Below the pieces are notes generated by a model. That model made no database searches, had not been told where the DNA came from, and saw only the letters and a program-made list of their open reading frames with translations. The translations under genes were made by a program, and so were the position numbers. Of a DNA stretch of 64,000 bases, positions 1 to 64,000 are shown piece after piece. The DNA is from Candidatus Lindowbacteria bacterium RIFCSPLOWO2_12_FULL_62_27 (lineage in GTDB: Bacteria; Lindowbacteria; 2-12-FULL-62-27). The stretch spans positions 124,001 through 188,000 of the forward strand of contig MFPR01000004.1 in NCBI GenBank assembly GCA_001784175.1, read 5' to 3'. Every line of letters begins with the position of its first letter. The first letter of the stretch is position 1.

Positions 1-245
1 GGTGTGAATCCGATTTCGTGTTCGCCGCCTTGGGAGTTCCACGCCGCCAGCCGCCGGACATCCCACTCCGTCGCGGTCCGGCCATCGCAGTGCCGGAGAA
101 GATTCTCGAGCAGAATCTTGATCGACACCGGCAGCCGGTCCACGGACGGCGCCGATTTGGCCAACTCGGCCAGCCGGTAAATCGAGACCGTCGAATCTTT
201 CGTCTGAAGCGTTCCAAGCGCGCCGAACGTGTTTTGCTTTGACAT
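1..245 (-). CDS. acnA: aconitate hydratase A, N-terminal part (runs off left edge)
   Basis: The frame starting at the ATG at 243-245 encodes the first 81 residues of an AcnA-type aconitase, the cytosolic 4Fe-4S enzyme that interconverts citrate and isocitrate in the TCA cycle. The opening SKQNTFGALGTLQ, then SIKILLENLLRH and the GGEHEIGFTP stretch, follow the usual start of long AcnA/IRP1-type proteins. The cluster cysteines and most of the protein lie beyond the edge. No Shine-Dalgarno precedes the ATG; a -10 box ends 9 nt upstream, so the message may be leaderless. The gene diverges from the ATPase at 375. The family call is firm, but the subclass (AcnA versus a 2-methylcitrate-type paralogue) cannot be settled from the N-terminus. 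Confidence 0.85.
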   Translation of the reverse strand, partial: MSKQNTFGALGTLQTKDSTVSIYRLAELAKSAPSVDRLPVSIKILLENLLRHCDGRTATEWDVRRLAAWNSQGGEHEIGFT

Positions 246-254
246 GGCGTTGCT

Positions 255-283
255 AAAATAGGTTATTTGGGAATTTCTGACAA
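255..283 (-). promoter_or_regulatory. sigma70-type promoter for the aconitase gene
   Basis: On the minus strand a TTGTCA -35 (278-283) and TATTTT -10 (255-260) are separated by exactly 17 bp. Only 9 nt separate the -10 from the ATG at 245, so transcription would begin 2-3 nt before the start codon. This is read from the sequence; promoter activity is inferred. Confidence 0.5.
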
Positions 284-339
284 GCCGTATATGCGGTGTG
301 CGCGGTAAAAACGATTTAGTAGATGAATCTATCATTTTG

Positions 340-368
340 TTGATTTGCGCCCCCGTCTGCGGTATGAT
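340..368 (+). promoter_or_regulatory. sigma70-type promoter for the DUF4143 ATPase gene
   Basis: TTGATT (340-345), 17 bp, then TATGAT (363-368). The -10 ends 6 nt before the ATG at 375, placing the predicted first transcribed base on the start codon itself. No ribosome-binding site is present. Confidence 0.45.
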
Positions 369-374
369 CCCGCC

Positions 375-1592
375 ATGAGAAACTTTGTCCGCTCCCAGAC
401 GCGGATGCTGATGGGCAGATTGGCGGAACCCCCAAGGCTGATCCAGATCGTGGCCGGGCCGCGGCAGGTGGGGAAAACGACGGCGCTGGCGCAGGCCGTC
501 CGGGCGTTTCGCGGACGCGGATTTGCGTCTGTCTCCGTCAGCGCCGACGCCCTCGCCGCTCCCCCCCGGGACTGGATATCAGAACAGTGGGCCCGCGCCA
601 ACCGGATCGCGAAGTCGGGCCGGCCGGTCATTCTGGCGTTTGATGAGCTGCAGAAGATTCCGGGCTGGAGCGAAACCGTGAAATTGGAGTTCGACCGCAA
701 CCAGCGGCGGAGGCGGGGCGCGCGGCCGCGCGTGGTTTTGACGGGCTCGTCGGCGTTGATGGTGGAGAAGGGGCTGACCGAAAGCCTGGCGGGACGATTC
801 GAGCTGATTCGATTTCCGCATTGGAATCTGGATGAAGAAATGCGGGCATTTCGCCGCCGGCCGGATGATTTCCTCGGCCTGGGCGGATACCCGCGTCTGG
901 CCGAATTCAAATCCGACTTCCCACGGTTTCTTCAATACGTCCGGGACGCCGTCATCGAGCCGGTCCTGAGCAGGGACATTCTCCTGCTACATCCGGTGGA
1001 CAAGCCGGCGCTCTTGCGCCGCCTGTTTGAATTTGCCTGCCATCATCCGGCCGAAATCGTGTCTCTTCAGAAGATGCTCGGCCAGCTCACCGACCGCGGC
1101 AACGTCACGGTCATTTCGCATTACCTGGATCTTCTGGCCAAGGCGTTTTTGGTGACGCCGCTGCAAAAGTTCAGCCGGGAAATACTGCGAGTGCGCGCGT
1201 CCAGCCCCAAACTCATCGTGATGGCCCAGGCGCTCATCGCCGCCGTCCAAAACAAAACGCCGGCGGAGCTTGCCGTCGATCGCGAACGGCTTGGCCGCTG
1301 GGCCGAAAACGCCGTCGGCGCCCACCTGATCCGGTCCGGTCTCGACGTTTTCTACTGGCGCGACCGCGATCGGGAAATCGACTTCATCGCCGGGAAAGGC
1401 TCGGACCTGATGGCCATCGAAGTAACCTCCGGCGAACGCGGCCATTCGGCGGCGGCCGTCGAACGCCTGGCCGGCAACCTCGGCATTCACCGGTTCCTCC
1501 TCGTCGGTCCCGGCGGCGTGGACATCCCCCGGTTCCTCCGAACCCCTCCTGACCGCTGGCTCAAAAAACCCGGCGGTACTCTCGGCGGATGA
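375..1592 (+). CDS. AAA_14/DUF4143-type ATP-binding protein
   Basis: A 405-residue P-loop ATPase of the AAA_14 plus DUF4143 type, common in accessory regions of bacteria and archaea and of no settled function. Walker A is GPRQVGKTT at residues 28-36, Walker B/DEAD-like ILAFDELQKI lies near residue 90, and a sensor-like VLTGSSALMVEKGLTE follows. A winged-helix middle and a C-terminal nuclease-like patch containing REIDFIAGKG complete the usual architecture. The ATG at 375 is preferred over the TTG at 345 because the promoter -10 lies between them. The gene sits beside a toxin-antitoxin module, consistent with an accessory island. Family call solid, role unknown. Confidence 0.8.
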   Translation: MRNFVRSQTRMLMGRLAEPPRLIQIVAGPRQVGKTTALAQAVRAFRGRGFASVSVSADALAAPPRDWISEQWARANRIAKSGRPVILAFDELQKIPGWSETVKLEFDRNQRRRRGARPRVVLTGSSALMVEKGLTESLAGRFELIRFPHWNLDEEMRAFRRRPDDFLGLGGYPRLAEFKSDFPRFLQYVRDAVIEPVLSRDILLLHPVDKPALLRRLFEFACHHPAEIVSLQKMLGQLTDRGNVTVISHYLDLLAKAFLVTPLQKFSREILRVRASSPKLIVMAQALIAAVQNKTPAELAVDRERLGRWAENAVGAHLIRSGLDVFYWRDRDREIDFIAGKGSDLMAIEVTSGERGHSAAAVERLAGNLGIHRFLLVGPGGVDIPRFLRTPPDRWLKKPGGTLGG

Positions 1593-1651
1593 AATGCGGA
1601 AACACGGCGGCCATCGAGGTTGCGGGGCTGACCAAAATCTTTCGCATCACG
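1589..1651 (+). pseudogene. possible 5' fragment of an ABC transporter ATPase gene
   Basis: An ATG overlapping the ATPase stop codon opens a frame reading AAIEVAGLTKIFR, which resembles the first strand of ABC transporter nucleotide-binding subunits (typically 'IEVRGLTKRFG'). Similarity stops after about 20 residues where the oppositely oriented antitoxin region begins, and no Walker A follows. It may be the stub of a gene lost when the toxin-antitoxin module arrived. The evidence is short and could be chance. Confidence 0.25.
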
Positions 1652-1684
1652 ATATATCCAAAACGTGAGAGGTTGGTGGATCAG

Positions 1685-1975
1685 TCAAGCTGCCCTGCGG
1701 CGGGTCTTGCGCTCCTTTCGATCCGCCTCCTCCACCGCACGGACAACTTCTTTCCTGGAATATCTCCGCCCTTCGGCCGCGAGTCTTTGATTGAAAAGAT
1801 CCATCAGTCTCCTGCTGTTCGATACCAGGAAGACCTCGACGTCAAAATCATCAGCCAGCGGCAGAACACCGGCCCACGGCCGTCCGTGTTTGGTAATCAC
1901 CAGCGGCTCCTGCCTGACGCGGTTCATGCACAGGCTCAAATTCTGCTTGAAATCCTTCATGCTTCGGATTGCCAT
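1685..1975 (-). CDS. Phd/YefM-family antitoxin
   Basis: A 96-residue protein with the N-terminal layout of Phd/YefM antitoxins: a short strand-helix opening (MKDFKQNLSLCMNRVRQ), then a strand pair LVITKHGRPWAGVLPL, as in the fold that binds operator DNA. The C-terminal half is charged and probably wraps the toxin (RKEVVRAVEEADRKERK). It overlaps the upstream toxin gene by 19 nt and is presumably translationally coupled to it. The toxin-first order is the reverse of most relBE/phd-doc modules. The last 68 bp of conserved sequence recur, almost unchanged, at 8663-8730. Confidence 0.75.
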   Translation of the reverse strand: MAIRSMKDFKQNLSLCMNRVRQEPLVITKHGRPWAGVLPLADDFDVEVFLVSNSRRLMDLFNQRLAAEGRRYSRKEVVRAVEEADRKERKTRRRAA

Positions 1976-2295
1976 TGCGCATACACCTTTCCGCGGACCC
2001 GCAGTTTCGTATTGAACTTTTCTCCGACAACCACAATCAGACTGTTGGTCCGCTTTTCGTCGCGTTCAACGCGGTATAGCACACGCCATTTTTCCTTGCG
2101 CAGATACCAGTCCGCCCCGGAAACCGTCCGTTTCAACGGCCGCTTGTTCCCGGTGATTTCCTGCGGATCGCTCTTGATGAGCCAATCGTCCAAAGCCTTC
2201 AAAATGATCGGCCGCGCATGCGCCGGCAAGTGCAAGAGATCCTTGAGGGATCCCTCGATAAACTCGTAGGTCCGAACCGTCTCTTTTTCCCTCAT
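1957..2295 (-). CDS. RelE/ParE-superfamily toxin
   Basis: About 112 residues with the RelE/ParE toxin pattern: an N-terminal helix pair (LKDLLHLPAHARPIILKALDDWL), a basic strand (KRPLKRTVSGADWYLRKEKWRVLYRVE) and a final strand ending in KLRVRGKVY. The family usually cleaves mRNA or inhibits gyrase; which applies here cannot be read. The ATG at 2295 was chosen because promoter-like and repeat elements occupy the stretch above it; a GTG at 2331 would add 12 residues. The antitoxin follows with a 19-nt overlap. Confidence 0.7.
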   Translation of the reverse strand: MREKETVRTYEFIEGSLKDLLHLPAHARPIILKALDDWLIKSDPQEITGNKRPLKRTVSGADWYLRKEKWRVLYRVERDEKRTNSLIVVVGEKFNTKLRVRGKVYAQWQSEA

Positions 2296-2304
2296 GCCCG
2301 GCAC

Positions 2305-2339
2305 GGACAAAATGTCCTCAAAAAAGGACACTTTGTCAA
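2305..2339 (-). promoter_or_regulatory. candidate promoter/operator of the toxin-antitoxin module
   Basis: A TTGACA -35 (2334-2339, minus strand) is followed by three alternating 5-bp half-sites: GGACA at 2305-2309, TGTCC at 2313-2317 and GGACA at 2326-2330. Such arrays just upstream of a type II module are typical antitoxin operators. The -10 is weak (ACATTT-like). Autoregulation is inferred. Confidence 0.4.
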
Positions 2340-2408
2340 GGCGTTAACCCAAGTTCCGCACCAAGTTTTGTAAGTGATTGTATATCATGGAATGGACTTT
2401 TTTCGGCA

Positions 2409-2549
2409 CTACAATTTCGCCGGTATGGTGAGACGCCTCTGTGGGAATGCCTTGGCTGAGAGTTTCAGTTTTTGGTAGATCGCCGCATGCTCGGCCTCCG
2501 GCTTTGTAGGCTTTCGAATGACGACGCAGCTGCCATCCACTTTTGGCAT
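2409..2549 (-). pseudogene. possible C-terminal remnant of an IS4/IS1634-type transposase
   Basis: A 46-codon open frame on the minus strand ends ...IYQKLKLSAKAFPQRRLTIPAKL. The spacing of LSTITM, RKPTKPEAEHAAIY and the closing hydrophobic-basic tail resembles the last residues of IS1634/IS4-like transposases. The frame upstream is closed by a stop inside the adjacent inverted repeat, so nothing of the catalytic domain remains. It could instead be a small unrelated open frame. Confidence 0.3.
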
Positions 2550-2563
2550 TGTGATCGTGCTCA

Positions 2564-2643
2564 GGTGCCGGACATAGACTTATAGACTTATTGAATGAAC
2601 ATGCGACTCGCCGCGATAAGTCTATAAGTCTATGTCCGGCACC
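2564..2643. repeat. perfect 27-bp inverted repeat with 26-nt loop
   Basis: The 27-nt arm at 2564-2590 (beginning GGTGCCGGACATAGAC) is matched exactly by its reverse complement at 2617-2643. Each arm also contains a short direct repeat (TAGACTTA twice). The GTGCCGGACA end resembles the palindromic elements mobilised by REP-associated tyrosine transposases, but no such transposase gene lies in the window. It abuts the transposase-like remnant. Confidence 0.85.
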
Positions 2644-2649
2644 GCTCCC

Positions 2650-3039
2650 GGATGACGGCGCCCAAAATACCTATATGTTGCCTGTAGGTCATCGTTTCAC
2701 GCGCCAGCGCGCCAGGGTCATGGGGACGAGAAACATTGTCTGTTTTCCGCGACCGTTCATCGCCCCTTTCTGTAAGATGCGCGGCTTCCGGTTTCAGTGG
2801 ACCCTCAATTTGTGCACACCCGGGCGCATAAAGCTTACCGGCGTTTTCGGCTGGCGATGACATGTTCTGGTTTTGTTCGACGGTCTTGGGCTGTGGATTT
2901 TCTGTCCTGGACTCGGGCAGAATAGGCGGTAAACACCGGGTACCGCAATTTCGGCAGAATTGTCCTCGGGTTGTACCAACATCTCTACGACTTCTCTGTT
3001 CATCTGGAAACTCCCTTCGTACGGGTCGGAATAATTCAT
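2650..3039 (-). pseudogene. possible degraded zinc-ribbon gene
   Basis: The minus strand shows an ATG at 3039 and a coherent start (MNREVVEMLVQPEDN). The natural continuation FCRNCGTRCLPPILPES, a zinc-ribbon-like CxxC segment, lies in a different frame, as if a one-base shift has split the gene. Downstream the reading runs into low-complexity sequence and the inverted repeat. No strong ribosome-binding site is seen. This is the only coding signal in the 2.65-3.09 kb stretch and it is weak. Confidence 0.25.
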
Positions 3040-3095
3040 CTGCGAGAGTAGAAAATAATAACCTTCGTTTTGTCAGTATCTGAAGCAAGCCAGCG

Positions 3096-3458
3096 TCAAT
3101 AGTTATCGTATCTCCATCCACGTCCCATACACGGCCTACATTGATTCCATCCGATTCCTCTCCCTTCCCATATTTGCCCTCTTCCTCCACAGTATTTACA
3201 AACGTATTTCTCCCGCGGCGACTGAGTTCTGTCATAGGTTCTAGTCGATTCTTGATTGGGCGTTATTTGCTTGGCCGATTCGGGCTTTGTACCACAACCA
3301 TTCATTAAAATTTGTGAAATCAAAAGCAATGATAAAAAAAACGCGTGTTTTCTGCGGGGACGGAGATTTGAGATTCCTGCCAATCGTCGATCTATGTTCT
3401 GGCAGATGAGAATGTCAAATCTCAACCTCCGTCCCCGTTTTAACAACCACTTTTTCAT
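3096..3458 (-). CDS. small lipoprotein with DnaJ-like CxxCxGxG zinc-binding motifs
   Basis: About 120 residues. A hydrophobic signal segment ends in a lipobox (ISQILMNGC), so the mature protein would be lipid-anchored. The C-terminus carries CKYCGGRGQ and CRPCMGRGW, paired CxxCxGxG knuckles like those of the DnaJ zinc domain. The start MKKWLL and its AGAGG leader match those of the Sel1 gene at 5326, so the M at 3458 is chosen over 3464. An 81-bp palindromic element lies in frame within the signal peptide and pushes the hydrophobic core about 27 residues downstream. Removing it would leave a normal signal. Whether export still works is unknown. Confidence 0.5.
   Translation of the reverse strand: MKKWLLKRGRRLRFDILICQNIDRRLAGISNLRPRRKHAFFLSLLLISQILMNGCGTKPESAKQITPNQESTRTYDRTQSPREKYVCKYCGGRGQIWEGRGIGWNQCRPCMGRGWRYDNY
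3356..3436. repeat. 81-bp palindromic element inserted in frame in a lipoprotein signal region
   Basis: The outer arms GGGGACGGAG (3356-3365) and CTCCGTCCCC (3427-3436) pair perfectly. An imperfect middle segment and an inner CTGCCA/TGGCAG stem (3377-3382 with 3400-3405) close a 17-nt loop. The length of 81 bp is a multiple of three, so the host frame is kept. It resembles REP/MITE-type palindromes. Confidence 0.75.
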
Positions 3459-3550
3459 ATTCATGGCCTCTTTTAGTTTTCAAATTTGAAAAAGTCCTGC
3501 TTGTAAATTTCCATCCCGGGTCTCGAAAGTGTCAAAGTGTCAGAATGACC

Positions 3551-3579
3551 CCGTGGCCCCCGTGGCCCTCCCGTGGCCC
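3551..3579. repeat. three copies of CCGTGGCCC
   Basis: CCGTGGCCC occurs at 3551-3559, 3560-3568 and 3571-3579, immediately downstream of the Sel1 gene stop codon and preceded by AAGTGTC repeats. The 120-bp gap 3465-3586 holds nothing else that I can recognise. Confidence 0.6.
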
Positions 3580-3586
3580 TTCCAAA

Positions 3587-5326
3587 TTATCTTGAATACT
3601 TCCGCGACCAAGACATCGCGTCGAGGAAATCATTTTTGACCGCCAAATCGCGTAATTCTCCGCCGCCGTATTCCGTTGTGTAACTCATGCACAGCCGGCC
3701 GAATTTCTGGGCGAGGGGCGACAATACGGTCGGCCCGTATTGGGCGACCTCGGCGCCTTTTGCCTGTATTTTATCACGCGGCGTTAATTGGAGTTCGGCG
3801 CGCATCACGTCATACTCCGCCTGCGCGTTTTTAAGCTCTTTGGCGGTTTTGATAATCTCTCCTGCCAACTGGTCCTTGGACATCCCCGTCCCGGACACAG
3901 AAATTTCTTGCTCAATTCGACGGAGAGCTTGATCGGCTTCTTCCATTCCCTGTTCGGCCGCTTTCCGAATCAACATCACCGCTTCGGCCTTGTTCTCGGC
4001 AATGCCCTCGCCGTAATAGTACATGAGTCCGAGACTGAACTGCGCGCGGTCGTATCCTTGATCGGCCGCCTTCCGATACAACGTCACCGCTTCGGCCTTG
4101 TTCTTAGCAACACCATCGCCGTTATAGTACATGAGACCGAGATAGAACTGCGCGGAGGCATCTCCCTGGTTGGCCGCGTCTCGATACCACATCGCCGCTT
4201 GGGCCTTGTTCTTAGCAACACCATCGCCGTTATAGTACATGAGACCGAGAGCGAACTGCGCGGAGGCATCTCCCTGGTTGGCCGCGTCCCGATACCACTT
4301 CACCGCTTCGGCCTTGTCCTGCTCAACACCCTCGCCCGAAAAGTACATGAATCCCAGATTGGACTGCGCGGAGGCATTCCCCTGCTCGGCCGCCTTGCGA
4401 TACCACTTCGCCGCCGCGGCCTTGTCCTGCTCAACACCCTCGCCCTTAGAGTACATATTTCCGAGTGCAAACTGCGCGGCGGCATACCCCTGATCGGCCG
4501 CCTTGCGATACCATTTCACCGCTTCGGCCTTGTCCTCGGCAACGCCCTCGCCGTTGGTGTACATGAATCCGAGAATGAACTGCGCGGCGGCATACCCCTG
4601 ATCGGCCGCCTTGCGATACCACTTCACCGCATCGACCTTGTCTTCGGCAACGCCCTCGCCGTAATAGTACATGCTTCCGAGATCGCGCTGCGCGACGGCA
4701 TCCCCCTGCTCGGCCGCCTTGCGATACCAATTCACGGCCTCGGCCGTGTCCTGCTCAACGCCCTTGCCGTTGGAATACGCGATACCCAGATTGCGTTGCG
4801 CACGTGGATATCCTTGTTCTGCCGCCTTGCGGTACCACTTCACTGCCTCAACGGCACTTTTTGTGACATTGTCGCCAACGTCAAACATCCAGCCAATAAT
4901 TGTCATGGCCTCGGCATCGCCTTGTTCTGCGAGTTGTTTCAATCCCGGAAACGCCTTTCCATCTATCTCTTTTGCTTTGTCTGGGTCTTTTGGAATGTTT
5001 AAATCAGGGATACCATTCCCTAATAACGCAGACAATTCAAACAGGCCAAGGGGGTGCCCCTGGTCTGCGGATAATTTCGACCACTGGTATGCCTTGGTCA
5101 AATCTTCCGGAACGCCCGTCCCACGCCTGTACGCCGCACCCAAAACAGCCTGATAATACGCGTCCCCGGCCTGCGCTTTTACCGTCGCCGTTTTTACAAG
5201 GTTCTCGTAATAATTCTGTACTGGGGTATCATTTTGAGACTCTGTTGTAGAACCACCGACGATTTTCAACGTGACGGCAACGCCGACAAACAATACGACA
5301 CAGATTATCAACAACCATTTTTTCAT
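3587..5326 (-). CDS. Sel1-repeat protein with N-terminal membrane anchor/signal
   Basis: A 579-residue protein. Residues 1-20 (MKKWLLIICVVLFVGVAVTL) form an uncleaved anchor or signal. About ten Sel1-like repeats of 36 residues follow, each with the signature AQxxLGxMYxxGxGVxxDxAEAVKWYRKAAxQG. The last 100 residues are charged and helical with no recognised domain. Sel1 proteins are scaffolds for protein-protein contacts, here presumably on the periplasmic side. The ATG at 5326 has GAGGAGG 8 nt upstream, better placed than the ATG at 5332. The gene follows a short unknown gene and the CsgG-like gene on the same strand, suggesting one envelope operon. Confidence 0.85.
   Translation of the reverse strand: MKKWLLIICVVLFVGVAVTLKIVGGSTTESQNDTPVQNYYENLVKTATVKAQAGDAYYQAVLGAAYRRGTGVPEDLTKAYQWSKLSADQGHPLGLFELSALLGNGIPDLNIPKDPDKAKEIDGKAFPGLKQLAEQGDAEAMTIIGWMFDVGDNVTKSAVEAVKWYRKAAEQGYPRAQRNLGIAYSNGKGVEQDTAEAVNWYRKAAEQGDAVAQRDLGSMYYYGEGVAEDKVDAVKWYRKAADQGYAAAQFILGFMYTNGEGVAEDKAEAVKWYRKAADQGYAAAQFALGNMYSKGEGVEQDKAAAAKWYRKAAEQGNASAQSNLGFMYFSGEGVEQDKAEAVKWYRDAANQGDASAQFALGLMYYNGDGVAKNKAQAAMWYRDAANQGDASAQFYLGLMYYNGDGVAKNKAEAVTLYRKAADQGYDRAQFSLGLMYYYGEGIAENKAEAVMLIRKAAEQGMEEADQALRRIEQEISVSGTGMSKDQLAGEIIKTAKELKNAQAEYDVMRAELQLTPRDKIQAKGAEVAQYGPTVLSPLAQKFGRLCMSYTTEYGGGELRDLAVKNDFLDAMSWSRKYSR
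3975..4860. repeat. 108-bp tandem DNA repeats encoding the Sel1 units
   Basis: Successive 108-bp units are close to identical at DNA level. For example, the stretches around 4095-4185 and 4203-4293 share long runs such as TTAGCAACACCATCGCC. Conservation at silent positions points to recent unit duplication or gene conversion, and copy number is likely to vary between strains. Confidence 0.8.
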
Positions 5327-5339
5327 CTCCATGGCCTCC

Positions 5340-5888
5340 TCATCTGCCGGCGAATCCCCATTTCAGGAAACGCCCATAAGCAAACAGCGCCTTGTCAATC
5401 TGGCGCGGTTTTTGATTCTGGAAACGTTGTACGAACGGAATGTATTGATCGAAGTAGATCGGTAATTTCTTGTTCCGTGTGTCCGGGATCTCTGCCGGTG
5501 TCAAGCCGTCAATCTTCGCCATCGCGCGGAATGTGTGCTGGTCGAAGATTGGAAAAAGAGGCGGGTTTACACAATGCAACCAAAAGATGTCCCATATAGC
5601 GCCCCCGTGGAGATTCTGGACGTATAGCTTTCCGGAATCCGGCGTAGTCAATACCGGTAACTCACCAAGCTTGGGCAGATATATGGTTCGAATGGACTGT
5701 TGCTTCTTCTCCGAAATATGCTCGGATCCATTCTTCCATTTATAGAGCGACCACACACGATCTTCATTGAGTTTCTGGCCGATGTTGTCATTATACAAAT
5801 GCTCGAGGTCATCGCTGTACGTATCCGCCCAGAATGTCACGAAATCGGATATCCCGGCGGGTTGCCATTTCGGAATTTGCAAGTTCAT
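5340..5888 (-). CDS. conserved-looking hypothetical protein (182 aa)
   Basis: A soluble protein of 182 residues that I do not recognise. It is rich in aromatic residues (SDFVTFWADTY, VWSLYKWKNG, GGAIWDIFWLHC) and has a NPPLFPIFDQHTFRAM segment. That segment faintly recalls the PxFPIxDxHVxRA element of helix-hairpin-helix DNA glycosylase-like proteins, but the rest of that fold cannot be traced. The ATG at 5888 has GGAAG five bases upstream and avoids overlap with the CsgG-like gene; the longer start at 5969 is rejected. It lies 16 nt after the CsgG-like gene and 13 nt before the Sel1 start. Confidence 0.6.
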   Translation of the reverse strand: MNLQIPKWQPAGISDFVTFWADTYSDDLEHLYNDNIGQKLNEDRVWSLYKWKNGSEHISEKKQQSIRTIYLPKLGELPVLTTPDSGKLYVQNLHGGAIWDIFWLHCVNPPLFPIFDQHTFRAMAKIDGLTPAEIPDTRNKKLPIYFDQYIPFVQRFQNQKPRQIDKALFAYGRFLKWGFAGR

Positions 5889-5904
5889 TATTTCTTCCAA
5901 TGGC

Positions 5905-6834
5905 TTAGAACAGCCTCGGCCCGCTGCTGGTCGTTTTGCCTCCGGCGTCGGAGGCGGCGGTTTTGACAAGAACGTAATACGGGCTGGCGCCGTTTTTGGT
6001 GTCGATGAGGGATGCGTCGAGTTTTCCCGAATTCAGGGAATCCATGGAAACAACACTGAAGTCGCCCTCGACTGAATGAATTTTTCCGGTCGCAACTTTT
6101 GTGACTCTCGTTTTGCCCCCTATCGACTGTCTGGTGACGACCTCGACGTTCAGGCCCTTGACCATTCCATCCGCCTCGCCAAGACTCACAAGCGCCTTGG
6201 TGACTTTCCCTTTGCTTTCGCCTTCCACGCCGACGATCATTCCCTCGATGGGAAACGATTCCGCCAATATTTTCCGAAGTTGGAGTTTGTACTTGTAGAC
6301 CAGTTGAGTCAGCGCGTCCTGAGAACTTTCCATTCGCACCAGACCCAGAAACTCATCGCCCTGCTTGACGCTCAGTTCCTTGGCGAATATGGCCTCGCCT
6401 GTTTCAACGTTCAGTATTTTAAAAAAGAGGGACGCGGATGCATTGTAGCTGACATGCGCCGCCGTCCTGTTTGTTGCCTGATTGTATGTTTTTTCCTGCG
6501 AAATCGTGTTGATTCGTCCAACCACAAGGTATTGAACACCTCCGACGATTCCACCGGTTAATTCCTGATCAATCAACCCGCTCATGGATAATTTCTGTTC
6601 ATCCAAAAGCGCCAGGAGGTTCGCGCGCTCGACTATGGTGAAGCGCTTCATGTCGATCAGAATCGCCTCAACCGTGGCTTCGAGTTGCTTGGCGTAAGGC
6701 TTACCGTCTTCGACGGCGCATTCGAAAGGTAGAACCGCGATGCTCATCTTTTCGGCATGAGCAACTACGGGGGAGAAAAACACCAGCGCCGCGATGATGA
6801 TAGAGCGGAACAGACGAGATGGGGATAACGCCAT
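5905..6834 (-). CDS. CsgG/HfaB-family periplasmic or outer-membrane assembly protein
   Basis: A 309-residue exported protein: a signal peptide ends at AHA (about residue 27), followed by the CsgG-type core KMSIAVLPFECAVEDGKPYAKQLEATVEAIL and IVERANLLALLDEQKLSMSGLIDQ. The segment VGGVQYLVVGRINTISQ and strands such as FFKILNVETGEAIFAKEL complete the fold. CsgG proteins form outer-membrane secretion pores (curli) or act as LpoB-like factors. There is no lipobox cysteine here, so classical lipid anchoring is absent. AAGGAGG precedes the ATG. Downstream genes (182-aa protein, Sel1) and the upstream LPP20-like lipoprotein probably share its transcript. Confidence 0.75.
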   Translation of the reverse strand: MALSPSRLFRSIIIAALVFFSPVVAHAEKMSIAVLPFECAVEDGKPYAKQLEATVEAILIDMKRFTIVERANLLALLDEQKLSMSGLIDQELTGGIVGGVQYLVVGRINTISQEKTYNQATNRTAAHVSYNASASLFFKILNVETGEAIFAKELSVKQGDEFLGLVRMESSQDALTQLVYKYKLQLRKILAESFPIEGMIVGVEGESKGKVTKALVSLGEADGMVKGLNVEVVTRQSIGGKTRVTKVATGKIHSVEGDFSVVSMDSLNSGKLDASLIDTKNGASPYYVLVKTAASDAGGKTTSSGPRLF

Positions 6835-6856
6835 GTGACCACCGCCTCCTTGATTT

Positions 6857-7537
6857 CTAGAAGTCGAGTCCCTTCTCCGCTTCCTTGTAGGCCTCTTCCA
6901 TCGCCTTCAACTGCTCGACCTTGACTTTATTCGTCTCCCGATCCAGATCGTTCTGGACTTTTTTGCGCTGTACCTGCGAGAAGCGTTTGGTTTCCTCGTC
7001 CAGAGTCGACCTCGGCATCTGTGCGAACACCGTGACTTCCCAGTACTCCTTCTGGACGTTGTCGTCCATAAACTTCTGGACAAACCACTCCTTGGCCGTA
7101 ACTTCGGACACAAGGCCGTCCGAAAAAGTCGAGAGGGATTCCTTCATATCGGCCAGGACCGGATCCTGGATGTCCCCGGTTGTGATTCCCCGCTCTTTGA
7201 GAAGTTCCTTGTATTTGAACTCGATTTTTTCACCGACCCTCAGGGCAAATTTCTTGCTCGCCTCACGCAAAGCCTCGCTTCGGGCCCTCTGCTGGCTTGA
7301 GTTCTTCCGTGACAGCGCGACCATTTGCGCGAATTTGCCGTCTTCTGACGTAGCGGCCGGCTCAACTTGGATCCACGCAGGCGCCTTGTCGCCGTGGGTC
7401 GACCAGATCAGGCGGCTGCCTTGATTCGGCGGCGGGGGTTTGACCGCCTTTTGCGTGGTTGTGCATGAAAGAGAAAACAGGATTAGAAGAACAGTCACCA
7501 GCGAAACAAATGTCGGGCGGGTCAAACGCGGGAACAT
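6857..7537 (-). CDS. LPP20-like lipoprotein
   Basis: A 226-residue protein with a clear lipoprotein signal (LILFSLSC lipobox, residues about 18-25). The mature part begins with a proline-rich spacer, then APAWIQVEP and an ALREASKKFALRVGEKIEFKYKELL helix. This order of an exposed W followed by an Ala-rich AxxxAxxxFA helix is typical of LPP20-type lipoproteins. The end is a charged coiled coil (VQRKKVQNDLDRETNKVKVEQLKAMEEAYKEAEKG, in parts). GGAGGTG precedes the ATG. It lies 22 nt upstream of the CsgG-like gene, and LPP20-like and CsgG-like genes are often paired in envelope gene sets. Confidence 0.65.
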   Translation of the reverse strand: MFPRLTRPTFVSLVTVLLILFSLSCTTTQKAVKPPPPNQGSRLIWSTHGDKAPAWIQVEPAATSEDGKFAQMVALSRKNSSQQRARSEALREASKKFALRVGEKIEFKYKELLKERGITTGDIQDPVLADMKESLSTFSDGLVSEVTAKEWFVQKFMDDNVQKEYWEVTVFAQMPRSTLDEETKRFSQVQRKKVQNDLDRETNKVKVEQLKAMEEAYKEAEKGLDF

Positions 7538-7643
7538 GGGCGAACACCTCCATTGGAGTTGATAAATATTTTCACGTCTTTAGGTTGACAATTTAACTGA
7601 AAAAAAAAAATGCAAGAAAAAAGAGAAAAGTGAGGCAATTGAA

Positions 7644-8642
7644 ATGAAAAGACCATTGACTCGTCGCCTGTGTATGCACTCGACCCTGATCCTGTCCGGG
7701 TTGGCGATTTTCAATCTGATATTGACCGGCGCGCAGGCCAAGGCGTCGAAGGAGTCGCCGATCTCGATTTCGCCGGATCCGGTCGCGACTTATCCGAATG
7801 AGAGACCGGACTGGCTGGATCGGCCGACGGCGCCCGACGCCGCCGCAATCTATTTTGTCGGACACTCGGACCGGGCGGACAGCGACGGCAACTCGCGCGA
7901 GCAGGCGATGATGGATGCCAAGAAGAACGCTGTTCTCTATACGGGCGTGTCCATTACAGACGTCTTCAAGGAGGTTGCGACGGCGGAAGGCCGGGCGAGC
8001 GGCATATCGGATCCTTCCATCCGGACGGAGAGCCGGACCAAACAGAGGTCCGGAGCGTTTCTGGCCGGGATCATGGCCGTCGACTGGTATACGGAAAAAT
8101 TCGCCAAACAGTCGGGAAAAAAGACCGTGGGATACGTCTGGCGGTCACACGTGCTGGTGTCCCTGCCACGGAACGAAATTGATGAGGCGCGCGAAAAAAA
8201 CAAGGAACTCCGCGGCAAAACGTTTGCGGGCATCTGGGACGCGTCGCATGAGGGGTCGATTTTTATCGTGGACGACGGCGTCGAGCCGGCAGAGCGCTAT
8301 GAGTCCCTCAAATCATCTCTCATCCGATTTATGGGTGAAAACAAGATTGCGGTTATTGAGCGCCGGGAATCCCTGGAGGTCGACACGGGATTGCCGGTGT
8401 TGGGCGTCAAGGCAAGTTTTGCAAGGAATAACGACGTTCACGGGCTGGTTTCGGTCGCGGGGGAATTCGTCGTGTCCTTGTACGTTACGACGCCGGACGG
8501 CCATCGTATTTCCGCCGGCGGGGTGAAGGCCCGTCTGTCGGGCGTCGGCAACAGCGTCGACGGCGCGATCAATTCCGCCATTTCAAAATTTGTCAATCAG
8601 AAGGGGAAAGAGGTCCTGCGGTTGTTCAAACAGGACGACTGA
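7644..8642 (+). CDS. secreted LPP20-like protein, paralogous to the divergent lipoprotein
   Basis: A 332-residue exported protein with a signal peptide (STLILSGLAIFNLILTGAQAKA). The segment RPDWLDRPTAPDAAAIYFVGHSDRADSDGNSREQAMM (in parts) matches the LPP20 layout seen in the divergent gene: W-containing strand, then an Ala-rich helix QAMMDAKKNAVLYTG. The C-terminal half (IFIVDDGVEP... VHGLVSVAGEFVVSLYVTTPDGHRI) may be a second envelope domain similar to the CsgG nucleotide-binding-like fold; this is an inference. GTGAGG precedes the ATG. The 106-bp A-rich gap to 7537 must hold divergent promoters. Confidence 0.55.
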   Translation: MKRPLTRRLCMHSTLILSGLAIFNLILTGAQAKASKESPISISPDPVATYPNERPDWLDRPTAPDAAAIYFVGHSDRADSDGNSREQAMMDAKKNAVLYTGVSITDVFKEVATAEGRASGISDPSIRTESRTKQRSGAFLAGIMAVDWYTEKFAKQSGKKTVGYVWRSHVLVSLPRNEIDEAREKNKELRGKTFAGIWDASHEGSIFIVDDGVEPAERYESLKSSLIRFMGENKIAVIERRESLEVDTGLPVLGVKASFARNNDVHGLVSVAGEFVVSLYVTTPDGHRISAGGVKARLSGVGNSVDGAINSAISKFVNQKGKEVLRLFKQDD

Positions 8643-8662
8643 GCGCTTCTACGAACACCCCC

Positions 8663-8730
8663 GCCCTGCGGCGGGTCTTGCGCTCCTTTCGATCCGCCTC
8701 CTCCACCGCACGGACAACTTCTTTTCTGGA
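8663..8730. repeat. 68-bp duplicate of the antitoxin gene tail
   Basis: Positions 8663-8730 match 1692-1759 with a single mismatch (67 of 68). The source encodes the antitoxin C-terminal residues RKEVVRAVEEADRKERKTRR. The copy has no start or full frame and ends exactly where a palindromic element begins. Confidence 0.9.
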
Positions 8731-8749
8731 TTCCCGCTTTCGCGGGAAT
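8730..8749. repeat. ATTCCCGC-N4-GCGGGAAT palindrome (dRS3-like)
   Basis: Eight-base arms ATTCCCGC (8730-8737) and GCGGGAAT (8742-8749) flank TTTC. The translated form SFPRKRESR is a familiar mark of this dispersed repeat class, best known from Neisseria dRS3. It could also act as a terminator between the convergent genes ending at 8642 and 8786. Confidence 0.75.
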
Positions 8750-8785
8750 GACGATCTTATGTAAATAAGCGTTGGACGCACTACA

Positions 8786-10843
8786 CTAGCTCCCCTGAAT
8801 CGCCGCCAGAAACTGCGGGCCGTACTTGGCGGAGTTTTTGGGGCCGAAGCCGCGGATGCGGCGGAGGTCGTCCAAGGATCGAGGCCGGGCGCGAGAGAGG
8901 TCGCGGAGCATCCGGTCGTGGGCGACGCAGTACGGCGGCAGGCCCTCAGCGTCGGCCAGAGACTTGCGGAGTTTTCGGAGGCGTTCGAACAGGGCCGTTG
9001 CGGGGGCGTCGAGCGGTTCGTCGGAGGCGGGCGCCTGTTCGCGAATGACCAACGACGATGTGGCGCCTTGCGGGTCCCGTTCACGGGATTTCTTTTTTCG
9101 GACCGACACGGCCGGCTCCGTCTTTTGACCTTTCATCGGCGACCGGACATCGGACCGGCAGATGTCGCAGACGCCGCATTTGTATCGGAGCGGGCGGCCG
9201 GTGAAATAGTCGAGGATGAATCCACGCCGGCAGGTGCGGGTGTTGTAGGCGTAGGCGACCACGCGTTTCAGCCGCATTCCGTCGAGAACCTTTTTCCGCG
9301 TCAGCGCCGGCCAGTCGATCTCCAGTTCCTCCTTTTTCGGCGGGATGGGACGGATGGCGCGGCCTCGGAAGGGGGGCGAATAGGAGAGAATCCCGGCGCG
9401 GTCGAGTTCAGACAGGTGCCGGGAAAGCGCCGGCCAGTCGAGTCCCATGATCCGGCAGAGATCGTTCCTTGAAACATCAACGCCGTCGAGAAGGTCCTCG
9501 TCGAAGGCCTCATGGAGGACTTGGAGAATCCGGGACTTGACCGAATCGCTGTCCTTTCCGTGCGGCTCCCACGACAGGCGTTTGACATGCGCCGGATTTT
9601 CCCCGCTGCGCCCGCGTTCGATGAGTCCGTGCCGTTCGAGGATGACGACGGCCGTGTGGACCTGCATGTCGTTTCGAAGGCCGAGAGATTCGGCGATTTC
9701 GCGGGTCGATATTTCGACCGGCTCGCCGTCCGGCGCCAGGTCCCATATTTTTTCGTAGAGCGACTCGACCAGGTCCCTCGGCGGGTTGGAGCCTTCGATG
9801 AAAAACTCCTGCGTGCGGGTGTCGGCGTAGTTGAACAAGAGAAGCCCGCGGCAGGGATATCCGTCGCGCCCGGCCCGGCCGACTTCCTGATAGTAGCTCT
9901 CGACCGATCCCGGCACGTCGTAGTGCGCGACCAGCCGGATGTCCCGCTTGTCGATGCCCATCCCGAACGCCACCGTCGCGACGATGACCGGGACTTCGTC
10001 CCGCATGAACGCCTGCTGGACCCGCTCGCGTTCGGTGTCCTCCAGCCCCGCATGGTACACGAGACAGGGCCGGTTGGGGCGGCTCAGAGCCTTGGCGACT
10101 TTTTCCGTGTTTTTCCGGGTGGCCGTATAAACGATGGCCGGCGTGCCGTTTTCCGCCAGGGCCTCTTCCAGACATTCGTATTTGACGTCCTGGCCGGGAC
10201 AGGCCGCGACGTCGAGGATGAGATTGGCACGATCGAACCCCGCGAGGAAATCGACCGGCGATTCCAATCCAAGCCCCGCCGCGATGTCCTTGCGGACTTC
10301 CGGCGTGGCGGTTGCGGTGAAGGCGGCGATGGGAGGCCGGCCGACCCGCTTTGCCGCGGCGGCCAGGCGAAGATAGTGCGGCCGGAAATCGTGGCCCCAC
10401 TGGGACACGCAGTGCGCTTCGTCCACGACAAAGAGGGACACGTCGATGTCGGACAGCGCGCTCAGGAAACGCTGGGAAGCGAACCGTTCGGGAGCGACAT
10501 ACAATATTTTCACGTCCCCGCGCCGGAGGGCCACGAGGCAGGCAACCTGTTCGTCGAACGAAAGCGATGAATTCACGAACGCCGCCGGCAGGTTCAGCTT
10601 TTTGAGCGCGGAAACCTGGTCGGCCATGAGCGAAATGAGGGGCGAAACGACCAGGGTCGCACCGGGCAATAGAAGCGCGGGCATCTGATAGCAGAGCGAT
10701 TTGCCGTATCCGGTCGGCATCACGGCGAGGACGTCCTGCCCGTCCAGAATGGACCGCACCACATCCTCCTGGCCGGGACGGAATTCTGAAATGCCGAACC
10801 GGGCGGTCAATACTTCGGAGAGGTTGAGAACTTCAGATTCCAT
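8786..10843 (-). CDS. recQ: ATP-dependent DNA helicase RecQ
   Basis: A 685-residue 3'-5' DNA helicase of the RecQ family, used in recombination and fork repair. Walker A PTGYGKS is at residues 43-49 and DEAH at 141-144. Helicase motif VGRAGRDGYPCRG and the arginine finger lie in the second RecA-like lobe. A four-cysteine zinc module (CRRGFILDYF...KCGVCDIC) and a winged helix follow, and a C-terminal HRDC domain (LRKLRKSLADAEGLPPYCV ... LRRIRGFGPKNSAKYG) completes the long RecQ architecture. It ends downstream of recA with an 18-nt gap, so the two repair genes are probably cotranscribed. Confidence 0.95.
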   Translation of the reverse strand: MESEVLNLSEVLTARFGISEFRPGQEDVVRSILDGQDVLAVMPTGYGKSLCYQMPALLLPGATLVVSPLISLMADQVSALKKLNLPAAFVNSSLSFDEQVACLVALRRGDVKILYVAPERFASQRFLSALSDIDVSLFVVDEAHCVSQWGHDFRPHYLRLAAAAKRVGRPPIAAFTATATPEVRKDIAAGLGLESPVDFLAGFDRANLILDVAACPGQDVKYECLEEALAENGTPAIVYTATRKNTEKVAKALSRPNRPCLVYHAGLEDTERERVQQAFMRDEVPVIVATVAFGMGIDKRDIRLVAHYDVPGSVESYYQEVGRAGRDGYPCRGLLLFNYADTRTQEFFIEGSNPPRDLVESLYEKIWDLAPDGEPVEISTREIAESLGLRNDMQVHTAVVILERHGLIERGRSGENPAHVKRLSWEPHGKDSDSVKSRILQVLHEAFDEDLLDGVDVSRNDLCRIMGLDWPALSRHLSELDRAGILSYSPPFRGRAIRPIPPKKEELEIDWPALTRKKVLDGMRLKRVVAYAYNTRTCRRGFILDYFTGRPLRYKCGVCDICRSDVRSPMKGQKTEPAVSVRKKKSRERDPQGATSSLVIREQAPASDEPLDAPATALFERLRKLRKSLADAEGLPPYCVAHDRMLRDLSRARPRSLDDLRRIRGFGPKNSAKYGPQFLAAIQGS

Positions 10844-10861
10844 GCGCGAGCCGCGCCGCTC

Positions 10862-11914
10862 TTACTTTTCCTCAGCCCCTGAATCACCGTTATCGCCGGC
10901 TTCGGTGTTGACAAGCGCGGCGCCTTCCTCGCGCAGTTTCCGCCGGACTTCCTGCTCGATCTGGGCAAGCATCTGCGCGTTATCCTCTATGAATAAACGC
11001 GCGGCCTCCCGGCCCTGGCCGATTTTTTCGCCGTTGTAGGAAAGCCATGCGCCGGACTTTTTGACGACGCCCTGCAAAAGCGCGGCCTCGATCGCGCATC
11101 CGGCCCGGGACACGCCCTGGCCGAAGTAGAGATCGAACTCGGCGGACCGAAACGGCGGCGCGACTTTGTTCTTTACGACCTTGATCCGCACGCGGTTGCC
11201 GACGACTTCCGCTCCCTTTTTGAGCTGTTCAATCCGGCGGATGTCAAGCCGGACGGAGGAGTAGAATTTGAGGGCGCGCCCGCCGGGCGTGGTTTCGGGG
11301 CTGCCGAACATGACGCCGATTTTTTCGCGGAGCTGGTTGATGAAGAAACAGGTCGTCTTGGACCGCGCGATGGCGGCGGTGAGTTTCCGGAGCGCCTGAG
11401 ACATGAGGCGCGCCTGAAGGCCCATGTGCTGCTGGCCCATCTCACCCTCAAGTTCAGCCTGCGGCACGAGGGCGGCGACGCTGTCGATCACGATAATGTC
11501 GACGGCGCTGCTGCGGACAAGAGATTCGGTGATTTCGAGCGCCTGTTCGCCGGTATCCGGCTGGGAGATCAGGAGGTTCTGGACGTCGACGCCCAGTTTG
11601 GCGGCGTAGATCGGATCGAGGGCATGTTCGGCGTCGATAAAGGCCGCGATCCCGCCCGTTTTCTGGATGGCCGCGATGATGGTGAGCGTAATGGTCGTCT
11701 TGCCGGAGCTTTCCGGGCCAAAAATTTCAATGACGCGACCGCGGGGAATGCCGTCGACGCCGATGGCCAGATCCAAGGGCAGAATCCCGGTGGGGAGCGC
11801 CTCGACCTCGATGGCCTTTTTGTCTCCGAGGCGCATAATACTGCCGCGGCCAAACCTTTTTTCGATTGAATCCAGAGTCGCTTTCAGGACTTTCAACTTC
11901 TCATCTTCCACCAT
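10862..11914 (-). CDS. recA: recombinase RecA
   Basis: A 350-residue RecA with all core elements: Walker [10 protein letters not shown] (residues 66-74), the [10 protein letters not shown]-type segment as [11 protein letters not shown], Walker [13 protein letters not shown], and the loop-2 stretch [21 protein letters not shown] (in parts). The tail is acidic ([13 protein letters not shown]), as usual. RecA forms filaments on single-stranded DNA for homologous recombination and SOS induction. The start is the ATG at 11912-11914 with GGGAGG about 9 nt upstream; a longer in-frame start at 12019 is rejected because it would translate through the leader palindrome. Downstream is recQ. Confidence 0.98.
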
Positions 11915-11935
11915 ATGATTCCACCTCCCGTTTTG

Positions 11936-11956
11936 GGGTCTCCAAGTTGGAGACCC
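11936..11956. promoter_or_regulatory. perfect 10-bp palindrome in the recA leader
   Basis: GGGTCTCCAA and TTGGAGACCC are separated by one base, 21 nt upstream of the recA start. It could be an operator, an RNA hairpin ahead of the ribosome-binding site, or a dispersed palindrome. It does not match the LexA boxes CTGT-N8-ACAG or GAAC-N4-GTTC. No convincing promoter is visible nearby. Confidence 0.5.
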
Positions 11957-12074
11957 TGTTCCCATGGCCGGCACCGTAACTTTGGGCGCAGCCGCCGTCA
12001 AACAAAATCTGTTCGGCATCCGCGCCGGCGGCCTTCACCTCCGTGTGGTGGCCGCCGCGGGTTGCCGGTTTCCA

Positions 12075-12254
12075 TCATGCGACCTGCGCGGGCGTTTTCG
12101 TGTATTTTTCGACGAAGGCCTTGATGTCGTCGATGCGTTCGAGGATCATCCGCGCTTTTTTGACCCCGAACTTGAATCCAAATTTGTCGTCCGAATCGCG
12201 GTAGACCCCGATCAGGGGGCTCCCGTTGTACTCCGTTTCCCTCACTTCACTCAT
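12075..12254 (-). CDS. 59-aa conserved-looking small protein upstream of recA
   Basis: A short gene with an excellent GGAGGTG ribosome-binding site 5-6 nt before the ATG at 12252-12254. The product begins MSEVRETEYNGSPLIGVYRD, continues GFKFGVKKARMILERIDDIKAFVEKY, and ends TKTPAQVA. It has a compact beta-then-helix pattern with mixed charge, no membrane segment and no cysteines. I do not recognise the family. It lies between the MerR-type regulator and recA on the same strand, 160 nt upstream of recA, so it may belong to either unit. Confidence 0.7.
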   Translation of the reverse strand: MSEVRETEYNGSPLIGVYRDSDDKFGFKFGVKKARMILERIDDIKAFVEKYTKTPAQVA

Positions 12255-12300
12255 GGCGACACCTCCAGAAATTTTTTGTCCGCCGGCGGCGGACTTGAAG

Positions 12301-12317
12301 TTCGCGACAGTCGCGAA
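12301..12317. terminator. short hairpin between the MerR-type gene and the 59-aa gene
   Basis: TTCGCGA and TCGCGAA flank CAG. The hairpin lies just after the regulator stop codon at 12324. It lacks a U-tract on the minus strand, so it is at best a weak terminator or an operator-like palindrome. Confidence 0.35.
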
Positions 12318-12323
12318 AATAGA

Positions 12324-12875
12324 TCATGGGAATTGGGCGTCCAGAAACGTCATGACGCTCTGCCGGATATTCCCGCCGGCCGCGGGATCCATCGTGAGAT
12401 AAACACCTTCCTGTATCTTGAAACACCGGACAGATTCGGGCGCGGCCGGACGAACCGGGGGAGCGCCGGGATCGGGCCTGGGCCAGAGATCCAGCGCCGG
12501 GTCGACCGAGGCTTCGCGCATGGCCCGGTCCACGACGACGGGATCGACATCCGCGACCGCGGACAGCCGACGGAGGGGCGCGCGCCGGAGCCTCTCCTGG
12601 ATGGCGCGAATCCCGTGCCCCTGGGACTGGAGCCGCTTGATGGCGATAAGTTCGATGAGGTGCCTGCGGCCGTACAGCGCGCGGCGCCCATCAAACCGGG
12701 CCGGGCGCGACAGAAGGCCGAGCGCGGTGTAGTAGCGCGCGGTGCGTTCGTCCGGCAGATCGCGGACGCGGGAGGGGAGATCCGCGAGTTTGATGGAGAA
12801 GAGCGCGCGGTGAAGGGCGGCGATGAGATTACGAAGCCGGATTTGGGTCTCGATACGTCGGGGTTTCTTTTTCAT
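12324..12875 (-). CDS. MerR-family transcriptional regulator
   Basis: 183 residues with a MerR-type winged-helix DNA-binding domain: IKLADLPSRVRDLPDERTARYYTALGLLSRPARFDGRRALYGRRHL (in parts), then LIAIKRLQSQGHGIRAIQERL. The C-terminal part is proline-rich with a short acidic-aromatic end and has no cysteine metal site, so the effector cannot be guessed. The TARYYTALGLL helix is the recognition-helix region. Its own promoter has perfect consensus boxes with a palindrome in the spacer, a strong sign of autoregulation. It diverges from the LytM-like gene at 12986. Confidence 0.8.
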   Translation of the reverse strand: MKKKPRRIETQIRLRNLIAALHRALFSIKLADLPSRVRDLPDERTARYYTALGLLSRPARFDGRRALYGRRHLIELIAIKRLQSQGHGIRAIQERLRRAPLRRLSAVADVDPVVVDRAMREASVDPALDLWPRPDPGAPPVRPAAPESVRCFKIQEGVYLTMDPAAGGNIRQSVMTFLDAQFP

Positions 12876-12884
12876 CTTGTCCCT

Positions 12885-12913
12885 ATTATAACACTGTTAT
12901 ATGACAGTGTCAA
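12885..12913 (-). promoter_or_regulatory. perfect-consensus promoter with operator palindrome in the spacer
   Basis: TTGACA (12908-12913) and TATAAT (12885-12890) on the minus strand are exactly 17 bp apart. The palindrome ACACTGT-N6-ACAGTGT (12891-12910) fills the spacer and reaches into the -35. The ATG at 12875 begins 9 nt after the -10, so the leader would be about 3 nt. A MerR-family protein binding here would repress, or twist the spacer; that is inference. Confidence 0.8.
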
Positions 12914-12914
12914 A

Positions 12915-12936
12915 TACAATATCGAATAATATTGTA
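12915..12936. promoter_or_regulatory. second palindrome, facing the LytM-like gene
   Basis: TACAATAT-N6-ATATTGTA occupies 12915-12936. It overlaps a possible -35 (TTGTAA, 12932-12937) for the plus-strand gene, whose -10 would be TAAATA at 12954-12959. It differs from the first palindrome, so a different regulator may bind. Confidence 0.45.
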
Positions 12937-12985
12937 ATCCTGCGATATTCAACTAAATATATGAAAGAGAGGCGGGAGAACATCC

Positions 12986-14155
12986 ATGACGAAGAGAAAA
13001 TGCCGATGCCGGATGACCGGCGCGATCGTCGTACTGTTCGTTGCCGCGGCCTCGCCGCCCCCGGCGGCCGCCGGGCCGGGCGTATCCGAAATGTGGAGCC
13101 GGGGCCGGGCGGAAGGCCGCGGGCCGGTGCGGATCAAAACGTTTCCTCTGCGCGTGGATGAGATCGGCCGGATTGCGCCGCTGGGCGCGATGGTGCATGG
13201 CCATGTCACCCCGAGCCATCATCTTGGAATTTCGCCTGTCGATCCGGATGTTCCCCCGGACCATTACGACGTGCTTGCGCCGGCGGACGGGTACATCGTG
13301 TCGATCCAGCGTTCACCGAAAGGCAATCCCGATCCGGGTGTTCGCGGCCGGCGCTACACGGGCGAGTATCTCGTCGTCTTCGAGCACACCGGGACGTTTT
13401 ACACGTACATCGGCCTGATCGAGCGGCTCGACCGTTACGTCACAGAGGAACTCGGCGGCGACCCGCGGCCCGGCCCTCCCGTCGCGGCGCGCATCCGGGT
13501 GAAAGCGGAGCAGGTCATCGGTAAAATGGGCGGCGGCCACGGGCTCGACTTTTCCGTCGTGAACACGGAGACGGCGCTCGCGGGATTTGTGAATCCCGGT
13601 CAATTCAGGAACCGTGACCCGTTCAAGCCGCACATCGTGGATCCCTTCGATTACGTCGACGAGCCGCTTCGCGGGAAACTTCTGGCGCTCAACCCGCGCA
13701 AGACCCGGCCTTACGGCGGCCGGATCGACTACGACGTGGACGGCCGGCTGGCCGGAAACTGGTACCGGGAGGGAGGGGGAGGATACGCGGGGGTTCGCGG
13801 CAAGCTCGACTACTGGTCCGGTCACTTGACGTTTGCGTACCATCACATCGATCCCTCGAAGATCACGGTTTCGATCGGGGACTTTGAAGGCGCGCCGCGG
13901 CAGTTCTGGGTGAAGGGCAACGCGCCCGACCCCGCGGGCGTGTCACCCGAATCCGGCCCCGTGAAATACGAGCTGACCTGGATGCAGATTGGCAGCGACG
14001 GGCGGCGGTTCCAACGTCCGGACATCGACCGGGTTCACGGCGTTGTTCTTGTGAGTCTCATCGAAGGCCGGAAACTGAAGGCCGAATTCTTCCCCGGCCT
14101 GACGGCGGACGCCGTCCAGGGGTTTACCTCCGCCGCGAGCGTGTATGAGAGGTAG
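12986..14155 (+). CDS. secreted protein with a LytM (M23)-like domain
   Basis: A 389-residue exported protein (signal peptide to about residue 28, VLFVAAASPPPAAA). Residues about 60-200 follow the M23 layout: GAMVHGHVTPSHHLGI, then a lipoyl-like strand set VLAPADGYIVSIQR, VVFEHTGTFYTYIGLIERL, and VKAEQVIGKMGGGHGLDFSVV. M23 enzymes use H-x(3)-D and HxH zinc ligands. Here the histidines are present but the spacing is unusual, so activity is uncertain. The C-terminal 150 residues are unassigned beta-rich sequence. GGGAG precedes the ATG. It shares its upstream region with the divergent MerR-type regulator. Confidence 0.6.
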   Translation: MTKRKCRCRMTGAIVVLFVAAASPPPAAAGPGVSEMWSRGRAEGRGPVRIKTFPLRVDEIGRIAPLGAMVHGHVTPSHHLGISPVDPDVPPDHYDVLAPADGYIVSIQRSPKGNPDPGVRGRRYTGEYLVVFEHTGTFYTYIGLIERLDRYVTEELGGDPRPGPPVAARIRVKAEQVIGKMGGGHGLDFSVVNTETALAGFVNPGQFRNRDPFKPHIVDPFDYVDEPLRGKLLALNPRKTRPYGGRIDYDVDGRLAGNWYREGGGGYAGVRGKLDYWSGHLTFAYHHIDPSKITVSIGDFEGAPRQFWVKGNAPDPAGVSPESGPVKYELTWMQIGSDGRRFQRPDIDRVHGVVLVSLIEGRKLKAEFFPGLTADAVQGFTSAASVYER

Positions 14156-14191
14156 GGGCGGGCGCAGATACAACCGACCGGGGCTTGCGTG

Positions 14192-15133
14192 TCATCCAAA
14201 GACGACACGGATTTCATCGCGTTTGTCCTGAACCATCCGTTCCAGGGACGGCTCGTCCAAAAGTCCGTCGGCGGCGCCCGTGGCGCCGATTTTCCACGAG
14301 GCGTAGATGGAGGCTCTCAGGATCGATTCAAGGGAGTCCGCCGATTTCGCATAAAAGTGGATAAAGGCCGAAAACAAGGCGTCGCCCGCGCCGATCGTCG
14401 TGGCCACCGGGCGCGTCGAAACGGCCGGGACGGTCATGAACACGCCGCTTCTTCGATCAAAGACAAGCGCCCCGGCCGGTCCCAAGCCCACCGCAAGGAT
14501 TCCGGCGCGGTACCGGGCGCGCAGCCGGTCCAGCCACTCGCGCGGGGGGCACGGAAGTTTTTCGTGGCTCATGAACAGCACATCGGCCGCGGCCATGAAA
14601 TCCCGGTTGTAGTCATCGTCCGGATCGGCGATGGCATGGACGTCGGTCGCGATCGGCACGCCCCGCCTTCGGGCGCGGTCGAGAAACGGCCGGGAGAAGT
14701 TGATGTTGCACAGCGCCGCCATCGCGCAGCCATCCAGCGCTTCGTCGAATGCGTCTGCCGGATACGCGCGTTCCTGAATGTCCTTCAGATCCACATGGAT
14801 CTGCCGCCGACCGGCGGGGTCGCACAGGATCACGGATTGGGGGGTTTCGGAGAGACCCGCCAGCACGCGCCGATCCTCCATGTGTTCCGAGCATAGAGCC
14901 CTGCGCGCCAAATCTCCGGGGGCGTCGTGGCCGATCAGGGACAGAAACCGCACCTCGTCCCCCAGCGCCGTCAGGGCCTTGGCGACGTTGAAGCCAACTC
15001 CGGAAACCGTGCTCCGGACACCGTGAAAGGGATACCGCACCGGCTCATACGCGACGGGGAAGCCCTCCACCCGGAGGGTCGTTTCGATGTTGATGAGGCC
15101 GGAAACCAGGATGCGCGCCATCGCCAGACCCAT
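14192..15133 (-). CDS. PfkB-family carbohydrate kinase
   Basis: A 313-residue ribokinase/PfkB-type sugar kinase. The N-terminal strand ILVSGLINIETTL, a glycine-rich GVGFNVAKALTALGDEVRFLSLIG segment (in parts) and the anion-hole/base motif TIGAGDALFSAF near residue 255 are all visible; the Asp in GAGD is the catalytic base. The substrate cannot be read. GAGG lies 6 nt before the ATG at 15133; the internal M at 15121 is an alternative. It is isolated, with the fragment-rich region 15.1-15.6 kb upstream. Confidence 0.8.
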   Translation of the reverse strand: MGLAMARILVSGLINIETTLRVEGFPVAYEPVRYPFHGVRSTVSGVGFNVAKALTALGDEVRFLSLIGHDAPGDLARRALCSEHMEDRRVLAGLSETPQSVILCDPAGRRQIHVDLKDIQERAYPADAFDEALDGCAMAALCNINFSRPFLDRARRRGVPIATDVHAIADPDDDYNRDFMAAADVLFMSHEKLPCPPREWLDRLRARYRAGILAVGLGPAGALVFDRRSGVFMTVPAVSTRPVATTIGAGDALFSAFIHFYAKSADSLESILRASIYASWKIGATGAADGLLDEPSLERMVQDKRDEIRVVFG

Positions 15134-15164
15134 GGCCTACCTCATGTGCGCGCACGGGTCAACA

Positions 15165-15225
15165 GAGCGAGCGCGCCCGGGCGCCGTCGTGCCGATGCCG
15201 ACGTTGCCGGAGGTGGCAAATAGCC
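15165..15225 (-). pseudogene. detached fragment of a GNVGIGTT-repeat gene
   Basis: The minus strand reads SGNVGIGTTAPG, exactly the repeat motif of the neighbouring 1842-aa protein, flanked by unrelated sequence with no start or continuation. It is probably a remnant of a second repeat gene or of a rearrangement. The remainder of the 458-bp gap 15134-15591 shows no gene. Confidence 0.6.
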
Positions 15226-15450
15226 GGAGATCAAGGAAGGACACTCATTTCACAGAAGGGAAAAATCAGCCCATGATCGTGGTAAAAGTGGCCGGGCTTT
15301 CTCCCGTACCTCCCTCGCGGCTGATCAACCCGCAGGTTGAATTATGTCCCGCGACTTGAAAACTGTCTTTTCATAGGTGGGTCTTGAAGCTGGTCTTTCC
15401 GCATCGAATTCCCCAGAACCTGTTTCTGTTGCGAAACAACTTAACAACTT

Positions 15451-15516
15451 ACGGTCTGGCCCTTGGAGCCGCCCTTGGAGCCGGCCCTTGGAGCCTACGG
15501 TCTGGCCCTTGGAGCC
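15451..15516. repeat. four copies of CCCTTGGAGCC
   Basis: The 11-mer occurs at 15460, 15472, 15485 and 15506. The first and last copies lie in a longer duplicated ACGGTCTGGCCCTTGGAGCC. A CAATTT-CTAC-AAATTG palindrome at 15541-15556 follows and may act as terminator for the repeat protein gene. Confidence 0.65.
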
Positions 15517-15591
15517 CTTTCAATACCAATGTTCAATGCCCAATTTCTACAAATTGAAAATTGAGGATGAGTATTGTCTTTTCTTTTCAAC

Positions 15592-18500
15592 TCACTTGTC
15601 CTTCATCGAATCGATCTGGCTCTGCAATTCCGCGATCCGCTGATCCTGGGCCTGAATGCGCGCCTGTTGTTCCTTGAAGGCGTTCAGCATGGCGAAGATG
15701 ATGGGGTCGTTGTTGAGCATGAGGTATCCCTTGTTGTTCGACTCAACCGCCTCCGGGATGGCCTCTTTGACCTCTTGGGCCACAAGCCCGATGTGCTCGG
15801 CGCCGTCGCGGATGCCGACCGGGTTGTCGGACTTGTACTGATAGCGCACCGGATTGAGCTTCATCAGTTCCGTAGCGCCGGCCTTGAAATCGCCTCTGAC
15901 GTTCTTCAATCGGCCATCGGAGAAGGTCGCCCACGACCCGCCGCCGACCTTGGAGGCGCCGCCGTTGACCGAAAAGGTGGTGTCGGGGTTGTCGGTGCCG
16001 ATGCCGACCTTGTTGTTGGTCGCATCGACGTAAAGGGTCGGCGAATCGACCACCAAGCCGCCGGCGACTTCCAATTTCGTGGAAGGGCTCGTCGTGCCGA
16101 TGCCGACGTTGCCGGCGGCCGTGACGATCGTCTGCCCGGTCAATTCATCAATATTGCCGTCATTGTCGTCATCGAGGCCGTTACCGGGAATCTCGCCGTC
16201 GGAGACCTGGAACCTTCCGGTCGGGCTGGCAATCCCAATCCCGACCCGAATGGCCTGTTTGTTCACCACCAGCACCGTATCCGACACGATCACCGAATCG
16301 GAAAACTTCGCCGTGCCCGCCACATCCAGCTTCGCGGACGGACTGGCGGTCCCGACGCCGACGTTGCTGCTCTTTTTTACAACCAAAAAGGTGTCACCAA
16401 CCGTCAGCGTGTCCGAGATGACCCCACCCTTGACGACGAGACTGTCGCCCGGGGTTGTCGTCCCGATGCCGACGTTGCCGGGCTCTCTGATTTTCATGAC
16501 GGTGACGCCATTATAATTCTGAAAATCGATTCCTGAGCCATTCGCCGAATTATCATCCAGCGACCGGATGATCGTGTACGCCTGATTGGCGTCATTACTG
16601 AATGACCCGATTACATTTCGATCTCCCCAAGGCGTTGTGAATTTGATCCATCGATTCTCGTCCATCGTCACGTCGCCGCCGGGCACGTGGAACCTCGACG
16701 CCGGCGAGGCGGTCCCGATGCCGACGTTGCCGGTCTTTGAATTGACCGTGAACACCGTATCACCGACGGTCATTGAATCCGAAACCCGCGCTGTTCCCAC
16801 GACATGCAATGTATCTGACGGACTTGTCGTGCCGATACCGACTTTGCCGCTTGCCTTGATTTCGAATACGGTCCCCGGCCCTCCTGTGGCGATGCTTAGA
16901 GCCGGTCTTACGGAGGCGGAGCTTCCGCCGGTGATGTCAATGAGAAGTCCGCGAGAACTGCCGGATGGGTCGGTGTTCTTGAATTGAGCCACGTACTGGT
17001 TAACCCCGGAAGTTTGAACATCGAGCGCATAGCCCGGGGCGTCCGTCCCGATGCCGACGTTGCCGCTCTTCTTTACAACCAAAAACGTGTCGCCCACCGT
17101 CAGCGTGTCCGAGATGATCCCGCCTTTGACGTGGAGACTGTCCCCCGGTGCCGTCGTCCCGATGCCGACGTTGCCGGTTTTCTGTATCAGCATGCGGGTG
17201 GTTGCGCTTTGCTCATCCCGGATGTGCAAGTCATCGCTGGCCAGCCGAACGCCGATCTGCCATTCTTCCGCCGTTTCGCCTCCGGTGGCTAACTGCAAGA
17301 CCGCATGGCCATTGGCTTGATCGCCACGTTCGAGCCACACCCCAGCTGTATTCGAAGTCCCGGTTGTCGTGTTCTTGATATTCGCGTACACGCCGGCGCC
17401 ACTCCCAATGATATGCAGTTCGTCTCCCGGATTCGTCGTCCCAATCCCGACGTTGCCGGTCTTTGAATTGACCACAAACACCGTATCGCCGACCGTGATC
17501 GAATCCGAAACGCGCACCGTTCCGGCCACATGCAACGAGTCGCTCGGAGTCGATGTCCCGATTCCCACATTCCCGGCGCTCTTGTAGATGTTCCCGCTCG
17601 CGCCGCCGACCATCGTCCAGTCGGTGTCCGGCGTCGCGCCGCCAGTCGACGTGAACGACGCCCACGATCCGGCCTTGCGGCCCTCGAAGTCCGACCCGCT
17701 CCAGCGGATCGCGCCGTCCGCCGCGCTCGCCGCCGCGTTCGTGTCCATTTGAATCCGGCCCGCGACGTGCAGGCTATCCCCAGGCGCCGTTGTCCCGATG
17801 CCGACGTTGTCGTTGAAGGTCGAGATCCCTTTGACCGCGATGCCCCGGTTTGGGCCCCCGAACTTGGCGTCATATGCCGTGCCGGTATGGGGATCGGTGA
17901 AAGCGCCGTCATGAAACATGGACTGCCCGTTGTTAACTTCAAATTTCGCGTTCGGACTCGCCGTGCCGACGCCGACGTTGCCGCTTTTTAAAACAACCAA
18001 ACTATCCCCCGCCGGTCCGCCCACCGCGAACGAATCCGACACGTGCGCTCCGCCCGAGACGTCCAACCTTGTTCCTGGTGTCGTGCTCCCGATGCCGACG
18101 TTGCCGGTCCGCGTGAAAGCCGCGACGACGGACTGCTCCACCGTGACGGCGTCGTTCACGGTCCCAATCTCCATACGGGCGCCCCGGTTGATGAGCCGAA
18201 AGATCTTGGCGTCTGGCGCCTGGTCGCTTTTTTCGAGAAGCAACTCCGGTTCCACGCTTCCTGCGCTGATATGCAAATGGCGCAGAGGATTCGTCGTCCC
18301 GATGCCAACGTTGCCGCTCTTTGCATTGGCCACGAACACCGTGTCGCCGATCGTCATGGAGTCCGTCACGCGAACCGTTCCGGCCACGTGCAAACTATCT
18401 GACGGACTCATCGTCCGGATGCCGACGTTGCCGGATGTTGTAACAGAGACAAACTCGGTGGTTGGATTACCGGGAACGTACCGTATCCCAAACCGGTTGG

Positions 18501-21120
18501 AGTTATCACCAATGTTGTCCTGGCCGACTTGCCATTCTTCCGTAACACCATTTTTGAAGATTACTGATGCGTGTCTATTCCCCGCATCAGTGTTTTGAAG
18601 TTCAAGAACTGCAAGGTCGCCCTCTGCACGAATGGGTCGAGTAGCGCCTCCGACTATATGGAGTCTCAATGAAGGCGCCGTCGTCCCGATGCCGACGTTG
18701 CCGCTACTTTTTAAAGCAACCAAAACCGTATCGGCTACCACCAGCGAATCCGTGACGTTGATACTGCCCGCGAGTTTCGCGCTGGTCACCGCGCCCGCGG
18801 CGATGCTGTCGCTCGAAATCGCCGCCGTCAAATTCGCCGGAGCGAGACTGCTCGCCGAAATCCCCGTCAACCCCGACCCGCTTCCGCTAAACGTCGTCGC
18901 CGTCACCGTCCCGGCCACGTCCAACTTCGACGCCGGACTCGCCGTCCCGATGCCGACGTTGCCCTGGGTCACGATAAAATCGGTGATGGGTGTTACCTGG
19001 ATTTTGCCAAACGTGTTTGAGATGGTTGCGTCGCTGGTGTCATTCATTTCCAGCGCCAGTTGGCGGCCTGTGGTGCTGAACAGTGTCATACGTCCACCAA
19101 CGACGCCGCTTTTACCGACGCCCAACGGGCCGCCAATACGCGCAACTTCGTTTCCAAGCCCCGAACCGCCGTCGACATCAAGCTTGGCGTTCGGACTCGT
19201 CGTCCCGATGCCGACGTTGCCCGTGTCATTGATGACGAACGTCCCCGACGCGTTGTTCGAAATGACGCGCATCGTGCCGAGGATGTGCATGCTGTCGACG
19301 GGACTCGTCGTTCCGACGCCGACATTGCCGCTGTTGGACCAGGCCAGCGCAATCTTTTCATATCCGCCCCGACGCACGCCCAACGCGCCGGCCGGCGATC
19401 CCAGCCCGTACCCGAACAGGGTGGGGCCATCGATGGTTGCGGCGCTCGAAAGCTTGTTGTAGCCGAGACCATGGAATGTATCTGTGCCGTCTTGGAAAAA
19501 CAGGGTGTTTCCGCTCAACTGAATGTTTCCGCCCGCGATGTCGAGCTTCTCCGACGGCGCCGTCGTCCCGATGCCGATATTGCCGCTACTTTTTAAAGCA
19601 ACCAAAACCGTATCCGCCACCACCAGCGAATCCGTGACGTTGATACTGCCCGCGAGTTTCGCGCTGGTGACTGCGCCCGTGGCGATGCTGTCGCTCGAAA
19701 TCGCCGCCGTCAAATTCGCCGGAGCGAGACTGCTGGCCGAAATCCCCGTCAACCCAGACCCGCTTCCGCTAAACGACGTCGCCGTTACCGTCCCGGCCAC
19801 GTCCAACTTCGCCCCCGGCGTCGTCGTCCCGATGCCGACGTTGCCTGAACTTAACAACGTCATGATGGTGTTGCTCGTCGGATCAAACGCTGCGTGCGCC
19901 AATGAAATATCCAGACGAGTCCTGGAACTTGTGCCGTTGTTCTCATATCGGGACAAATTAAACGCCGCCGCCGCTCCGAATGCTTCCGACGCTTTCCCCT
20001 GGCGGGCGAGCATCAAGGTCGTCTTCGGATCATTCAACGTCGACGTGGCGGTCTGCGATTGATGCACAACCAGGAGTCCGTTTGTATCGTAAACGAAATT
20101 GTTGTCGTCAATGACCTTCAGACCGACTTGCAATTTTGTGCGCGGCGCCGTCGTGCCGATGCCGACGGCCGAATCGTAATAAATGCTGTCGCCACTCGTT
20201 GTCCACTGACTTGAACCGCCGCCACCCGATGCGGTTGTCTGAGTTGTGCCGTCAGGGAATTTGAAGCCGCCCGAGGTCGAATAAACTGTTCCTGCGACTT
20301 CCAACTTCGTCGACGGACTCGTCGTGCCGACGCCGACGTTGCCCGCTTCTGTGATAACCATTTTTGCGTGTTCAGATCCGCCTGGATAACCCACACCCGC
20401 GGCTCTCGTCCAGAATTGTATGGCCGGGTCGCCGCGATTTTCGAGACGAATCAACCTGCCGGGGTTGGCGACATTCTGTGATCTTAAACCGTTGAAATCA
20501 AAATCAACCAGATCAGCGCCGGGATGCGCTTGTATTCCCAGTTGAGAAAGTTGACCCCCAAGGCTCAATTCCGTTACTGGCGCGGTTGTCCCGATGCCGA
20601 CGTTGCCGGTCTGATGATAGACGTCTCCGTTGCCCGCCAGGGTCCAGTGCGTATCCGCGCCGGATGCAATGCCGGTGAGGAGCGATCCGTTTCCGACAAA
20701 CTTGTTCGCCGTCACGGTTTCGGCCACGGTCAGAGCGCCGTAGGCCGTCGCGCCGGTGTCGAGGAATTTGGCGATGAAGGCGTAGGGGGAGGTCGTCAGG
20801 CGAATTTTCGGGGTCATGGCTTCGCCGGCCACGGTCACTTTGAGCCAGTACTGGGTGTCGAACGCGATATTGAGCGGCGAGGTGACGCCCAGCCGCGTGC
20901 TGACGATGCCGTTTGACGGCGTCAGCGTCTGGTTTTCCGGACCCCAGACAGACACGCCGGCGTCATTGAAGATCTCGAAGTCCACGCTCTTGGACGCCAT
21001 GATCCGCGTTCCGACCGAGTCGGTCAGTTCGCCCTGGAAGGAGATATATTTCGGAACGTCCGCTCCTGCGGACAAGCTCCAGAGTAAAACCAGAAACAAA
21101 CCCAATACTGACTTTTTCAT
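15592..21120 (-). CDS. giant secreted GNVGIGTT-repeat protein with C-terminal peptidase S74 chaperone domain
   Basis: A 1842-residue exported protein (signal peptide MKKSVLGLFLVLLWSLSAGA). An N-terminal beta domain (KYISFQGELTDSVGTRIMAS) leads into about 25 copies of a (S/T)GNVGIGTTxP motif spaced 40-100 residues apart, each followed by KLDVAG/SLHVAGTVRVSDS-type strands, as in trimeric beta-helical tail-fibre stalks. The C-terminus has WATFSDGRLKNVRGDFKAG ... GLVAQEV, the S74 intramolecular chaperone of endosialidase-type proteins, where the SDGRLK serine starts self-cleavage, and ends in a coiled coil (EQQARIQAQDQRIAEL). It is probably a trimeric surface fibre. The ATG at 21120 has GGGGAGG 9 nt upstream. 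The FlgD-Ig protein gene is just upstream on the same strand. Confidence 0.85.
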   Translation of the reverse strand: MKKSVLGLFLVLLWSLSAGADVPKYISFQGELTDSVGTRIMASKSVDFEIFNDAGVSVWGPENQTLTPSNGIVSTRLGVTSPLNIAFDTQYWLKVTVAGEAMTPKIRLTTSPYAFIAKFLDTGATAYGALTVAETVTANKFVGNGSLLTGIASGADTHWTLAGNGDVYHQTGNVGIGTTAPVTELSLGGQLSQLGIQAHPGADLVDFDFNGLRSQNVANPGRLIRLENRGDPAIQFWTRAAGVGYPGGSEHAKMVITEAGNVGVGTTSPSTKLEVAGTVYSTSGGFKFPDGTTQTTASGGGGSSQWTTSGDSIYYDSAVGIGTTAPRTKLQVGLKVIDDNNFVYDTNGLLVVHQSQTATSTLNDPKTTLMLARQGKASEAFGAAAAFNLSRYENNGTSSRTRLDISLAHAAFDPTSNTIMTLLSSGNVGIGTTTPGAKLDVAGTVTATSFSGSGSGLTGISASSLAPANLTAAISSDSIATGAVTSAKLAGSINVTDSLVVADTVLVALKSSGNIGIGTTAPSEKLDIAGGNIQLSGNTLFFQDGTDTFHGLGYNKLSSAATIDGPTLFGYGLGSPAGALGVRRGGYEKIALAWSNSGNVGVGTTSPVDSMHILGTMRVISNNASGTFVINDTGNVGIGTTSPNAKLDVDGGSGLGNEVARIGGPLGVGKSGVVGGRMTLFSTTGRQLALEMNDTSDATISNTFGKIQVTPITDFIVTQGNVGIGTASPASKLDVAGTVTATTFSGSGSGLTGISASSLAPANLTAAISSDSIAAGAVTSAKLAGSINVTDSLVVADTVLVALKSSGNVGIGTTAPSLRLHIVGGATRPIRAEGDLAVLELQNTDAGNRHASVIFKNGVTEEWQVGQDNIGDNSNRFGIRYVPGNPTTEFVSVTTSGNVGIRTMSPSDSLHVAGTVRVTDSMTIGDTVFVANAKSGNVGIGTTNPLRHLHISAGSVEPELLLEKSDQAPDAKIFRLINRGARMEIGTVNDAVTVEQSVVAAFTRTGNVGIGSTTPGTRLDVSGGAHVSDSFAVGGPAGDSLVVLKSGNVGVGTASPNAKFEVNNGQSMFHDGAFTDPHTGTAYDAKFGGPNRGIAVKGISTFNDNVGIGTTAPGDSLHVAGRIQMDTNAAASAADGAIRWSGSDFEGRKAGSWASFTSTGGATPDTDWTMVGGASGNIYKSAGNVGIGTSTPSDSLHVAGTVRVSDSITVGDTVFVVNSKTGNVGIGTTNPGDELHIIGSGAGVYANIKNTTTGTSNTAGVWLERGDQANGHAVLQLATGGETAEEWQIGVRLASDDLHIRDEQSATTRMLIQKTGNVGIGTTAPGDSLHVKGGIISDTLTVGDTFLVVKKSGNVGIGTDAPGYALDVQTSGVNQYVAQFKNTDPSGSSRGLLIDITGGSSASVRPALSIATGGPGTVFEIKASGKVGIGTTSPSDTLHVVGTARVSDSMTVGDTVFTVNSKTGNVGIGTASPASRFHVPGGDVTMDENRWIKFTTPWGDRNVIGSFSNDANQAYTIIRSLDDNSANGSGIDFQNYNGVTVMKIREPGNVGIGTTTPGDSLVVKGGVISDTLTVGDTFLVVKKSSNVGVGTASPSAKLDVAGTAKFSDSVIVSDTVLVVNKQAIRVGIGIASPTGRFQVSDGEIPGNGLDDDNDGNIDELTGQTIVTAAGNVGIGTTSPSTKLEVAGGLVVDSPTLYVDATNNKVGIGTDNPDTTFSVNGGASKVGGGSWATFSDGRLKNVRGDFKAGATELMKLNPVRYQYKSDNPVGIRDGAEHIGLVAQEVKEAIPEAVESNNKGYLMLNNDPIIFAMLNAFKEQQARIQAQDQRIAELQSQIDSMKDK
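18674..18929. repeat. 256-bp direct repeat inside the fibre gene, copy 1
   Basis: Nearly identical to 19556-19811, offset 882 bp (294 codons, frame preserved). It encodes the LAPANLTAAISSDSIA and GAVTSAKLAGSINVTDS region. This suggests unit duplication by recombination within the gene. Confidence 0.9.
19556..19811. repeat. 256-bp direct repeat inside the fibre gene, copy 2
   Basis: Partner of 18674-18929 with only a handful of base differences (for example GCCGATATTG against GCCGACGTTG). Both copies keep the host reading frame. Confidence 0.9.
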
Positions 21121-21180
21121 GTTACGTGACCTCCCCAGGTCGTTTAATCCTCGACGCCGCGATGCGGCGGAAGTAACACT

Positions 21181-21246
21181 CAATATTCAACACTCAATTC
21201 TCAATTCTCAAAGTTTTCAAACTTGAAAATTGAGTATTGAATGTTG
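21181..21246. repeat. 24-nt imperfect inverted repeat between two surface-protein genes
   Basis: Arms 21181-21204 and 21223-21246 pair at 21 of 24 positions (AT-rich, TTGAATATTG-type ends). It lies between the FlgD-Ig gene stop (21268) and the fibre gene start (21120). It could be a terminator/attenuator or a dispersed palindrome; its low GC contrasts with its surroundings. Confidence 0.65.
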
Positions 21247-21267
21247 AGTGTTGAGTGTTGATTTTTT

Positions 21268-23286
21268 TCATCTCACGATCGCCATCTTGTCCACGATCTT
21301 GTTTCCGCCGCTTTGCAGGATGTAGACGTACACGCCCGATCCGAGTTTCTGGCCGTGTTTGTTCGTCGTGTCCCACGTGAGCGTGTTCGGCCCCGCCGCG
21401 CCGGGGGCCGCGAGTTCTTTGACGAGCCGGCCGGCCACGTCGAATATTTTCAGCGTCACGTCGGCGGCGGATTGCAGACTGTATTTGAAGGTCATGGCGC
21501 CCGCCGGGTCCGGACCCGGGTTCGGATACACGAACGTGTTTTCCTTCGAGAGCGGGGCGGCCAGATACGCGGTCAAATATTCGGGCGTGCCGACGACCAC
21601 GGTCAGGGTGATTGCGGATTCCAGAACCAGTGAGGAGGACTGGCGCATATTCACAGGACCGGCCGGGCCGCCGATCAGGTACGCCTCGTAGCCGTCCGGA
21701 AGGCCGGCCGCGTCCCATTTGAGGGTCGCGCTCTTTACGCCGGCCGGCGACGTGACAACTACCGGCCACGCCGTCGCGGTCTTCACCGGCGACGCGATGC
21801 TGGCGGCGTAATATTTCCCCCCACCCCCACCCTCCCCCACAAGAGGGGAGGGAGTGGAACGCGCTTCGCCAACCCACACTTGCATGTCTCCCATCATTCC
21901 CGGCGCCTTCCAGAGGTCGTTGGCGTCTTCTCCGTCCGACGCCGCCGGCGCGACGCCCAAAAACGCGTACTCGTCCCGGATTTCCGGAACGTCGCTGTAG
22001 GCCATCAGGCGGAGGCGCCAGTTCGAAACTGAACCCCCCCCTGCCCCCCCTTCAAAAGGGGGGGTGTAAACCGGGGACTGTTGTTTCACCGGCATCGTCT
22101 GCGGCAGGCGCTTGGTTGGATAATACACGATCGAGCAGGAGGCGTTCGCCTTCACCCAGAAGCCCACCCACGGTTTCAGTTGCACGGCCGTTTCGCTCGC
22201 CGCGAAGGGATTGACGTACTGCTCGGCGGTCTGCGAGCGCCACTGGAGGCGCGTGTCGATCGTTGCGGCCATCTGCGCCGGCGTCAGGGCGCGAAGCGTG
22301 ATCGGGCCCGGCGGGCCGTTCAGATTCGTGTCGACCGCCACGTCGTCCAGCCAGTCGATGAAGTGCGTGAAGGGATTTCCGATCATGTTGGCGCCGCTGT
22401 CGAGCCGCACGCTGAATGCGCCTGTCACCGCCGACGGTGAGCCTGCCAACCCCACGCTCGTGGCGCCGCTCGATCGGAACCAATAGGCCCGGCCGCTCTC
22501 ATATTGTGAAAACGTCCCGTTGGCCGACACGTGGGTCGATTCGGGCTGATTGCCGACCGACTTGTATCGGTTGAACGTCGCGTGCGCCGAGGCCAGCGTC
22601 GGGTCGTAGGAATACGAGATGGGCGTGCCGCCGTAGGACAACTGATTGAGGCCCGTCAAGGACGTGTCGGGCTTGCGAAACGGCGCGATCATCACCCACT
22701 TGCTCTTGGGCGTCTCCGTCGGATGCGCGGGCACCCGCCGCTTGTCCATCATCACCACAAATACGGCCCGGGCGGCCGACCGCTCCGCCGTGATGACGTA
22801 GGCGCCGTCCCCGCTCGAAAGCGAGACTGACTTGCTGATCCGCCCCGCCGTGTCGGACGTGGCCGAGTCGGTCGCCACCTGCGATCCTTCGTATTCGACC
22901 GTGAAGGTGACGGCGGCGTTGGGCGTAAGCCCGCCGTTGGAGGAATCCTTCACATCCAAAACGAGCGTGACGAATCCGCCGCCGGTTCCGACCAGATGCG
23001 CGTCGCCCACGATCACGAGCGAGTCGCCCACCGTGCCGACGGGCGCCACATGGCGGAAATAAAAGAGGCCGGTGTTGAGGACGTAGGAGGCGCCGGCGAG
23101 CGTGTCCGTGCCGGTTTGGCCGACCGAGGCGAGGAGGTTGTAGCTGGGCGAGGAGAGGGTGTCACCGCCGGTGGAGATCACGGGTTCGGTGATCTGGTGG
23201 ACAGTGGACGAAAGGACCGCGTATGCGATGAGACCGAGGGCGGCGATCAGGATCAGGGCAAGACCGAGACGCTTTTGCCTGGTCAT
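21268..23286 (-). CDS. secreted surface protein with C-terminal FlgD-Ig (T9SS-sorting-like) domain
   Basis: A 672-residue exported protein: an N-terminal hydrophobic signal (LGLALILIAALGLIAYAV), a SPSYNLLASVGQTGTDTLAGASYVLNTG segment (in parts) found at the start of many such proteins, beta-rich middle domains, and a final 85-residue FlgD-Ig module (YPNPGPDPAGAMTFKYSL ... IFDVAGRLVKEL ... GSGVYVYILQSGGNKIV). That module resembles type IX secretion sorting domains, but no T9SS gene is in the window. Two dispersed palindromes are inserted in frame, giving TPPFEGGAGGG near residue 415 and SPLVGEGGGGG near residue 480. The ATG at 23286 has GGAG 7 nt upstream. Confidence 0.75.
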   Translation of the reverse strand: MTRQKRLGLALILIAALGLIAYAVLSSTVHQITEPVISTGGDTLSSPSYNLLASVGQTGTDTLAGASYVLNTGLFYFRHVAPVGTVGDSLVIVGDAHLVGTGGGFVTLVLDVKDSSNGGLTPNAAVTFTVEYEGSQVATDSATSDTAGRISKSVSLSSGDGAYVITAERSAARAVFVVMMDKRRVPAHPTETPKSKWVMIAPFRKPDTSLTGLNQLSYGGTPISYSYDPTLASAHATFNRYKSVGNQPESTHVSANGTFSQYESGRAYWFRSSGATSVGLAGSPSAVTGAFSVRLDSGANMIGNPFTHFIDWLDDVAVDTNLNGPPGPITLRALTPAQMAATIDTRLQWRSQTAEQYVNPFAASETAVQLKPWVGFWVKANASCSIVYYPTKRLPQTMPVKQQSPVYTPPFEGGAGGGSVSNWRLRLMAYSDVPEIRDEYAFLGVAPAASDGEDANDLWKAPGMMGDMQVWVGEARSTPSPLVGEGGGGGKYYAASIASPVKTATAWPVVVTSPAGVKSATLKWDAAGLPDGYEAYLIGGPAGPVNMRQSSSLVLESAITLTVVVGTPEYLTAYLAAPLSKENTFVYPNPGPDPAGAMTFKYSLQSAADVTLKIFDVAGRLVKELAAPGAAGPNTLTWDTTNKHGQKLGSGVYVYILQSGGNKIVDKMAIVR
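21831..21851. repeat. in-frame palindromic insert encoding SPLVGEGGGGG
   Basis: CCTCCCC and GGGGAGG flank 7 nt. The translated mark PSPLVGEGGGGG is typical of a dispersed repeat class that sits in coding regions of many genomes. It lies in a loop between two beta strands of the surface protein. Confidence 0.65.
22044..22064. repeat. in-frame palindromic insert encoding TPPFEGGAGGG
   Basis: Seven C, TTCAAAA, seven G. The translation PPFEGGAGGG is a well-known product of a dispersed palindromic repeat. The frame of the surface protein is retained across it. Confidence 0.7.
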
Positions 23287-23528
23287 GACAAAGCTCCGCC
23301 GCTGAGCGGGCCGGCGTCGGAGACGCCGGCACCTGGGACGCCGGAGGCGCTGACCCGACAAACGATCTGGGACTTCCCTCTAAAACCCAGAGACTGTGTT
23401 TGTATTGTATGCATTACACCCCGTCCAATGGAGCGAAATTTTACTTGGGTGAATAGTACTTCATGGGATGAGAATGTCAAACATATATTGATATTGATGG
23501 AGAAAGGCGAAGTGAGACCCCCCTTTGT

Positions 23529-23547
23529 CCCCCCTTTTCAAGGGGGG
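23529..23547. repeat. CCCCCCTT-TTC-AAGGGGGG palindrome
   Basis: Eight-base arms with a 3-nt loop, just downstream of the reverse transcriptase stop. The minus-strand reading PPLKRGDKGG marks a third member of the same palindromic repeat group. The rest of the 272-bp gap 23287-23558 shows no gene. Confidence 0.7.
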
Positions 23548-23558
23548 AAAAAACGGAT

Positions 23559-25124
23559 CTAAACCTGCCTCGTGCGGCCCGGCAAAAGTGGCGCGGCCGG
23601 ATGACGCGCGGGCGGGGCGACGTGGGCGCCGATGCCGCCGGGGCGGGACAGGGCGAATTCGGCGGCGCGGCGGGCGAAGAAATCCTGTTCGGCGCGGGCG
23701 CGGCGGCGGAGCAGATCCTGGACGTGCGGGCGGCGGAGGCGGCTGAGGAGCAGGTAGAGATATTTCCGGACGCTCGCGTACTTTTCGACGCGGGCCGCGA
23801 GGAAGAGCGAATCCGCGGGGATCAGATCGTAGCGGTCGATGCGGATGAGGGCTTCGAGCGCGGCGAGCCTGAGGAGGAGCGGGTATCCGGGATGGGCCGC
23901 GCGCCAGAGCGCGGGGACGGCCCGGAGGGCGCCGAGTTCGCCCAAGGCCCAGGCCGCGCGGATGCGGACGAGGAGCGCGCGGCGGGAAAAGAGGCACTCG
24001 AGGAACCGGTTGACGGCGTTGGGGTCGGACAAAAGCGCGGTGGCGGAGACCGAGGGTTCGAGGGCCCACGGAAAGTCGAGGCATTTCTGGAAGCGGGCGG
24101 CGAGAGGGGCGCAATTATATATGGAGAGGCGGGTGGCGTAAAAGCGGAGCCTGAAGAGCGCGGGCTTGAGTTTGCGCGCGTCGGCCTTGTGGCTGAAGGC
24201 GACGCTCCGAAAGGCCGACGAAAAGCCGTTCGAGAGAGCGGCGCGGAGCCCGCGGATGGTTCGCGCGAAATCCGGATTGGCGCGGAGCAGTTGCCGGCCC
24301 CATCCGTGCGCGGAAGAATAGGGGTCCTTGAGGTTGAGCCGAGGGAATTTCAAATGAAAGTAACTGTTCCACGGATCGTTGAGCGGGCGGCGGCCGCGGA
24401 GCGTAAGGAAATTCTGTGCGAGCCAGTCGGTCGAAACGAAAATGCCGGCGGCCCGGAGGCCCTGAACGTAGGCGCGGAGCGTCAGCGTCGGATACCGCGC
24501 ATAGAGGCGCAGATAATCAGGCGGCACGTGGTAGAGCGTGCGCGCGATGCGGTCAAAATCGTGGGCCAAGCCGACCCATCCGGCGGGGCTGCAGGCGCCG
24601 TCGAAGGCGCGGGAGGACGGGCCGATCTCGGCCTTGCCGAAATGGGTCGGGAGGCCAAACCGCGACCAGAGGGTTTTGCGGAGGCCGTTGAATGTGTTTT
24701 GAATCTCGCGGCGGTCGGCGCCGAAGAGGAACATGTCGTCGACGTAGCGATGGTACCGGCCGCGGAGTTTCCATCCGTTGAGGAGTTCGTGGTCGAAGGG
24801 CGTGAGATACGCGTTGGCCAGAACGCCCGAGATGGTGGGGCCGGCCGGAAGGTCCATGCCGTCATTGAGGATGAGCGACCGGAACGCGGTGAAGAGCGGA
24901 TCTTTGGGAAGCATCCCGCCGAGGGTTTCGATAAGCTGGCCGCGCCGGACGTGCGGGTAAAACTTGCGGACGTCGGTTTTGACGTAATACCGGTACCGGC
25001 CCGCCGCGCGGCGCGCGGACTGCTCAAATTGTCCCCAGGAGGACCGCCAGTCGAGGAAGAGCCGGTCGGAGGAGTGGATGCCGGCGAGCCGGTTGCCGCA
25101 GGAGACGCGGCCGAACCGGTCCAT
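23559..25124 (-). CDS. reverse transcriptase with HEAT-like C-terminal region
   Basis: From the first ATG (25124) 521 residues are encoded, but the domain clearly begins further upstream. RT motifs: YVKTDVRKFYPHV (catalytic D51), LPAGPTISGVLANAYLTPFD (92-111), YVDD (127-130) and FGKAEIGP. The IPKKPGEDRPY motif 1 lies before the ATG. The fingers/palm order and the ANxYLxxFD element resemble unknown-group (UG)/Abi and DGR-type RTs more than group II intron RTs; no maturase or HNH domain is seen. Residues about 385-500 form alpha-helical HEAT-like units (RIRAAWALGELGALRAVPALW). C-terminal alpha-repeat domains are known in Abi-type defence RTs. The gene follows the Minf_1886 gene. Confidence 0.8.
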   Translation of the reverse strand: MDRFGRVSCGNRLAGIHSSDRLFLDWRSSWGQFEQSARRAAGRYRYYVKTDVRKFYPHVRRGQLIETLGGMLPKDPLFTAFRSLILNDGMDLPAGPTISGVLANAYLTPFDHELLNGWKLRGRYHRYVDDMFLFGADRREIQNTFNGLRKTLWSRFGLPTHFGKAEIGPSSRAFDGACSPAGWVGLAHDFDRIARTLYHVPPDYLRLYARYPTLTLRAYVQGLRAAGIFVSTDWLAQNFLTLRGRRPLNDPWNSYFHLKFPRLNLKDPYSSAHGWGRQLLRANPDFARTIRGLRAALSNGFSSAFRSVAFSHKADARKLKPALFRLRFYATRLSIYNCAPLAARFQKCLDFPWALEPSVSATALLSDPNAVNRFLECLFSRRALLVRIRAAWALGELGALRAVPALWRAAHPGYPLLLRLAALEALIRIDRYDLIPADSLFLAARVEKYASVRKYLYLLLSRLRRPHVQDLLRRRARAEQDFFARRAAEFALSRPGGIGAHVAPPARHPAAPLLPGRTRQV

Positions 25125-25433
25125 CGCGCGTTCGAGGGGCTCGCGCGCGGCGAGAATCAGTGCGACCGCGGCGACTTCGTCCTTGAAATTCCGGTACGCG
25201 TACGGCCGGTCCTCGCCGGGTTTTTTGGGGATCGGAAACCGCAGGATGGGGCTCCAGCGGTATCCGCGCCGGATGTGATCGGCGACCCTCCGCAGGTTAT
25301 CCCAGAGGCGCCATTCGAAGAGGCGGACCTCGATGGTGTCGTAGTAGGGCGACTCCCACTGCCACTGGCGCGCCTTGAGAAAGGCGGCGTAGAGGATGCG
25401 GAGGTCGGCGGCGCGGTCTAAAAGGTTTATGAT
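25125..25433 (-). other. upstream coding extension of the reverse transcriptase, no canonical start
   Basis: The RT frame stays open upstream of 25124 and encodes recognisable RT sequence (LYAAFLKARQWQWESPYYD, WDNLRRVADHIRRGYRW, ILRFPIPKKPGEDRPYAY). No ATG, GTG or TTG occurs in frame between 25124 and the overlapping Minf_1886 stop codon. Translation could start at ATC/ATA (25428-25433), which overlaps that TAA, or arise by frameshifting from the upstream gene; a sequencing error is also possible. Confidence 0.75.
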
Positions 25434-25846
25434 GGCCGGCGGCGGGTGCGGGTGCGGACCGTCCGAGTGGCTTTGAGGATGGCGGCCGGAGAAAACGCCT
25501 CCTCGAAATCGAAGACGTTGCTGAAATCGGCGAGCGTGTCCTCGTCGGTCTTGGTCATTTTTCCCGCGTCCACGAGCGCAAATACGATCCGGCCGATGGT
25601 TTCCGTGGAGTCGATGCCCCAGGCGTTCAGGACCTCCCTGACCATCAGGCCGTACTCGCGCGCGGCGAGGTCCCGGACGGCCTTGCAGAGTTCCTGTCCG
25701 GAGATATGCCGCCGCTGTCGGAGGCCGCGGAGGCTCGTGTCGAGGGCGGAGAGAACGAATCCCAGCGCCTGGGGGCGGACGATCCCGCCGAGAGCCTCGT
25801 TGGCGATTTTTTCAAGTTCCTCGTATGCGCTCGTCTGTTTTTTCAT
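25427..25846 (-). CDS. Minf_1886-family protein
   Basis: 139 residues matching the Minf_1886 family: an AYEELEKIANEAL opening, FVLSALDTSLRGLRQRRHISGQELCKAVRDLA (in parts), then YGLMVREVLNAWGIDSTETIGRIVFALVDAGKMTKTDEDTLADF and FDFEEAF (in parts). The family is small, helical and uncharacterised. The ATG at 25846 is used; the earlier in-frame M has no support. No Shine-Dalgarno is present, but a promoter -10 ends 8 nt upstream. The gene overlaps the reverse transcriptase frame at its stop codon. Confidence 0.8.
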   Translation of the reverse strand: MKKQTSAYEELEKIANEALGGIVRPQALGFVLSALDTSLRGLRQRRHISGQELCKAVRDLAAREYGLMVREVLNAWGIDSTETIGRIVFALVDAGKMTKTDEDTLADFSNVFDFEEAFSPAAILKATRTVRTRTRRRPS

Positions 25847-25854
25847 TTCGGATT

Positions 25855-25883
25855 TATATATCTTACGGCCGGGAGGCGCGCAA
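25855..25883 (-). promoter_or_regulatory. candidate promoter for the Minf_1886 gene
   Basis: TTGCGC (25878-25883), 17 bp, TATATA (25855-25860) on the minus strand, then 8 nt to the ATG. It overlaps the end of the upstream CapD-like gene, so the RT pair could be transcribed separately from the glycan genes. Confidence 0.45.
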
Positions 25884-27284
25884 TGTGCCTGCATCGGCGT
25901 ATTCGGGGATCATCTGTTCCAGCCGGCGGCAGAGGTCGGCGTCTTCGCCGTCTTCGGCGGCCGCCAGAAGGCCTTGGACCTGGTCTTCGACCGCCGATAG
26001 TTCCGGCGGGTCCTCGATGACCTCCAGAAGATAGTCATCGACCCTCCGGCACGGGATTTCCGACAGATCCTCCTTCAGTTTTTCTCCCGGCCCCAGGCCC
26101 GTGTAGACGATCGGGACATCGACGCCGGGGGTTTTTCCGAAAAATCGAATGAGGTCATGGACCAGTTCCGTGATGTACATCGGTTCGCCGATGTCGAGGA
26201 TGTAGATTTTCCCGGGCCGGCCGGCGGCGGCGCTGGAGAGGACGAGTTCGACGGCTTCGGAGGCGAGCATGAAATAGCGGCGGGCGCCGGGGTCGGTCAC
26301 GGTAACCGGGCCGCCGCGCTCGATCTGCTCGATGAATTTGGGCAGGACACTGCCGGAACTTCCGAGGACGTTTCCGAACCGGACTGAGATCAGCCGTCGG
26401 CCGGGGGCGCGGTCCTGCGCGGCCTGGACGATGAGTTCGCCGGCGCGTTTGGTCGCGCCCATGATCGAGGCCGGGCGGATGGCCTTGTCGGTCGACACGT
26501 GGACGAATGTGTGAACGCCGCCGGCGAGGGCGGCCTCGACGAGGAGATGCGTCGAAGCGACGTTGTTCCGGACGGCGGCGCGAACCTCGCGGTCGAGGAT
26601 GCAGACATGTTTGTAGGCGGCGGCGTGAAAGACGACCGTCGGCGAGAACCGGTCAAACACTCTCTGGACGTCGGCCGGGCGGGACATGTCGGCGAGGAAC
26701 CATGACGGGCCGGTGGCCCATTCGCTGAGCCGATAGACCGCAAGCTCCGACAGATCGACGCCGGCCAGGGCTTCCAGCGGAAATTGCGCGAGCTGCGAAA
26801 CCATTTCCATTCCGATGGTGCCGCCGGCGCCGGTGACCAGGACGCGCTGGCCTTTCAGAAAGGCCGCGACTTTGCCCTTTTCGAGGACGCGCGGATGGCG
26901 GCGCAGGAAATCCTCGGGATTCACGTCCCGGACCGTCGTGATGGGGTCGTTGGTCGCGACGATGCTCCAGACGCCGGGCACGATCAGCGCGGGGATTTCC
27001 TCCTGCATGAGTTTCCGGTGGATCTCGCGGATCCGGCGGCCCGGCGCCGACGGGATGGCGATGAGGACGCGTTCGGCGCCGTATTTTCGCAGGAAAGGCC
27101 GGATGGGTCCTCCGGCCCATTCGATCGGAAGGCCGGCCAACGTCCGGCCGACTTTGCGGGTGTCGTCATCGACAAACGCGACCGGGCGGATGTTCGGAGC
27201 ATGGCCGCGGGCAAGCCCCTGGACCACGAGCTCTCCGGCCTCGCCGGCGCCGTAAATGACGACCCGGAGTTCCGTGGGCGTCAA
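25863..27284 (-). CDS. CapD/FlaA1-like UDP-sugar 4,6-dehydratase/epimerase
   Basis: A 473-residue protein with two nucleotide-binding parts. Residues about 5-130 are a CoA-binding-like Rossmann unit (VVIYGAGEAGELVVQGLARG). The SDR dehydratase follows, with GAGGTIGME as the NAD(P) loop and STDKAIRPASIMGATKR, where the MxxxK replaces the usual YxxxK as in WbpM/FlaA1 enzymes. These make UDP-4-keto-6-deoxy sugars from UDP-GlcNAc for surface glycans. The N-terminal membrane helices of full WbpM are absent. It overlaps the GT2 gene upstream by 4 nt (ATGA). Confidence 0.85.
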   Translation of the reverse strand: MTPTELRVVIYGAGEAGELVVQGLARGHAPNIRPVAFVDDDTRKVGRTLAGLPIEWAGGPIRPFLRKYGAERVLIAIPSAPGRRIREIHRKLMQEEIPALIVPGVWSIVATNDPITTVRDVNPEDFLRRHPRVLEKGKVAAFLKGQRVLVTGAGGTIGMEMVSQLAQFPLEALAGVDLSELAVYRLSEWATGPSWFLADMSRPADVQRVFDRFSPTVVFHAAAYKHVCILDREVRAAVRNNVASTHLLVEAALAGGVHTFVHVSTDKAIRPASIMGATKRAGELIVQAAQDRAPGRRLISVRFGNVLGSSGSVLPKFIEQIERGGPVTVTDPGARRYFMLASEAVELVLSSAAAGRPGKIYILDIGEPMYITELVHDLIRFFGKTPGVDVPIVYTGLGPGEKLKEDLSEIPCRRVDDYLLEVIEDPPELSAVEDQVQGLLAAAEDGEDADLCRRLEQMIPEYADAGTLRASRP

Positions 27285-28033
27285 TCGACCAGGCCCAGGC
27301 GGTGCAGAAGGATGCGGCCCATGAGGCCGAGATGATCGAGGATGTTTTGCGCGAGTTTCATTTTCGACGCGCCCTGCTGCCGGGGCCGCATGAAGGAGGG
27401 AATTTCCTTGATGCGCGCCCCGCTTAAGAGGAGCGTGTAGGTGACTTCGGCGCCGAAGAGGTAGCGGTCGTTTCGAAGTTTCAATTTCATGAAGGCCGCG
27501 CGTCGATAGAGCCGGAAGACGGCGCTGATGGTGTAGATGCCCCTCATGTGCGGCCAGAGGATGATCCGGTACAGGAAGGAGGCGGCGCGGCTCAGATAGA
27601 GCCGGTGCGCAACGACGTTCCCGCAGCTTCCGCCGGGAGCGTACGGCGACGCGGCAATGACGTCGGTCGAGTCGTCCATGAGTTCAAACATGAGAAGGAT
27701 GTGCTCGATCGGATAGTTGCAGTCGGACTCGTAGACGACGACGAACGTGTCCTCCGCCCGAGCGAATCCCTCGCGGACGGCGGCGCCGAGCCCGCGGTTC
27801 TGGGGCAGGTTGACGACTTCGGTGTCCGGCAGTTTCTTGCGTTCCGCCTCGAGAACTTGAGCGGTGCGGTCGGCGCTGCCGTCGTTGACGAAAATGACGC
27901 GAGGCGGCGGCGCGCCGGCGTCTTTGAGAAGCCCGATCAGTTTTTGGAGTTGTCCGACCAAATGGGGCACGGCCGCCTCTTCATTGAAACATGGAATGAC
28001 CATGGAAAACCGGCCGGCATCCTTTACCTGCAT
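27281..28033 (-). CDS. family 2 glycosyltransferase
   Basis: 250 residues with a GT-A fold: FSMVIPCFNEEAAVPHLVGQL, VIFVNDGSADRTAQVL, NLPQNRGLGAAVREGFARAE (in parts). The usual DADxQH metal-binding region reads ESDCNYPIEH, so the first acidic residue is shifted. A C-terminal amphipathic stretch suggests membrane association (DPM1/GtrB-like, without the extra transmembrane pair). It probably transfers a sugar to a lipid carrier. GGGAGGGG lies upstream of the ATG. It is the first gene of a two-gene unit with the CapD-like enzyme. Confidence 0.85.
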   Translation of the reverse strand: MQVKDAGRFSMVIPCFNEEAAVPHLVGQLQKLIGLLKDAGAPPPRVIFVNDGSADRTAQVLEAERKKLPDTEVVNLPQNRGLGAAVREGFARAEDTFVVVYESDCNYPIEHILLMFELMDDSTDVIAASPYAPGGSCGNVVAHRLYLSRAASFLYRIILWPHMRGIYTISAVFRLYRRAAFMKLKLRNDRYLFGAEVTYTLLLSGARIKEIPSFMRPRQQGASKMKLAQNILDHLGLMGRILLHRLGLVD

Positions 28034-28088
28034 GCATCCCCTCCCGTCGATATCACGTGCGCGATATTATCTAGACGCTGCGAACTTA

Positions 28089-28967
28089 TCAACGCTTTCC
28101 CGGATCCCGATAGAAACGGTGGATTTCCTCCAGACCCTCGGACAGCGTGACCTCCGGATGCCAGCCCAGAAGCCGCGCCGCCTTTCGAATGTCCGCCTGA
28201 CAGACGAGCGGCGGATCGGACGACGAGGCGGCGGGCGCGATCTGCGGTTTGACGGCCACGCCGGTCAGGCGGATCACGAGGTCCGCAAGGTCCTGCAGGG
28301 ACGTGGCGACGCCGGCGCCGATGTTGATGATTTCGCCCGAGGCCGCTTCGGCGTCGATGGCCAGCGCGATCGCGCGGCAGACATCGCGGACGTGGACAAA
28401 ATCCCTGGCGGTGCCCGGATGGGATTTGATCACCGGCGCGCGGCCCTGCAGAACGTTTTTCATGAACGCCGCTTCCACCGTCGGGCGCTCCTCCAATCCG
28501 GCGGACAGCCCATACACGTTGAACAGCCGGAGGATCGTGGTCGGAAGGCCGAAAACGCGGCACATGATGAGGCACGAGAGTTCTCCGCTGTGCTTGCTGG
28601 CCGCGTAGGGCGACGCGGGCCGGACCGGATGAGTTTCGTCGACCGGTTGGGCGTCGGGCGGGCCGTAGACTTCGCAGGTCGATGTGTAGACGACTTTTTT
28701 AACGCCGGCGCGCCGGGCGGCGTCCAGCACGTTGAACGTCCCGAGGGCGTTCACTTCGAAGTCTTCGTCCGGGAATTCGAAACTGCGGTTGACCGGAAGA
28801 CACGCCAAGTGAACGACCACGTCGATCCCCTCCATCGCGGCGCGCACTTCCGAGGCGCGCCGGACATCCGCCCGGATGGAACAGACCCGAAGACCCCGGG
28901 CGGCAAGGACCGGTGCGAGGTGCCGTCCGATGTAGCCATCGGCGCCGGTGATCAGGACGGTGGTCAT
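28089..28967 (-). CDS. NAD-dependent sugar epimerase/dehydratase
   Basis: 292 residues, extended SDR: TTVLITGADGYIGRHLAPVLAARG binds NAD, the active site is TSTCEVYGPP with YAASKHSGE (Y, K), and RLFNVYGLSAGLE lines the sugar pocket. It acts on a nucleotide-diphosphate sugar, perhaps as a GalE-like 4-epimerase; substrate not determinable. The ATG at 28967 was chosen because the NAD-binding strand starts there. It lies 13 nt downstream of the next epimerase gene and is probably cotranscribed with it and wecB. Confidence 0.85.
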   Translation of the reverse strand: MTTVLITGADGYIGRHLAPVLAARGLRVCSIRADVRRASEVRAAMEGIDVVVHLACLPVNRSFEFPDEDFEVNALGTFNVLDAARRAGVKKVVYTSTCEVYGPPDAQPVDETHPVRPASPYAASKHSGELSCLIMCRVFGLPTTILRLFNVYGLSAGLEERPTVEAAFMKNVLQGRAPVIKSHPGTARDFVHVRDVCRAIALAIDAEAASGEIINIGAGVATSLQDLADLVIRLTGVAVKPQIAPAASSSDPPLVCQADIRKAARLLGWHPEVTLSEGLEEIHRFYRDPGKR

Positions 28968-28980
28968 CGCAGAAGAAGCA

Positions 28981-29943
28981 TCACTGCAGGGCCGTTTTGT
29001 ACCACGCCACCGTCCGGCGGATGCCCTCTTCGAGCGGCACCGCGGGTTTGAATCCCAGTTCGGCCTGCGCGAGGCGGGTGTCGGCCAGATGCCGGCGGAC
29101 GTCGGCGGGCCGGGCCGGTTCACGGATCGGCTCGCCGGTGTAATCGAGCGCGCGGGAAATCTGCCGGATCAGCTCGTGGATGGTGACTTCCCGGCCGGAT
29201 GCGATGTTGACGGTGCGGCCGTGCATCCGATCGGACTTGGCGGCCGACACGATTCCCTCGACGGTGTCGGTCACATACAGGAAATCGCGCGTCTGTTCGC
29301 CGTCGCCGAAAATCACCGGCGGCTGGCCGGCCAATATCCGGCGGATCACGACCGGGATGATGGCCGCGTAACTGCCTTCATTTTGGCGCGGGCCGTAATT
29401 GTTGAAGGGCCGGATGATGGCCATGTCGATGTTGAAGGTCCGGGCGTAGGAGCGCACGAGCAGGTCCGCCGCGGCCTTGGCCGCCGCATAGGGCGTCTCG
29501 ACCATCATCGGGTGGTCCTCGTCCATCGGCACGCGGACGGCCGATCCGTAGGCCTCGGAGGACGAGCAGTGGATGAGGGTTTTGAAAAGGCCCTGCCGGC
29601 AAAGCGCGCAGAAGACGAGCATCATGCGGTAGATTTCCTCCGCCGCCCAGTCGGGTCTTTCGAGAGACGCGGGGAGCGGGATGGTGGCCATGTCGAAGAC
29701 GACGTCGATCTTTTCGTCGCCGACCACCTGGCGCATCCGGTCGATGTCGCAGACGCTTTCGACGACAAGTTTCAGTTGCGGAAACTTTGTGAACGCCTCC
29801 GCCAAGTTCGACCGTTTTCCGAGAAAGAGGTTGTCGACCACCACAAGTTTCCCCGGTTTCTCCGGAATCAGGCGGTCGACGAGGTGGCTTCCGATGAATC
29901 CGGCGCCGCCGGTGACGAGGATCGACCGGTCCTTCAGTTCCAC
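28981..29943 (-). CDS. NAD-dependent nucleotide-sugar epimerase/dehydratase (dTDP-glucose dehydratase-like)
   Basis: About 320 residues from a GTG at 29943. ILVTGGAGFIGSHLVDRL is the NAD loop; IHCSSSEAYGSAVRVPM and TPYAAAKAAADLLVRSYARTF hold the catalytic Ser and YxxxK; FNNYGPRQNEGSYAAIIP and VIFGDGEQTRDFLYV follow. It is close to the dTDP-glucose 4,6-dehydratase/UDP-glucuronate decarboxylase group. The start overlaps the wecB stop by 10 nt, implying coupling. Confidence 0.85.
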   Translation of the reverse strand: MELKDRSILVTGGAGFIGSHLVDRLIPEKPGKLVVVDNLFLGKRSNLAEAFTKFPQLKLVVESVCDIDRMRQVVGDEKIDVVFDMATIPLPASLERPDWAAEEIYRMMLVFCALCRQGLFKTLIHCSSSEAYGSAVRVPMDEDHPMMVETPYAAAKAAADLLVRSYARTFNIDMAIIRPFNNYGPRQNEGSYAAIIPVVIRRILAGQPPVIFGDGEQTRDFLYVTDTVEGIVSAAKSDRMHGRTVNIASGREVTIHELIRQISRALDYTGEPIREPARPADVRRHLADTRLAQAELGFKPAVPLEEGIRRTVAWYKTALQ

Positions 29944-31136
29944 AGGGGCGGCATCCCGTCTTTCAGGAAATCCGACGACGGCACCGTCAGCCGCCCGCCG
30001 CCGAGGGCCGCCAGAAGCGCGTCGACGATCCGGACGGCGGCGCCCTCCTGGAAAGGCGAGGGGGCCTTCGCCATCCGATCGTACACGGCGGCGTCCGACA
30101 GGATGCGCGTCGCTTCGGACACGATCCGGCCGGTGTCGGCGCCGACGAGCACATTCTGGCCGGCTTCGACGGTTTCGAGCCATTCGGTGTTGTTGCGGAG
30201 CGTCAGGCATGGCACATGGAAAATCGAGGCTTCCTGCTGAACGCCGCCGGAATCCGTCAGGGCGATCCGGGCCTGGGTGAGGAGCGACAGAAAATCAAAA
30301 TATCCGAGCGGGTCGACGATCCGGATCCGCTTCTGCAATTTTTCAAGGAGGCCGAACTGCGAAAACATTTTCCGGGTCCGCGGGTGGATCGGATAGACCA
30401 CGGGCATATCCAGTTGAAGGAGGGATTCGGCGATCGCGGAGGCGCGCTGGGGCGAATCGACGTTTTCCTTCCGGTGGCTCGTCACGAGGGCGTAGCTGCA
30501 CGGCTGAAGGTTCATCTGCGCCAGGATGGAGGAGGACTTCAAGGCCATGTCCCGAATCCGGCCGGCGGTTTCGACCAGCGTGTCGCCCGCGAGGCGCGAC
30601 GCTTCGGCCCGGCCTTCGTGGGTCAGGTTTCCGAGGGCCCGGGCGGTGGGCGCGAAGCAGAACGTCGCGACCGCGTCGACCATGCGGCGGTTGATCTCCT
30701 CCGGCATCGTGAAATCGAACGAGCGCACGCCGGCTTCGATGTGCGCCACCGGCACCCCGCATTTGATCGCCGCGAGCGCTCCGAAGAGCGTGGTGTTGGT
30801 GTCGCCCTGGACGACCACGGCCGCGGGCCGGTGTTCGGCGATGACCGCTTCGGTTTTTCTCAGTCCTTCGCCGGTCTGCCCGCCCGGGCCGTCGGACCCG
30901 ACTTCGAGAAACGCATCGGGTTCGGGCAGGCCGAGTTCCTTGAAGAAAATCGCGGACATGTTGTAGTCGTAGTGCTGTCCGCTGTGAATCAGCCGGTACC
31001 GGTGTTTGCGCCGGATGATCTCGAGAAGCACAGACCGGATTTTGATGAACTCCGGCCGCGTGCCCACCACAAACAGAAAATGCCCGTCGTCCGCCACAGA
31101 TCGATCAGTCATGGCGCGCCATCGAAACTCCTCCAT
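29934..31136 (-). CDS. wecB: UDP-N-acetylglucosamine 2-epimerase
   Basis: 400 residues of the non-hydrolysing UDP-GlcNAc 2-epimerase family, which makes UDP-ManNAc. Visible motifs: VVGTRPEFIKI, HSGQHYDYNMS, VVVQGDTNTTLFGA, AHIEAGVRSFD, VTSHRKENVD and LTDSGGVQQEASIF. It leads a three-gene minus-strand unit with the two epimerases and diverges from the deacetylase gene at 31207. The start could be the ATG at 31136 or 31112; neither has an ideal ribosome-binding site. Confidence 0.92.
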   Translation of the reverse strand: MEEFRWRAMTDRSVADDGHFLFVVGTRPEFIKIRSVLLEIIRRKHRYRLIHSGQHYDYNMSAIFFKELGLPEPDAFLEVGSDGPGGQTGEGLRKTEAVIAEHRPAAVVVQGDTNTTLFGALAAIKCGVPVAHIEAGVRSFDFTMPEEINRRMVDAVATFCFAPTARALGNLTHEGRAEASRLAGDTLVETAGRIRDMALKSSSILAQMNLQPCSYALVTSHRKENVDSPQRASAIAESLLQLDMPVVYPIHPRTRKMFSQFGLLEKLQKRIRIVDPLGYFDFLSLLTQARIALTDSGGVQQEASIFHVPCLTLRNNTEWLETVEAGQNVLVGADTGRIVSEATRILSDAAVYDRMAKAPSPFQEGAAVRIVDALLAALGGGRLTVPSSDFLKDGMPPLWN

Positions 31137-31167
31137 CTGAATATTTCAAGAAGCTCGGCCGTTTTTC

Positions 31168-31195
31168 TTGCTTTCCGGCCGCCGGCTGGTAAAAT
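31168..31195 (+). promoter_or_regulatory. candidate promoter for the deacetylase-formyltransferase operon
   Basis: TTGCTT (31168-31173), 16 bp, TAAAAT (31190-31195), then 11 nt to the ATG at 31207. No Shine-Dalgarno. The predicted leader is about 5 nt. Confidence 0.45.
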
Positions 31196-31206
31196 CCTTT
31201 TTGCCG

Positions 31207-32160
31207 ATGGCTGAACTATCCTGCATTAACATCAACTTTGATTCGTTCGGCTGGGCCCTCGGGTTGCCGCCGGGCCGGACGCGGGACCCCTCTTTTTTCG
31301 AGGTCGCCGACCGGTTCTTCGCGATCTCCGACCGGATGGGATTCAAATACACGATCTACGTCATCGGGCGGGACTTGGAGAATCCCGAGGTTGCCGCGCG
31401 GGTGCGCGACTGGCACGACCGGGGGCATGAAATCGGAAACCATTCCTACAGCCACCTGCAGAACCTGGGGTATCTCGGGGACGGCGAGATCGAGTCGGAG
31501 GTGATGAGGTCGCACGAACTGATTGCCCGGGCGTGCGGCCGGGCGCCACGGGGGTTCATCGCGCCGGCCTGGGCGACGTCACCGGCGCTGCTCCGGGTGC
31601 TGATCAGGAACCGCTATCTCTACGACACGTCGCTTCTGCCGTCCTATTTCATGTGGCTGGCCTCGGCCAAAGTCTGGTGGAACTTCCGTGGAGACGAGCG
31701 CCAGAAATCGGTCCTGCAGCGGAAAGACCGGCTGGCGAATCTGATCGGGCGGCGCCGGCCGTTTTTCACGGACGGCGCCTCGCTGACCCCGCAGGCGGCG
31801 GGCGGCGGGCTGCTTGTCATTCCTTTGCCTGTGACCCCGGTGTTTCGCCTGCCGCTCTGGCACACGATGGCATTCTTTTTTCCGCGCTGGATCTTCGACC
31901 ACGTCCTTCGGACCACCCTCCGGATGCGATTCTTCTATTATCTGGTCCATCCCTCCGATCTGGCCGACCTCGACGACATCCCGGCGGGATACATGGAGAG
32001 CAGCCGCGTGCTTGAAAAACAGCGGATGGCCGTGCCGGTGGCGGAAAAGATACGCCAGATGGAGACATTTTTGGCGGTGGTCAAAGAGCGCAGCGGCAGG
32101 ATCGTCACGCTGGAGACCATCGCCCAGGCCCTCTGGAAGGAGAAACAGGGGGCGCCGTGA
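31207..32160 (+). CDS. polysaccharide deacetylase-family protein (NodB fold)
   Basis: 317 residues. NodB motif 2 is HEIGNHSYSHLQ with the metal histidines. Motif 1 reads NINFDSFGW, where the usual TFDDG is replaced, so one catalytic/metal aspartate is missing or substituted. A GFIAPAWATSPALL segment corresponds to motif 3. The family removes N-acetyl groups from surface sugars. The next gene, a formyltransferase, overlaps by 4 nt, which would fit deacetylation followed by N-formylation of an amino sugar (inference). Confidence 0.75.
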   Translation: MAELSCININFDSFGWALGLPPGRTRDPSFFEVADRFFAISDRMGFKYTIYVIGRDLENPEVAARVRDWHDRGHEIGNHSYSHLQNLGYLGDGEIESEVMRSHELIARACGRAPRGFIAPAWATSPALLRVLIRNRYLYDTSLLPSYFMWLASAKVWWNFRGDERQKSVLQRKDRLANLIGRRRPFFTDGASLTPQAAGGGLLVIPLPVTPVFRLPLWHTMAFFFPRWIFDHVLRTTLRMRFFYYLVHPSDLADLDDIPAGYMESSRVLEKQRMAVPVAEKIRQMETFLAVVKERSGRIVTLETIAQALWKEKQGAP

Positions 32161-32936
32161 GAATCGCCGTCTTTCTTCAGGAAGACTACGACTTCACGTT
32201 CCGCATGGTCGATGAGCTTGCGGACCGTCTGGCGCCGGACCACGAACTCGCCGGCATCGCGACCTTTCCGGACAAACTGACAAAATATCGCGGCGCCGAC
32301 ATTTACAGGAAATATCTGGAAATTTTCGGCCCGGGGGTATTTGCGAAACTCGGGTGGAACAGCATGCGGCGCCGGCTCGCGCTCCTCATCGACCGACTTG
32401 CCGGCCGGCGGGCCTACTGGACGTTCGACGGTCTCTACGCGCGGCGCGGCGTTCCCCGATTCCATTTCAGGAATCCGAACGATCCCGAAGTCATCGACTG
32501 GGTCAAGGGCCGGTCGGTGGACGTGATTTTGATTTTTATCGGCTACATTCTGAAAACGCCGATCCTTCAGGCGCCCAAGATCTGCGTGCTGAACAAACAC
32601 GCGGCGTGTCTCCCGGCCGACAAGGGCGTCTTTCCGGTGTTCTGGGCGCTCCTCGAGGACGAACCGATCGGCGTGACGATCCACAAAGTCAACGAAGGGA
32701 TTGACGAGGGGGAAATCATTCTGCAAAAGACGTATGACCGCGTGGCGGGTTGGAGTGTGTCCGACTATTACCGGCATATCTATTCCGAGGTGCCGGACCT
32801 GATGGTGGAGAGCCTGCGGCTTTTGGCATCGAACGCCCGGCGGCCGGTTTCCAACCCGCCGCCGCCGTCGTATCACGGCCTGCCGACCCGGCAGGACTAT
32901 CTGGCGTTCCGGAAAAGGGGATTCCGGTTTGTCTAA
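32157..32936 (+). CDS. sugar N-formyltransferase-like enzyme
   Basis: 259 residues of the formyltransferase fold shared by Fmt, ArnA and sugar formyltransferases. The catalytic N-H pair is in VLNKHAACLPADKGVFPVFWAL (split here into VLNKHAACLP and KGVFPVFWALL) and the aspartate in NEGIDEGEIILQK. The N-terminal Rossmann part (RIAVFLQEDYDFTF) is divergent. No tRNA-binding C-terminal domain is present, which favours an amino-sugar substrate using N10-formyl-tetrahydrofolate. GTG start overlapping the deacetylase stop (GTGA). Confidence 0.8.
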   Translation: MRIAVFLQEDYDFTFRMVDELADRLAPDHELAGIATFPDKLTKYRGADIYRKYLEIFGPGVFAKLGWNSMRRRLALLIDRLAGRRAYWTFDGLYARRGVPRFHFRNPNDPEVIDWVKGRSVDVILIFIGYILKTPILQAPKICVLNKHAACLPADKGVFPVFWALLEDEPIGVTIHKVNEGIDEGEIILQKTYDRVAGWSVSDYYRHIYSEVPDLMVESLRLLASNARRPVSNPPPPSYHGLPTRQDYLAFRKRGFRFV

Positions 32937-33945
32937 GAAACCTTACCTGCGGTATGCCCTGAATATCGGCATCAGCGTTCTCATCCTGGGATTCATCTTC
33001 ACCCAGGTCTCGATCGCCCAGATCACCGGCAGCCTCCGGGCCGCCGACCTCGCCCTGGTGCTGCTCTCCTGCGCGCTCGGGGTGTTAAGCCTGATCCTCT
33101 CTGCGTGGCGGTGGGGGATGCTGCTGGAATATCTCGGACAGACCCACGGATTCGGCCTCCTTTGCCGCCTCACGTTCACGGCGTTTTTCTACAATAACTT
33201 TCTGCCCGGCGGCGTTGCGGGAGAAGTCGCGCGGGTTGCGATGTTACCACCGGCCGATGCCGGCATGGACCGGCAGACGCACCTGACGCGGATCACCGCG
33301 ACGGTGGTGACCGACCGGATCGTCGGCATGATCGGGATCATGCTCCTGGCGTTTTTCGGATTCGTTTTCTCCCGGGACCTTCTTCGAGACGACCGGCTGT
33401 CGGCCGTGTTTGTCCTGCTGACGCTGGGCCTCCTGGCGGTCTTTGTCGTCCTGTTCAGCCGCCGGATCCAGAGCCGGGTCAAGACCCTCTTTGCGGCGCC
33501 GCTCAGGATTCTCGCGCCGGTCCGCGGGCCGATCAGGACCATGACCGACGCGCTCTTCGTCTACCGGGACCGGTACGACGTCTTCTTCAAGACCATCCCG
33601 GTCAGCGTGGCCGCGAACATCTGCGTCGTCGGATATTTCTTTTTCCTGGCGCGGTCGATCGACGTCGATATCGGATTTTTCAAACTGCTCCTCTTCGTGC
33701 CCTTCATCGAATTCGTCTCGACCATTCCGGTGTCGTTGAGCGGGGTCGGCATCCGCGAAGCCACGACGATTTTGCTGTTCGCGTCCCAGGGCGTGTCGGC
33801 CGCGCAGTCGATCGCGGTGTCGCTTCTGACGTTTGTGGTGCTCGTGGTTCTCGGCGCGATCGGGGCGTTCTTTTTCTTTTTCCGGAAATCACCCGCGCAG
33901 CCGGTCGATGGTGCTCCACCGAAGCCGGATGATGGGAGGCAGTGA
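32929..33945 (+). CDS. UPF0104/LPG-synthase-TM family membrane protein
   Basis: 338 residues with about eight transmembrane helices (ALNIGISVLILGFIF; VLLSCALGVLSLILSAWRW; IGIMLLAFFGFVFS; LLTLGLLAVFVVLF and others) and the family mark FYNNFLPGGVAGEVARV. This is the flippase-like N-terminal domain found in MprF and in polysaccharide gene sets, here without a synthetase domain. TTG start at 32929 overlaps the previous stop by 8 nt. The C-terminus overlaps the convergent rnhB gene by 57 bp. Confidence 0.85.
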   Translation: MSKKPYLRYALNIGISVLILGFIFTQVSIAQITGSLRAADLALVLLSCALGVLSLILSAWRWGMLLEYLGQTHGFGLLCRLTFTAFFYNNFLPGGVAGEVARVAMLPPADAGMDRQTHLTRITATVVTDRIVGMIGIMLLAFFGFVFSRDLLRDDRLSAVFVLLTLGLLAVFVVLFSRRIQSRVKTLFAAPLRILAPVRGPIRTMTDALFVYRDRYDVFFKTIPVSVAANICVVGYFFFLARSIDVDIGFFKLLLFVPFIEFVSTIPVSLSGVGIREATTILLFASQGVSAAQSIAVSLLTFVVLVVLGAIGAFFFFFRKSPAQPVDGAPPKPDDGRQ

Positions 33946-34509
33946 GCGGACGGCCAGGCGGTTTTTCAAGAGCTGTGCGCGAAGCCACGAGACGGTCTTG
34001 GGATCGCCGGGATAGCCGGAGCCGACTTCGCCCCACTTGCCTTTGAGCCGGTCCATGTCGCGGTCCCGGATCACCTTGGCGACGATGGACGCGGCCGAGA
34101 CGATCGGATGGTTCTGGTCAGCCTTCCACTCGGCGGTCACGTCGAGGCCGGGGAACCGCTCGATCAACTCCCTGGTGAGCCGGTGCGGCGGGAGGAAGGC
34201 GTCGACGATGAGTCGGTCGGGCCGGATTTTTTCGATAAGCCGGCACAGCACGTCGTATTCGAGCCGGTTCAGATTCGAGTCCGGCCGGTTGATGGCCGCG
34301 GGCGTGACGCGCTCGTAGGCGATTTCAAACCGTTCCGTCAGCCGGTCGAACACGCGCTCGCGGGCCTTGCGGGTCAGCGCCTTCGAGTCGCGCACGCCCA
34401 GTTCGCGGAATATCCCCATCTGGGACTCGTCGGCAAGGACGGCGCCCATGACCATCGATCCGAGGACCGGCCCGCGGCCGGCTTCGTCGAGGCCGACGAT
34501 CCGGGTCAC
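33889..34509 (-). CDS. rnhB: ribonuclease HII
   Basis: 206 residues. Motif GLDEAGRGPVLGSMV carries the first acidic pair, and the DSKALTRKAR and IVDAFLPP segments and VSAASIVAKVIRDR complete the type 2 RNase H site, which removes misincorporated ribonucleotides and RNA primers from DNA. The GTG start overlaps the zapA stop (GTGA), so it is coupled to the division genes. Convergent overlap of 57 bp with the UPF0104 gene. Confidence 0.93.
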   Translation of the reverse strand: MTRIVGLDEAGRGPVLGSMVMGAVLADESQMGIFRELGVRDSKALTRKARERVFDRLTERFEIAYERVTPAAINRPDSNLNRLEYDVLCRLIEKIRPDRLIVDAFLPPHRLTRELIERFPGLDVTAEWKADQNHPIVSAASIVAKVIRDRDMDRLKGKWGEVGSGYPGDPKTVSWLRAQLLKNRLAVRSLPPIIRLRWSTIDRLRG

Positions 34510-34808
34510 GGCGCGGACTCCAAGGCGGGCGGTTCCGGCCGGACCGCCAGCTCGAGGCGCTCGGCCAGGCCGCGGAGGAAATCCTCGACGCGGTCGAGTT
34601 TGGTCTCCTGCTTGTGGCGAATCAGCTCCTCGGCGATGTTCAGGGCGGTGAGGAGGAGCATGCGTTCGTTGGAGATCATGCCGTAGTGTTCGGAGACTGT
34701 TTTGAGTTTGCGGTCGATGAGATTGGCGGCGAGCCGGACGCGCTCGGGATTTTCCGGCGTGTCGAAGACGTGTTTTTTCCCGAGGATCATCACTTCCACG
34801 CTCGGCAT
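34506..34808 (-). CDS. zapA: cell division protein ZapA
   Basis: 100 residues: a short beta head (VEVMILGKKHVFDTPENPERV) and a long coiled helix (AANLIDRKLKTVSEHYGMISNERMLLLTALNIAEELI, in parts), the ZapA pattern that bundles FtsZ filaments. The last 20 residues are an unconserved proline-rich tail. It sits between the zapB-like gene and rnhB with 1-4 nt overlaps. Confidence 0.85.
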   Translation of the reverse strand: MPSVEVMILGKKHVFDTPENPERVRLAANLIDRKLKTVSEHYGMISNERMLLLTALNIAEELIRHKQETKLDRVEDFLRGLAERLELAVRPEPPALESAP

Positions 34809-35035
34809 CAGACGTCCTCCGCCAGGAGGTTCAATCGGGCGAGGGCGGTTTCGAGTTTCCGGGTCGAGTGCTTGACGCGTTTTTCAAACCGGTCGCGTTC
34901 GGCGGTGACTTCGAGGAGCCGGTTCCGGAGCCGGTCGTTCTCCCGGTGCAGGACAACATTCTGCCGCGCCAAGTCCTCCTTGGCGCGAACCAGTTTGTCG
35001 GTCAGCCCCTCCACGCGGGACATCAACTGATCCAA
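34808..35035 (-). CDS. small coiled-coil protein (ZapB-like)
   Basis: 75 residues, almost entirely heptad-rich helix (LVRAKEDLARQNVVLHRENDRLRNRLLEVTAERDRFEKRV, in parts). Position directly before zapA and length suggest a ZapB-like partner; sequence alone only shows a coiled coil. A TTG start (35035) with GGGAGGGG upstream; an ATG at 35023 is the alternative. It is the first gene of the zap-rnhB unit. Confidence 0.65.
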   Translation of the reverse strand: MDQLMSRVEGLTDKLVRAKEDLARQNVVLHRENDRLRNRLLEVTAERDRFEKRVKHSTRKLETALARLNLLAEDV

Positions 35036-35062
35036 GGTCCGGTTTCCCCTCCCATTGCGTTT

Positions 35063-35091
35063 TGCATATCCAATGTTCGGACCGGCGTCAA
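35063..35091 (-). promoter_or_regulatory. promoter for the zapB-like/zapA/rnhB operon
   Basis: TTGACG (35086-35091), 17 bp, TATGCA (35063-35068) on the minus strand, followed by a normal leader with a Shine-Dalgarno about 30 nt later. This contrasts with the near-leaderless promoters elsewhere. Confidence 0.45.
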
Positions 35092-35112
35092 GGGCGTAAA
35101 GCCCCGGCCGGC

Positions 35113-35141
35113 TTGAAGCCGTTTCGCCGCGCTGGTACGAT
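35113..35141 (+). promoter_or_regulatory. promoter for the SGNH-TPR gene
   Basis: TTGAAG (35113-35118), 17 bp, TACGAT (35136-35141), 10 nt to the ATG at 35152. No Shine-Dalgarno; predicted leader 3-4 nt. Confidence 0.45.
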
Positions 35142-35151
35142 CCGGGCGATA

Positions 35152-36918
35152 ATGGAGATCAACGGACCTCCCGCGCGCGCGAAACGGCGGGGGCTGATTG
35201 TCTCGATCAGCGTTCTTGCGGCCGCCGGCCTCGTATTGGCCACCGAAGTGATTTGCCGCCGGTATGTCCGGCGATGGGATCCCCAGCCCGAGTTTTATCA
35301 CGGTCTCATGACCTACCATCAGCCGCCGCTCGATTATGGGCTGCGGCCCAACCATGCCGTCACCGATACGGCCTATGGGCGTGAGGTGATGATGAAGATC
35401 AATTCCTATGGATTCCGGTATTCAAAAGAGCCGGCCGTTCCGAAACCGGCGGGCCTGGTCCGGATTTTTGTGGTGGGCGGGTCGGCCGCGTTCGGGCTGT
35501 ATGTGTACGAGGAGGAGATGTTTTCCGGGCAGTTGGAGTTATATTTGAAAAAGGTTCTGGGCGACGACAAAGTTGAGGTCATCAACGCGGCCGTGCCGGG
35601 CTACACGACCCAGCAGGAACTGCAGATGCTCGTGTTCCGGGTCCTGCCGTTCGATCCCGACCTCGTGATCCTCTACGACGGCTTCAACGACATGGCGGTG
35701 CTTCTGGCGGCGACCGAGAAACTGGGACGCTTTGGATTCGAGAACGAGTTGATGAAACAAATGCGGCTCCGGCGGACCCTGGCGGAACAGTCGCCGTACC
35801 GGCTGCTGTACATGGATTACATCGCGTATTCGGGGATTGCCCGCATGGTCCGGCATTGGCGGGCCGGTCCGGCCGTGGCGGACACCGGCGATATTCAGCG
35901 GGAGCCGCAGCCGGAGTCGGTCGATTTCTACGGGCGAGGGGTCCGGACGATGGCGGGGGCCACGCGGGGTCACGGCAGCGATTTCATCGTGGCATTTCAG
36001 CCGCACCTTTTTTATGGAGAGTATCCGCGAACGCCGAGGGAGATGGGACTGATCGCCGGCGAACACAAGAGCAAACCCAAGCGGGCGGAACTTTTCAAGC
36101 GATACACGCCGCGTTTCGCGGCGGCCGCACGGGATGCGGCGCGCTCGGCGGGCGCCCGGTTCGTGGACTTGACCGACGCCTTCAAAGACGCCCCAGCGGA
36201 TTGTTTGCTGGACTTGGTGCATCCGTCGCCTTATGGTCATCTGGTCATCACAAGGCGGCTCCTTGAGGAAATCGAGTCCATTCTGACTGCGAAGAACCCG
36301 GCGGGGTCCGGCGACGCGGGGAGACTTCATCCATCGTTTGCGCAGGTTCGTGCGCAGATCGACGACCGGCTCGCCCGGCACGCCGGCAGCAGGGGCATGG
36401 CGGTGCACAATCCGGGCGAGAACGAACAGAGCGCGTATTTGGAGCACATCCGGTACCATCTGTCGGGCGCGCTGGCCGGAGGCGTCGCGGGGGACCGCGA
36501 AATCAACCGGATCGTCAACGCCCTCGAGGTCGACCCGGCCAACGGGTACGCGCATTACGATCTGGGGAACCTTCTGCTGAACAAGGGCCACTTCGCATTT
36601 GCGGCGTCCCATTTGGAGGAATCGATCCGGCGCCTGCCGGACAATGCCGAGATGTTTTCCGTCCGCGTGATCGCACACAACAACGCAGGCTACGCGCTGC
36701 ACAAGGCCGGCCGGCAGGACGAGGCGATCGCGCACCTGCAGGAAGCGTTGAGGATGAAACCTGATTACGCCCGGGCGCATTATACGATGGGCCTCGTCTG
36801 CGTTGACAAGAAGGACGCCGCGGGCGCGCGGAAACATTTTTCCGAGGCCCTGCGGCTGGATCCGCAGAATCAGGGCGCGCGGGCGTATCTGGAAAAATTG
36901 AATCCCATGATGCGGTAG
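35152..36918 (+). CDS. membrane-anchored SGNH-hydrolase-like protein with C-terminal TPRs
   Basis: 588 residues. A single N-terminal transmembrane helix (LIVSISVLAAAGLVLATEVI) is followed by an SGNH fold: IFVVGGSAAFG (block I; Ser in GGS), NAAVPGYTTQQEL (block II), LVILYDGFNDM (block III, N) and a DLVHPSPYGH catalytic D-x-x-H (block V). Such enzymes de-esterify or O-acylate surface glycans. Residues about 460-585 are three TPR units (YAHYDLGNLLLNKGHFAFA; YALHKAGRQDEAIAHL; ARAHYTMGLVCVDKKDAAGA). It is directly followed by the YfhO-like gene. Confidence 0.8.
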   Translation: MEINGPPARAKRRGLIVSISVLAAAGLVLATEVICRRYVRRWDPQPEFYHGLMTYHQPPLDYGLRPNHAVTDTAYGREVMMKINSYGFRYSKEPAVPKPAGLVRIFVVGGSAAFGLYVYEEEMFSGQLELYLKKVLGDDKVEVINAAVPGYTTQQELQMLVFRVLPFDPDLVILYDGFNDMAVLLAATEKLGRFGFENELMKQMRLRRTLAEQSPYRLLYMDYIAYSGIARMVRHWRAGPAVADTGDIQREPQPESVDFYGRGVRTMAGATRGHGSDFIVAFQPHLFYGEYPRTPREMGLIAGEHKSKPKRAELFKRYTPRFAAAARDAARSAGARFVDLTDAFKDAPADCLLDLVHPSPYGHLVITRRLLEEIESILTAKNPAGSGDAGRLHPSFAQVRAQIDDRLARHAGSRGMAVHNPGENEQSAYLEHIRYHLSGALAGGVAGDREINRIVNALEVDPANGYAHYDLGNLLLNKGHFAFAASHLEESIRRLPDNAEMFSVRVIAHNNAGYALHKAGRQDEAIAHLQEALRMKPDYARAHYTMGLVCVDKKDAAGARKHFSEALRLDPQNQGARAYLEKLNPMMR

Positions 36919-36921
36919 GCC

Positions 36922-39267
36922 GTGGGACGGAACAAAGTTGCCGGCGGCCTGCTCCTGCCGGCCCTGATCTGTCTCATCGGATTCATCGTTTACCGGGATT
37001 TTCTTTCCGGCGAAAAGATTTTTCTTTTCAAGGACATCGGCAGCGACACGATCAACGAGCATTATCCCCAGTATGCGCATATGTCGGAGTATTTGAGGAC
37101 GGACGGCCTCCCGCGGTGGTCGTTTCAGCAGGGGCTGGGCCAGAACATTTTTCCGTATTCGCTGAACGAGCCGGGCGCGATGATCCTGAGCGTGTTCCGC
37201 CGCGATCAGATTCCGTACGCGATCATCCATCTCCATTTCATCAAACTCATCGCCGCCGGGCTTATTTTTTCGGCGTATCTGTTGCTCCTCGATGTTTCGG
37301 CCTTCGCGTCGGTCCTGGGAGGCCTGCTGTACGCGTTTTGCGGCTGCATGATTGTGGGCGGCACGTGGAGCACGCCGGGCACGGAATGCATTTACGCGGC
37401 CTTGCTGCTGTATGCAGCCGAGGCCTATTTCAAGCGCGGCCGCTGGGGGCTGATTCCGGTCGTGATGGCGGCGATCGGCATTTACCAGCCGTTTTATTTC
37501 TACGTCTACACGGTTTTCTTTTTTATCTATGTCACGCTCCGATTTCGGGAGGATCACGGGGGATTTGGGAAGCCGTATGGGATTCTGGCGGCGAAGCTGA
37601 CCGCGATGGGATTCTTGGGGCTATGCATGAGCGCGGTGTATTGCATGAGCGGCGTTCTGCAGATGCTCCAGAGCCCGAGGGTCGGCGGGGAGGCATCGTA
37701 TTTTTCAAAACTGGTGTCCCAGCCGGTATTCGCCCCCGTCACTCCCCTGGACGGCATGACGCTCCTTCTGCGGCTTTTTTCGAGCGACCTCCTCGGCACG
37801 GGCAGCGGATTCAGAGGCTGGGGCAATTATTACGAAGCCCCGGAGCTCTACTGCGGCCTGGTCAGCCTCCTCTTGGCGCCGCAGTTTTTTGCGCTCGTGC
37901 AGAAAAAGCCGACGCGCCGCCTGTGCGGGCTGTTTTGCCTTGCCGTCTTTTTGGCCCTTCTGTTTCCCTTTTTCCGCCACATGTTCTGGCTGTTCAGCGG
38001 GAACGAATATCGGACGATATCGCTGTTTCTCACACTGCTGATTCTTTTTTTGGGCGTCCGGGCCCTGAGCCTGATCGACACGCAGTCCAGAGTGGACGTT
38101 CCGCTCCTGATCGGCACGCTGCTGGTACTGTTGGCGGCGCTGTACTTCCCCTGGCCGGTCGCTACGGTGGACAGGGATCTGCGGGGGATGGCGGCGGGGT
38201 TTCTGGCGGCGGACGCGATCCTGATTTACGCGGTGGGAACGGGGAAATTCAAAACGATGTTCCGGGCCTGCCTCCTGGCCGCCGTCGCCGCCGAGCTGTC
38301 CTGGTTCTCCATCGTATCGACGCATTCCCGGCCCGTCATCACCGGGGAGGAGGTGCGGCAGAAATCGGGGTACAACGACTACACCGTGGACGCGGTGGCG
38401 CGGCTGAACGCGACGGACACCGGATTTTTCCGGGTTCTCAAGGATTACTCGTCGAGTCCGGCCGAGCATCGCGGGCTCAACGACGCCAAGATTCAGGGAT
38501 ATCGCGGCACGTCCAGCTACTATTCATTCAACCAGCTTCATTACATCCGGTTCCTCTCCGAGGTGGGGATCATTGACGCCAGGGACGAGCTGGCCACCCA
38601 CTGGGCCTACGGGCTGGAGCGGTCGCCGGTCCTCTTGTCGCTCGTCGGCGTGAAATATTTTCTGTCAAAATCGAAAGAGCCGCACATGCTGAGATACGGA
38701 TACCAGCAGCGCGAGAAAATCGGGGACGTCCACATCTACGAAAACAAGTTTTCACTGCCCTTGGGCGTCACGTACGCCTCCTGCCAGCCGTACGGAGATT
38801 TCAAGCGGTTGGACCCCGCGAGCAAAGTGACCTCGCTCATGTATTCGGCCGTCACCGAGGACAACCGCCGGGACGCATTCGCCGGGATTGAGGTTGTCCG
38901 AGACCCGCCCGCGATTTCGTCCATGGAGGAATACGGCCGGCGCGTGGACCGTTTGAAGGAAAATGCGATGGCCATCCGCGAGCTGCGGCAGAATCACATC
39001 CGAGGGACGATTACGATCGGCCGCAAGAAGATCCTGTTTCTGTCCATTCCCTACGACGAGGGCTGGGCGGCGACCGTGGACGGGCAGCCGCGCAAGTTGC
39101 AGAAAATCAACGTCGGATTCATGGGGCTGGCGCTGGATGCGGGGGACCATGAAATCGATTTGACCTTCGAGCCACCCCTGGCCCGGGTGGGCGCGGGCGT
39201 CACGTTCGTCGGACTTTTAGTCTACGGGTTTCTGATGTTCCGAACCAGATCGACTTATCGCCGGTGA
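36922..39267 (+). CDS. YfhO-family multispanning membrane protein
   Basis: 781 residues with about twelve transmembrane segments and the YfhO layout: cytoplasmic/extracellular loops near IFLFKDIGSDTINEHYPQYAHM, then many hydrophobic helices, and a C-terminal beta region (GTITIGRKKILFLSIPYDEGWAATVDGQP, in parts) before a last helix. YfhO proteins are linked to teichoic-acid or lipid-linked glycosylation (GT-C fold). GTG start 3 nt after the SGNH gene stop with AGG upstream. Ends overlapping the convergent helicase gene by 13 bp. Confidence 0.85.
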   Translation: MGRNKVAGGLLLPALICLIGFIVYRDFLSGEKIFLFKDIGSDTINEHYPQYAHMSEYLRTDGLPRWSFQQGLGQNIFPYSLNEPGAMILSVFRRDQIPYAIIHLHFIKLIAAGLIFSAYLLLLDVSAFASVLGGLLYAFCGCMIVGGTWSTPGTECIYAALLLYAAEAYFKRGRWGLIPVVMAAIGIYQPFYFYVYTVFFFIYVTLRFREDHGGFGKPYGILAAKLTAMGFLGLCMSAVYCMSGVLQMLQSPRVGGEASYFSKLVSQPVFAPVTPLDGMTLLLRLFSSDLLGTGSGFRGWGNYYEAPELYCGLVSLLLAPQFFALVQKKPTRRLCGLFCLAVFLALLFPFFRHMFWLFSGNEYRTISLFLTLLILFLGVRALSLIDTQSRVDVPLLIGTLLVLLAALYFPWPVATVDRDLRGMAAGFLAADAILIYAVGTGKFKTMFRACLLAAVAAELSWFSIVSTHSRPVITGEEVRQKSGYNDYTVDAVARLNATDTGFFRVLKDYSSSPAEHRGLNDAKIQGYRGTSSYYSFNQLHYIRFLSEVGIIDARDELATHWAYGLERSPVLLSLVGVKYFLSKSKEPHMLRYGYQQREKIGDVHIYENKFSLPLGVTYASCQPYGDFKRLDPASKVTSLMYSAVTEDNRRDAFAGIEVVRDPPAISSMEEYGRRVDRLKENAMAIRELRQNHIRGTITIGRKKILFLSIPYDEGWAATVDGQPRKLQKINVGFMGLALDAGDHEIDLTFEPPLARVGAGVTFVGLLVYGFLMFRTRSTYRR

Positions 39268-40484
39268 CGGCGGGGGCTGAAACTCCGGAATCCTCCGTGG
39301 TGGCGAGGGCGGCGGCCGGCCCATGACGGCGCGGGCCGGGGTTCGGAAGGAGCCGGAACCATGGCCAGATCGGAATTCGTCGAGCGCGGGATCGACATCC
39401 GGATGATTCGCTCGATGTTTCGAATGTCTTCCCCCTGATCGGGCGTCGCGAAACTGAGGGCGATCCCCGCCCGGCCGGCCCGGCCGGTCCGGCCGATTCT
39501 GTGGACGTAATTTTCCGGATCGTCGGGCAAATCGTAATTGATCACAACCTCGATGCCGGTCACGTCAATGCCGCGGGCGGCGATGTCCGTCGCCACCAGG
39601 ATTCGATACCGGCCGGACTTGAATCCGCTCAGCGCCTCCTTTCTCTGCGCCAGGCTGCGGTCGGCGTGAATTTCAGCCGCTCCGTGGCCTTTGTTCCTCA
39701 GGAGGCGCGCCACCTTGGCGGCGCCGCGCTTGGTGCGAACGAACATCAGGACGGACCCCGTGTGGCGCCGGAGCATTTCGCCGAGTAGGTTTCCCTTCTG
39801 TTCCTTGCTGACGACGAACAGTTCCTGGGAAACCAGCTCCGCCGCCGTGCCGGACGGCGCGATTTCTGTGCGAACCGGGAGCCGCATGTAGGCCGAAGCG
39901 ATTTTGACGATCTCGGCCGGTATCGTCGCCGAAAAGAGCATCGTCTGGCGGTCTTTCGGGATGAGTCTGAGGATGCGTTCAATTTGCGGCGCGAATCCCA
40001 TATCGAGCATGCGGTCGGCCTCATCGAGCACGAGAACGCAGACATCCTGAAGGCGCACGGTGTTCTGGTTCAAATGATCGATCAGCCGGCCGGGCGTTGC
40101 GAGGATGATACGCGGGTTGGACCGGAAGGCCTGAATCTGCATGCCCATGGATTCCCCGCCGATGACCACCGCCATTTTCATGTTGAAGGCCGGCGCAATC
40201 TTCGCCAGCATTTCGTTGGCCTGAAGCGCCAGTTCCCGGGTGGGCACGAGGACCAATCCCCGGCCTTTTCGCTGAGCCAGCCGCTGGATCATCGGGATGC
40301 CAAAGGCCAGGGTTTTGCCCGTGCCGGTTTGCGCGATCCCGATGATGTCCTTCCCCTCGATGGCGATCGGGATGGCCTTATGCTGAATGGGCGTGGGCAC
40401 GGTGAATTTCGACCGCTGAAGCACGTCGAGGATCCCGGGTGCAATGCCCAGCCCGAAGAAACTGTCTGGAGCGCCTGTCATCAT
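39255..40484 (-). CDS. DEAD-box RNA helicase (RhlE-like)
   Basis: 409 residues with complete DEAD-box motifs: Q motif TPIQHKAIP, Walker A AQTGTGKT, PTRELALQ, DEAD (VLVLDEADRMLDMG), SAT, and HRIGRTGRAGR. The basic tail (RPAPSWAGRRPRHHGG) resembles RhlE/CsdA-type RNA helicases acting in ribosome assembly or mRNA decay. Divergent from the DegT gene at 40519 across 34 bp. Confidence 0.92.
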   Translation of the reverse strand: MMTGAPDSFFGLGIAPGILDVLQRSKFTVPTPIQHKAIPIAIEGKDIIGIAQTGTGKTLAFGIPMIQRLAQRKGRGLVLVPTRELALQANEMLAKIAPAFNMKMAVVIGGESMGMQIQAFRSNPRIILATPGRLIDHLNQNTVRLQDVCVLVLDEADRMLDMGFAPQIERILRLIPKDRQTMLFSATIPAEIVKIASAYMRLPVRTEIAPSGTAAELVSQELFVVSKEQKGNLLGEMLRRHTGSVLMFVRTKRGAAKVARLLRNKGHGAAEIHADRSLAQRKEALSGFKSGRYRILVATDIAARGIDVTGIEVVINYDLPDDPENYVHRIGRTGRAGRAGIALSFATPDQGEDIRNIERIIRMSIPRSTNSDLAMVPAPSEPRPAPSWAGRRPRHHGGFRSFSPRRHRR

Positions 40485-40518
40485 GCGGAGAGACTACTAT
40501 TCTCATGGCGAATAGTAT

Positions 40519-41646
40519 ATGCTTGACGCGACGAACATGATCTTGGCGGCGAATCCGAAGGCGCAGTACGAGACACACAAAGAGGAGATCGACCGGGCGA
40601 TTCAGGAGACGCTGGGCGGCGGGCGGTACGTGCTGGGCGAGCAGGTCCAGCGGTTCGAGTCGGAGTTTGCCGCGTATATCGGCGTGCCTCACGCCGTCGG
40701 CGTCGGCAGCGGGACGGACGCGCTGCATCTGGCGTTGCGGGCCTGCGGGATCGGCGCCGGGGACGAGGTGATCACCGTCTCGTACACGGCGGTGGCGACG
40801 GTGGCCGCCGTGGAAATGGCGGGCGCGCAGCCGGCGCTGGTGGACATCGATCCCGATTATTTCACGCTCGATCCGAAACGCCTGGCCGGTGCGCTGACAT
40901 CCAAAACTCGCGCCATCCTCGTGGTTCATCTCTACGGCCAGCCGGTCGATTTTCCGCCGATCCTCGATTTCGCGCACACGCACCGTCTGCGGGTCATTGA
41001 AGATTGCGCGCAGTCGCACGGGGCGATGTACGGCGGTCGGCGCGTGGGGTCGTTCGGGGATGCGGCGGCCTTCAGTTTTTATCCGACCAAGAATCTCGGG
41101 AGTCTGGGAGACGGCGGAATGGCGGTCACCCACGATGCGGAACTTGCGCGACAGGTCCGGATGCTGCGGCAGTACGGCTGGGACGGCCACCGGGAGAGCC
41201 TCTGCGCCGGGTGGAACTCGCGGCTGGACGAGATCCAGGCGGCGATCCTGCGGGTCAAGCTGAAGACGCTGGATGAGGACAACGAGAAGCGTCGGCGGCT
41301 GGCGGCGCTCTACGGCCGGCTGTTGAAACCGGCGAAATTGAACTTGCCGCCGGAACGGCCGAATTGCCGGCACGCCTGCCACCTCTACGTGGTGCGGTCG
41401 GCGCAGCGGGACAAGTTGCGGTCCCATCTGCGCAAGCAGGGCATCGAGACGCTGGTCCATTACCCGCAGGGCGTTCATCAGCAGGCCGCCTATCGAGACA
41501 GGAATTTGTCCAGCGGAAGCCTCTCCGTCACCGAGTCGGCATGCCGGGAAGTCCTGTCCCTGCCGATGTATCCGGAATTGACGGAAGAGGAAGTGACGAC
41601 GGTCTGCCGGGCCATCCTGGAGTTTGCCGGCGTAGCCGCTCAATGA
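40519..41646 (+). CDS. DegT/DnrJ/EryC1-family sugar aminotransferase
   Basis: 375 residues, PLP-dependent: the loop VGVGSGTDALHLALRA binds phosphate, DEVITVSYTAVATVAAVEMAGAQP and VIEDCAQSHGA follow, and the Schiff-base lysine is in FSFYPTKNLGSLGDGG. It aminates a keto-sugar nucleotide. With the FdtA-type isomerase at 43287 it fits the route to a 3-amino-3,6-dideoxyhexose. The 4-nt overlap with the GT39-like gene shows an operon. Confidence 0.9.
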   Translation: MLDATNMILAANPKAQYETHKEEIDRAIQETLGGGRYVLGEQVQRFESEFAAYIGVPHAVGVGSGTDALHLALRACGIGAGDEVITVSYTAVATVAAVEMAGAQPALVDIDPDYFTLDPKRLAGALTSKTRAILVVHLYGQPVDFPPILDFAHTHRLRVIEDCAQSHGAMYGGRRVGSFGDAAAFSFYPTKNLGSLGDGGMAVTHDAELARQVRMLRQYGWDGHRESLCAGWNSRLDEIQAAILRVKLKTLDEDNEKRRRLAALYGRLLKPAKLNLPPERPNCRHACHLYVVRSAQRDKLRSHLRKQGIETLVHYPQGVHQQAAYRDRNLSSGSLSVTESACREVLSLPMYPELTEEEVTTVCRAILEFAGVAAQ

Positions 41647-43268
41647 AAAGGGGTCGACCCCCCTTGAAGACAGAGACGTTGCCTTGGATTCTTCTGCCGC
41701 TCGCGTTCCTCTTCGTCCTCACGGTCCGGCTGAACCTGCGGGACATGCCGATCTCGAGCGACGAGGGGATCTACTGCTATTATGGCCAGATGGTGCTGGA
41801 CGGCCAGCCGCCCTACCGGTACTTTTACGAGATCAAGCCGCCCGGACTCTACTACGCCTACGGATTTCTCATGCTGATCTTCGGTGACACGCTCCGGGGC
41901 ATTCACATGGCCTTTACCGTGATCAATCTTCTCACGATGGCGATGGTGTTTTGGATCGGCCGGGAGCTTTTGCGGGACACGCTGGCGGCGACGCTGGCCG
42001 CCGTGTCGTTCGGGTTTCTTTCGCTGGGTCCGTTCGTGTTCGGATTTTCGGTGATCGCGGAACCGCTCATGGGATTTTTCAGCACGGGGGCGCTCCTGCT
42101 GGGGCTGCTCGGATTGAACCGGGAGAAACCGGCGCTGCTGTTTCTGTCCGGGATCGCGGCGCACATGGCGTTTCAGATCAAACAAACCGGCGGGCTGTTC
42201 GGGCTGGGCGTGGCGCTGGTGATCGGCGCGTATGATCTCTCCCGCCGCCCCATCGCATGGTCCGCGCTCGCGGCGCGCCTCGGCCTGTATTTGGCCGGCC
42301 ACGCGGCGCTGCTCGGGATTGCGCTTGCGGCCATCGTGGCGCAGGGCGCATGGAACGATTTTGTGTTCTGGGCGTACCGGTTTTCGACGCAGTATGTATC
42401 CGAGGTGCCGATGTCACAGGGGTGGCAGATGCTCAAGTTTTTTTTCCCGAAGGTCGTCGACCGGTATGAGGTCTTCTGGATTCTGGCGGTGATCGGCTGG
42501 GCCGGCGTTTTGTTTTCGAGCCTCGGCGCGTTTCGGAAATGGACCTTGTCGATCTGGATCGCCGTGTCGTTCGCGTCGCTCGCGCCCGGCTGGCGGTTTT
42601 ACTCGCATTACTGGATGAACATCGTTCCGGCCGTGTCTCTGGCGGCCGGCGCCGCCGGCATGGCGATCATCGCACTCCTCAAGCGCCGGATGGGTCCGGC
42701 GCCGGCGGCCCTGTACGCGCTCTTGGCGGCTGCCCTGGCGGTGGGACAGCCGCTCGTTCTTGAGGAGGAATATTATTTCCGGCCGGACCCCGTGAAGATC
42801 TGGCGCCGGGTCGAGGGATCGCGCCCGTTTCCGGAAGCCAAAGTGATCGGCGACTACGTGGGCCAGCGGACGCGGGAGGGCGAGACGATTGTGGTCATCG
42901 GCACGGAGCCCGAGGTGTATTTTTATTCCGGCCGGCGCTGCCCCTCGCGACACAGCTATTTCAACTATCTGGTCTGCGCCCATCCCCTGCACAGGGAGTG
43001 GCAGAAAGAATTCATCGCCGACGTGGAGGCGGCGCGGCCGAAGATGTTCGTATTTTTCAAGCACCCGCAATCGCATTTTATGAGTCCCCACGCGGACCAG
43101 GCCATCTTCACGTGGGCGTTTGATTATATCCAGAAATACTACCGGCCGGTGGCTGTGGCCGACATGCTGTCTCCGGAAACAACGGACTACGTCTACGGAA
43201 CGCGCGCCGAAACATACCGGCCGCAAAGTCCGCTGTACATCCGGGTGTTTGAACGGACGGCGCCATGA
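41643..43268 (+). CDS. GT39/PMT-2-like membrane glycosyltransferase
   Basis: 541 residues, about ten transmembrane helices. Near the N-terminus the family motif PISSDEGIYCYYGQMVLDGQPPYRYFYEIKPPGLYYAYGF (in parts) contains the DEG acidic pair used by lipid-linked GT-C transferases, and a KPPG loop. It would transfer a sugar from polyprenyl phosphate on the outer side of the membrane. The ATG at 41643 overlaps the DegT stop (ATGA). Confidence 0.85.
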   Translation: MKRGRPPLKTETLPWILLPLAFLFVLTVRLNLRDMPISSDEGIYCYYGQMVLDGQPPYRYFYEIKPPGLYYAYGFLMLIFGDTLRGIHMAFTVINLLTMAMVFWIGRELLRDTLAATLAAVSFGFLSLGPFVFGFSVIAEPLMGFFSTGALLLGLLGLNREKPALLFLSGIAAHMAFQIKQTGGLFGLGVALVIGAYDLSRRPIAWSALAARLGLYLAGHAALLGIALAAIVAQGAWNDFVFWAYRFSTQYVSEVPMSQGWQMLKFFFPKVVDRYEVFWILAVIGWAGVLFSSLGAFRKWTLSIWIAVSFASLAPGWRFYSHYWMNIVPAVSLAAGAAGMAIIALLKRRMGPAPAALYALLAAALAVGQPLVLEEEYYFRPDPVKIWRRVEGSRPFPEAKVIGDYVGQRTREGETIVVIGTEPEVYFYSGRRCPSRHSYFNYLVCAHPLHREWQKEFIADVEAARPKMFVFFKHPQSHFMSPHADQAIFTWAFDYIQKYYRPVAVADMLSPETTDYVYGTRAETYRPQSPLYIRVFERTAP

Positions 43269-43277
43269 AGGTATCGT
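43249..43277 (+). promoter_or_regulatory. internal promoter before the FdtA-like gene
   Basis: TTGAAC (43249-43254), 17 bp, TATCGT (43272-43277), 9 nt to the ATG at 43287. It lies over the end of the GT39-like gene. No Shine-Dalgarno. Confidence 0.4.
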
Positions 43278-43286
43278 ACCGTTGAC

Positions 43287-43673
43287 ATGGCGGAATTGAT
43301 CGAGCTCAAGACGTTTTCAGACAAGCGCGGAAATTTATCAGTGATCGAACAGCCGCAGATCCCGTTCGAGATCAAACGGATTTTCTATATTTACGGCGTG
43401 GACGGCTCGACCCGGGGCGGCCACCGGCACCGGCGGACGCGTCAGGCGCTGATTTGCCTGCAGGGCGGGTGCGTCGTCGAGAACGACGATGGCCGGCGAT
43501 ACGAAACGTTCGTCCTGGACCGGCCGAACCAATGCCTGATTCTGGAGCCGCCCGACTGGCATCTGCTCCGCGAGTTTTCGCCCGGCGCGATTCTCCTCGT
43601 GCTGGCGTCGGAACTATTTGACGAGAGGGATTACATCCACGACAAGTACGCGCCGCGGGGCGGGGACCAGTGA
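43287..43673 (+). CDS. FdtA/QdtA-type dTDP-sugar 3,4-ketoisomerase (WxcM-like cupin)
   Basis: 128 residues, a cupin of the FdtA/QdtA/WxcM-C type that turns dTDP-4-keto-6-deoxyglucose into the 3-keto form. The family histidine element is GGHRHRRTRQALICLQGGCVVE (split: GGHRHRRTRQAL, LQGGCVVE), with WHLLREFSPGAILLVLAS at the end. The N-terminal DKRGNLSVIEQPQIPFEIKRIFYIYGV is typical. It is a key marker that the operon makes a 3-amino-3,6-dideoxyhexose. Confidence 0.9.
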   Translation: MAELIELKTFSDKRGNLSVIEQPQIPFEIKRIFYIYGVDGSTRGGHRHRRTRQALICLQGGCVVENDDGRRYETFVLDRPNQCLILEPPDWHLLREFSPGAILLVLASELFDERDYIHDKYAPRGGDQ

Positions 43674-44590
43674 AGGTCTCCGTCGTCGTCCCGGTCTACA
43701 ACGCGGAGCGGTCGATCGCCGATCTCGTCCGCGAGGTGCGCGCGGCGCTGGCGGGGCACGATCTTGAGATCGTGCTCGTGAACGACGGGAGCCGGGACGG
43801 AAGCGACGCGATCTGCGAGAAGCTGGCGCGGGAGACGGCAGGCGTGCGGTACCTCTGCCTTCGCCGGAACTTCGGTGAGCACAACGCCGTCATGTGCGGC
43901 CTGAACCACGCGACTGGAGATTTCATCGCGATCATCGACGACGATTTTCAGAACCCTCCGGCCGAAATCCCGGCGCTCCTTCAGGAGGCGCAAAAGGGGT
44001 ACGACGTCGTCTATTCGAGGTACACGGACAAAAAGCACTCGTGGTTCCGGAATTTCGGCAGCCGCTTCAACGATTTCTTCGCCACGCGGCTTTTGGGGAA
44101 ACCGCCGGACCTGTACCTTTCGAGTTTCAAGGTCATCCGGAAGGAGGTCGTGGACGAAATCGTCAAGTACAAGGGCCCGTTTCCCTACATCGACGGCCTC
44201 ATCCTGCGGGCCACGGACCAGATCGGCACGGCCCTGGTGTCGCACCGGGACCGGCGCGTGGGGAAATCGAATTACACGCTGATCAAGCTGGTTCAGCTCT
44301 ACATGAACATGTTTTTCAATTTTTCCATCGTGCCGCTGCGGATCTTCACGTTCGGCGGGTTTCTCGTCTTCGTCACCGGCGCCGTCTTTACCGCGGCCTT
44401 CATCACCGAAAAACTCCTGCACCCGGAAATCCCCGTCGGCTGGACGTCCCTCATCACCGCCATCCTGACGTTGTCGGGATTCCAGGTCATGTTTCTGGGG
44501 CTCATCGGCGAATACCTGGGCAAGCAGTATCTGGACCAGAACAAGACGCCGCAGTGGGTGATCCGGAAGGAGATTCTCAAAAAAGATTGA
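43670..44590 (+). CDS. family 2 glycosyltransferase with two C-terminal transmembrane helices (GtrB-like)
   Basis: 306 residues. GT-A signature: VSVVVPVYNAERSIADL, IVLVNDGSRDGS, CLRRNFGEHNAVMCGLNHATGDF, then IIDDDFQNPPAEIPALL holding the DxD. The C-terminus has two transmembrane helices (FGGFLVFVTGAVFTAAFIT; VMFLGLIGEYLGKQYL). Such enzymes charge undecaprenyl phosphate with a sugar. GTG start overlaps the FdtA-like stop (GTGA). Confidence 0.88.
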   Translation: MKVSVVVPVYNAERSIADLVREVRAALAGHDLEIVLVNDGSRDGSDAICEKLARETAGVRYLCLRRNFGEHNAVMCGLNHATGDFIAIIDDDFQNPPAEIPALLQEAQKGYDVVYSRYTDKKHSWFRNFGSRFNDFFATRLLGKPPDLYLSSFKVIRKEVVDEIVKYKGPFPYIDGLILRATDQIGTALVSHRDRRVGKSNYTLIKLVQLYMNMFFNFSIVPLRIFTFGGFLVFVTGAVFTAAFITEKLLHPEIPVGWTSLITAILTLSGFQVMFLGLIGEYLGKQYLDQNKTPQWVIRKEILKKD

Positions 44591-45345
44591 TCGGCCGGAA
44601 AGAGGAATATGAAAAGATGGCGCGCCTCGAGGAGGCACACTGGTGGTACCGGGCGCTCCACCGGCTGACGCTGCAGGCGCTGGAGCGTCACGCCGTGCCG
44701 AGGTCGGGCCTCATTCTTGACGCGGGCTGCGGGACCGGCGGGCTGCTCGCGCATCTGCGGCGGGCCGGATATATGGAACTTCGGGGGATCGACATTTCAG
44801 ATGACGCGATTGAGATGTGCCGGGCGAAATCTCTGGACGTCATCCAGGGCGACATTCGCGAGATCGGCCGGCACGCGCCGGGGGGCGACGCCGCCGCGAT
44901 CGTGTGCCATGACGTGTTTTATTTCCTCGACCGCGGCGAATGGGCGCAGACCGCAGCGCGGTTTCACGACGCCCTCGCGCCGGACGGCCTTGTGATCATG
45001 AACCTGCCGGCCTTTGCGGCCTTTCGCGGCATCCACGACATGGCGGTCGGGATCCGGCATCGATTCACGAAACGGGACATCGGAGACATCTTTGATGCGG
45101 CACGCTTCGCGCGCCTGCGGGCGATCTACTGGCCGTTTTTTCTGTCACCGTTGATTTTCGGAACGCGCGCAGTCCAGAGACTCCGGCTGAGGTCACGACG
45201 CGACGTCCCCATCCGCTCAGACCTCAGCCTTCCCCCGGCCGGGCTGAATGACGTTTTGTATCATCTGACCCGCCTGGAAAACGACGGCCTGGCCCGCAAA
45301 CCGTTCGGAAGCAGCCTGTTTCTGGTAATGAAGAAAACCGCTTAA
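44587..45345 (+). CDS. class I SAM-dependent methyltransferase
   Basis: About 252 residues. A EYEKMARLEEAHWWYRALHRL leader is common in glycan-linked methyltransferases; ILDAGCGTGGLLAHL is the SAM-binding glycine motif; IDISDDAIEMC and VIQGDIREI supply the ribose and adenine contacts. A TTG at 44587 overlaps the GT2 stop and keeps the EEYEKMARLEE motif; the ATG at 44617 is shorter. The target could be a sugar or lipid carrier. Ends 4 bp into the convergent HDOD gene. Confidence 0.85.
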   Translation: MIGRKEEYEKMARLEEAHWWYRALHRLTLQALERHAVPRSGLILDAGCGTGGLLAHLRRAGYMELRGIDISDDAIEMCRAKSLDVIQGDIREIGRHAPGGDAAAIVCHDVFYFLDRGEWAQTAARFHDALAPDGLVIMNLPAFAAFRGIHDMAVGIRHRFTKRDIGDIFDAARFARLRAIYWPFFLSPLIFGTRAVQRLRLRSRRDVPIRSDLSLPPAGLNDVLYHLTRLENDGLARKPFGSSLFLVMKKTA

Positions 45346-46619
45346 ATCAACTCCGGGCCGAACTGCAGTTTAATTTTCTGGAGATTTTCGTTGACGCCGG
45401 CGTCGAGCTTCGTCATGTCGGCGTCGAACGCAAGTTTGTCTCTGTGCTGCCGCCTGATTTTTTCGAGGCGGTCGGACCGGAGTTCCGCGGAGGCGATCCA
45501 GTCGAGGTCGGCGAGGGCGGCCGCCATGCGGACGATGCAGGCCTCAGTGGTGATGTTGGGCGTGTAGTGCAAAAGCACGGTGTCGTAATGATGAAGCATG
45601 GCCGACTGGATGATGGTGGCGGGAAGGCGCCAGATGGTGAAGAGGAATCCGCCGAGGTCGGCGTGCGTGGCGCCCACCGCCTCTTTTTCGGCGGCCAACT
45701 GATTTTTCCCGCCGGCAACCTCCGCGTCGATTTTCTCCTGCCGGTCGCGGTAAAACTGCCGGAGGACGAGTTCTCCGATGTTGTGGAGCAATCCGCAGAG
45801 GAACATCTCGTCCGGCGCGTCCCTGCGGAGCGCGCGGCCGATCTGACGGCTCCACTCCGCCGTCGCGAGGCTGTGCGCCCAGAATTTTCGGGACACAGGT
45901 TTAGGGATTTTCTTGAATTTTTGCAGGCAGGCCACGGCGATGATCAGGGATCGAAGCCGGTCGATGCCCAGGATCATGATCGCCTCCTTCACGGTTTTCA
46001 CCTTGCTCGCCAGATCGACCCAGGCCGAATTGACCACGCGCATGAGGGTGGCCGCGATGGCCGGATCCAGGCTCAGCACGTCCGCCACCTGATCGAGGTC
46101 GACCCCGGGCGCGTTTAACAGGGCACAGGCCCGCTGGGCCGTCTCGGGCAATGCCGCAATTTCCCTGATCCGGCCCAGGACCTGCTGAACCTCCCGGTCC
46201 AGCTCGATTTTCGCGTCGGTGGGCGCCTCCCTATGGATCCGGGACAAGTCCTGGTTTGACGCGAAGAAGTCCCGGACGTGCGACGTGATTTTGCCGCGCG
46301 GGAGGACGCCGAGGACGATCACCGCCTCGACAAAAAGGTAGAAATCCTCCTGCTGGAGGATGAGAAGCTCCTCGATTTGAGCGGGCGTCATCAGGTTCAA
46401 CCGCACCGCGCACACCCCGAAGGACTCGCCTGTCTGGGATTGCTCAAGAAGCACCGCGTTGATGTGTTCCGGCGGGAGGTATCCCATGAGACTGCTCAGG
46501 TGTCCGATGCGCCGGTCAAAATCGGCGCTCTTGAGCACGCACCGGCGGATGTCCGCGGTGGACATCAGTTGGTTGGTTTGAAGATATTGGAGGAATTTCT
46601 GCAACCGCTCGATCTTCAT
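45342..46619 (-). CDS. HDOD-domain protein
   Basis: 425 residues. The HDOD domain (HD-related, regulatory, without the metal-binding HD) spans about 140-340: IAALPETAQRACALLNAPGVDLDQVADVLSLDPAIAATLMRVVNSA (in parts) and VKEAIMILGIDRLRSLIIAVACL. The N-terminal 130 residues are a helical module (LRPEEINxVL-like GYLPPEHINAVLLEQ) often seen with HDOD in signalling proteins. Good GAGGAGG upstream. Role probably in signal output, stress or cyclic-dinucleotide pathways; no partner is visible here. Confidence 0.8.
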   Translation of the reverse strand: MKIERLQKFLQYLQTNQLMSTADIRRCVLKSADFDRRIGHLSSLMGYLPPEHINAVLLEQSQTGESFGVCAVRLNLMTPAQIEELLILQQEDFYLFVEAVIVLGVLPRGKITSHVRDFFASNQDLSRIHREAPTDAKIELDREVQQVLGRIREIAALPETAQRACALLNAPGVDLDQVADVLSLDPAIAATLMRVVNSAWVDLASKVKTVKEAIMILGIDRLRSLIIAVACLQKFKKIPKPVSRKFWAHSLATAEWSRQIGRALRRDAPDEMFLCGLLHNIGELVLRQFYRDRQEKIDAEVAGGKNQLAAEKEAVGATHADLGGFLFTIWRLPATIIQSAMLHHYDTVLLHYTPNITTEACIVRMAAALADLDWIASAELRSDRLEKIRRQHRDKLAFDADMTKLDAGVNENLQKIKLQFGPELI

Positions 46620-46635
46620 TCGGCACGCCTCCTCA

Positions 46636-46708
46636 AGCCGGCGGCCGGAGTCGAACCGGCGACCTACTCATTACAAGTGAGTTGCTCTACCGACTGAGCT
46701 ACGCCGGC
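46636..46708 (-). tRNA. tRNA-Thr (UGU)
   Basis: Minus-strand cloverleaf: acceptor GCCGGCG paired with CGCCGGC, D-arm GCTCAGTCGGTAGAGC, anticodon arm ACTCA-CTTGTAA-TGAGT with anticodon TGT, and T-arm GCCGGTTCGACTCCGGC. The 3' CCA is not encoded. It lies between rpoC and the HDOD gene. Confidence 0.95.
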
Positions 46709-46726
46709 GTAAACAGCAGGCGCGGT

Positions 46727-51055
<4,329 letters not shown>

Positions 51056-51067
51056 GGGAATCTCCTC

Positions 51068-54589
<3,522 letters not shown>

Positions 54590-54614
54590 AGTTCACACCT
54601 CTTTTTCGTTGATG

Positions 54615-55007
<393 letters not shown>

Positions 55008-55043
55008 CTCAGTAGTACCTCCTTTCCTCGCAAATCGTATCCC

Positions 55044-55577
55044 TCATGATTTTTTCCGGGCCACCTGCCCGAGCACCTGCACCAGCGCGCGCTGGGGCTG
55101 GGAAAGGACCGTGACCAGCCGCCGAAGAGGACTGGCGATCAGGCCCACCGTCTGGCCAAGCAGGGCCGGGCGGGACGGCAGCGCCGCCAACCGCGCGACG
55201 TCGACCGATTCGAGGTACCGGCCCGACACAAACCCGGCCTTGACGCGGAAGGCCTCCCGCTCGTCCGAGAATTCTTTCAGCGCCTTGGCCAGCGCCACCG
55301 GATCGCCGAAACAGAAGACCGCGGCCGTCGGACCCTTGAGGTGCATCGTCAGGGGCGCCGCGCCGGGTATTTCCTTCAGCGCGATTTTGGTCAGGCGGTT
55401 CTGCAGGATCCGCAGCTCGCCCTGGATCTGGCGCAGCTTCATCCGAAGCCGCGTCAGGTCCAATACCGTGAGGCCCTGGTACTGGGCCAGAATCACGCCG
55501 TCGGCCTTGGAGAGCTTCTCCGACAATTGCGAGACGATCCAGCGCTTGCTTTCGCCGGGGATTCGGTCGGCGCTCAT
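55044..55577 (-). CDS. rplJ: ribosomal protein uL10
   Basis: 177 residues: the rRNA-binding N-terminal domain (KRWIVSQLSEKLSKADGVILAQYQGLTVLDLTRLRMKLR, in parts) and a helical C-terminus that anchors bL12 dimers (RRLVTVLSQPQRALVQVLGQVARKK). The ATG at 55577 overlaps the rplA stop by 4 nt; an upstream M at 55631 lies inside rplA and is rejected. Confidence 0.95.
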   Translation of the reverse strand: MSADRIPGESKRWIVSQLSEKLSKADGVILAQYQGLTVLDLTRLRMKLRQIQGELRILQNRLTKIALKEIPGAAPLTMHLKGPTAAVFCFGDPVALAKALKEFSDEREAFRVKAGFVSGRYLESVDVARLAALPSRPALLGQTVGLIASPLRRLVTVLSQPQRALVQVLGQVARKKS

Positions 55578-56284
55578 GCGAAGTCGTCCCAGAGCGCGAC
55601 CGGGTCGAGCGCGACCGCCGGCCCCATGCAAGGCGCGATCGAGGCGGCCCGGAAAAATTCTCCGCGGCCACCCAGCACCCTGGGCTTGGACGCGATGATG
55701 GTCCTCACCAGGGTCTCGGCGTTGCGAAAGAGCGCGTCGTCCGAAAAAGAAGCCTTGCCGACGAACATGTGGACGTTGCCCTCCTTGTCGTTGCGGTACG
55801 ACACCTGGCCGGCGCGCAGTTTGTCGACGGCGCCCTTGAGGTCCGCCGTGACCGTGCCGGTCTTGGGCGACGGCATGAGGCCCCGGGGTCCGAGAATTTT
55901 CCCGAGCTTGCCGACCTTGGCCATTTCGTCGGGGGTGGAGATCACGGCGTCGAATTCCAGGAATCCCTCCTGGATCTTCTTGAACAGCTCGTCGTCCGCG
56001 ATCAGGTCCGCGCCCGCAGCGCGCGCCTCCGATATCTTTTCGCCCTTCGCAAACACCAGTATCCGGATCTTCTTGCCGGTGCCGCCCGGCAACACCACGC
56101 TGCCGCGCACCTGCTCCTCGGCCTTGGTGGGGTCGATCCCCAGCCGGAGGGCCATCGTCACGGTCTCGTCGAACTTGGCGGTCGCCATCTTCTTCACCAT
56201 CCCGACCGCCTCCCGCAGCCGGTACCGGCGGGCCGCCTCCAGAAGCTGGGCGGCGGAACGGTATCGCTTGGAACGGCGTTTCAT
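55574..56284 (-). CDS. rplA: ribosomal protein uL1
   Basis: 236 residues with the L1 domains I and II: FDETVTMALRLGIDPTKAEEQVRGSVVLPGGTGK (in parts), FAKGEKISEARAAGAD, and KLGKILGPRGLMPSPKTGTV. L1 forms the mobile stalk and in many bacteria represses its own operon. Starts 1 nt after rplK. Confidence 0.97.
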   Translation of the reverse strand: MKRRSKRYRSAAQLLEAARRYRLREAVGMVKKMATAKFDETVTMALRLGIDPTKAEEQVRGSVVLPGGTGKKIRILVFAKGEKISEARAAGADLIADDELFKKIQEGFLEFDAVISTPDEMAKVGKLGKILGPRGLMPSPKTGTVTADLKGAVDKLRAGQVSYRNDKEGNVHMFVGKASFSDDALFRNAETLVRTIIASKPRVLGGRGEFFRAASIAPCMGPAVALDPVALWDDFA

Positions 56285-56285
56285 G

Positions 56286-56720
56286 TCAGATGACCTCCAC
56301 GCCCATGCTGCGGGCAGTGCCGGCCACGATGCGTTCCGCGGCCTCGACCTTGTCGGTGTTCATGTCCGGCAGTTTCATTTTGGCGATTTCGCGAATCTTG
56401 TCCTTCGATATTTTTCCGACCTTGACCTTGCCCGGGTCCTGCGACCCCTTGGCCAGACCCGCCTCGCGGCGGATCAGGACGGCAGCCGGCGGCGTTTTCA
56501 GGATGAAGGTGAAACTCTTGTCCTGAAACACGTCGATGACGACCGGCAGGACCAGCCCGGATTCCATGTTGGCGGTTTTGGCGTTGAACTGCTTGCAAAA
56601 ATCCATGATGTTCACGCCGTGCTGTCCGAGCGCGGGTCCGACCGGCGGCGCAGGCTTGGCCTGGCCGGCGGGGACCTGAAGTTTGATCTGCGTCAGCAGT
56701 TTTTTCTTTGGCGGCGCCAT
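56286..56720 (-). CDS. rplK: ribosomal protein uL11
   Basis: 144 residues: [37 protein letters not shown] (in parts) and the C-terminal [22 protein letters not shown]. Part of the thiostrepton/factor-binding centre. The M at 56720 matches the normal L11 N-terminus; a longer start is inside nusG. Confidence 0.97.
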
Positions 56721-56721
56721 G

Positions 56722-57495
56722 TCACACCTTCTCCACTTGATCGAAATCGAGGTCCACAGGGGTGGCGCGGCCGAAAATTTCAACCTGGATTTTCAGGCGG
56801 CCACGGTCGACGTCCATTTCGAGAATGGTTCCGTTGAAGTCCATGAAGGGCCCGTTGATGATGCGGACCGTTTCGCCGACCTCGTAGATGATCTTCGGTC
56901 TTTCCTTCGTTTCCGTCATGAACACCCGGATGCGGCTGATCTCGGCGTCGGTGACCGGCACCGGACCGCTGCCGCCGATCCCGCCGACGAACCGGGCCAG
57001 GTTCGGCAACCGCCGGATCTGCTTCAGCACCGGCTCCGTGGCCTTCATCCGCACAAACACGTATCCCGGAAACAGCTTGCGCTTCTTGATATGCTTTTTG
57101 CCCCGCTTGACCTCCACCACATCCTCGACAGGAATCAGCACGTCCGCCATGCAGTCGGCCAGACCCTCCCGGGTGAGCGTGGTGACCATCGTATGTTTCA
57201 CCTTCTCCTCGTTTCCGGACAGCGTGTGGAGAATGTACCAGCCGAAATCAGAACCCTCGGCCGGTTTGAGTTTGCCGCCGTCACCCGCCGCGTGGCGGCC
57301 GGCCGGCCGGGCCACGGCCGATTCCGCGGGCGCCGACTCCGCCGGCGTCTCGTCGGGCGCATCTGCAACCGTCGCCGGCTCTTCTTCCGTCACGACCGGG
57401 TCCGAACTTTCGGCCGGAGGCGCTGACGTGCCCGGCGCCTCCGGAAGCGCAGACGCGTCCTCCGGCTTGCTTTGATTCTCGTCTAATTCGCTCAT
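56722..57495 (-). CDS. nusG: transcription termination/antitermination protein NusG with acidic N-terminal extension
   Basis: 257 residues. The NusG core starts at about residue 85 ([19 protein letters not shown]), followed by [31 protein letters not shown] (in parts) and the C-terminal KOW motif [18 protein letters not shown]. Residues 1-84 are an acidic, Pro/Ala-rich, probably disordered extension not found in most NusG proteins. It links RNA polymerase with the ribosome or Rho. Overlaps secE by 4 nt. Confidence 0.95.
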
Positions 57496-57701
57496 TGCCC
57501 CACCAACAGTCCCACGAGTTTTCTGAACGTCACGTCGAGCAAGGCGAGGAACACTCCGAAGATGGCTACGCAGAGGAAGACCACGTACGTCGACTCCACC
57601 AACTCATCTTTCGTCGGCCACGACACTTTCCCGTCCTTCGGCCGGATTTCCGTCCAAACCTCCTCGAGAAACACCCTCAAACGCTGGTACCACGTCATCA
57701 T
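57492..57701 (-). CDS. secE: preprotein translocase subunit SecE
   Basis: 69 residues: an amphipathic segment with the SecE mark EEVWTEIRPKDGKVSWPTKDELVEST (in parts) and one transmembrane helix (YVVFLCVAIFGVFLALLDVTF). The M at 57701, with AAGAAGGGG upstream, fits SecE size; a longer open frame to 57764 has no support. Lies between tRNA-Trp and nusG. Confidence 0.93.
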   Translation of the reverse strand: MMTWYQRLRVFLEEVWTEIRPKDGKVSWPTKDELVESTYVVFLCVAIFGVFLALLDVTFRKLVGLLVGQ

Positions 57702-57810
57702 CAAAAACCCCTTCTTACGTCCCGACTCTCCCCGTTGCAGGACATCGGAGGGTTTGCCATCCATGGCAAACCTGACCCCTGACGCAACGGGGACAATACA
57801 TCCTTGTATG

Positions 57811-57883
57811 CAGGCCAGGAGGGATTTGAACCCCCAACCTTCGGTTTTGGAGACCGTCGCTCTGCCGTTGGAGCTACTGGCCT
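57811..57883 (-). tRNA. tRNA-Trp (CCA)
   Basis: Minus-strand cloverleaf: acceptor AGGCCAG with CTGGCCT, D-arm GCTCCAACGGCAGAGC, anticodon loop CTCCAAA with anticodon CCA, and T-arm GGGGGTTCAAATCCCTC. In the conserved position between rpmG and secE. Its first two bases are the last two of the rpmG stop codon TAG. Confidence 0.95.
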
Positions 57884-58031
57884 ATTTGGTCTCTATGTGC
57901 TCCGTATGTTTTCCACACCAGGGACAAAACTTCCGCCGCTTGAGCCGCTCCTTCTGAGTGCGCCTGTTTTTTTTCGTACTGTAATTCCGCCTCTTACACG
58001 CCGAACATTCCATGGTAATAGGTTCGTACAT
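57882..58031 (-). CDS. rpmG: ribosomal protein bL33 (zinc-binding form)
   Basis: 49 residues: [17 protein letters not shown] opening, a basic [19 protein letters not shown] tail, and two CxxC pairs that make the zinc-binding (C+) form. AGGAG lies 6 nt before the ATG at 58031. The stop TAG overlaps tRNA-Trp by 2 nt. Predicted first gene of the secE-nusG-ribosomal-rpoBC unit. Confidence 0.93.
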
Positions 58032-58048
58032 GACAAAACTCCTCCTCT

Positions 58049-58067
58049 CCCAAAGGCCCGCTTTGGG
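58049..58067. promoter_or_regulatory. leader hairpin upstream of rpmG
   Basis: CCCAAAG-GCCCG-CTTTGGG (7-bp arms) sits between the promoter and the rpmG ribosome-binding site. It may control translation of bL33 or protect the mRNA end. Confidence 0.45.
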
Positions 58068-58085
58068 CGCACAAGAAAACAGGCT

Positions 58086-58115
58086 AGTCTATGTTGCCGA
58101 CGAAGTAAATGTCAA
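58086..58115 (-). promoter_or_regulatory. promoter of the rpmG-secE-nusG-rpl-rpoBC operon
   Basis: TTGACA (58110-58115), 18 bp, TAGACT (58086-58091) on the minus strand, with a leader of about 50 nt that includes the hairpin and Shine-Dalgarno. Confidence 0.5.
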
Positions 58116-58153
58116 GTTCCACGGAGAAGAAATTCGGACGCGTATTCGGCGCC

Positions 58154-59329
58154 CTACTGCTTGCTCACCTGCTCGTAGGCCGCGTTCAGGTCCCGGGCCC
58201 TTTCTTTGAGTTCCGAGAGAGTCGTGTCGACCTCGCGGTCCCAGCCCTCGGTCTGGGGTTTGTCCCTGGCGCCGCTCTGGAGGCTGTGGAGGAGGACTTC
58301 GAAGGCGTTGATGAGGGTCATGCTGGTGACGCTGACGGTGTCGATGAGGGCGAGATATTTTTTGATCTGGTCGTCGGCGGCGAGGAGGGATCCGTTGGTG
58401 ATCGGCAGGCGCTCGGAGAGGATTTTGGTGATGAAGAGGATGAGCTGGGGATTGGCCGCGATGACTACTTCCAGTTTCGTCCCGTCGATGACGACGACGC
58501 CGGAACTTTCCCGCGCCATGAGCGTCGCCGACCTCGGCTCGAATTTGCGGCTCGCATAACCCGCCAGCACGGCGACCTCGCCGATGACGGCGCCCTTGTC
58601 CTTGATTTCGGCCACCTTGCGCCCGCCGATCTGGACGTCCAGAGATCCGCTCTGCAAAATGAAAATTTCCCGGCCTTCCTCGCCCTCCCGGCACAGGATC
58701 TCTCCCGTATTGTATTGCTTCGCGCCGGCGCCGGTCGGAGGCGCCTCCGAGGGCGGCGGAGGCGGCGGGGCGGGCGGCGGACCGGAAACCACTTCCTGCC
58801 CGCGGCTGACGCCCTCGCCCATGCCGTAACAGATGTGCGATTTGGCCTTGTCGAAAATGCTCTTGGCCCAGGAAAAATGCGTCTGGTCGAAGAGGTCTCC
58901 GAGGGCTTTCGATTTCTGATAGTACGTGAGCAGATACCCGTCGATGGCTTTGCGGATCTCATTGAGAAACTGCGTGTACCGGCCGAGTTTGGCGTTCGTG
59001 TCCTTGATGTATTTGGCGAGGTTGAGCGAGATGGAAAGTCCGAGGCGGGGCTGGCCGAGGATGGTTTCGTCCAGCGCCTTTTTTTTGACGTCGATGTTCT
59101 GCACGACCGAGTGGCTGACGGCGCGGATGGTGGCGCTGCGGGGCTGTTTGAGAATGGCGCCGATTTCGCCGAAGATGGAGCTCTTGTCTTTGATCTCCGA
59201 TATTTTCTTGTCCCGGCCGCGCTTGTCCTTGACCAGGACCTCGAGGTGGCCTTCCTGCAGAATGTAAATCTCGGCCGATACTTCCCCTTGCTTGCAGAGA
59301 ATCGCTCCGGGCTCCAGCTCCCTGGGCAT
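58154..59329 (-). CDS. protein with two cyclic-nucleotide-binding-like domains
   Basis: 391 residues. Two cNMP-binding folds, at about 5-105 (ELEPGAILCKQGEVSAEIYILQEGHLEVLV ... GEIGAILKQPRSATIRA) and about 205-300 (NTGEILCREGEEGREIFILQSGSLDVQI ... GEVAVLAGYASRK), are joined by a helical region and a proline-rich linker (GPPPAPPPPPPSEAPP). The usual phosphate-binding RSA arginine is seen in the first domain. No DNA-binding or enzyme domain. A tandem paralogue follows upstream at 59364. Possible signalling or anchoring role; unknown. Confidence 0.8.
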   Translation of the reverse strand: MPRELEPGAILCKQGEVSAEIYILQEGHLEVLVKDKRGRDKKISEIKDKSSIFGEIGAILKQPRSATIRAVSHSVVQNIDVKKKALDETILGQPRLGLSISLNLAKYIKDTNAKLGRYTQFLNEIRKAIDGYLLTYYQKSKALGDLFDQTHFSWAKSIFDKAKSHICYGMGEGVSRGQEVVSGPPPAPPPPPPSEAPPTGAGAKQYNTGEILCREGEEGREIFILQSGSLDVQIGGRKVAEIKDKGAVIGEVAVLAGYASRKFEPRSATLMARESSGVVVIDGTKLEVVIAANPQLILFITKILSERLPITNGSLLAADDQIKKYLALIDTVSVTSMTLINAFEVLLHSLQSGARDKPQTEGWDREVDTTLSELKERARDLNAAYEQVSKQ

Positions 59330-59363
59330 GGGTCTTTGGACTAGGACCTACCGGGCCGGCGGG

Positions 59364-60554
59364 TCAGATCGTCTTCCATTTTTGGGCCAGGCCTTCAAAC
59401 CCTTCGTGAAACTCCGACGCCCGCTCCTGAATGTCCGCGAGTCTCGCCTGGACCTCCTCCGCGTACCCCTGGGTCTCCGCCTTGTCTTTGCCGCCGCTCT
59501 GCAGATTGGTCCGCAGAAGTTCATACGCGCCCATGAGCGACGCGGGACCGGCGGCGTCGAGCAGGGACAAATACTTGTTGATGCGCTCCTCGTCGGACAG
59601 GAAAACCAGGTTGGTGTTGAAGAGCCGGCAGGAGAGGCTTTGCGCAATCAGCAGGATCAATGCGGGATTGGACGCGATCAGAGATTCGAGCCGCGACGCT
59701 TCGACGACGATCACGCTGGAGTCCTCCCGGGCGACGATCGTGCCCGACCGGGGCTCGAAACGGCGGGTGGTATATCCGACCAACACGGAAACCTCGCCGA
59801 TGACCGACCCCTTGTCCTTGACCTCGGAAACCTTCCGGCCGCCCACCAGGATGTCGAGCGTCCCGCTCAACAGAATAAAGAAATCCCGGCCCTCCTCGCT
59901 CTCCTTCCCCAGCGTCTCTCCGGCTTTGAAATTCCTGCCTTCCGCAAGCCCGGCCGGAATTTCCGGCGGCGGGGGCGGCGTCGAGTGGGCGGCGGCCGTA
60001 TCTTCGGCGAAGGGTTCCTGGCCGCGGCCCAGGCCATCGCCAAGGCCGAAGCAGGGGTGGGATTTGGCTTTGTCGTGGATGGTTTTGACCCACGCAAGTT
60101 TGGTCTGCTCGTGAAGATCGCCCAGGGACTTGGTTTTCTGAAAGTAATACAGGAGACAGGCGTCGGCGTACTTTCGAAGCGCCGTCGAGAACTGCGCGTA
60201 CTGCGACAGCCGGAGATTGGTGTCCTTGAGATAGCGCGCGAGGTGCATGGAAATGGAAAACCCGAGTTTGGGCTGGGCGAGGATGGTCTGGTCGAGGGCC
60301 TTGTTTTTCGTGTCGATTTTCTGGACCACCGCGTGGTGGACGGCCCGGATCGACGCGCTGCGCGGCTTTTTCATGATCGCGCCGAACTCGCCGAATACGG
60401 CGTGCTTGCCGGAAATCTTCGAGATCACCTTGTCCCGGCCGCGCTTGTCGCGGACCGATACGTCGAGGTCGCCATCCTGCAGGATGTAAATTTCCGACGA
60501 GGCGTCGCCCTGTTTGCAGAGCGTGTCGCCCGGATTCAGTTCAACCTGCACCAT
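59364..60554 (-). CDS. protein with two cyclic-nucleotide-binding-like domains (tandem paralogue)
   Basis: 396 residues with the same plan as its neighbour: LNPGDTLCKQGDASSEIYILQDGDLDVSV, then a GEFGAIMKKPRSASIRA phosphate-binding segment, a central helical part with a Pro-rich linker, then FKAGETLGKESEEGRDFFILLSGTLDIL and GEVSVLVGYTTRR. The two proteins align along the whole length, so they arose by gene duplication. AAAGGAG lies 5 nt before the ATG at 60554. Sits between tRNA-Pro and its paralogue. Confidence 0.8.
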   Translation of the reverse strand: MVQVELNPGDTLCKQGDASSEIYILQDGDLDVSVRDKRGRDKVISKISGKHAVFGEFGAIMKKPRSASIRAVHHAVVQKIDTKNKALDQTILAQPKLGFSISMHLARYLKDTNLRLSQYAQFSTALRKYADACLLYYFQKTKSLGDLHEQTKLAWVKTIHDKAKSHPCFGLGDGLGRGQEPFAEDTAAAHSTPPPPPEIPAGLAEGRNFKAGETLGKESEEGRDFFILLSGTLDILVGGRKVSEVKDKGSVIGEVSVLVGYTTRRFEPRSGTIVAREDSSVIVVEASRLESLIASNPALILLIAQSLSCRLFNTNLVFLSDEERINKYLSLLDAAGPASLMGAYELLRTNLQSGGKDKAETQGYAEEVQARLADIQERASEFHEGFEGLAQKWKTI

Positions 60555-60586
60555 GGTGTCTCCTTTTGCGAATACATCCATATATT

Positions 60587-60660
60587 CGGGGTGGTGAGAT
60601 TCGAACTCACGACCACACGCACCCCATGCGTGTGCGCTACCAAGCTGCGCTACACCCCGT
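60587..60660 (-). tRNA. tRNA-Pro (GGG)
   Basis: Minus-strand cloverleaf: acceptor CGGGGTG with CACCCCG, D-arm GCGCAGCTTGGTAGCGC, anticodon arm CACGC-ATGGGGT-GCGTG with anticodon GGG, and T-arm GTGAGTTCGAATCTCAC. Its 5' end overlaps the 3' end of the upstream MerR-type gene by 11 nt. Confidence 0.95.
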
Positions 60661-60973
60661 CGTACTCCCCACGAAGAATCTTGAGCGCCTCCTGCAAATC
60701 CTCCCGCACGGCCGACAGCGAATCCGACTGCTGGGCCAGGCGCCGGCGGCGCTCCAGCCGGCGCTTGACGCCGACCATCGTCATGCCCTCATCTCGAAGC
60801 ATCTGGCGGATGCGCTGCAAGAGGGCCACGTCCTCCGTCCGGTATCGCCGCTGGCCGGTTTTCGTCTTTTCCGGCCGCAGCGCCGGGAAGGATTTTTCCC
60901 AGTAGCGGATGACATGCGGATTTTCGCCGATCGCCTCGCTCACCTGACGGATCGTATAGTATAGCTGATTCAT
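60650..60973 (-). CDS. MerR-family transcriptional regulator (short)
   Basis: 107 residues, essentially only a MerR winged-helix domain: YYTIRQVSEAIGENPHVIRYWEKSFPALRPEKTKTGQRRYRTEDVALLQRIRQML (in parts) and a short coiled coil. Similar small proteins (HspR/CueR-like cores) regulate envelope or stress genes. Its stop codon lies inside tRNA-Pro. A consensus-like promoter ends 11 nt before the ATG. Confidence 0.85.
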   Translation of the reverse strand: MNQLYYTIRQVSEAIGENPHVIRYWEKSFPALRPEKTKTGQRRYRTEDVALLQRIRQMLRDEGMTMVGVKRRLERRRRLAQQSDSLSAVREDLQEALKILRGEYDGV

Positions 60974-60984
60974 ACCCAGCCGGC

Positions 60985-61013
60985 ATTATATATATATGGA
61001 GAGGCGGACGCAA
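60985..61013 (-). promoter_or_regulatory. promoter for the short MerR-type gene
   Basis: TTGCGT (61008-61013), 17 bp, TATAAT (60985-60990) on the minus strand; 11 nt then the ATG at 60973. Near-leaderless. The spacer contains an ATATATA run. Confidence 0.55.
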
Positions 61014-61025
61014 TGCCGCGCCGCG

Positions 61026-62936
61026 CTAACTGACAAACTCATACTGGGCCGCCGGCCGGGGCGCCAGGGCTTCCGGCATCGGCTCCGCCATGTGCCGGAT
61101 CCTGAGGACGGGCTTGTTTTTCATGGCCTTGGCCAGCCGCTGCAGCGCGGGTTTGACCGAGGCCGGGACTGGATCGGGTCCGTAGATCAATACAAAGGCG
61201 TCACAGCATTCCGACACTTCCTCGAAAGCGTCGCTGCGGCCAAGCGGGGCCACGTCGAGAAGGACCGTGCGGTTTGCCGCGCTTTCCTTCAAAAACGCCT
61301 GCATCTTCTTTTTTACTTTCAGGTCCGCCATTTCCTTCTCCAGGTGAGGCGCGAACAGGGGAAGAAGAAAGACGCGGTCCAGCGGCGTCGTCAGGACCGA
61401 CTGCGACCAGGGCTCGGTGGCGAAGATGTCGTGAGAGGACGCCGGAATGGAAAAGAATGAATGCAGGTTGGGCGCGGTGTGGTGGAGATCGACGAGGACC
61501 ACCGGGCGGCTGCGGCGGATCGACACGGCGAGATTGGCGACAAAGGTCGACGTGCCGGACCCGCTGCGCACCGCCGCCACGCCTACGACCGGCGCCTGGG
61601 AGTTGGGAAGCTTGTCCAGAAGGCTTTGGGCGGACTGTTCGAAAAATTCGGAAGCGGCGGAGGTCGGCGCGAAAACCGTGTAGAGGCCCTTCTCGACCGA
61701 AGGCAAGCGCGGATACGAGACCCAGGCCTGGCCGGGCAGTTCCGATTCATCCACGGTTTTTTCAGGCGCCGGCGGCGCCGGCGGCGTCTCGATCGCCGGC
61801 AGGGGTTTGCGCGCCCTGACAGCCGCCCGCGCGGACGGAAGTTCGGGCGGCGCCGGAGACGCGGGCGGCCCCGCCGGAGACGGCGCGGATCGACCCGCAA
61901 AACCGGCGATGCCCAGCACGTATCCGGCCAGCAGGGCGGCGGCCGTCCAGAGAAAGAGACTCAGCGGCAATTTCCCCGCGTCCAGTTGTTTTTCCGAAAC
62001 CAGCTCTCGAACCACCGTCTGGGTTTCGGTCCACGTCAGATGCAGAGCCGACCGCGCCTCCGGTTCGGCCGCCGGTTCCGGCGGCTGGGACTCTTCAGCG
62101 ACCGTCGCCGATGCAGCCGGACCGGATCGGAGAATCCGCTTTTCATCGCGTTCCAGTTGCTGTTTCTTCTTCTGAAACTCCGCGCGACGGCGCTCCCATC
62201 GCGCCTCCTCTTCCGATTCCGCCACGAGAACCCGGCGGTCGAGACTGCTCCGGATGGCGGCGATCTCCTGCTGAAGTTCCCCGACCCGCGGATGGGACGG
62301 GGTGTAATGGTCGATCGCTTCCGCCAGCGTCATTTCAAGGTCGACCAGTTTCTGTTTCAACTCCCTGGATTCTTCATCCCGCTGCAGCAATTCTTCGGGG
62401 TGCCGGTACTTCCGGCGTGACGCCATGACCCGCGCGTGGGATTTTTCCGCCTCGTCCCAGCCTTTCATCAAGCTCGCCTTCTTCTGCCGGATCTCGCGCG
62501 CCTGTGCGCCGGCGGGTTTGCGGGATGCGGCGACCGCGCGGCCGCGGGCGCGGGGTTTTTGACGCGCCTTGGGCGGCGCCAATTCCTCGACCATTTTTTG
62601 AGTCAAGTCTCTGAGCGGAAGCACCGACGCGGGCGGCAGCGTGGCGGAGAGGTCAATCCGTGTCACCGGCGAATCGTAGGCGTCCTTCCGGAGTTGACCG
62701 TCAAACGGCGAGAGGAGCGACACGATCTGCCGGGCCACCGGCTCGATGGTGTCGAGGGACGCTCCAGAGAGGCTCGCGACGACGCGGGTCGCCGGTTTCT
62801 CCAGCCACCTTTGTTCCTCCTTCATCCACTGGCCGCCGATCCATCCGGCCAGAGGTTTGCTCATGGACCAGAGCGCGTAAAATCCGCCGGCCAGGATGAG
62901 AAGAACCAGCCCGACAGAAATCCAGCGGCGCATCAA
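61026..62936 (-). CDS. Wzz/BY-kinase-like polysaccharide chain-length/export protein with degenerate P-loop
   Basis: 636 residues. An N-terminal transmembrane helix (VGLVLLILAGGFYALW) and another near residue 345 enclose a periplasmic coiled-coil region (KQKLVDLEMTLAEAIDHY), as in Wzz/GumC. The C-terminal third has the BY-kinase P-loop layout (VVGVAAVRSGSGTSTFVANLAVSI, VVLVDLHHTAPNLHSFFSIP, VLLDVAPL), but the Walker A lysine is replaced (SGSGTST for GxGKTT). The Tyr-rich tail of a kinase is missing. Overlaps the Wza-like gene by 4 nt. Confidence 0.75.
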   Translation of the reverse strand: MMRRWISVGLVLLILAGGFYALWSMSKPLAGWIGGQWMKEEQRWLEKPATRVVASLSGASLDTIEPVARQIVSLLSPFDGQLRKDAYDSPVTRIDLSATLPPASVLPLRDLTQKMVEELAPPKARQKPRARGRAVAASRKPAGAQAREIRQKKASLMKGWDEAEKSHARVMASRRKYRHPEELLQRDEESRELKQKLVDLEMTLAEAIDHYTPSHPRVGELQQEIAAIRSSLDRRVLVAESEEEARWERRRAEFQKKKQQLERDEKRILRSGPAASATVAEESQPPEPAAEPEARSALHLTWTETQTVVRELVSEKQLDAGKLPLSLFLWTAAALLAGYVLGIAGFAGRSAPSPAGPPASPAPPELPSARAAVRARKPLPAIETPPAPPAPEKTVDESELPGQAWVSYPRLPSVEKGLYTVFAPTSAASEFFEQSAQSLLDKLPNSQAPVVGVAAVRSGSGTSTFVANLAVSIRRSRPVVLVDLHHTAPNLHSFFSIPASSHDIFATEPWSQSVLTTPLDRVFLLPLFAPHLEKEMADLKVKKKMQAFLKESAANRTVLLDVAPLGRSDAFEEVSECCDAFVLIYGPDPVPASVKPALQRLAKAMKNKPVLRIRHMAEPMPEALAPRPAAQYEFVS

Positions 62937-64000
62937 CGGGACTGGACGTTCTGGATATTCACCCGCACCAGCGGCCAGAATTTTTCCCAGAAGTCCCCCA
63001 GGTTGGAAATCACGCTCTTCGGAACAAAAATCACGTCGCCCTCCGACAGCTCCATGTCGTTCTGAACCTGGCGGTCCATGACCAGCCGCTCGAGGGCCAC
63101 GGTGAAAACCTGCGTCTGGCCCGTCGGCGAGACCCGCACGACGCGGGTCGAGTCGAGGACGGCGCCGGGAACATGATAGCCCGCGCGCGCCATGGCGGCG
63201 AGGACATGCGAGCCGGCGGGCAGGTCATAGGCGCCGGGGGACCGGACCATGCCGAGAACAAACACGCGGATGGAGAGTTTGGGCGGGACGAAGAGAAGGT
63301 CTCCGTCTTTGAGTTCCGGCGCGTCCGCGGGCGAGCGGCGGCCGTTGAGGATCTGGGACAAGTCGACCGGCAGGCGGCTTCCGTCCGGCCTCACCATGAA
63401 CGCGCGCGCCGGGTCCGCCTGGTCGGTCAATCCTCCGGCCGAGGTCAGAACGTCGGTCACCCAGGTCGGCGTGCGCTCGATCCAGACTTTCCCGGGAGCG
63501 CGGACCTCGCCCTGGACCCGGACCATGCCCTTTTCGCCGGAAGCGATCACATAGATGACATCGCCGGCGTGGAGGGAACGGTTCATGTCCATTTTGGCTT
63601 CGTTCAGGATGGCCGACAGCGAAATCGGCTCGCGCGCGCCGGCGCGCAAAAGAACGACCTGGTCGGCGCCTTCGACCGCCGGTTTCGACACCCAGCCGGC
63701 CCGGGCCAGCACATCGAGGATCCGGTCGTCGCCCATGAGCGGATACGTTCCGGGGATTTTGACGTTGCCGATCACGAGAACCTTCTGGCTGACAAAATCC
63801 TCGACGAAGACGGTGACGTCCGGCTGACGGTAATATTTTTTCAACCGGAGCTTGAGGACTTCGCTGATCTGGGTCGGCGTGAAATCGCGCACGTGGACGG
63901 ACCCGATCATGTCGAAACTGATTTTGCCGTCCGGCCGGACACGCACTTCACGCTCGCTGGTTTCCTTGCCGTCATAGAGGCGAATCCGCAACACGTCTCC
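62933..64000 (-). CDS. Wza-like polysaccharide export protein (N-terminus beyond right edge)
   Basis: At least 355 residues; the frame runs to the window edge beginning GDVLRIRLYDGKETSEREVRVRPDGKISFDMIG (in parts), the start of the Poly_export domain, followed by SLBB repeats (VLVIGNVKIPGTYPLMGDDRILDVLARAGW; VRVQGEVRAPGKVWIERTPTWVTDVLTSAGGL; VFVLGMVRSPGAYDLPAGSHVLAAMARAGY, each in parts) and a DVIFVPKSVISNLGDFWEKFWP end. It forms the outer-membrane polysaccharide channel with the adjacent Wzz-like protein. The signal/lipobox lies outside the window. Confidence 0.88.
   Translation of the reverse strand, partial: GDVLRIRLYDGKETSEREVRVRPDGKISFDMIGSVHVRDFTPTQISEVLKLRLKKYYRQPDVTVFVEDFVSQKVLVIGNVKIPGTYPLMGDDRILDVLARAGWVSKPAVEGADQVVLLRAGAREPISLSAILNEAKMDMNRSLHAGDVIYVIASGEKGMVRVQGEVRAPGKVWIERTPTWVTDVLTSAGGLTDQADPARAFMVRPDGSRLPVDLSQILNGRRSPADAPELKDGDLLFVPPKLSIRVFVLGMVRSPGAYDLPAGSHVLAAMARAGYHVPGAVLDSTRVVRVSPTGQTQVFTVALERLVMDRQVQNDMELSEGDVIFVPKSVISNLGDFWEKFWPLVRVNIQNVQSR

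Follow-up and report, generated by a model that had tools for sequence, protein, structure and literature searches.

Promoter-like sequences close to start codons suggest leaderless or nearly leaderless expression in a Lindowbacteria family

In a stretch of 64,000 nucleotides from Candidatus Lindowbacteria bacterium RIFCSPLOWO2_12_FULL_62_27 (hereafter the window, G000:C4:124001-188000), several genes are preceded by a promoter-like sequence whose -10 hexamer ends only a few nucleotides before the start codon. This raises the question of whether they are transcribed into mRNAs with little or no leader and translated without a Shine-Dalgarno (SD) sequence, as a preliminary description of the window had proposed for eight genes, and whether such an arrangement is regular in the lineage or a product of selection by the eye.

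Eight promoter-like sites and the contrast of recA

All eight promoter and start pairs proved to be present, position, strand and distance included; the general form attributed to them did not hold for the Minf_1886 gene, whose -10 reads TATATA and not TAnnnT. Read directly, the spacer is N16 for the deacetylase and N17 at the other seven sites. The genes, their predicted promoters and that of recA are as follows.

1..245, minus strand: aconitase-type ORF, first 81 codons of 900 aa, continuing beyond the window (ORF reading)
255..283, minus strand: near-leaderless promoter of the aconitase-type gene, TTGTCA-N17-TATTTT-9-ATG
340..368, plus strand: leaderless-type promoter, DUF4143 ATPase gene, TTGATT-N17-TATGAT-6-ATG (ATG at 375)
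375..1592, plus strand: AAA_14/DUF4143 ATPase (Pfam PF13635, PF13173)
11973..12001, minus strand: leadered promoter of the contrast gene recA, TTGACG-N17-TACGGT, at 58 nt from its SD-led ATG, conserved in the relative G002
12324..12875, minus strand: MerR-type HTH protein (weak Pfam match, PF13411, E 3e-6)
12885..12913, minus strand: perfect consensus promoter of the MerR-like gene, TTGACA-N17-TATAAT-9-ATG
25427..25846, minus strand: Minf_1886 family protein (NCBIfam TIGR04138, 107.8 bits, cut-off 60)
25855..25883, minus strand: promoter of the Minf_1886 gene, TTGCGC-N17-TATATA-8-ATG
31168..31195, plus strand: promoter of the deacetylase gene, TTGCTT-N16-TAAAAT-11-ATG
31207..32160, plus strand: polysaccharide deacetylase (PF01522)
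35113..35141, plus strand: promoter of the SGNH gene, TTGAAG-N17-TACGAT-10-ATG
35152..36918, plus strand: SGNH/GDSL lipase with TPR repeats (PF13472 and TPR models)
43249..43277, plus strand: promoter of the FdtA gene, TTGAAC-N17-TATCGT-9-ATG
43287..43673, plus strand: FdtA/WxcM-like protein (PF05523)
60650..60973, minus strand: MerR-family regulator (PF13411, E 1e-20)
60985..61013, minus strand: promoter of the second MerR gene, TTGCGT-N17-TATAAT-11-ATG

Family searches (Pfam, NCBIfam) back the names of seven of the eight genes; the 81-aa aconitase fragment gave no match in Pfam, and the 900-aa ORF was recognized as an aconitase-type protein by eye. The promoter at 12885-12913 (minus strand) contains an inverted repeat, ACACTGT-CATATA-ACAGTGT, lying between and reaching into the hexamers, which is possibly an autoregulatory operator.

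The recA gene had been named as one without the near-start arrangement, and this was borne out, as it has a leadered promoter and GGGAGG before its ATG. We considered recA as a further near-leaderless gene, since an in-frame ATG stands 7 nt past its -10, and rejected it: this ATG is missing in G002, so that its position is probably a coincidence. The recA leader (11915-12001, minus strand) carries a repeat, GGTCTCC-AACTT-GGAGACC, ahead of the SD (L230, L229), and G002 has a similar leader repeat together with an identical promoter block, CAAAGTTACGGTGC.

Taken by itself, the window shows a modest excess over permuted motifs. A scan of any ATG or GTG ORF of at least 60 aa found eight near-start promoters. 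When the motif pair was permuted (17 versions, several having letters in common with genuine promoters), the number of matches ranged from 0 to 9, and in 16 other bins of distance from 0 to 4.

Enrichment of -10 elements ahead of start codons

The analysis was extended to 847,730 nt and then to 1,215,405 nt (1.22 Mb, 28%) of the genome, which comprises 4.39 Mb in 44 contigs and is 94% complete. Genes were called with a home-made program that relies on coding statistics and start-codon frequencies and makes no use of ribosome-binding-site or promoter information, and were classed by their upstream neighbour as divergent (162), same-strand with a gap of 15-49 nt (117), of at least 50 nt (240), or of less than 15 nt (312). 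The last class was taken as operon-internal, the remaining 519 starts being non-operon-internal, and starts at sequence ends were excluded. We defined a near-start site as TAnnnT ending 5-11 nt before the start and a full promoter as TTG-N16/18-TAnnnT; expected site counts were derived from spacers of 15-44 nt, and the sequences of the divergent genes were shuffled by dinucleotides.

Scoring -10-like hexamers against shuffled sequences was the check that the preliminary description had proposed for itself, and on this 28% of the genome it came out strongly positive: 52 of the 162 divergent genes carry a near-start site, whereas 1,000 shuffles gave 9.2 such genes on average (sd 2.9) and never more than 19. 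The absence of -10 enrichment at 6-11 nt, named there as the outcome that would speak against the idea, did not occur. By sites, the divergent class has 55 against 9.8 expected and the same-strand class with gaps of 15-49 nt has 15 against 5.6, while with gaps of at least 50 nt the excess is weak and not significant (18 against 13.3, p 0.13) and at operon-internal starts there is none (5 against 3.7). An additional sample of 367,675 nt (20 stretches), new but not blind given that the caller had been retrained on all DNA of this genome, gave sites in 9 of 30 divergent genes (9 against 1.6 expected) and no excess in the same-strand classes. The arrangement had been called widespread, which is apt for divergent genes, roughly one in three of which carry it, and, background included, for 83 of the 519 non-operon-internal starts (16%), but not for operon-internal starts, where it occurs in about 1% (4/312).

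The near-start sites also look like promoters in their upstream part. Of the 88 near-start non-internal sites, 53% have a TTG 16-18 nt ahead of the -10, compared with 2% of 603 TAnnnT sites in coding sequence; at exactly 17 nt the proportions are 45% for the near sites, 1% for the coding sites and 13% for 188 sites with a spacing of 15-59 nt. Full promoters at 5-11 nt precede 47 of the 519 non-operon-internal starts (shuffled mean 1.38, maximum 6 in 300 shuffles). By distance to the start, the counts of full promoters are 47 (5-11 nt), 1 (12-20 nt), 24 (21-40 nt) and 13 (41-60 nt), so that roughly half of those recognizable within 60 nt of a start (47/85) are of the near-leaderless kind; the gap at 12-20 nt would be expected if leaders of that length were too long for leaderless initiation and too short for an SD.

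Within the near class the most frequent spacing is 6 nt, which places the first T at -12 (16 of 55 divergent and 28 of 88 non-internal sites). Spacings of 9-11 nt account for 24 of the 55 divergent and 34 of the 88 non-internal sites, about 12 of the latter 34 being background by the rate at spacers 15-44. They also make up 17 of the 47 full promoters in this genome, so that among promoters as such the wide range of distances is genuine, and 27 of 68 across the three genera considered below.

Conservation in two genera and competing explanations

At a completeness of 80% or more, a search of the phylum yielded just three genomes, and these form a single family. The two relatives belong to two other genera of that family and were sampled in part (G001, 328,425 nt; G002, 168,312 nt). 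Divergent genes show the same excess in G001 (14 near-start sites against 2.3 expected in 48 genes) and few sites in G002 (2 against 0.2 in 12 genes). Among genes with a full near-start promoter in the window genome, five of seven testable ortholog pairs keep such a promoter 4-14 nt from the homologous start; the corresponding figures are 2 of 50 for other non-internal genes and 1 of 45 for internal ones. In a sixth, read by eye, the promoter lies 6 nt before an ATG that is itself shifted by 3 nt, and in the remaining one there is no promoter near the homologous start.

Among the window genes, the aconitase-type ortholog in G002 (77% identical) has TTGTCA-N18-TAGAAT-6-ATG, where the spacing in the window is 9 nt, and the Minf_1886 ortholog in G001 has TTGAAT-N17-TATAGT-9-ATG. 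In G002 the corresponding promoter, TTGCCT-N17-TATAGT (L147), is followed after 6 nt by the ATG of a 15-codon ORF upstream of the Minf_1886 ortholog, and the TGA of this ORF overlaps the ATG of the ortholog as ATGA, which suggests a leaderless upstream ORF coupled to it. The promoter of the second MerR gene shares the block CTCTCCATATATATATAnT in the three genera, at 11 nt from the start in the window, 12 in G001 and 13 in G002. Beyond what the hexamers require, CTCTCCATATATATATA at 60985-61020 (minus strand) is kept over the three genera (L234, L235) and is perhaps the operator of this MerR-family regulator. Spacing drifts between orthologs, from 6-8 nt in one genus to 11-13 nt in another. 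For the deacetylase there is no close ortholog in G001 and G002 (best 31%).

It is improbable that the starts have been misassigned, the true ones lying downstream behind SD sequences and the transcripts being normally leadered. The called starts are uncertain in places and some are wrong, as for the second MerR gene and for the DUF4143 ATPase, where the caller picked the next ATG, at 405, instead of 375, and, as recA demonstrates, an ATG may by chance stand 7 nt past the -10 of a leadered promoter. Where orthologs have full near-start promoters, however, they mostly align from residue 1 in both genomes and have their promoters conserved directly upstream; near-start sites favour ATG (48 of 52 divergent genes against 87 of 110 others); and random misplacement would not be expected to leave a single full promoter at 12-20 nt beside the many at 5-11.

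Less credible still is that the near-start motif is not a promoter but a translational signal, A/T-rich and of the S1 type or similar to a Bacteroidetes enhancer. Upstream A/T bias may also reflect S1 binding (Nakagawa, 2017; PMC5397173), an S1-domain protein is present with a score below the curated cut-off, and Bacteroidota loci run through the same pipeline have a mild near-start TAnnnT excess of their own (8 sites against 3.0 expected, p 0.013). Such a signal should nonetheless mark operon-internal genes too, where we found no excess, and it would have no need of a TTG placed exactly 17 nt further upstream. The caution raised by Nakagawa is addressed by these two tests, on operon position and on the -35. 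As for chance matches in A/T-rich intergenic DNA that the preliminary description happened to single out, permuted motifs do reach nine matches in the window, yet the shuffles refute this origin at genome scale, and with the positional peak and the additional sample they reduce its likelihood to next to nothing.

Transcript start points and translation without Shine-Dalgarno sequences

Near-start -10 elements and SD sequences seldom meet, and the earlier contention that they avoid each other was confirmed: by a crude core match (GGAG/GAGG/AGGA), an SD core precedes 3 of the 52 divergent genes with a near TAnnnT and 34 of the 110 others (Fisher p 0.0002). The 16S rRNA of this organism retains the anti-SD, GGATCACCTCCTTT, and SD-led genes are present, which indicates that SD-led and leaderless-type routes coexist.

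The likely first transcribed base was approached from the letters around it. In three genomes together, a pyrimidine precedes the start codon at 34 of 41 promoters spaced 5-8 nt; background starts of the window genome have one in 226 of 429 cases, and the 9-11 nt class lies in between (19/27). At 111 promoters lying 15-200 nt upstream, YR steps are commonest at 6/7 (37%) and 8/9 (34%) nt past the -10, from which initiation on the A of the AUG is predicted for spacings of 6 and 8 nt.

Very probably, then, this lineage has sigma-70-type promoters whose mRNAs are leaderless or almost so, with ordinary SD genes alongside. With a -10 ending 6-8 nt before the start, RNA polymerase would begin at the A of the start codon; with one ending 9-11 nt (rarely 12-13) before it, the RNA would begin a few nucleotides ahead. 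Such an mRNA would have no room for an SD, and its 5'-terminal or near-terminal AUG would probably enter the leaderless route, through recognition by the initiator tRNA and with 70S ribosomes or IF2 assistance, which would run beside ordinary SD-led and operon-coupled initiation. What the sequence shows is the architecture of the promoters, their position, their restriction to promoter-proximal genes, their avoidance of SDs and their conservation; both the 5' ends at these positions and the SD-free translation are what we infer from it. Overall, the evidence supports the view that the original observation is real and that its interpretation was correct in the main line.

The wider spacings allow a further proposal, which we put forward tentatively and at somewhat less than an even chance, that the family regularly uses mRNAs with leaders of 1-6 nt, neither leaderless nor SD-led, on which ribosomes would initiate well. 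Alternatively, RNA polymerase may start further downstream in these cases, on the A of the AUG; the frequency of the preceding pyrimidine at 9-11 nt is intermediate between the 5-8 nt class and background. It is this wide range of spacings that deserves experimental work.

A new case among users of leaderless expression

In a RecA tree the window groups with a bacterium, L071, close to Omnitrophota and to one acidobacterial row; the forks there are unstarred or open and the branch is long. The RecA scan retrieved no close relative. The 16S rRNA of the lineage carries the standard EUB338 site, and the NCBIfam family TIGR04138 (Plancto_Ver_chp) is found in its genome. A viral_contigs scan with another ORF of the window gave no match.

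The arrangement is of a kind already known. Zheng et al. (2011; PMC3160421) describe, for many bacteria, TA-led leaderless genes with a TANNNT core, read as a -10 box, whose first T lies some 12 nt ahead of the start; they exceed dinucleotide shuffles and co-exist with SD genes, the high cases including Actinobacteria and Deinococcus-Thermus. The present lineage resembles these genes in its first T at -12, its excess over shuffles and its avoidance of the SD. In Deinococcus-Thermus, Zhong et al. (2025; PMC12340547) report a reporter-tested TANNNT promoter adjoining ORFs, mostly at 6-7 bp and in about a third of D. radiodurans genes; here, by comparison, 9-11 nt spacings are common among non-internal sites, and a TTG often stands at the -35 position with a distance of 17 nt.

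Actinobacteria were run through the same pipeline as a pool of 26 named loci and 20 stretches of 4 genomes, with 3 lower-G+C loci left out and a G+C of 0.70 against 0.62 here. Their 210 divergent genes contain 24 near sites where 10.0 are expected, and every one of the 24 has a spacing of 6-8 nt. From this tight spacing the lineage departs: sites at 9-11 nt make up 34/88 of its non-internal sites against 1/54 (Fisher p 1.4e-7), and 24/55 of its divergent ones against 0/24 (Fisher p 3e-5). Bacillota and Pseudomonadota loci showed no near-start excess, and Omnitrophota, L071 and other small groups offered very few divergent starts; from the Omnitrophota set L200 was excluded, its contig being of the same length as the contig of L065.

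In mycobacteria, leaderless genes have a -10 at the normal distance from a start codon at +1 and are conserved between species, and N-terminal support was obtained for 4 of 558 starts at +2 to +5 as opposed to 51 of 1098 at +1, figures that the authors did not consider definitive (Shell et al., 2015; PMC4633059). Unlike there, the present lineage often has spacings from which leaders this short would be predicted. Within Verrucomicrobiota, Cappable-seq placed 10% of the mapped transcription start sites of Akkermansia muciniphila on annotated start codons (PMC4782308), and Akkermansia is listed among SD-scarce organisms with a conserved anti-SD (PMC10783764); these are measured RNA ends, whereas in our lineage, which belongs to another phylum, the arrangement is known from its DNA alone. 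Akkermansia was the sole related case met in a limited literature search on leaderless use in Verrucomicrobia, Akkermansia, candidate phyla and Planctomycetes. Across bacteria, GeneMarkS-2 estimates quoted with StartLink attribute leaderless transcription to 21.6% of species (PMC9581028).

What is new is therefore the case and not the kind: a poorly sampled lineage would join those that express a considerable fraction of their promoter-proximal genes from leaderless or near-leaderless mRNAs. Gene finders that expect an SD will, as a consequence, misplace starts there. Moreover, its wide spacing between -10 and start offers a concrete case in which to ask whether leaders of 1-6 nt are translated efficiently in nature.

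Follow-up and report, generated by a model that had tools for sequence, protein, structure and literature searches.

The reverse transcriptase locus

The reverse transcriptase (RT) gene analyzed here lies on the minus strand of a 64,000-nt stretch of DNA (hereafter referred to as the window), which is part of the 4.39 Mb assembly of Candidatus Lindowbacteria bacterium RIFCSPLOWO2_12_FULL_62_27. ORF analysis of the window revealed that the RT frame is open from stop to stop between positions 25811 and 23559, and that it groups together an RT domain, a linker and a C-terminal HEAT/alphaRep region (Table 1). The RT core matches the Pfam family RVT_1 with 29.4 bits, slightly under the gathering score of 29.6, while the tail matches HEAT_2 with 29.4 bits, above the gathering score of 27.7. 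Residues 464–621 also resemble alphaRep proteins of the PDB (best E-value 2.5e-13), and these matches together bear out the HEAT-like C-terminus that had been proposed from the sequence alone in the first-pass annotation. The C-terminal tail of the protein carries a conserved RHxAAxLLPxRTR motif. A structure model of the RT built from four sequences was poor (pLDDT 47) and was set aside. A 606-aa ORF on the plus strand (23601–25421), which runs antiparallel over nearly the whole length of the RT gene, was likewise discarded as its shadow.

Table 1. Positions of the RT gene, its motifs and its neighbors in the window (residues counted from the ATC at 25433)
Feature	Position	Strand	Remarks
RT gene	23559..25433	-	624 codons + stop, counting from ATC 25433-25431
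Candidate RT starts ATC + ATA	25428..25433	-	codons 1 and 2, at the Minf_1886 stop
RT motif 1 IPKKPGEDRPY, residues 68-78	25200..25232	-	upstream of ATG 25124
First canonical in-frame RT start, ATG, residue 104	25122..25124	-	Met invariant in 3/3 genomes
RT motif VKTDVRKFY, first catalytic aspartate D154	24957..24983	-	sequence motif
Catalytic YVDD, residues 230-233	24735..24746	-	sequence motif
RT domain, about residues 10-280			
RT linker, residues 281-455			
C-terminal HEAT/alphaRep region of RT, residues 456-600	23634..24068	-	HEAT_2 + PDB alphaRep matches
Minf_1886 family gene (TIGR04138)	25427..25846	-	139 codons + stop from ATG 25846; further ATG at 25894
rnhB (RNase HII)	33889..34509	-	upstream neighbor in 3/3 genomes
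zapA frame	34506..34883	-	stop-to-stop; upstream of rnhB in 3/3 genomes; homology to G001 ZapA
recA	10862..12019	-	downstream neighbor; also in G002

The gene that directly precedes the RT scores 107.5 bits on the TIGR04138 (Minf_1886) model, whose cut-off is 60. Its predicted structure is all-helical (pLDDT 91), and comparison of this model with solved structures returned no fold match with an E-value below 1. We compared the locus among three related genomes of the phylum, one per genus: that of the window and two others, termed G001 and G002, which include the contigs JAHFCY010000059.1 and JACQOF010000127.1, both from metagenome-assembled genomes (MAGs). The gene order at the RT locus is zapA-rnhB-Minf_1886-RT-merR-recA: in the window and in G002 zapA and rnhB are found upstream and merR and recA downstream of the RT, and in G001 the series from zapA to the RT is contiguous. 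In the two former genomes rnhB is separated from Minf_1886, by a polysaccharide cluster in the window and by two other genes in G002. Given this synteny, the RT is passed on vertically as part of the chromosome, and by gene order it is tightly linked to Minf_1886 alone. No recognized defense genes were found beside the RT, the recognized neighbors being the core genes rnhB, zapA and recA.

Several other features of the region deserve a mention. The genes for polysaccharide and sugar-nucleotide metabolism occupy positions 25863–33945 of the window and have apparently been inserted between rnhB and Minf_1886. In G001 (locus 4923–7875) rnhB, Minf_1886 and the RT overlap in one operon; the first of the two overlaps, between rnhB and Minf_1886, is an ordinary ATGA, which the second, between Minf_1886 and the RT, is not. 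In the window, the product of the gene directly downstream of the RT (21268–23286, minus strand) has FlgD_ig and type IX-like C-terminal sorting domains and is probably secreted; G001 and G002 have different genes at this place. A gene for an 1863-aa protein (15592–21183, minus strand) also lies between the RT and merR-recA; the protein has many repeats of the NVGIGTTxPxxxLHVxG type and a Peptidase_S74 chaperone end, and resembles fiber proteins. An imperfect inverted repeat with 37-nt arms, 78% complementary, lies between these two secreted protein genes (21175–21266).

A startless reading frame conserved in three genera

The RT frame of the window contains no ATG, GTG or TTG until the ATG at 25124, which encodes residue 104 if the ATC at 25433 is taken as codon 1, and initiation there would remove motif 1. 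Thus, the two observations with which the first-pass annotation had begun, namely that motif 1 (residues 68–78) lies well before the first ATG and that no canonical start precedes it back to the overlapping stop codon of Minf_1886, both hold. All three genomes encode the RT at full length directly behind Minf_1886, with 66–71% identity for the RT and a parallel 68–75% for Minf_1886, and in each of them the frame lacks a canonical start ahead of motif 1. In the window the first canonical start is that of residue 104, in G001 it coincides with the V of FPVPKK, and G002 has its first one, a GTG, about 90 codons into the frame, so that residues 14–67 precede every canonical start in all three. In these residues the proportion of synonymous differences (pS) is 0.60–0.74 and that of nonsynonymous ones (pN) 0.12–0.15 over the three genome pairs, which gives a pN/pS of 0.16–0.25, equal to or below that of the remainder of the gene. 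Since this segment evolves as protein, we take its translation as established. Our alignment of the three proteins revealed that LYAAFLKARQWQWESPYYDT is invariant, as are D154 and the YVDD at 230–233, and that the gene is under purifying selection over its full length, with no internal stops.

A missing start codon is commonly a sign that the sequence or its assembly is wrong or that the gene has decayed, and the fact that the other two genomes are represented by MAG contigs may add to such a suspicion. Nonetheless, the same junction is found in three separate assemblies from three genera, and so is neither an error of one assembly nor a product of chance; the normal start that a corrected sequence might have supplied was looked for in the other two assemblies, and neither supplies one. 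Together with the lack of internal stops, the invariant catalytic residues and the purifying selection along the whole gene, this agreement leaves error and decay practically excluded as explanations. The frequency of such frames was assessed in 580 kb of sequence belonging to two genomes, plus a single contig of 14.7 kb. Of the 39 orthologous ORF pairs that we compared, only the two pairs with this RT had, in both genomes, conserved coding that reached more than 10 codons ahead of the first canonical start; startlessness is hence not an apparent habit of the lineage. By these comparisons the finding is real; with the odd junction shared throughout the phylum, it stands firmer than a reading of the window alone could tell.

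The junction of Minf_1886 and RT

In the window, the stop codon of Minf_1886 (TAA, 25429–25427) sits within the heptanucleotide ATCATAA (25433–25427), through which the RT frame passes in the -1 register. Read in the RT frame, the junctions are CC ATC ATA A (window), ACC ATC CTG A (G002) and AAA ATC CTG A (G001), and in the Minf_1886 frame the same sites read CGC CGG CCA TCA TAA, CAC AAA CCA TCC TGA and AAG AAA AAA TCC TGA, respectively. The candidate start codon ATC (25433–25431) is therefore common to all three genomes, while codon 2, which overlaps the stop by 4 nt, is ATA (25430–25428) in the window and CTG in the other two. This agrees with the earlier proposal of a non-canonical start at ATC or ATA overlapping the Minf_1886 stop, and the gene overlap likewise lends support to the proposed coupling of the two proteins. 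The A that precedes TC is the third base of a Minf_1886 codon (CCA, CCA and AAA), and CCA makes up 8–9% of the proline codons in these genomes; its retention is mildly unexpected, but it was spotted post hoc. No Shine-Dalgarno-like site was found ahead of the RT junction, and in two of the three genomes Minf_1886 itself has none. RNA structure at the junction is no better than that of shuffled sequence (z-scores -0.5, 0.8 and 0.8, for pseudoknot-free folds).

The junction has the features to be expected of near-cognate reinitiation: no canonical start, an overlap with the stop, and upstream codons under protein selection. We propose that Minf_1886 and the RT belong to one operon, in which the RT comes last, and that ribosomes reaching the end of Minf_1886 most likely begin again at a near-cognate codon of the overlap, either AUC or the following AUA/CUG. 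This would yield the RT at a low level tied to that of Minf_1886, and the low constitutive dosage could hold a potentially toxic polymerase in check. An overlap of 4 nt is the commonest among coupled gene pairs, and reinitiation occurs at short overlaps (PMC10666635); AUC, AUA and CUG are all within the seven strongest start codons of E. coli according to work cited in PMC12350097. As in termination-reinitiation pairs of the ATGA type, codon 2 of the RT gives a 4-nt overlap (ATAA, CTGA, CTGA), but such pairs start at ATG, GTG or TTG, while the start of the RT would be near-cognate in all three genomes. In each genome a canonical start would be within reach of single changes: CTG to TTG at codon 2 and TTA to TTG at codon 5 are silent for both proteins, any of ATG, GTG or TTG could replace the CTG of codon 2 with the serine of Minf_1886 kept, and ATA to ATG would leave Minf_1886 intact, with its stop changed from TAA to TGA. 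None of the three genomes uses any of these routes, even though synonymous sites there differ at 60–74%. The absence of a canonical start despite the available silent changes suggests selection for weak initiation, which, coming from three genomes, is an argument, not proof.

Two other ways of making the protein have to be considered. A programmed -1 frameshift near the end of Minf_1886, which the first-pass annotation had offered as an alternative, would produce a Minf_1886-RT fusion protein. In all three genomes the RT frame indeed lies in the -1 register with respect to Minf_1886 and continues open past its stop, and AAG AAA AAA TCC TGA in G001 is a plausible slip site. The run of A residues is, however, found in G001 alone and neither in the window nor in G002, and this weakens the proposal; the same can be said of the unremarkable RNA structure around the junction (again for pseudoknot-free folds) and of the stretch open in both frames, which in G002 amounts to only about seven codons. 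We consider the frameshift improbable. The other possibility is that translation begins downstream, at the ATG of residue 104 or at a GTG elsewhere, and that the upstream part is not protein. M104 is invariant in the three genomes, and an extra short form of the RT may exist; on the other hand, a start at 104 drops motif 1, the first canonical starts differ in position among the genomes, and the region ahead of them bears the signature of protein evolution described above, all of which makes a downstream start very improbable. An in-frame stop five codons ahead of the ATC shuts the RT frame in G002, so the frame must be entered within a short stretch around the overlap. Near-cognate reinitiation thus remains our preferred reading of the junction.

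Relationship to known reverse transcriptases

Comparison of the RT with the DRT models of PADLOC identified UG35 as the top defense profile in all three genomes (124–142 bits). The protein from the window is led by UG35 (126 bits), followed by UG25 and UG21, and UG25 ranks second or third in all three. The UG35 alignment extends past the RT core, to residue 459–478, and covers positions 325–789 of the 938 in the model. Together with the HEAT/alphaRep tail, this supports the resemblance to Abi/UG-type RTs that had been suspected. As a scale, RTs that we fetched scored 376 (UG21), 402 and 804 (UG9) and 537 bits (AbiP2) on the models of their own groups, and about 170–250 bits on the nearest other groups. 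By score and length the RT falls outside UG35, with 124–142 bits against the 376–804 bits that members of other groups reach on their own models. On the UG35 (PDLC03774) and UG25 (PDLC03763) models alike, the RT aligns beyond the core, to about residue 443–478, but it scores only 84–142 bits on them, not above the scores between different UG groups, and it lacks the approximately 270–330 residues that these models have ahead of the RT domain. No true UG35 members were found in two small phyla. Because of the low UG35 score relative to the scores of members on their own models, we regard the RT as UG/Abi-like but, on this profile evidence, it is an ungrouped lineage outside the groups whose models were compared.

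In a tree of 20 RTs the three proteins from the phylum form their own clade (100/100) on a long stem. The tree, proposed in the first-pass annotation as a way to place the enzyme, separated it from the DGR-type RTs, which fall on another side (93/86). Its position relative to UG and group II RTs is weakly supported: the value for a place close to UG9/UG21 and the group II types is 62/70, in a small reference set where AbiP2 forms a long branch. Class 1 UG/Abi RTs (AbiK, AbiA, Abi-P2 and DRT3b) share the architecture of this enzyme, with an alphaRep/HEAT region behind the RT domain (PMC13174585), but AbiP2 and AbiK are not among the best 25 profiles for this RT, which differs from Class 1 also in its fixed chromosomal locus, its pairing with Minf_1886 and its lack of a canonical start.

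Searches for the hallmarks of DGR, group II intron and retron RTs were negative. No template/variable repeat pair of a DGR was found within positions 20500–30500 (a distant variable repeat would escape this search). The group II intron model TIGR04416 gave 48 bits against a cut-off of 300, and the Rfam scan revealed no intron RNA. As for a retron msr/msd, the sequence upstream of the RT is Minf_1886 coding sequence in all three genomes, and Rfam gave no match; the only RNAs that the Rfam scan reported were tRNAs. Class 2 DRTs are templated by an ncRNA encoded next to the RT. Since zapA, rnhB, Minf_1886 and the RT abut or overlap in G001, an upstream intergenic ncRNA has no room there. In the same genome a 131-aa ORF, convergent with the RT and matching no Pfam family, ends 12 nt past the RT stop, and a downstream ncRNA would be compatible with it only if this ORF is no gene; an undescribed RNA may be located downstream or inside coding sequence. 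Viral contigs contained no close relatives of the RT, and tblastn searches of plasmids and phages returned only matches to the RT core, with less than 33% identity.

Possible function of the RT and of Minf_1886

The linkage of RT and Minf_1886, whose conservation the first-pass annotation had proposed to check, holds inside the phylum (3/3 genomes) but not in the genomes searched elsewhere. Minf_1886 is present in 40 of 290 genomes sampled across the domain; in 29 loci from other phyla, the sequence up to about 1.5 kb from Minf_1886 contains no RT of this type and neither rnhB nor zapA. The partner described here is a member of TIGR04138 above the cut-off, but differs in this respect from the other 29 loci of the family, which have no nearby RT. 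In a phylum rich in Minf_1886 (9 of 11 sampled genomes have it), a sample of 392 genomes contained no close relatives of the RT. In another genome, G052, a 797-codon open frame on the minus strand resembles, by eye only, an RT-Cas1 fusion.

Class 1 UG/Abi RTs need no nucleic-acid template for DNA synthesis, and some of them are protein-primed (PMC13174585). By analogy, the RT probably synthesizes DNA without a nucleic-acid template, and its purpose is most plausibly antiviral defense. It is because of its relatives that we consider defense the likeliest purpose, and because of the fixed locus that housekeeping is its main rival. The RT could be made as proposed but serve the cell itself, for instance in DNA repair with RNase HII or RecA. 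It is present in all three genomes, in two of them between zapA-rnhB and merR-recA, its conservation is about that of its neighbors, rnhB overlaps Minf_1886 and Minf_1886 overlaps the RT in G001, and plasmid, phage and viral collections hold no close relative. Yet the adjacency of such ordinary core genes as rnhB, zapA and recA may be incidental, and the studied relatives with the RT-alphaRep architecture are antiviral (PMC13174585). We therefore regard a housekeeping role as rather unlikely, though a serious contender. For the reading as a whole, that is, an intact, vertically inherited and ungrouped UG/Abi-like RT, expressed at a low level by near-cognate reinitiation coupled to Minf_1886 and most plausibly antiviral, we would give even chances. 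That it represents a new UG/Abi-like system fixed in the phylum, with Minf_1886 as its functional partner and low, coupled expression from a conserved near-cognate start, is a tentative proposal, to which we give slightly less credence than to housekeeping.

Implications

Most studied RTs of the RT-alphaRep architecture are scattered defense systems, and the fixation of this one in a core locus of the phylum suggests domestication. The UG/Abi-like kind of RT is already known; what is new here is the genomic setting and the unusual, conserved mode of initiation. Owing to the conserved absence of ATG, GTG and TTG, gene callers would truncate or miss the enzyme, losing motif 1, and similar genes may for this reason be under-counted. 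At the junction, the idea that dosage is controlled by near-cognate reinitiation can be put to the test, and the locus gives an initial clue to the role of Minf_1886. Should the RT indeed form a new system with Minf_1886 as its functional partner, this widespread family would for the first time have a functional setting, and an untemplated DNA polymerase would have a domesticated role on the chromosome.
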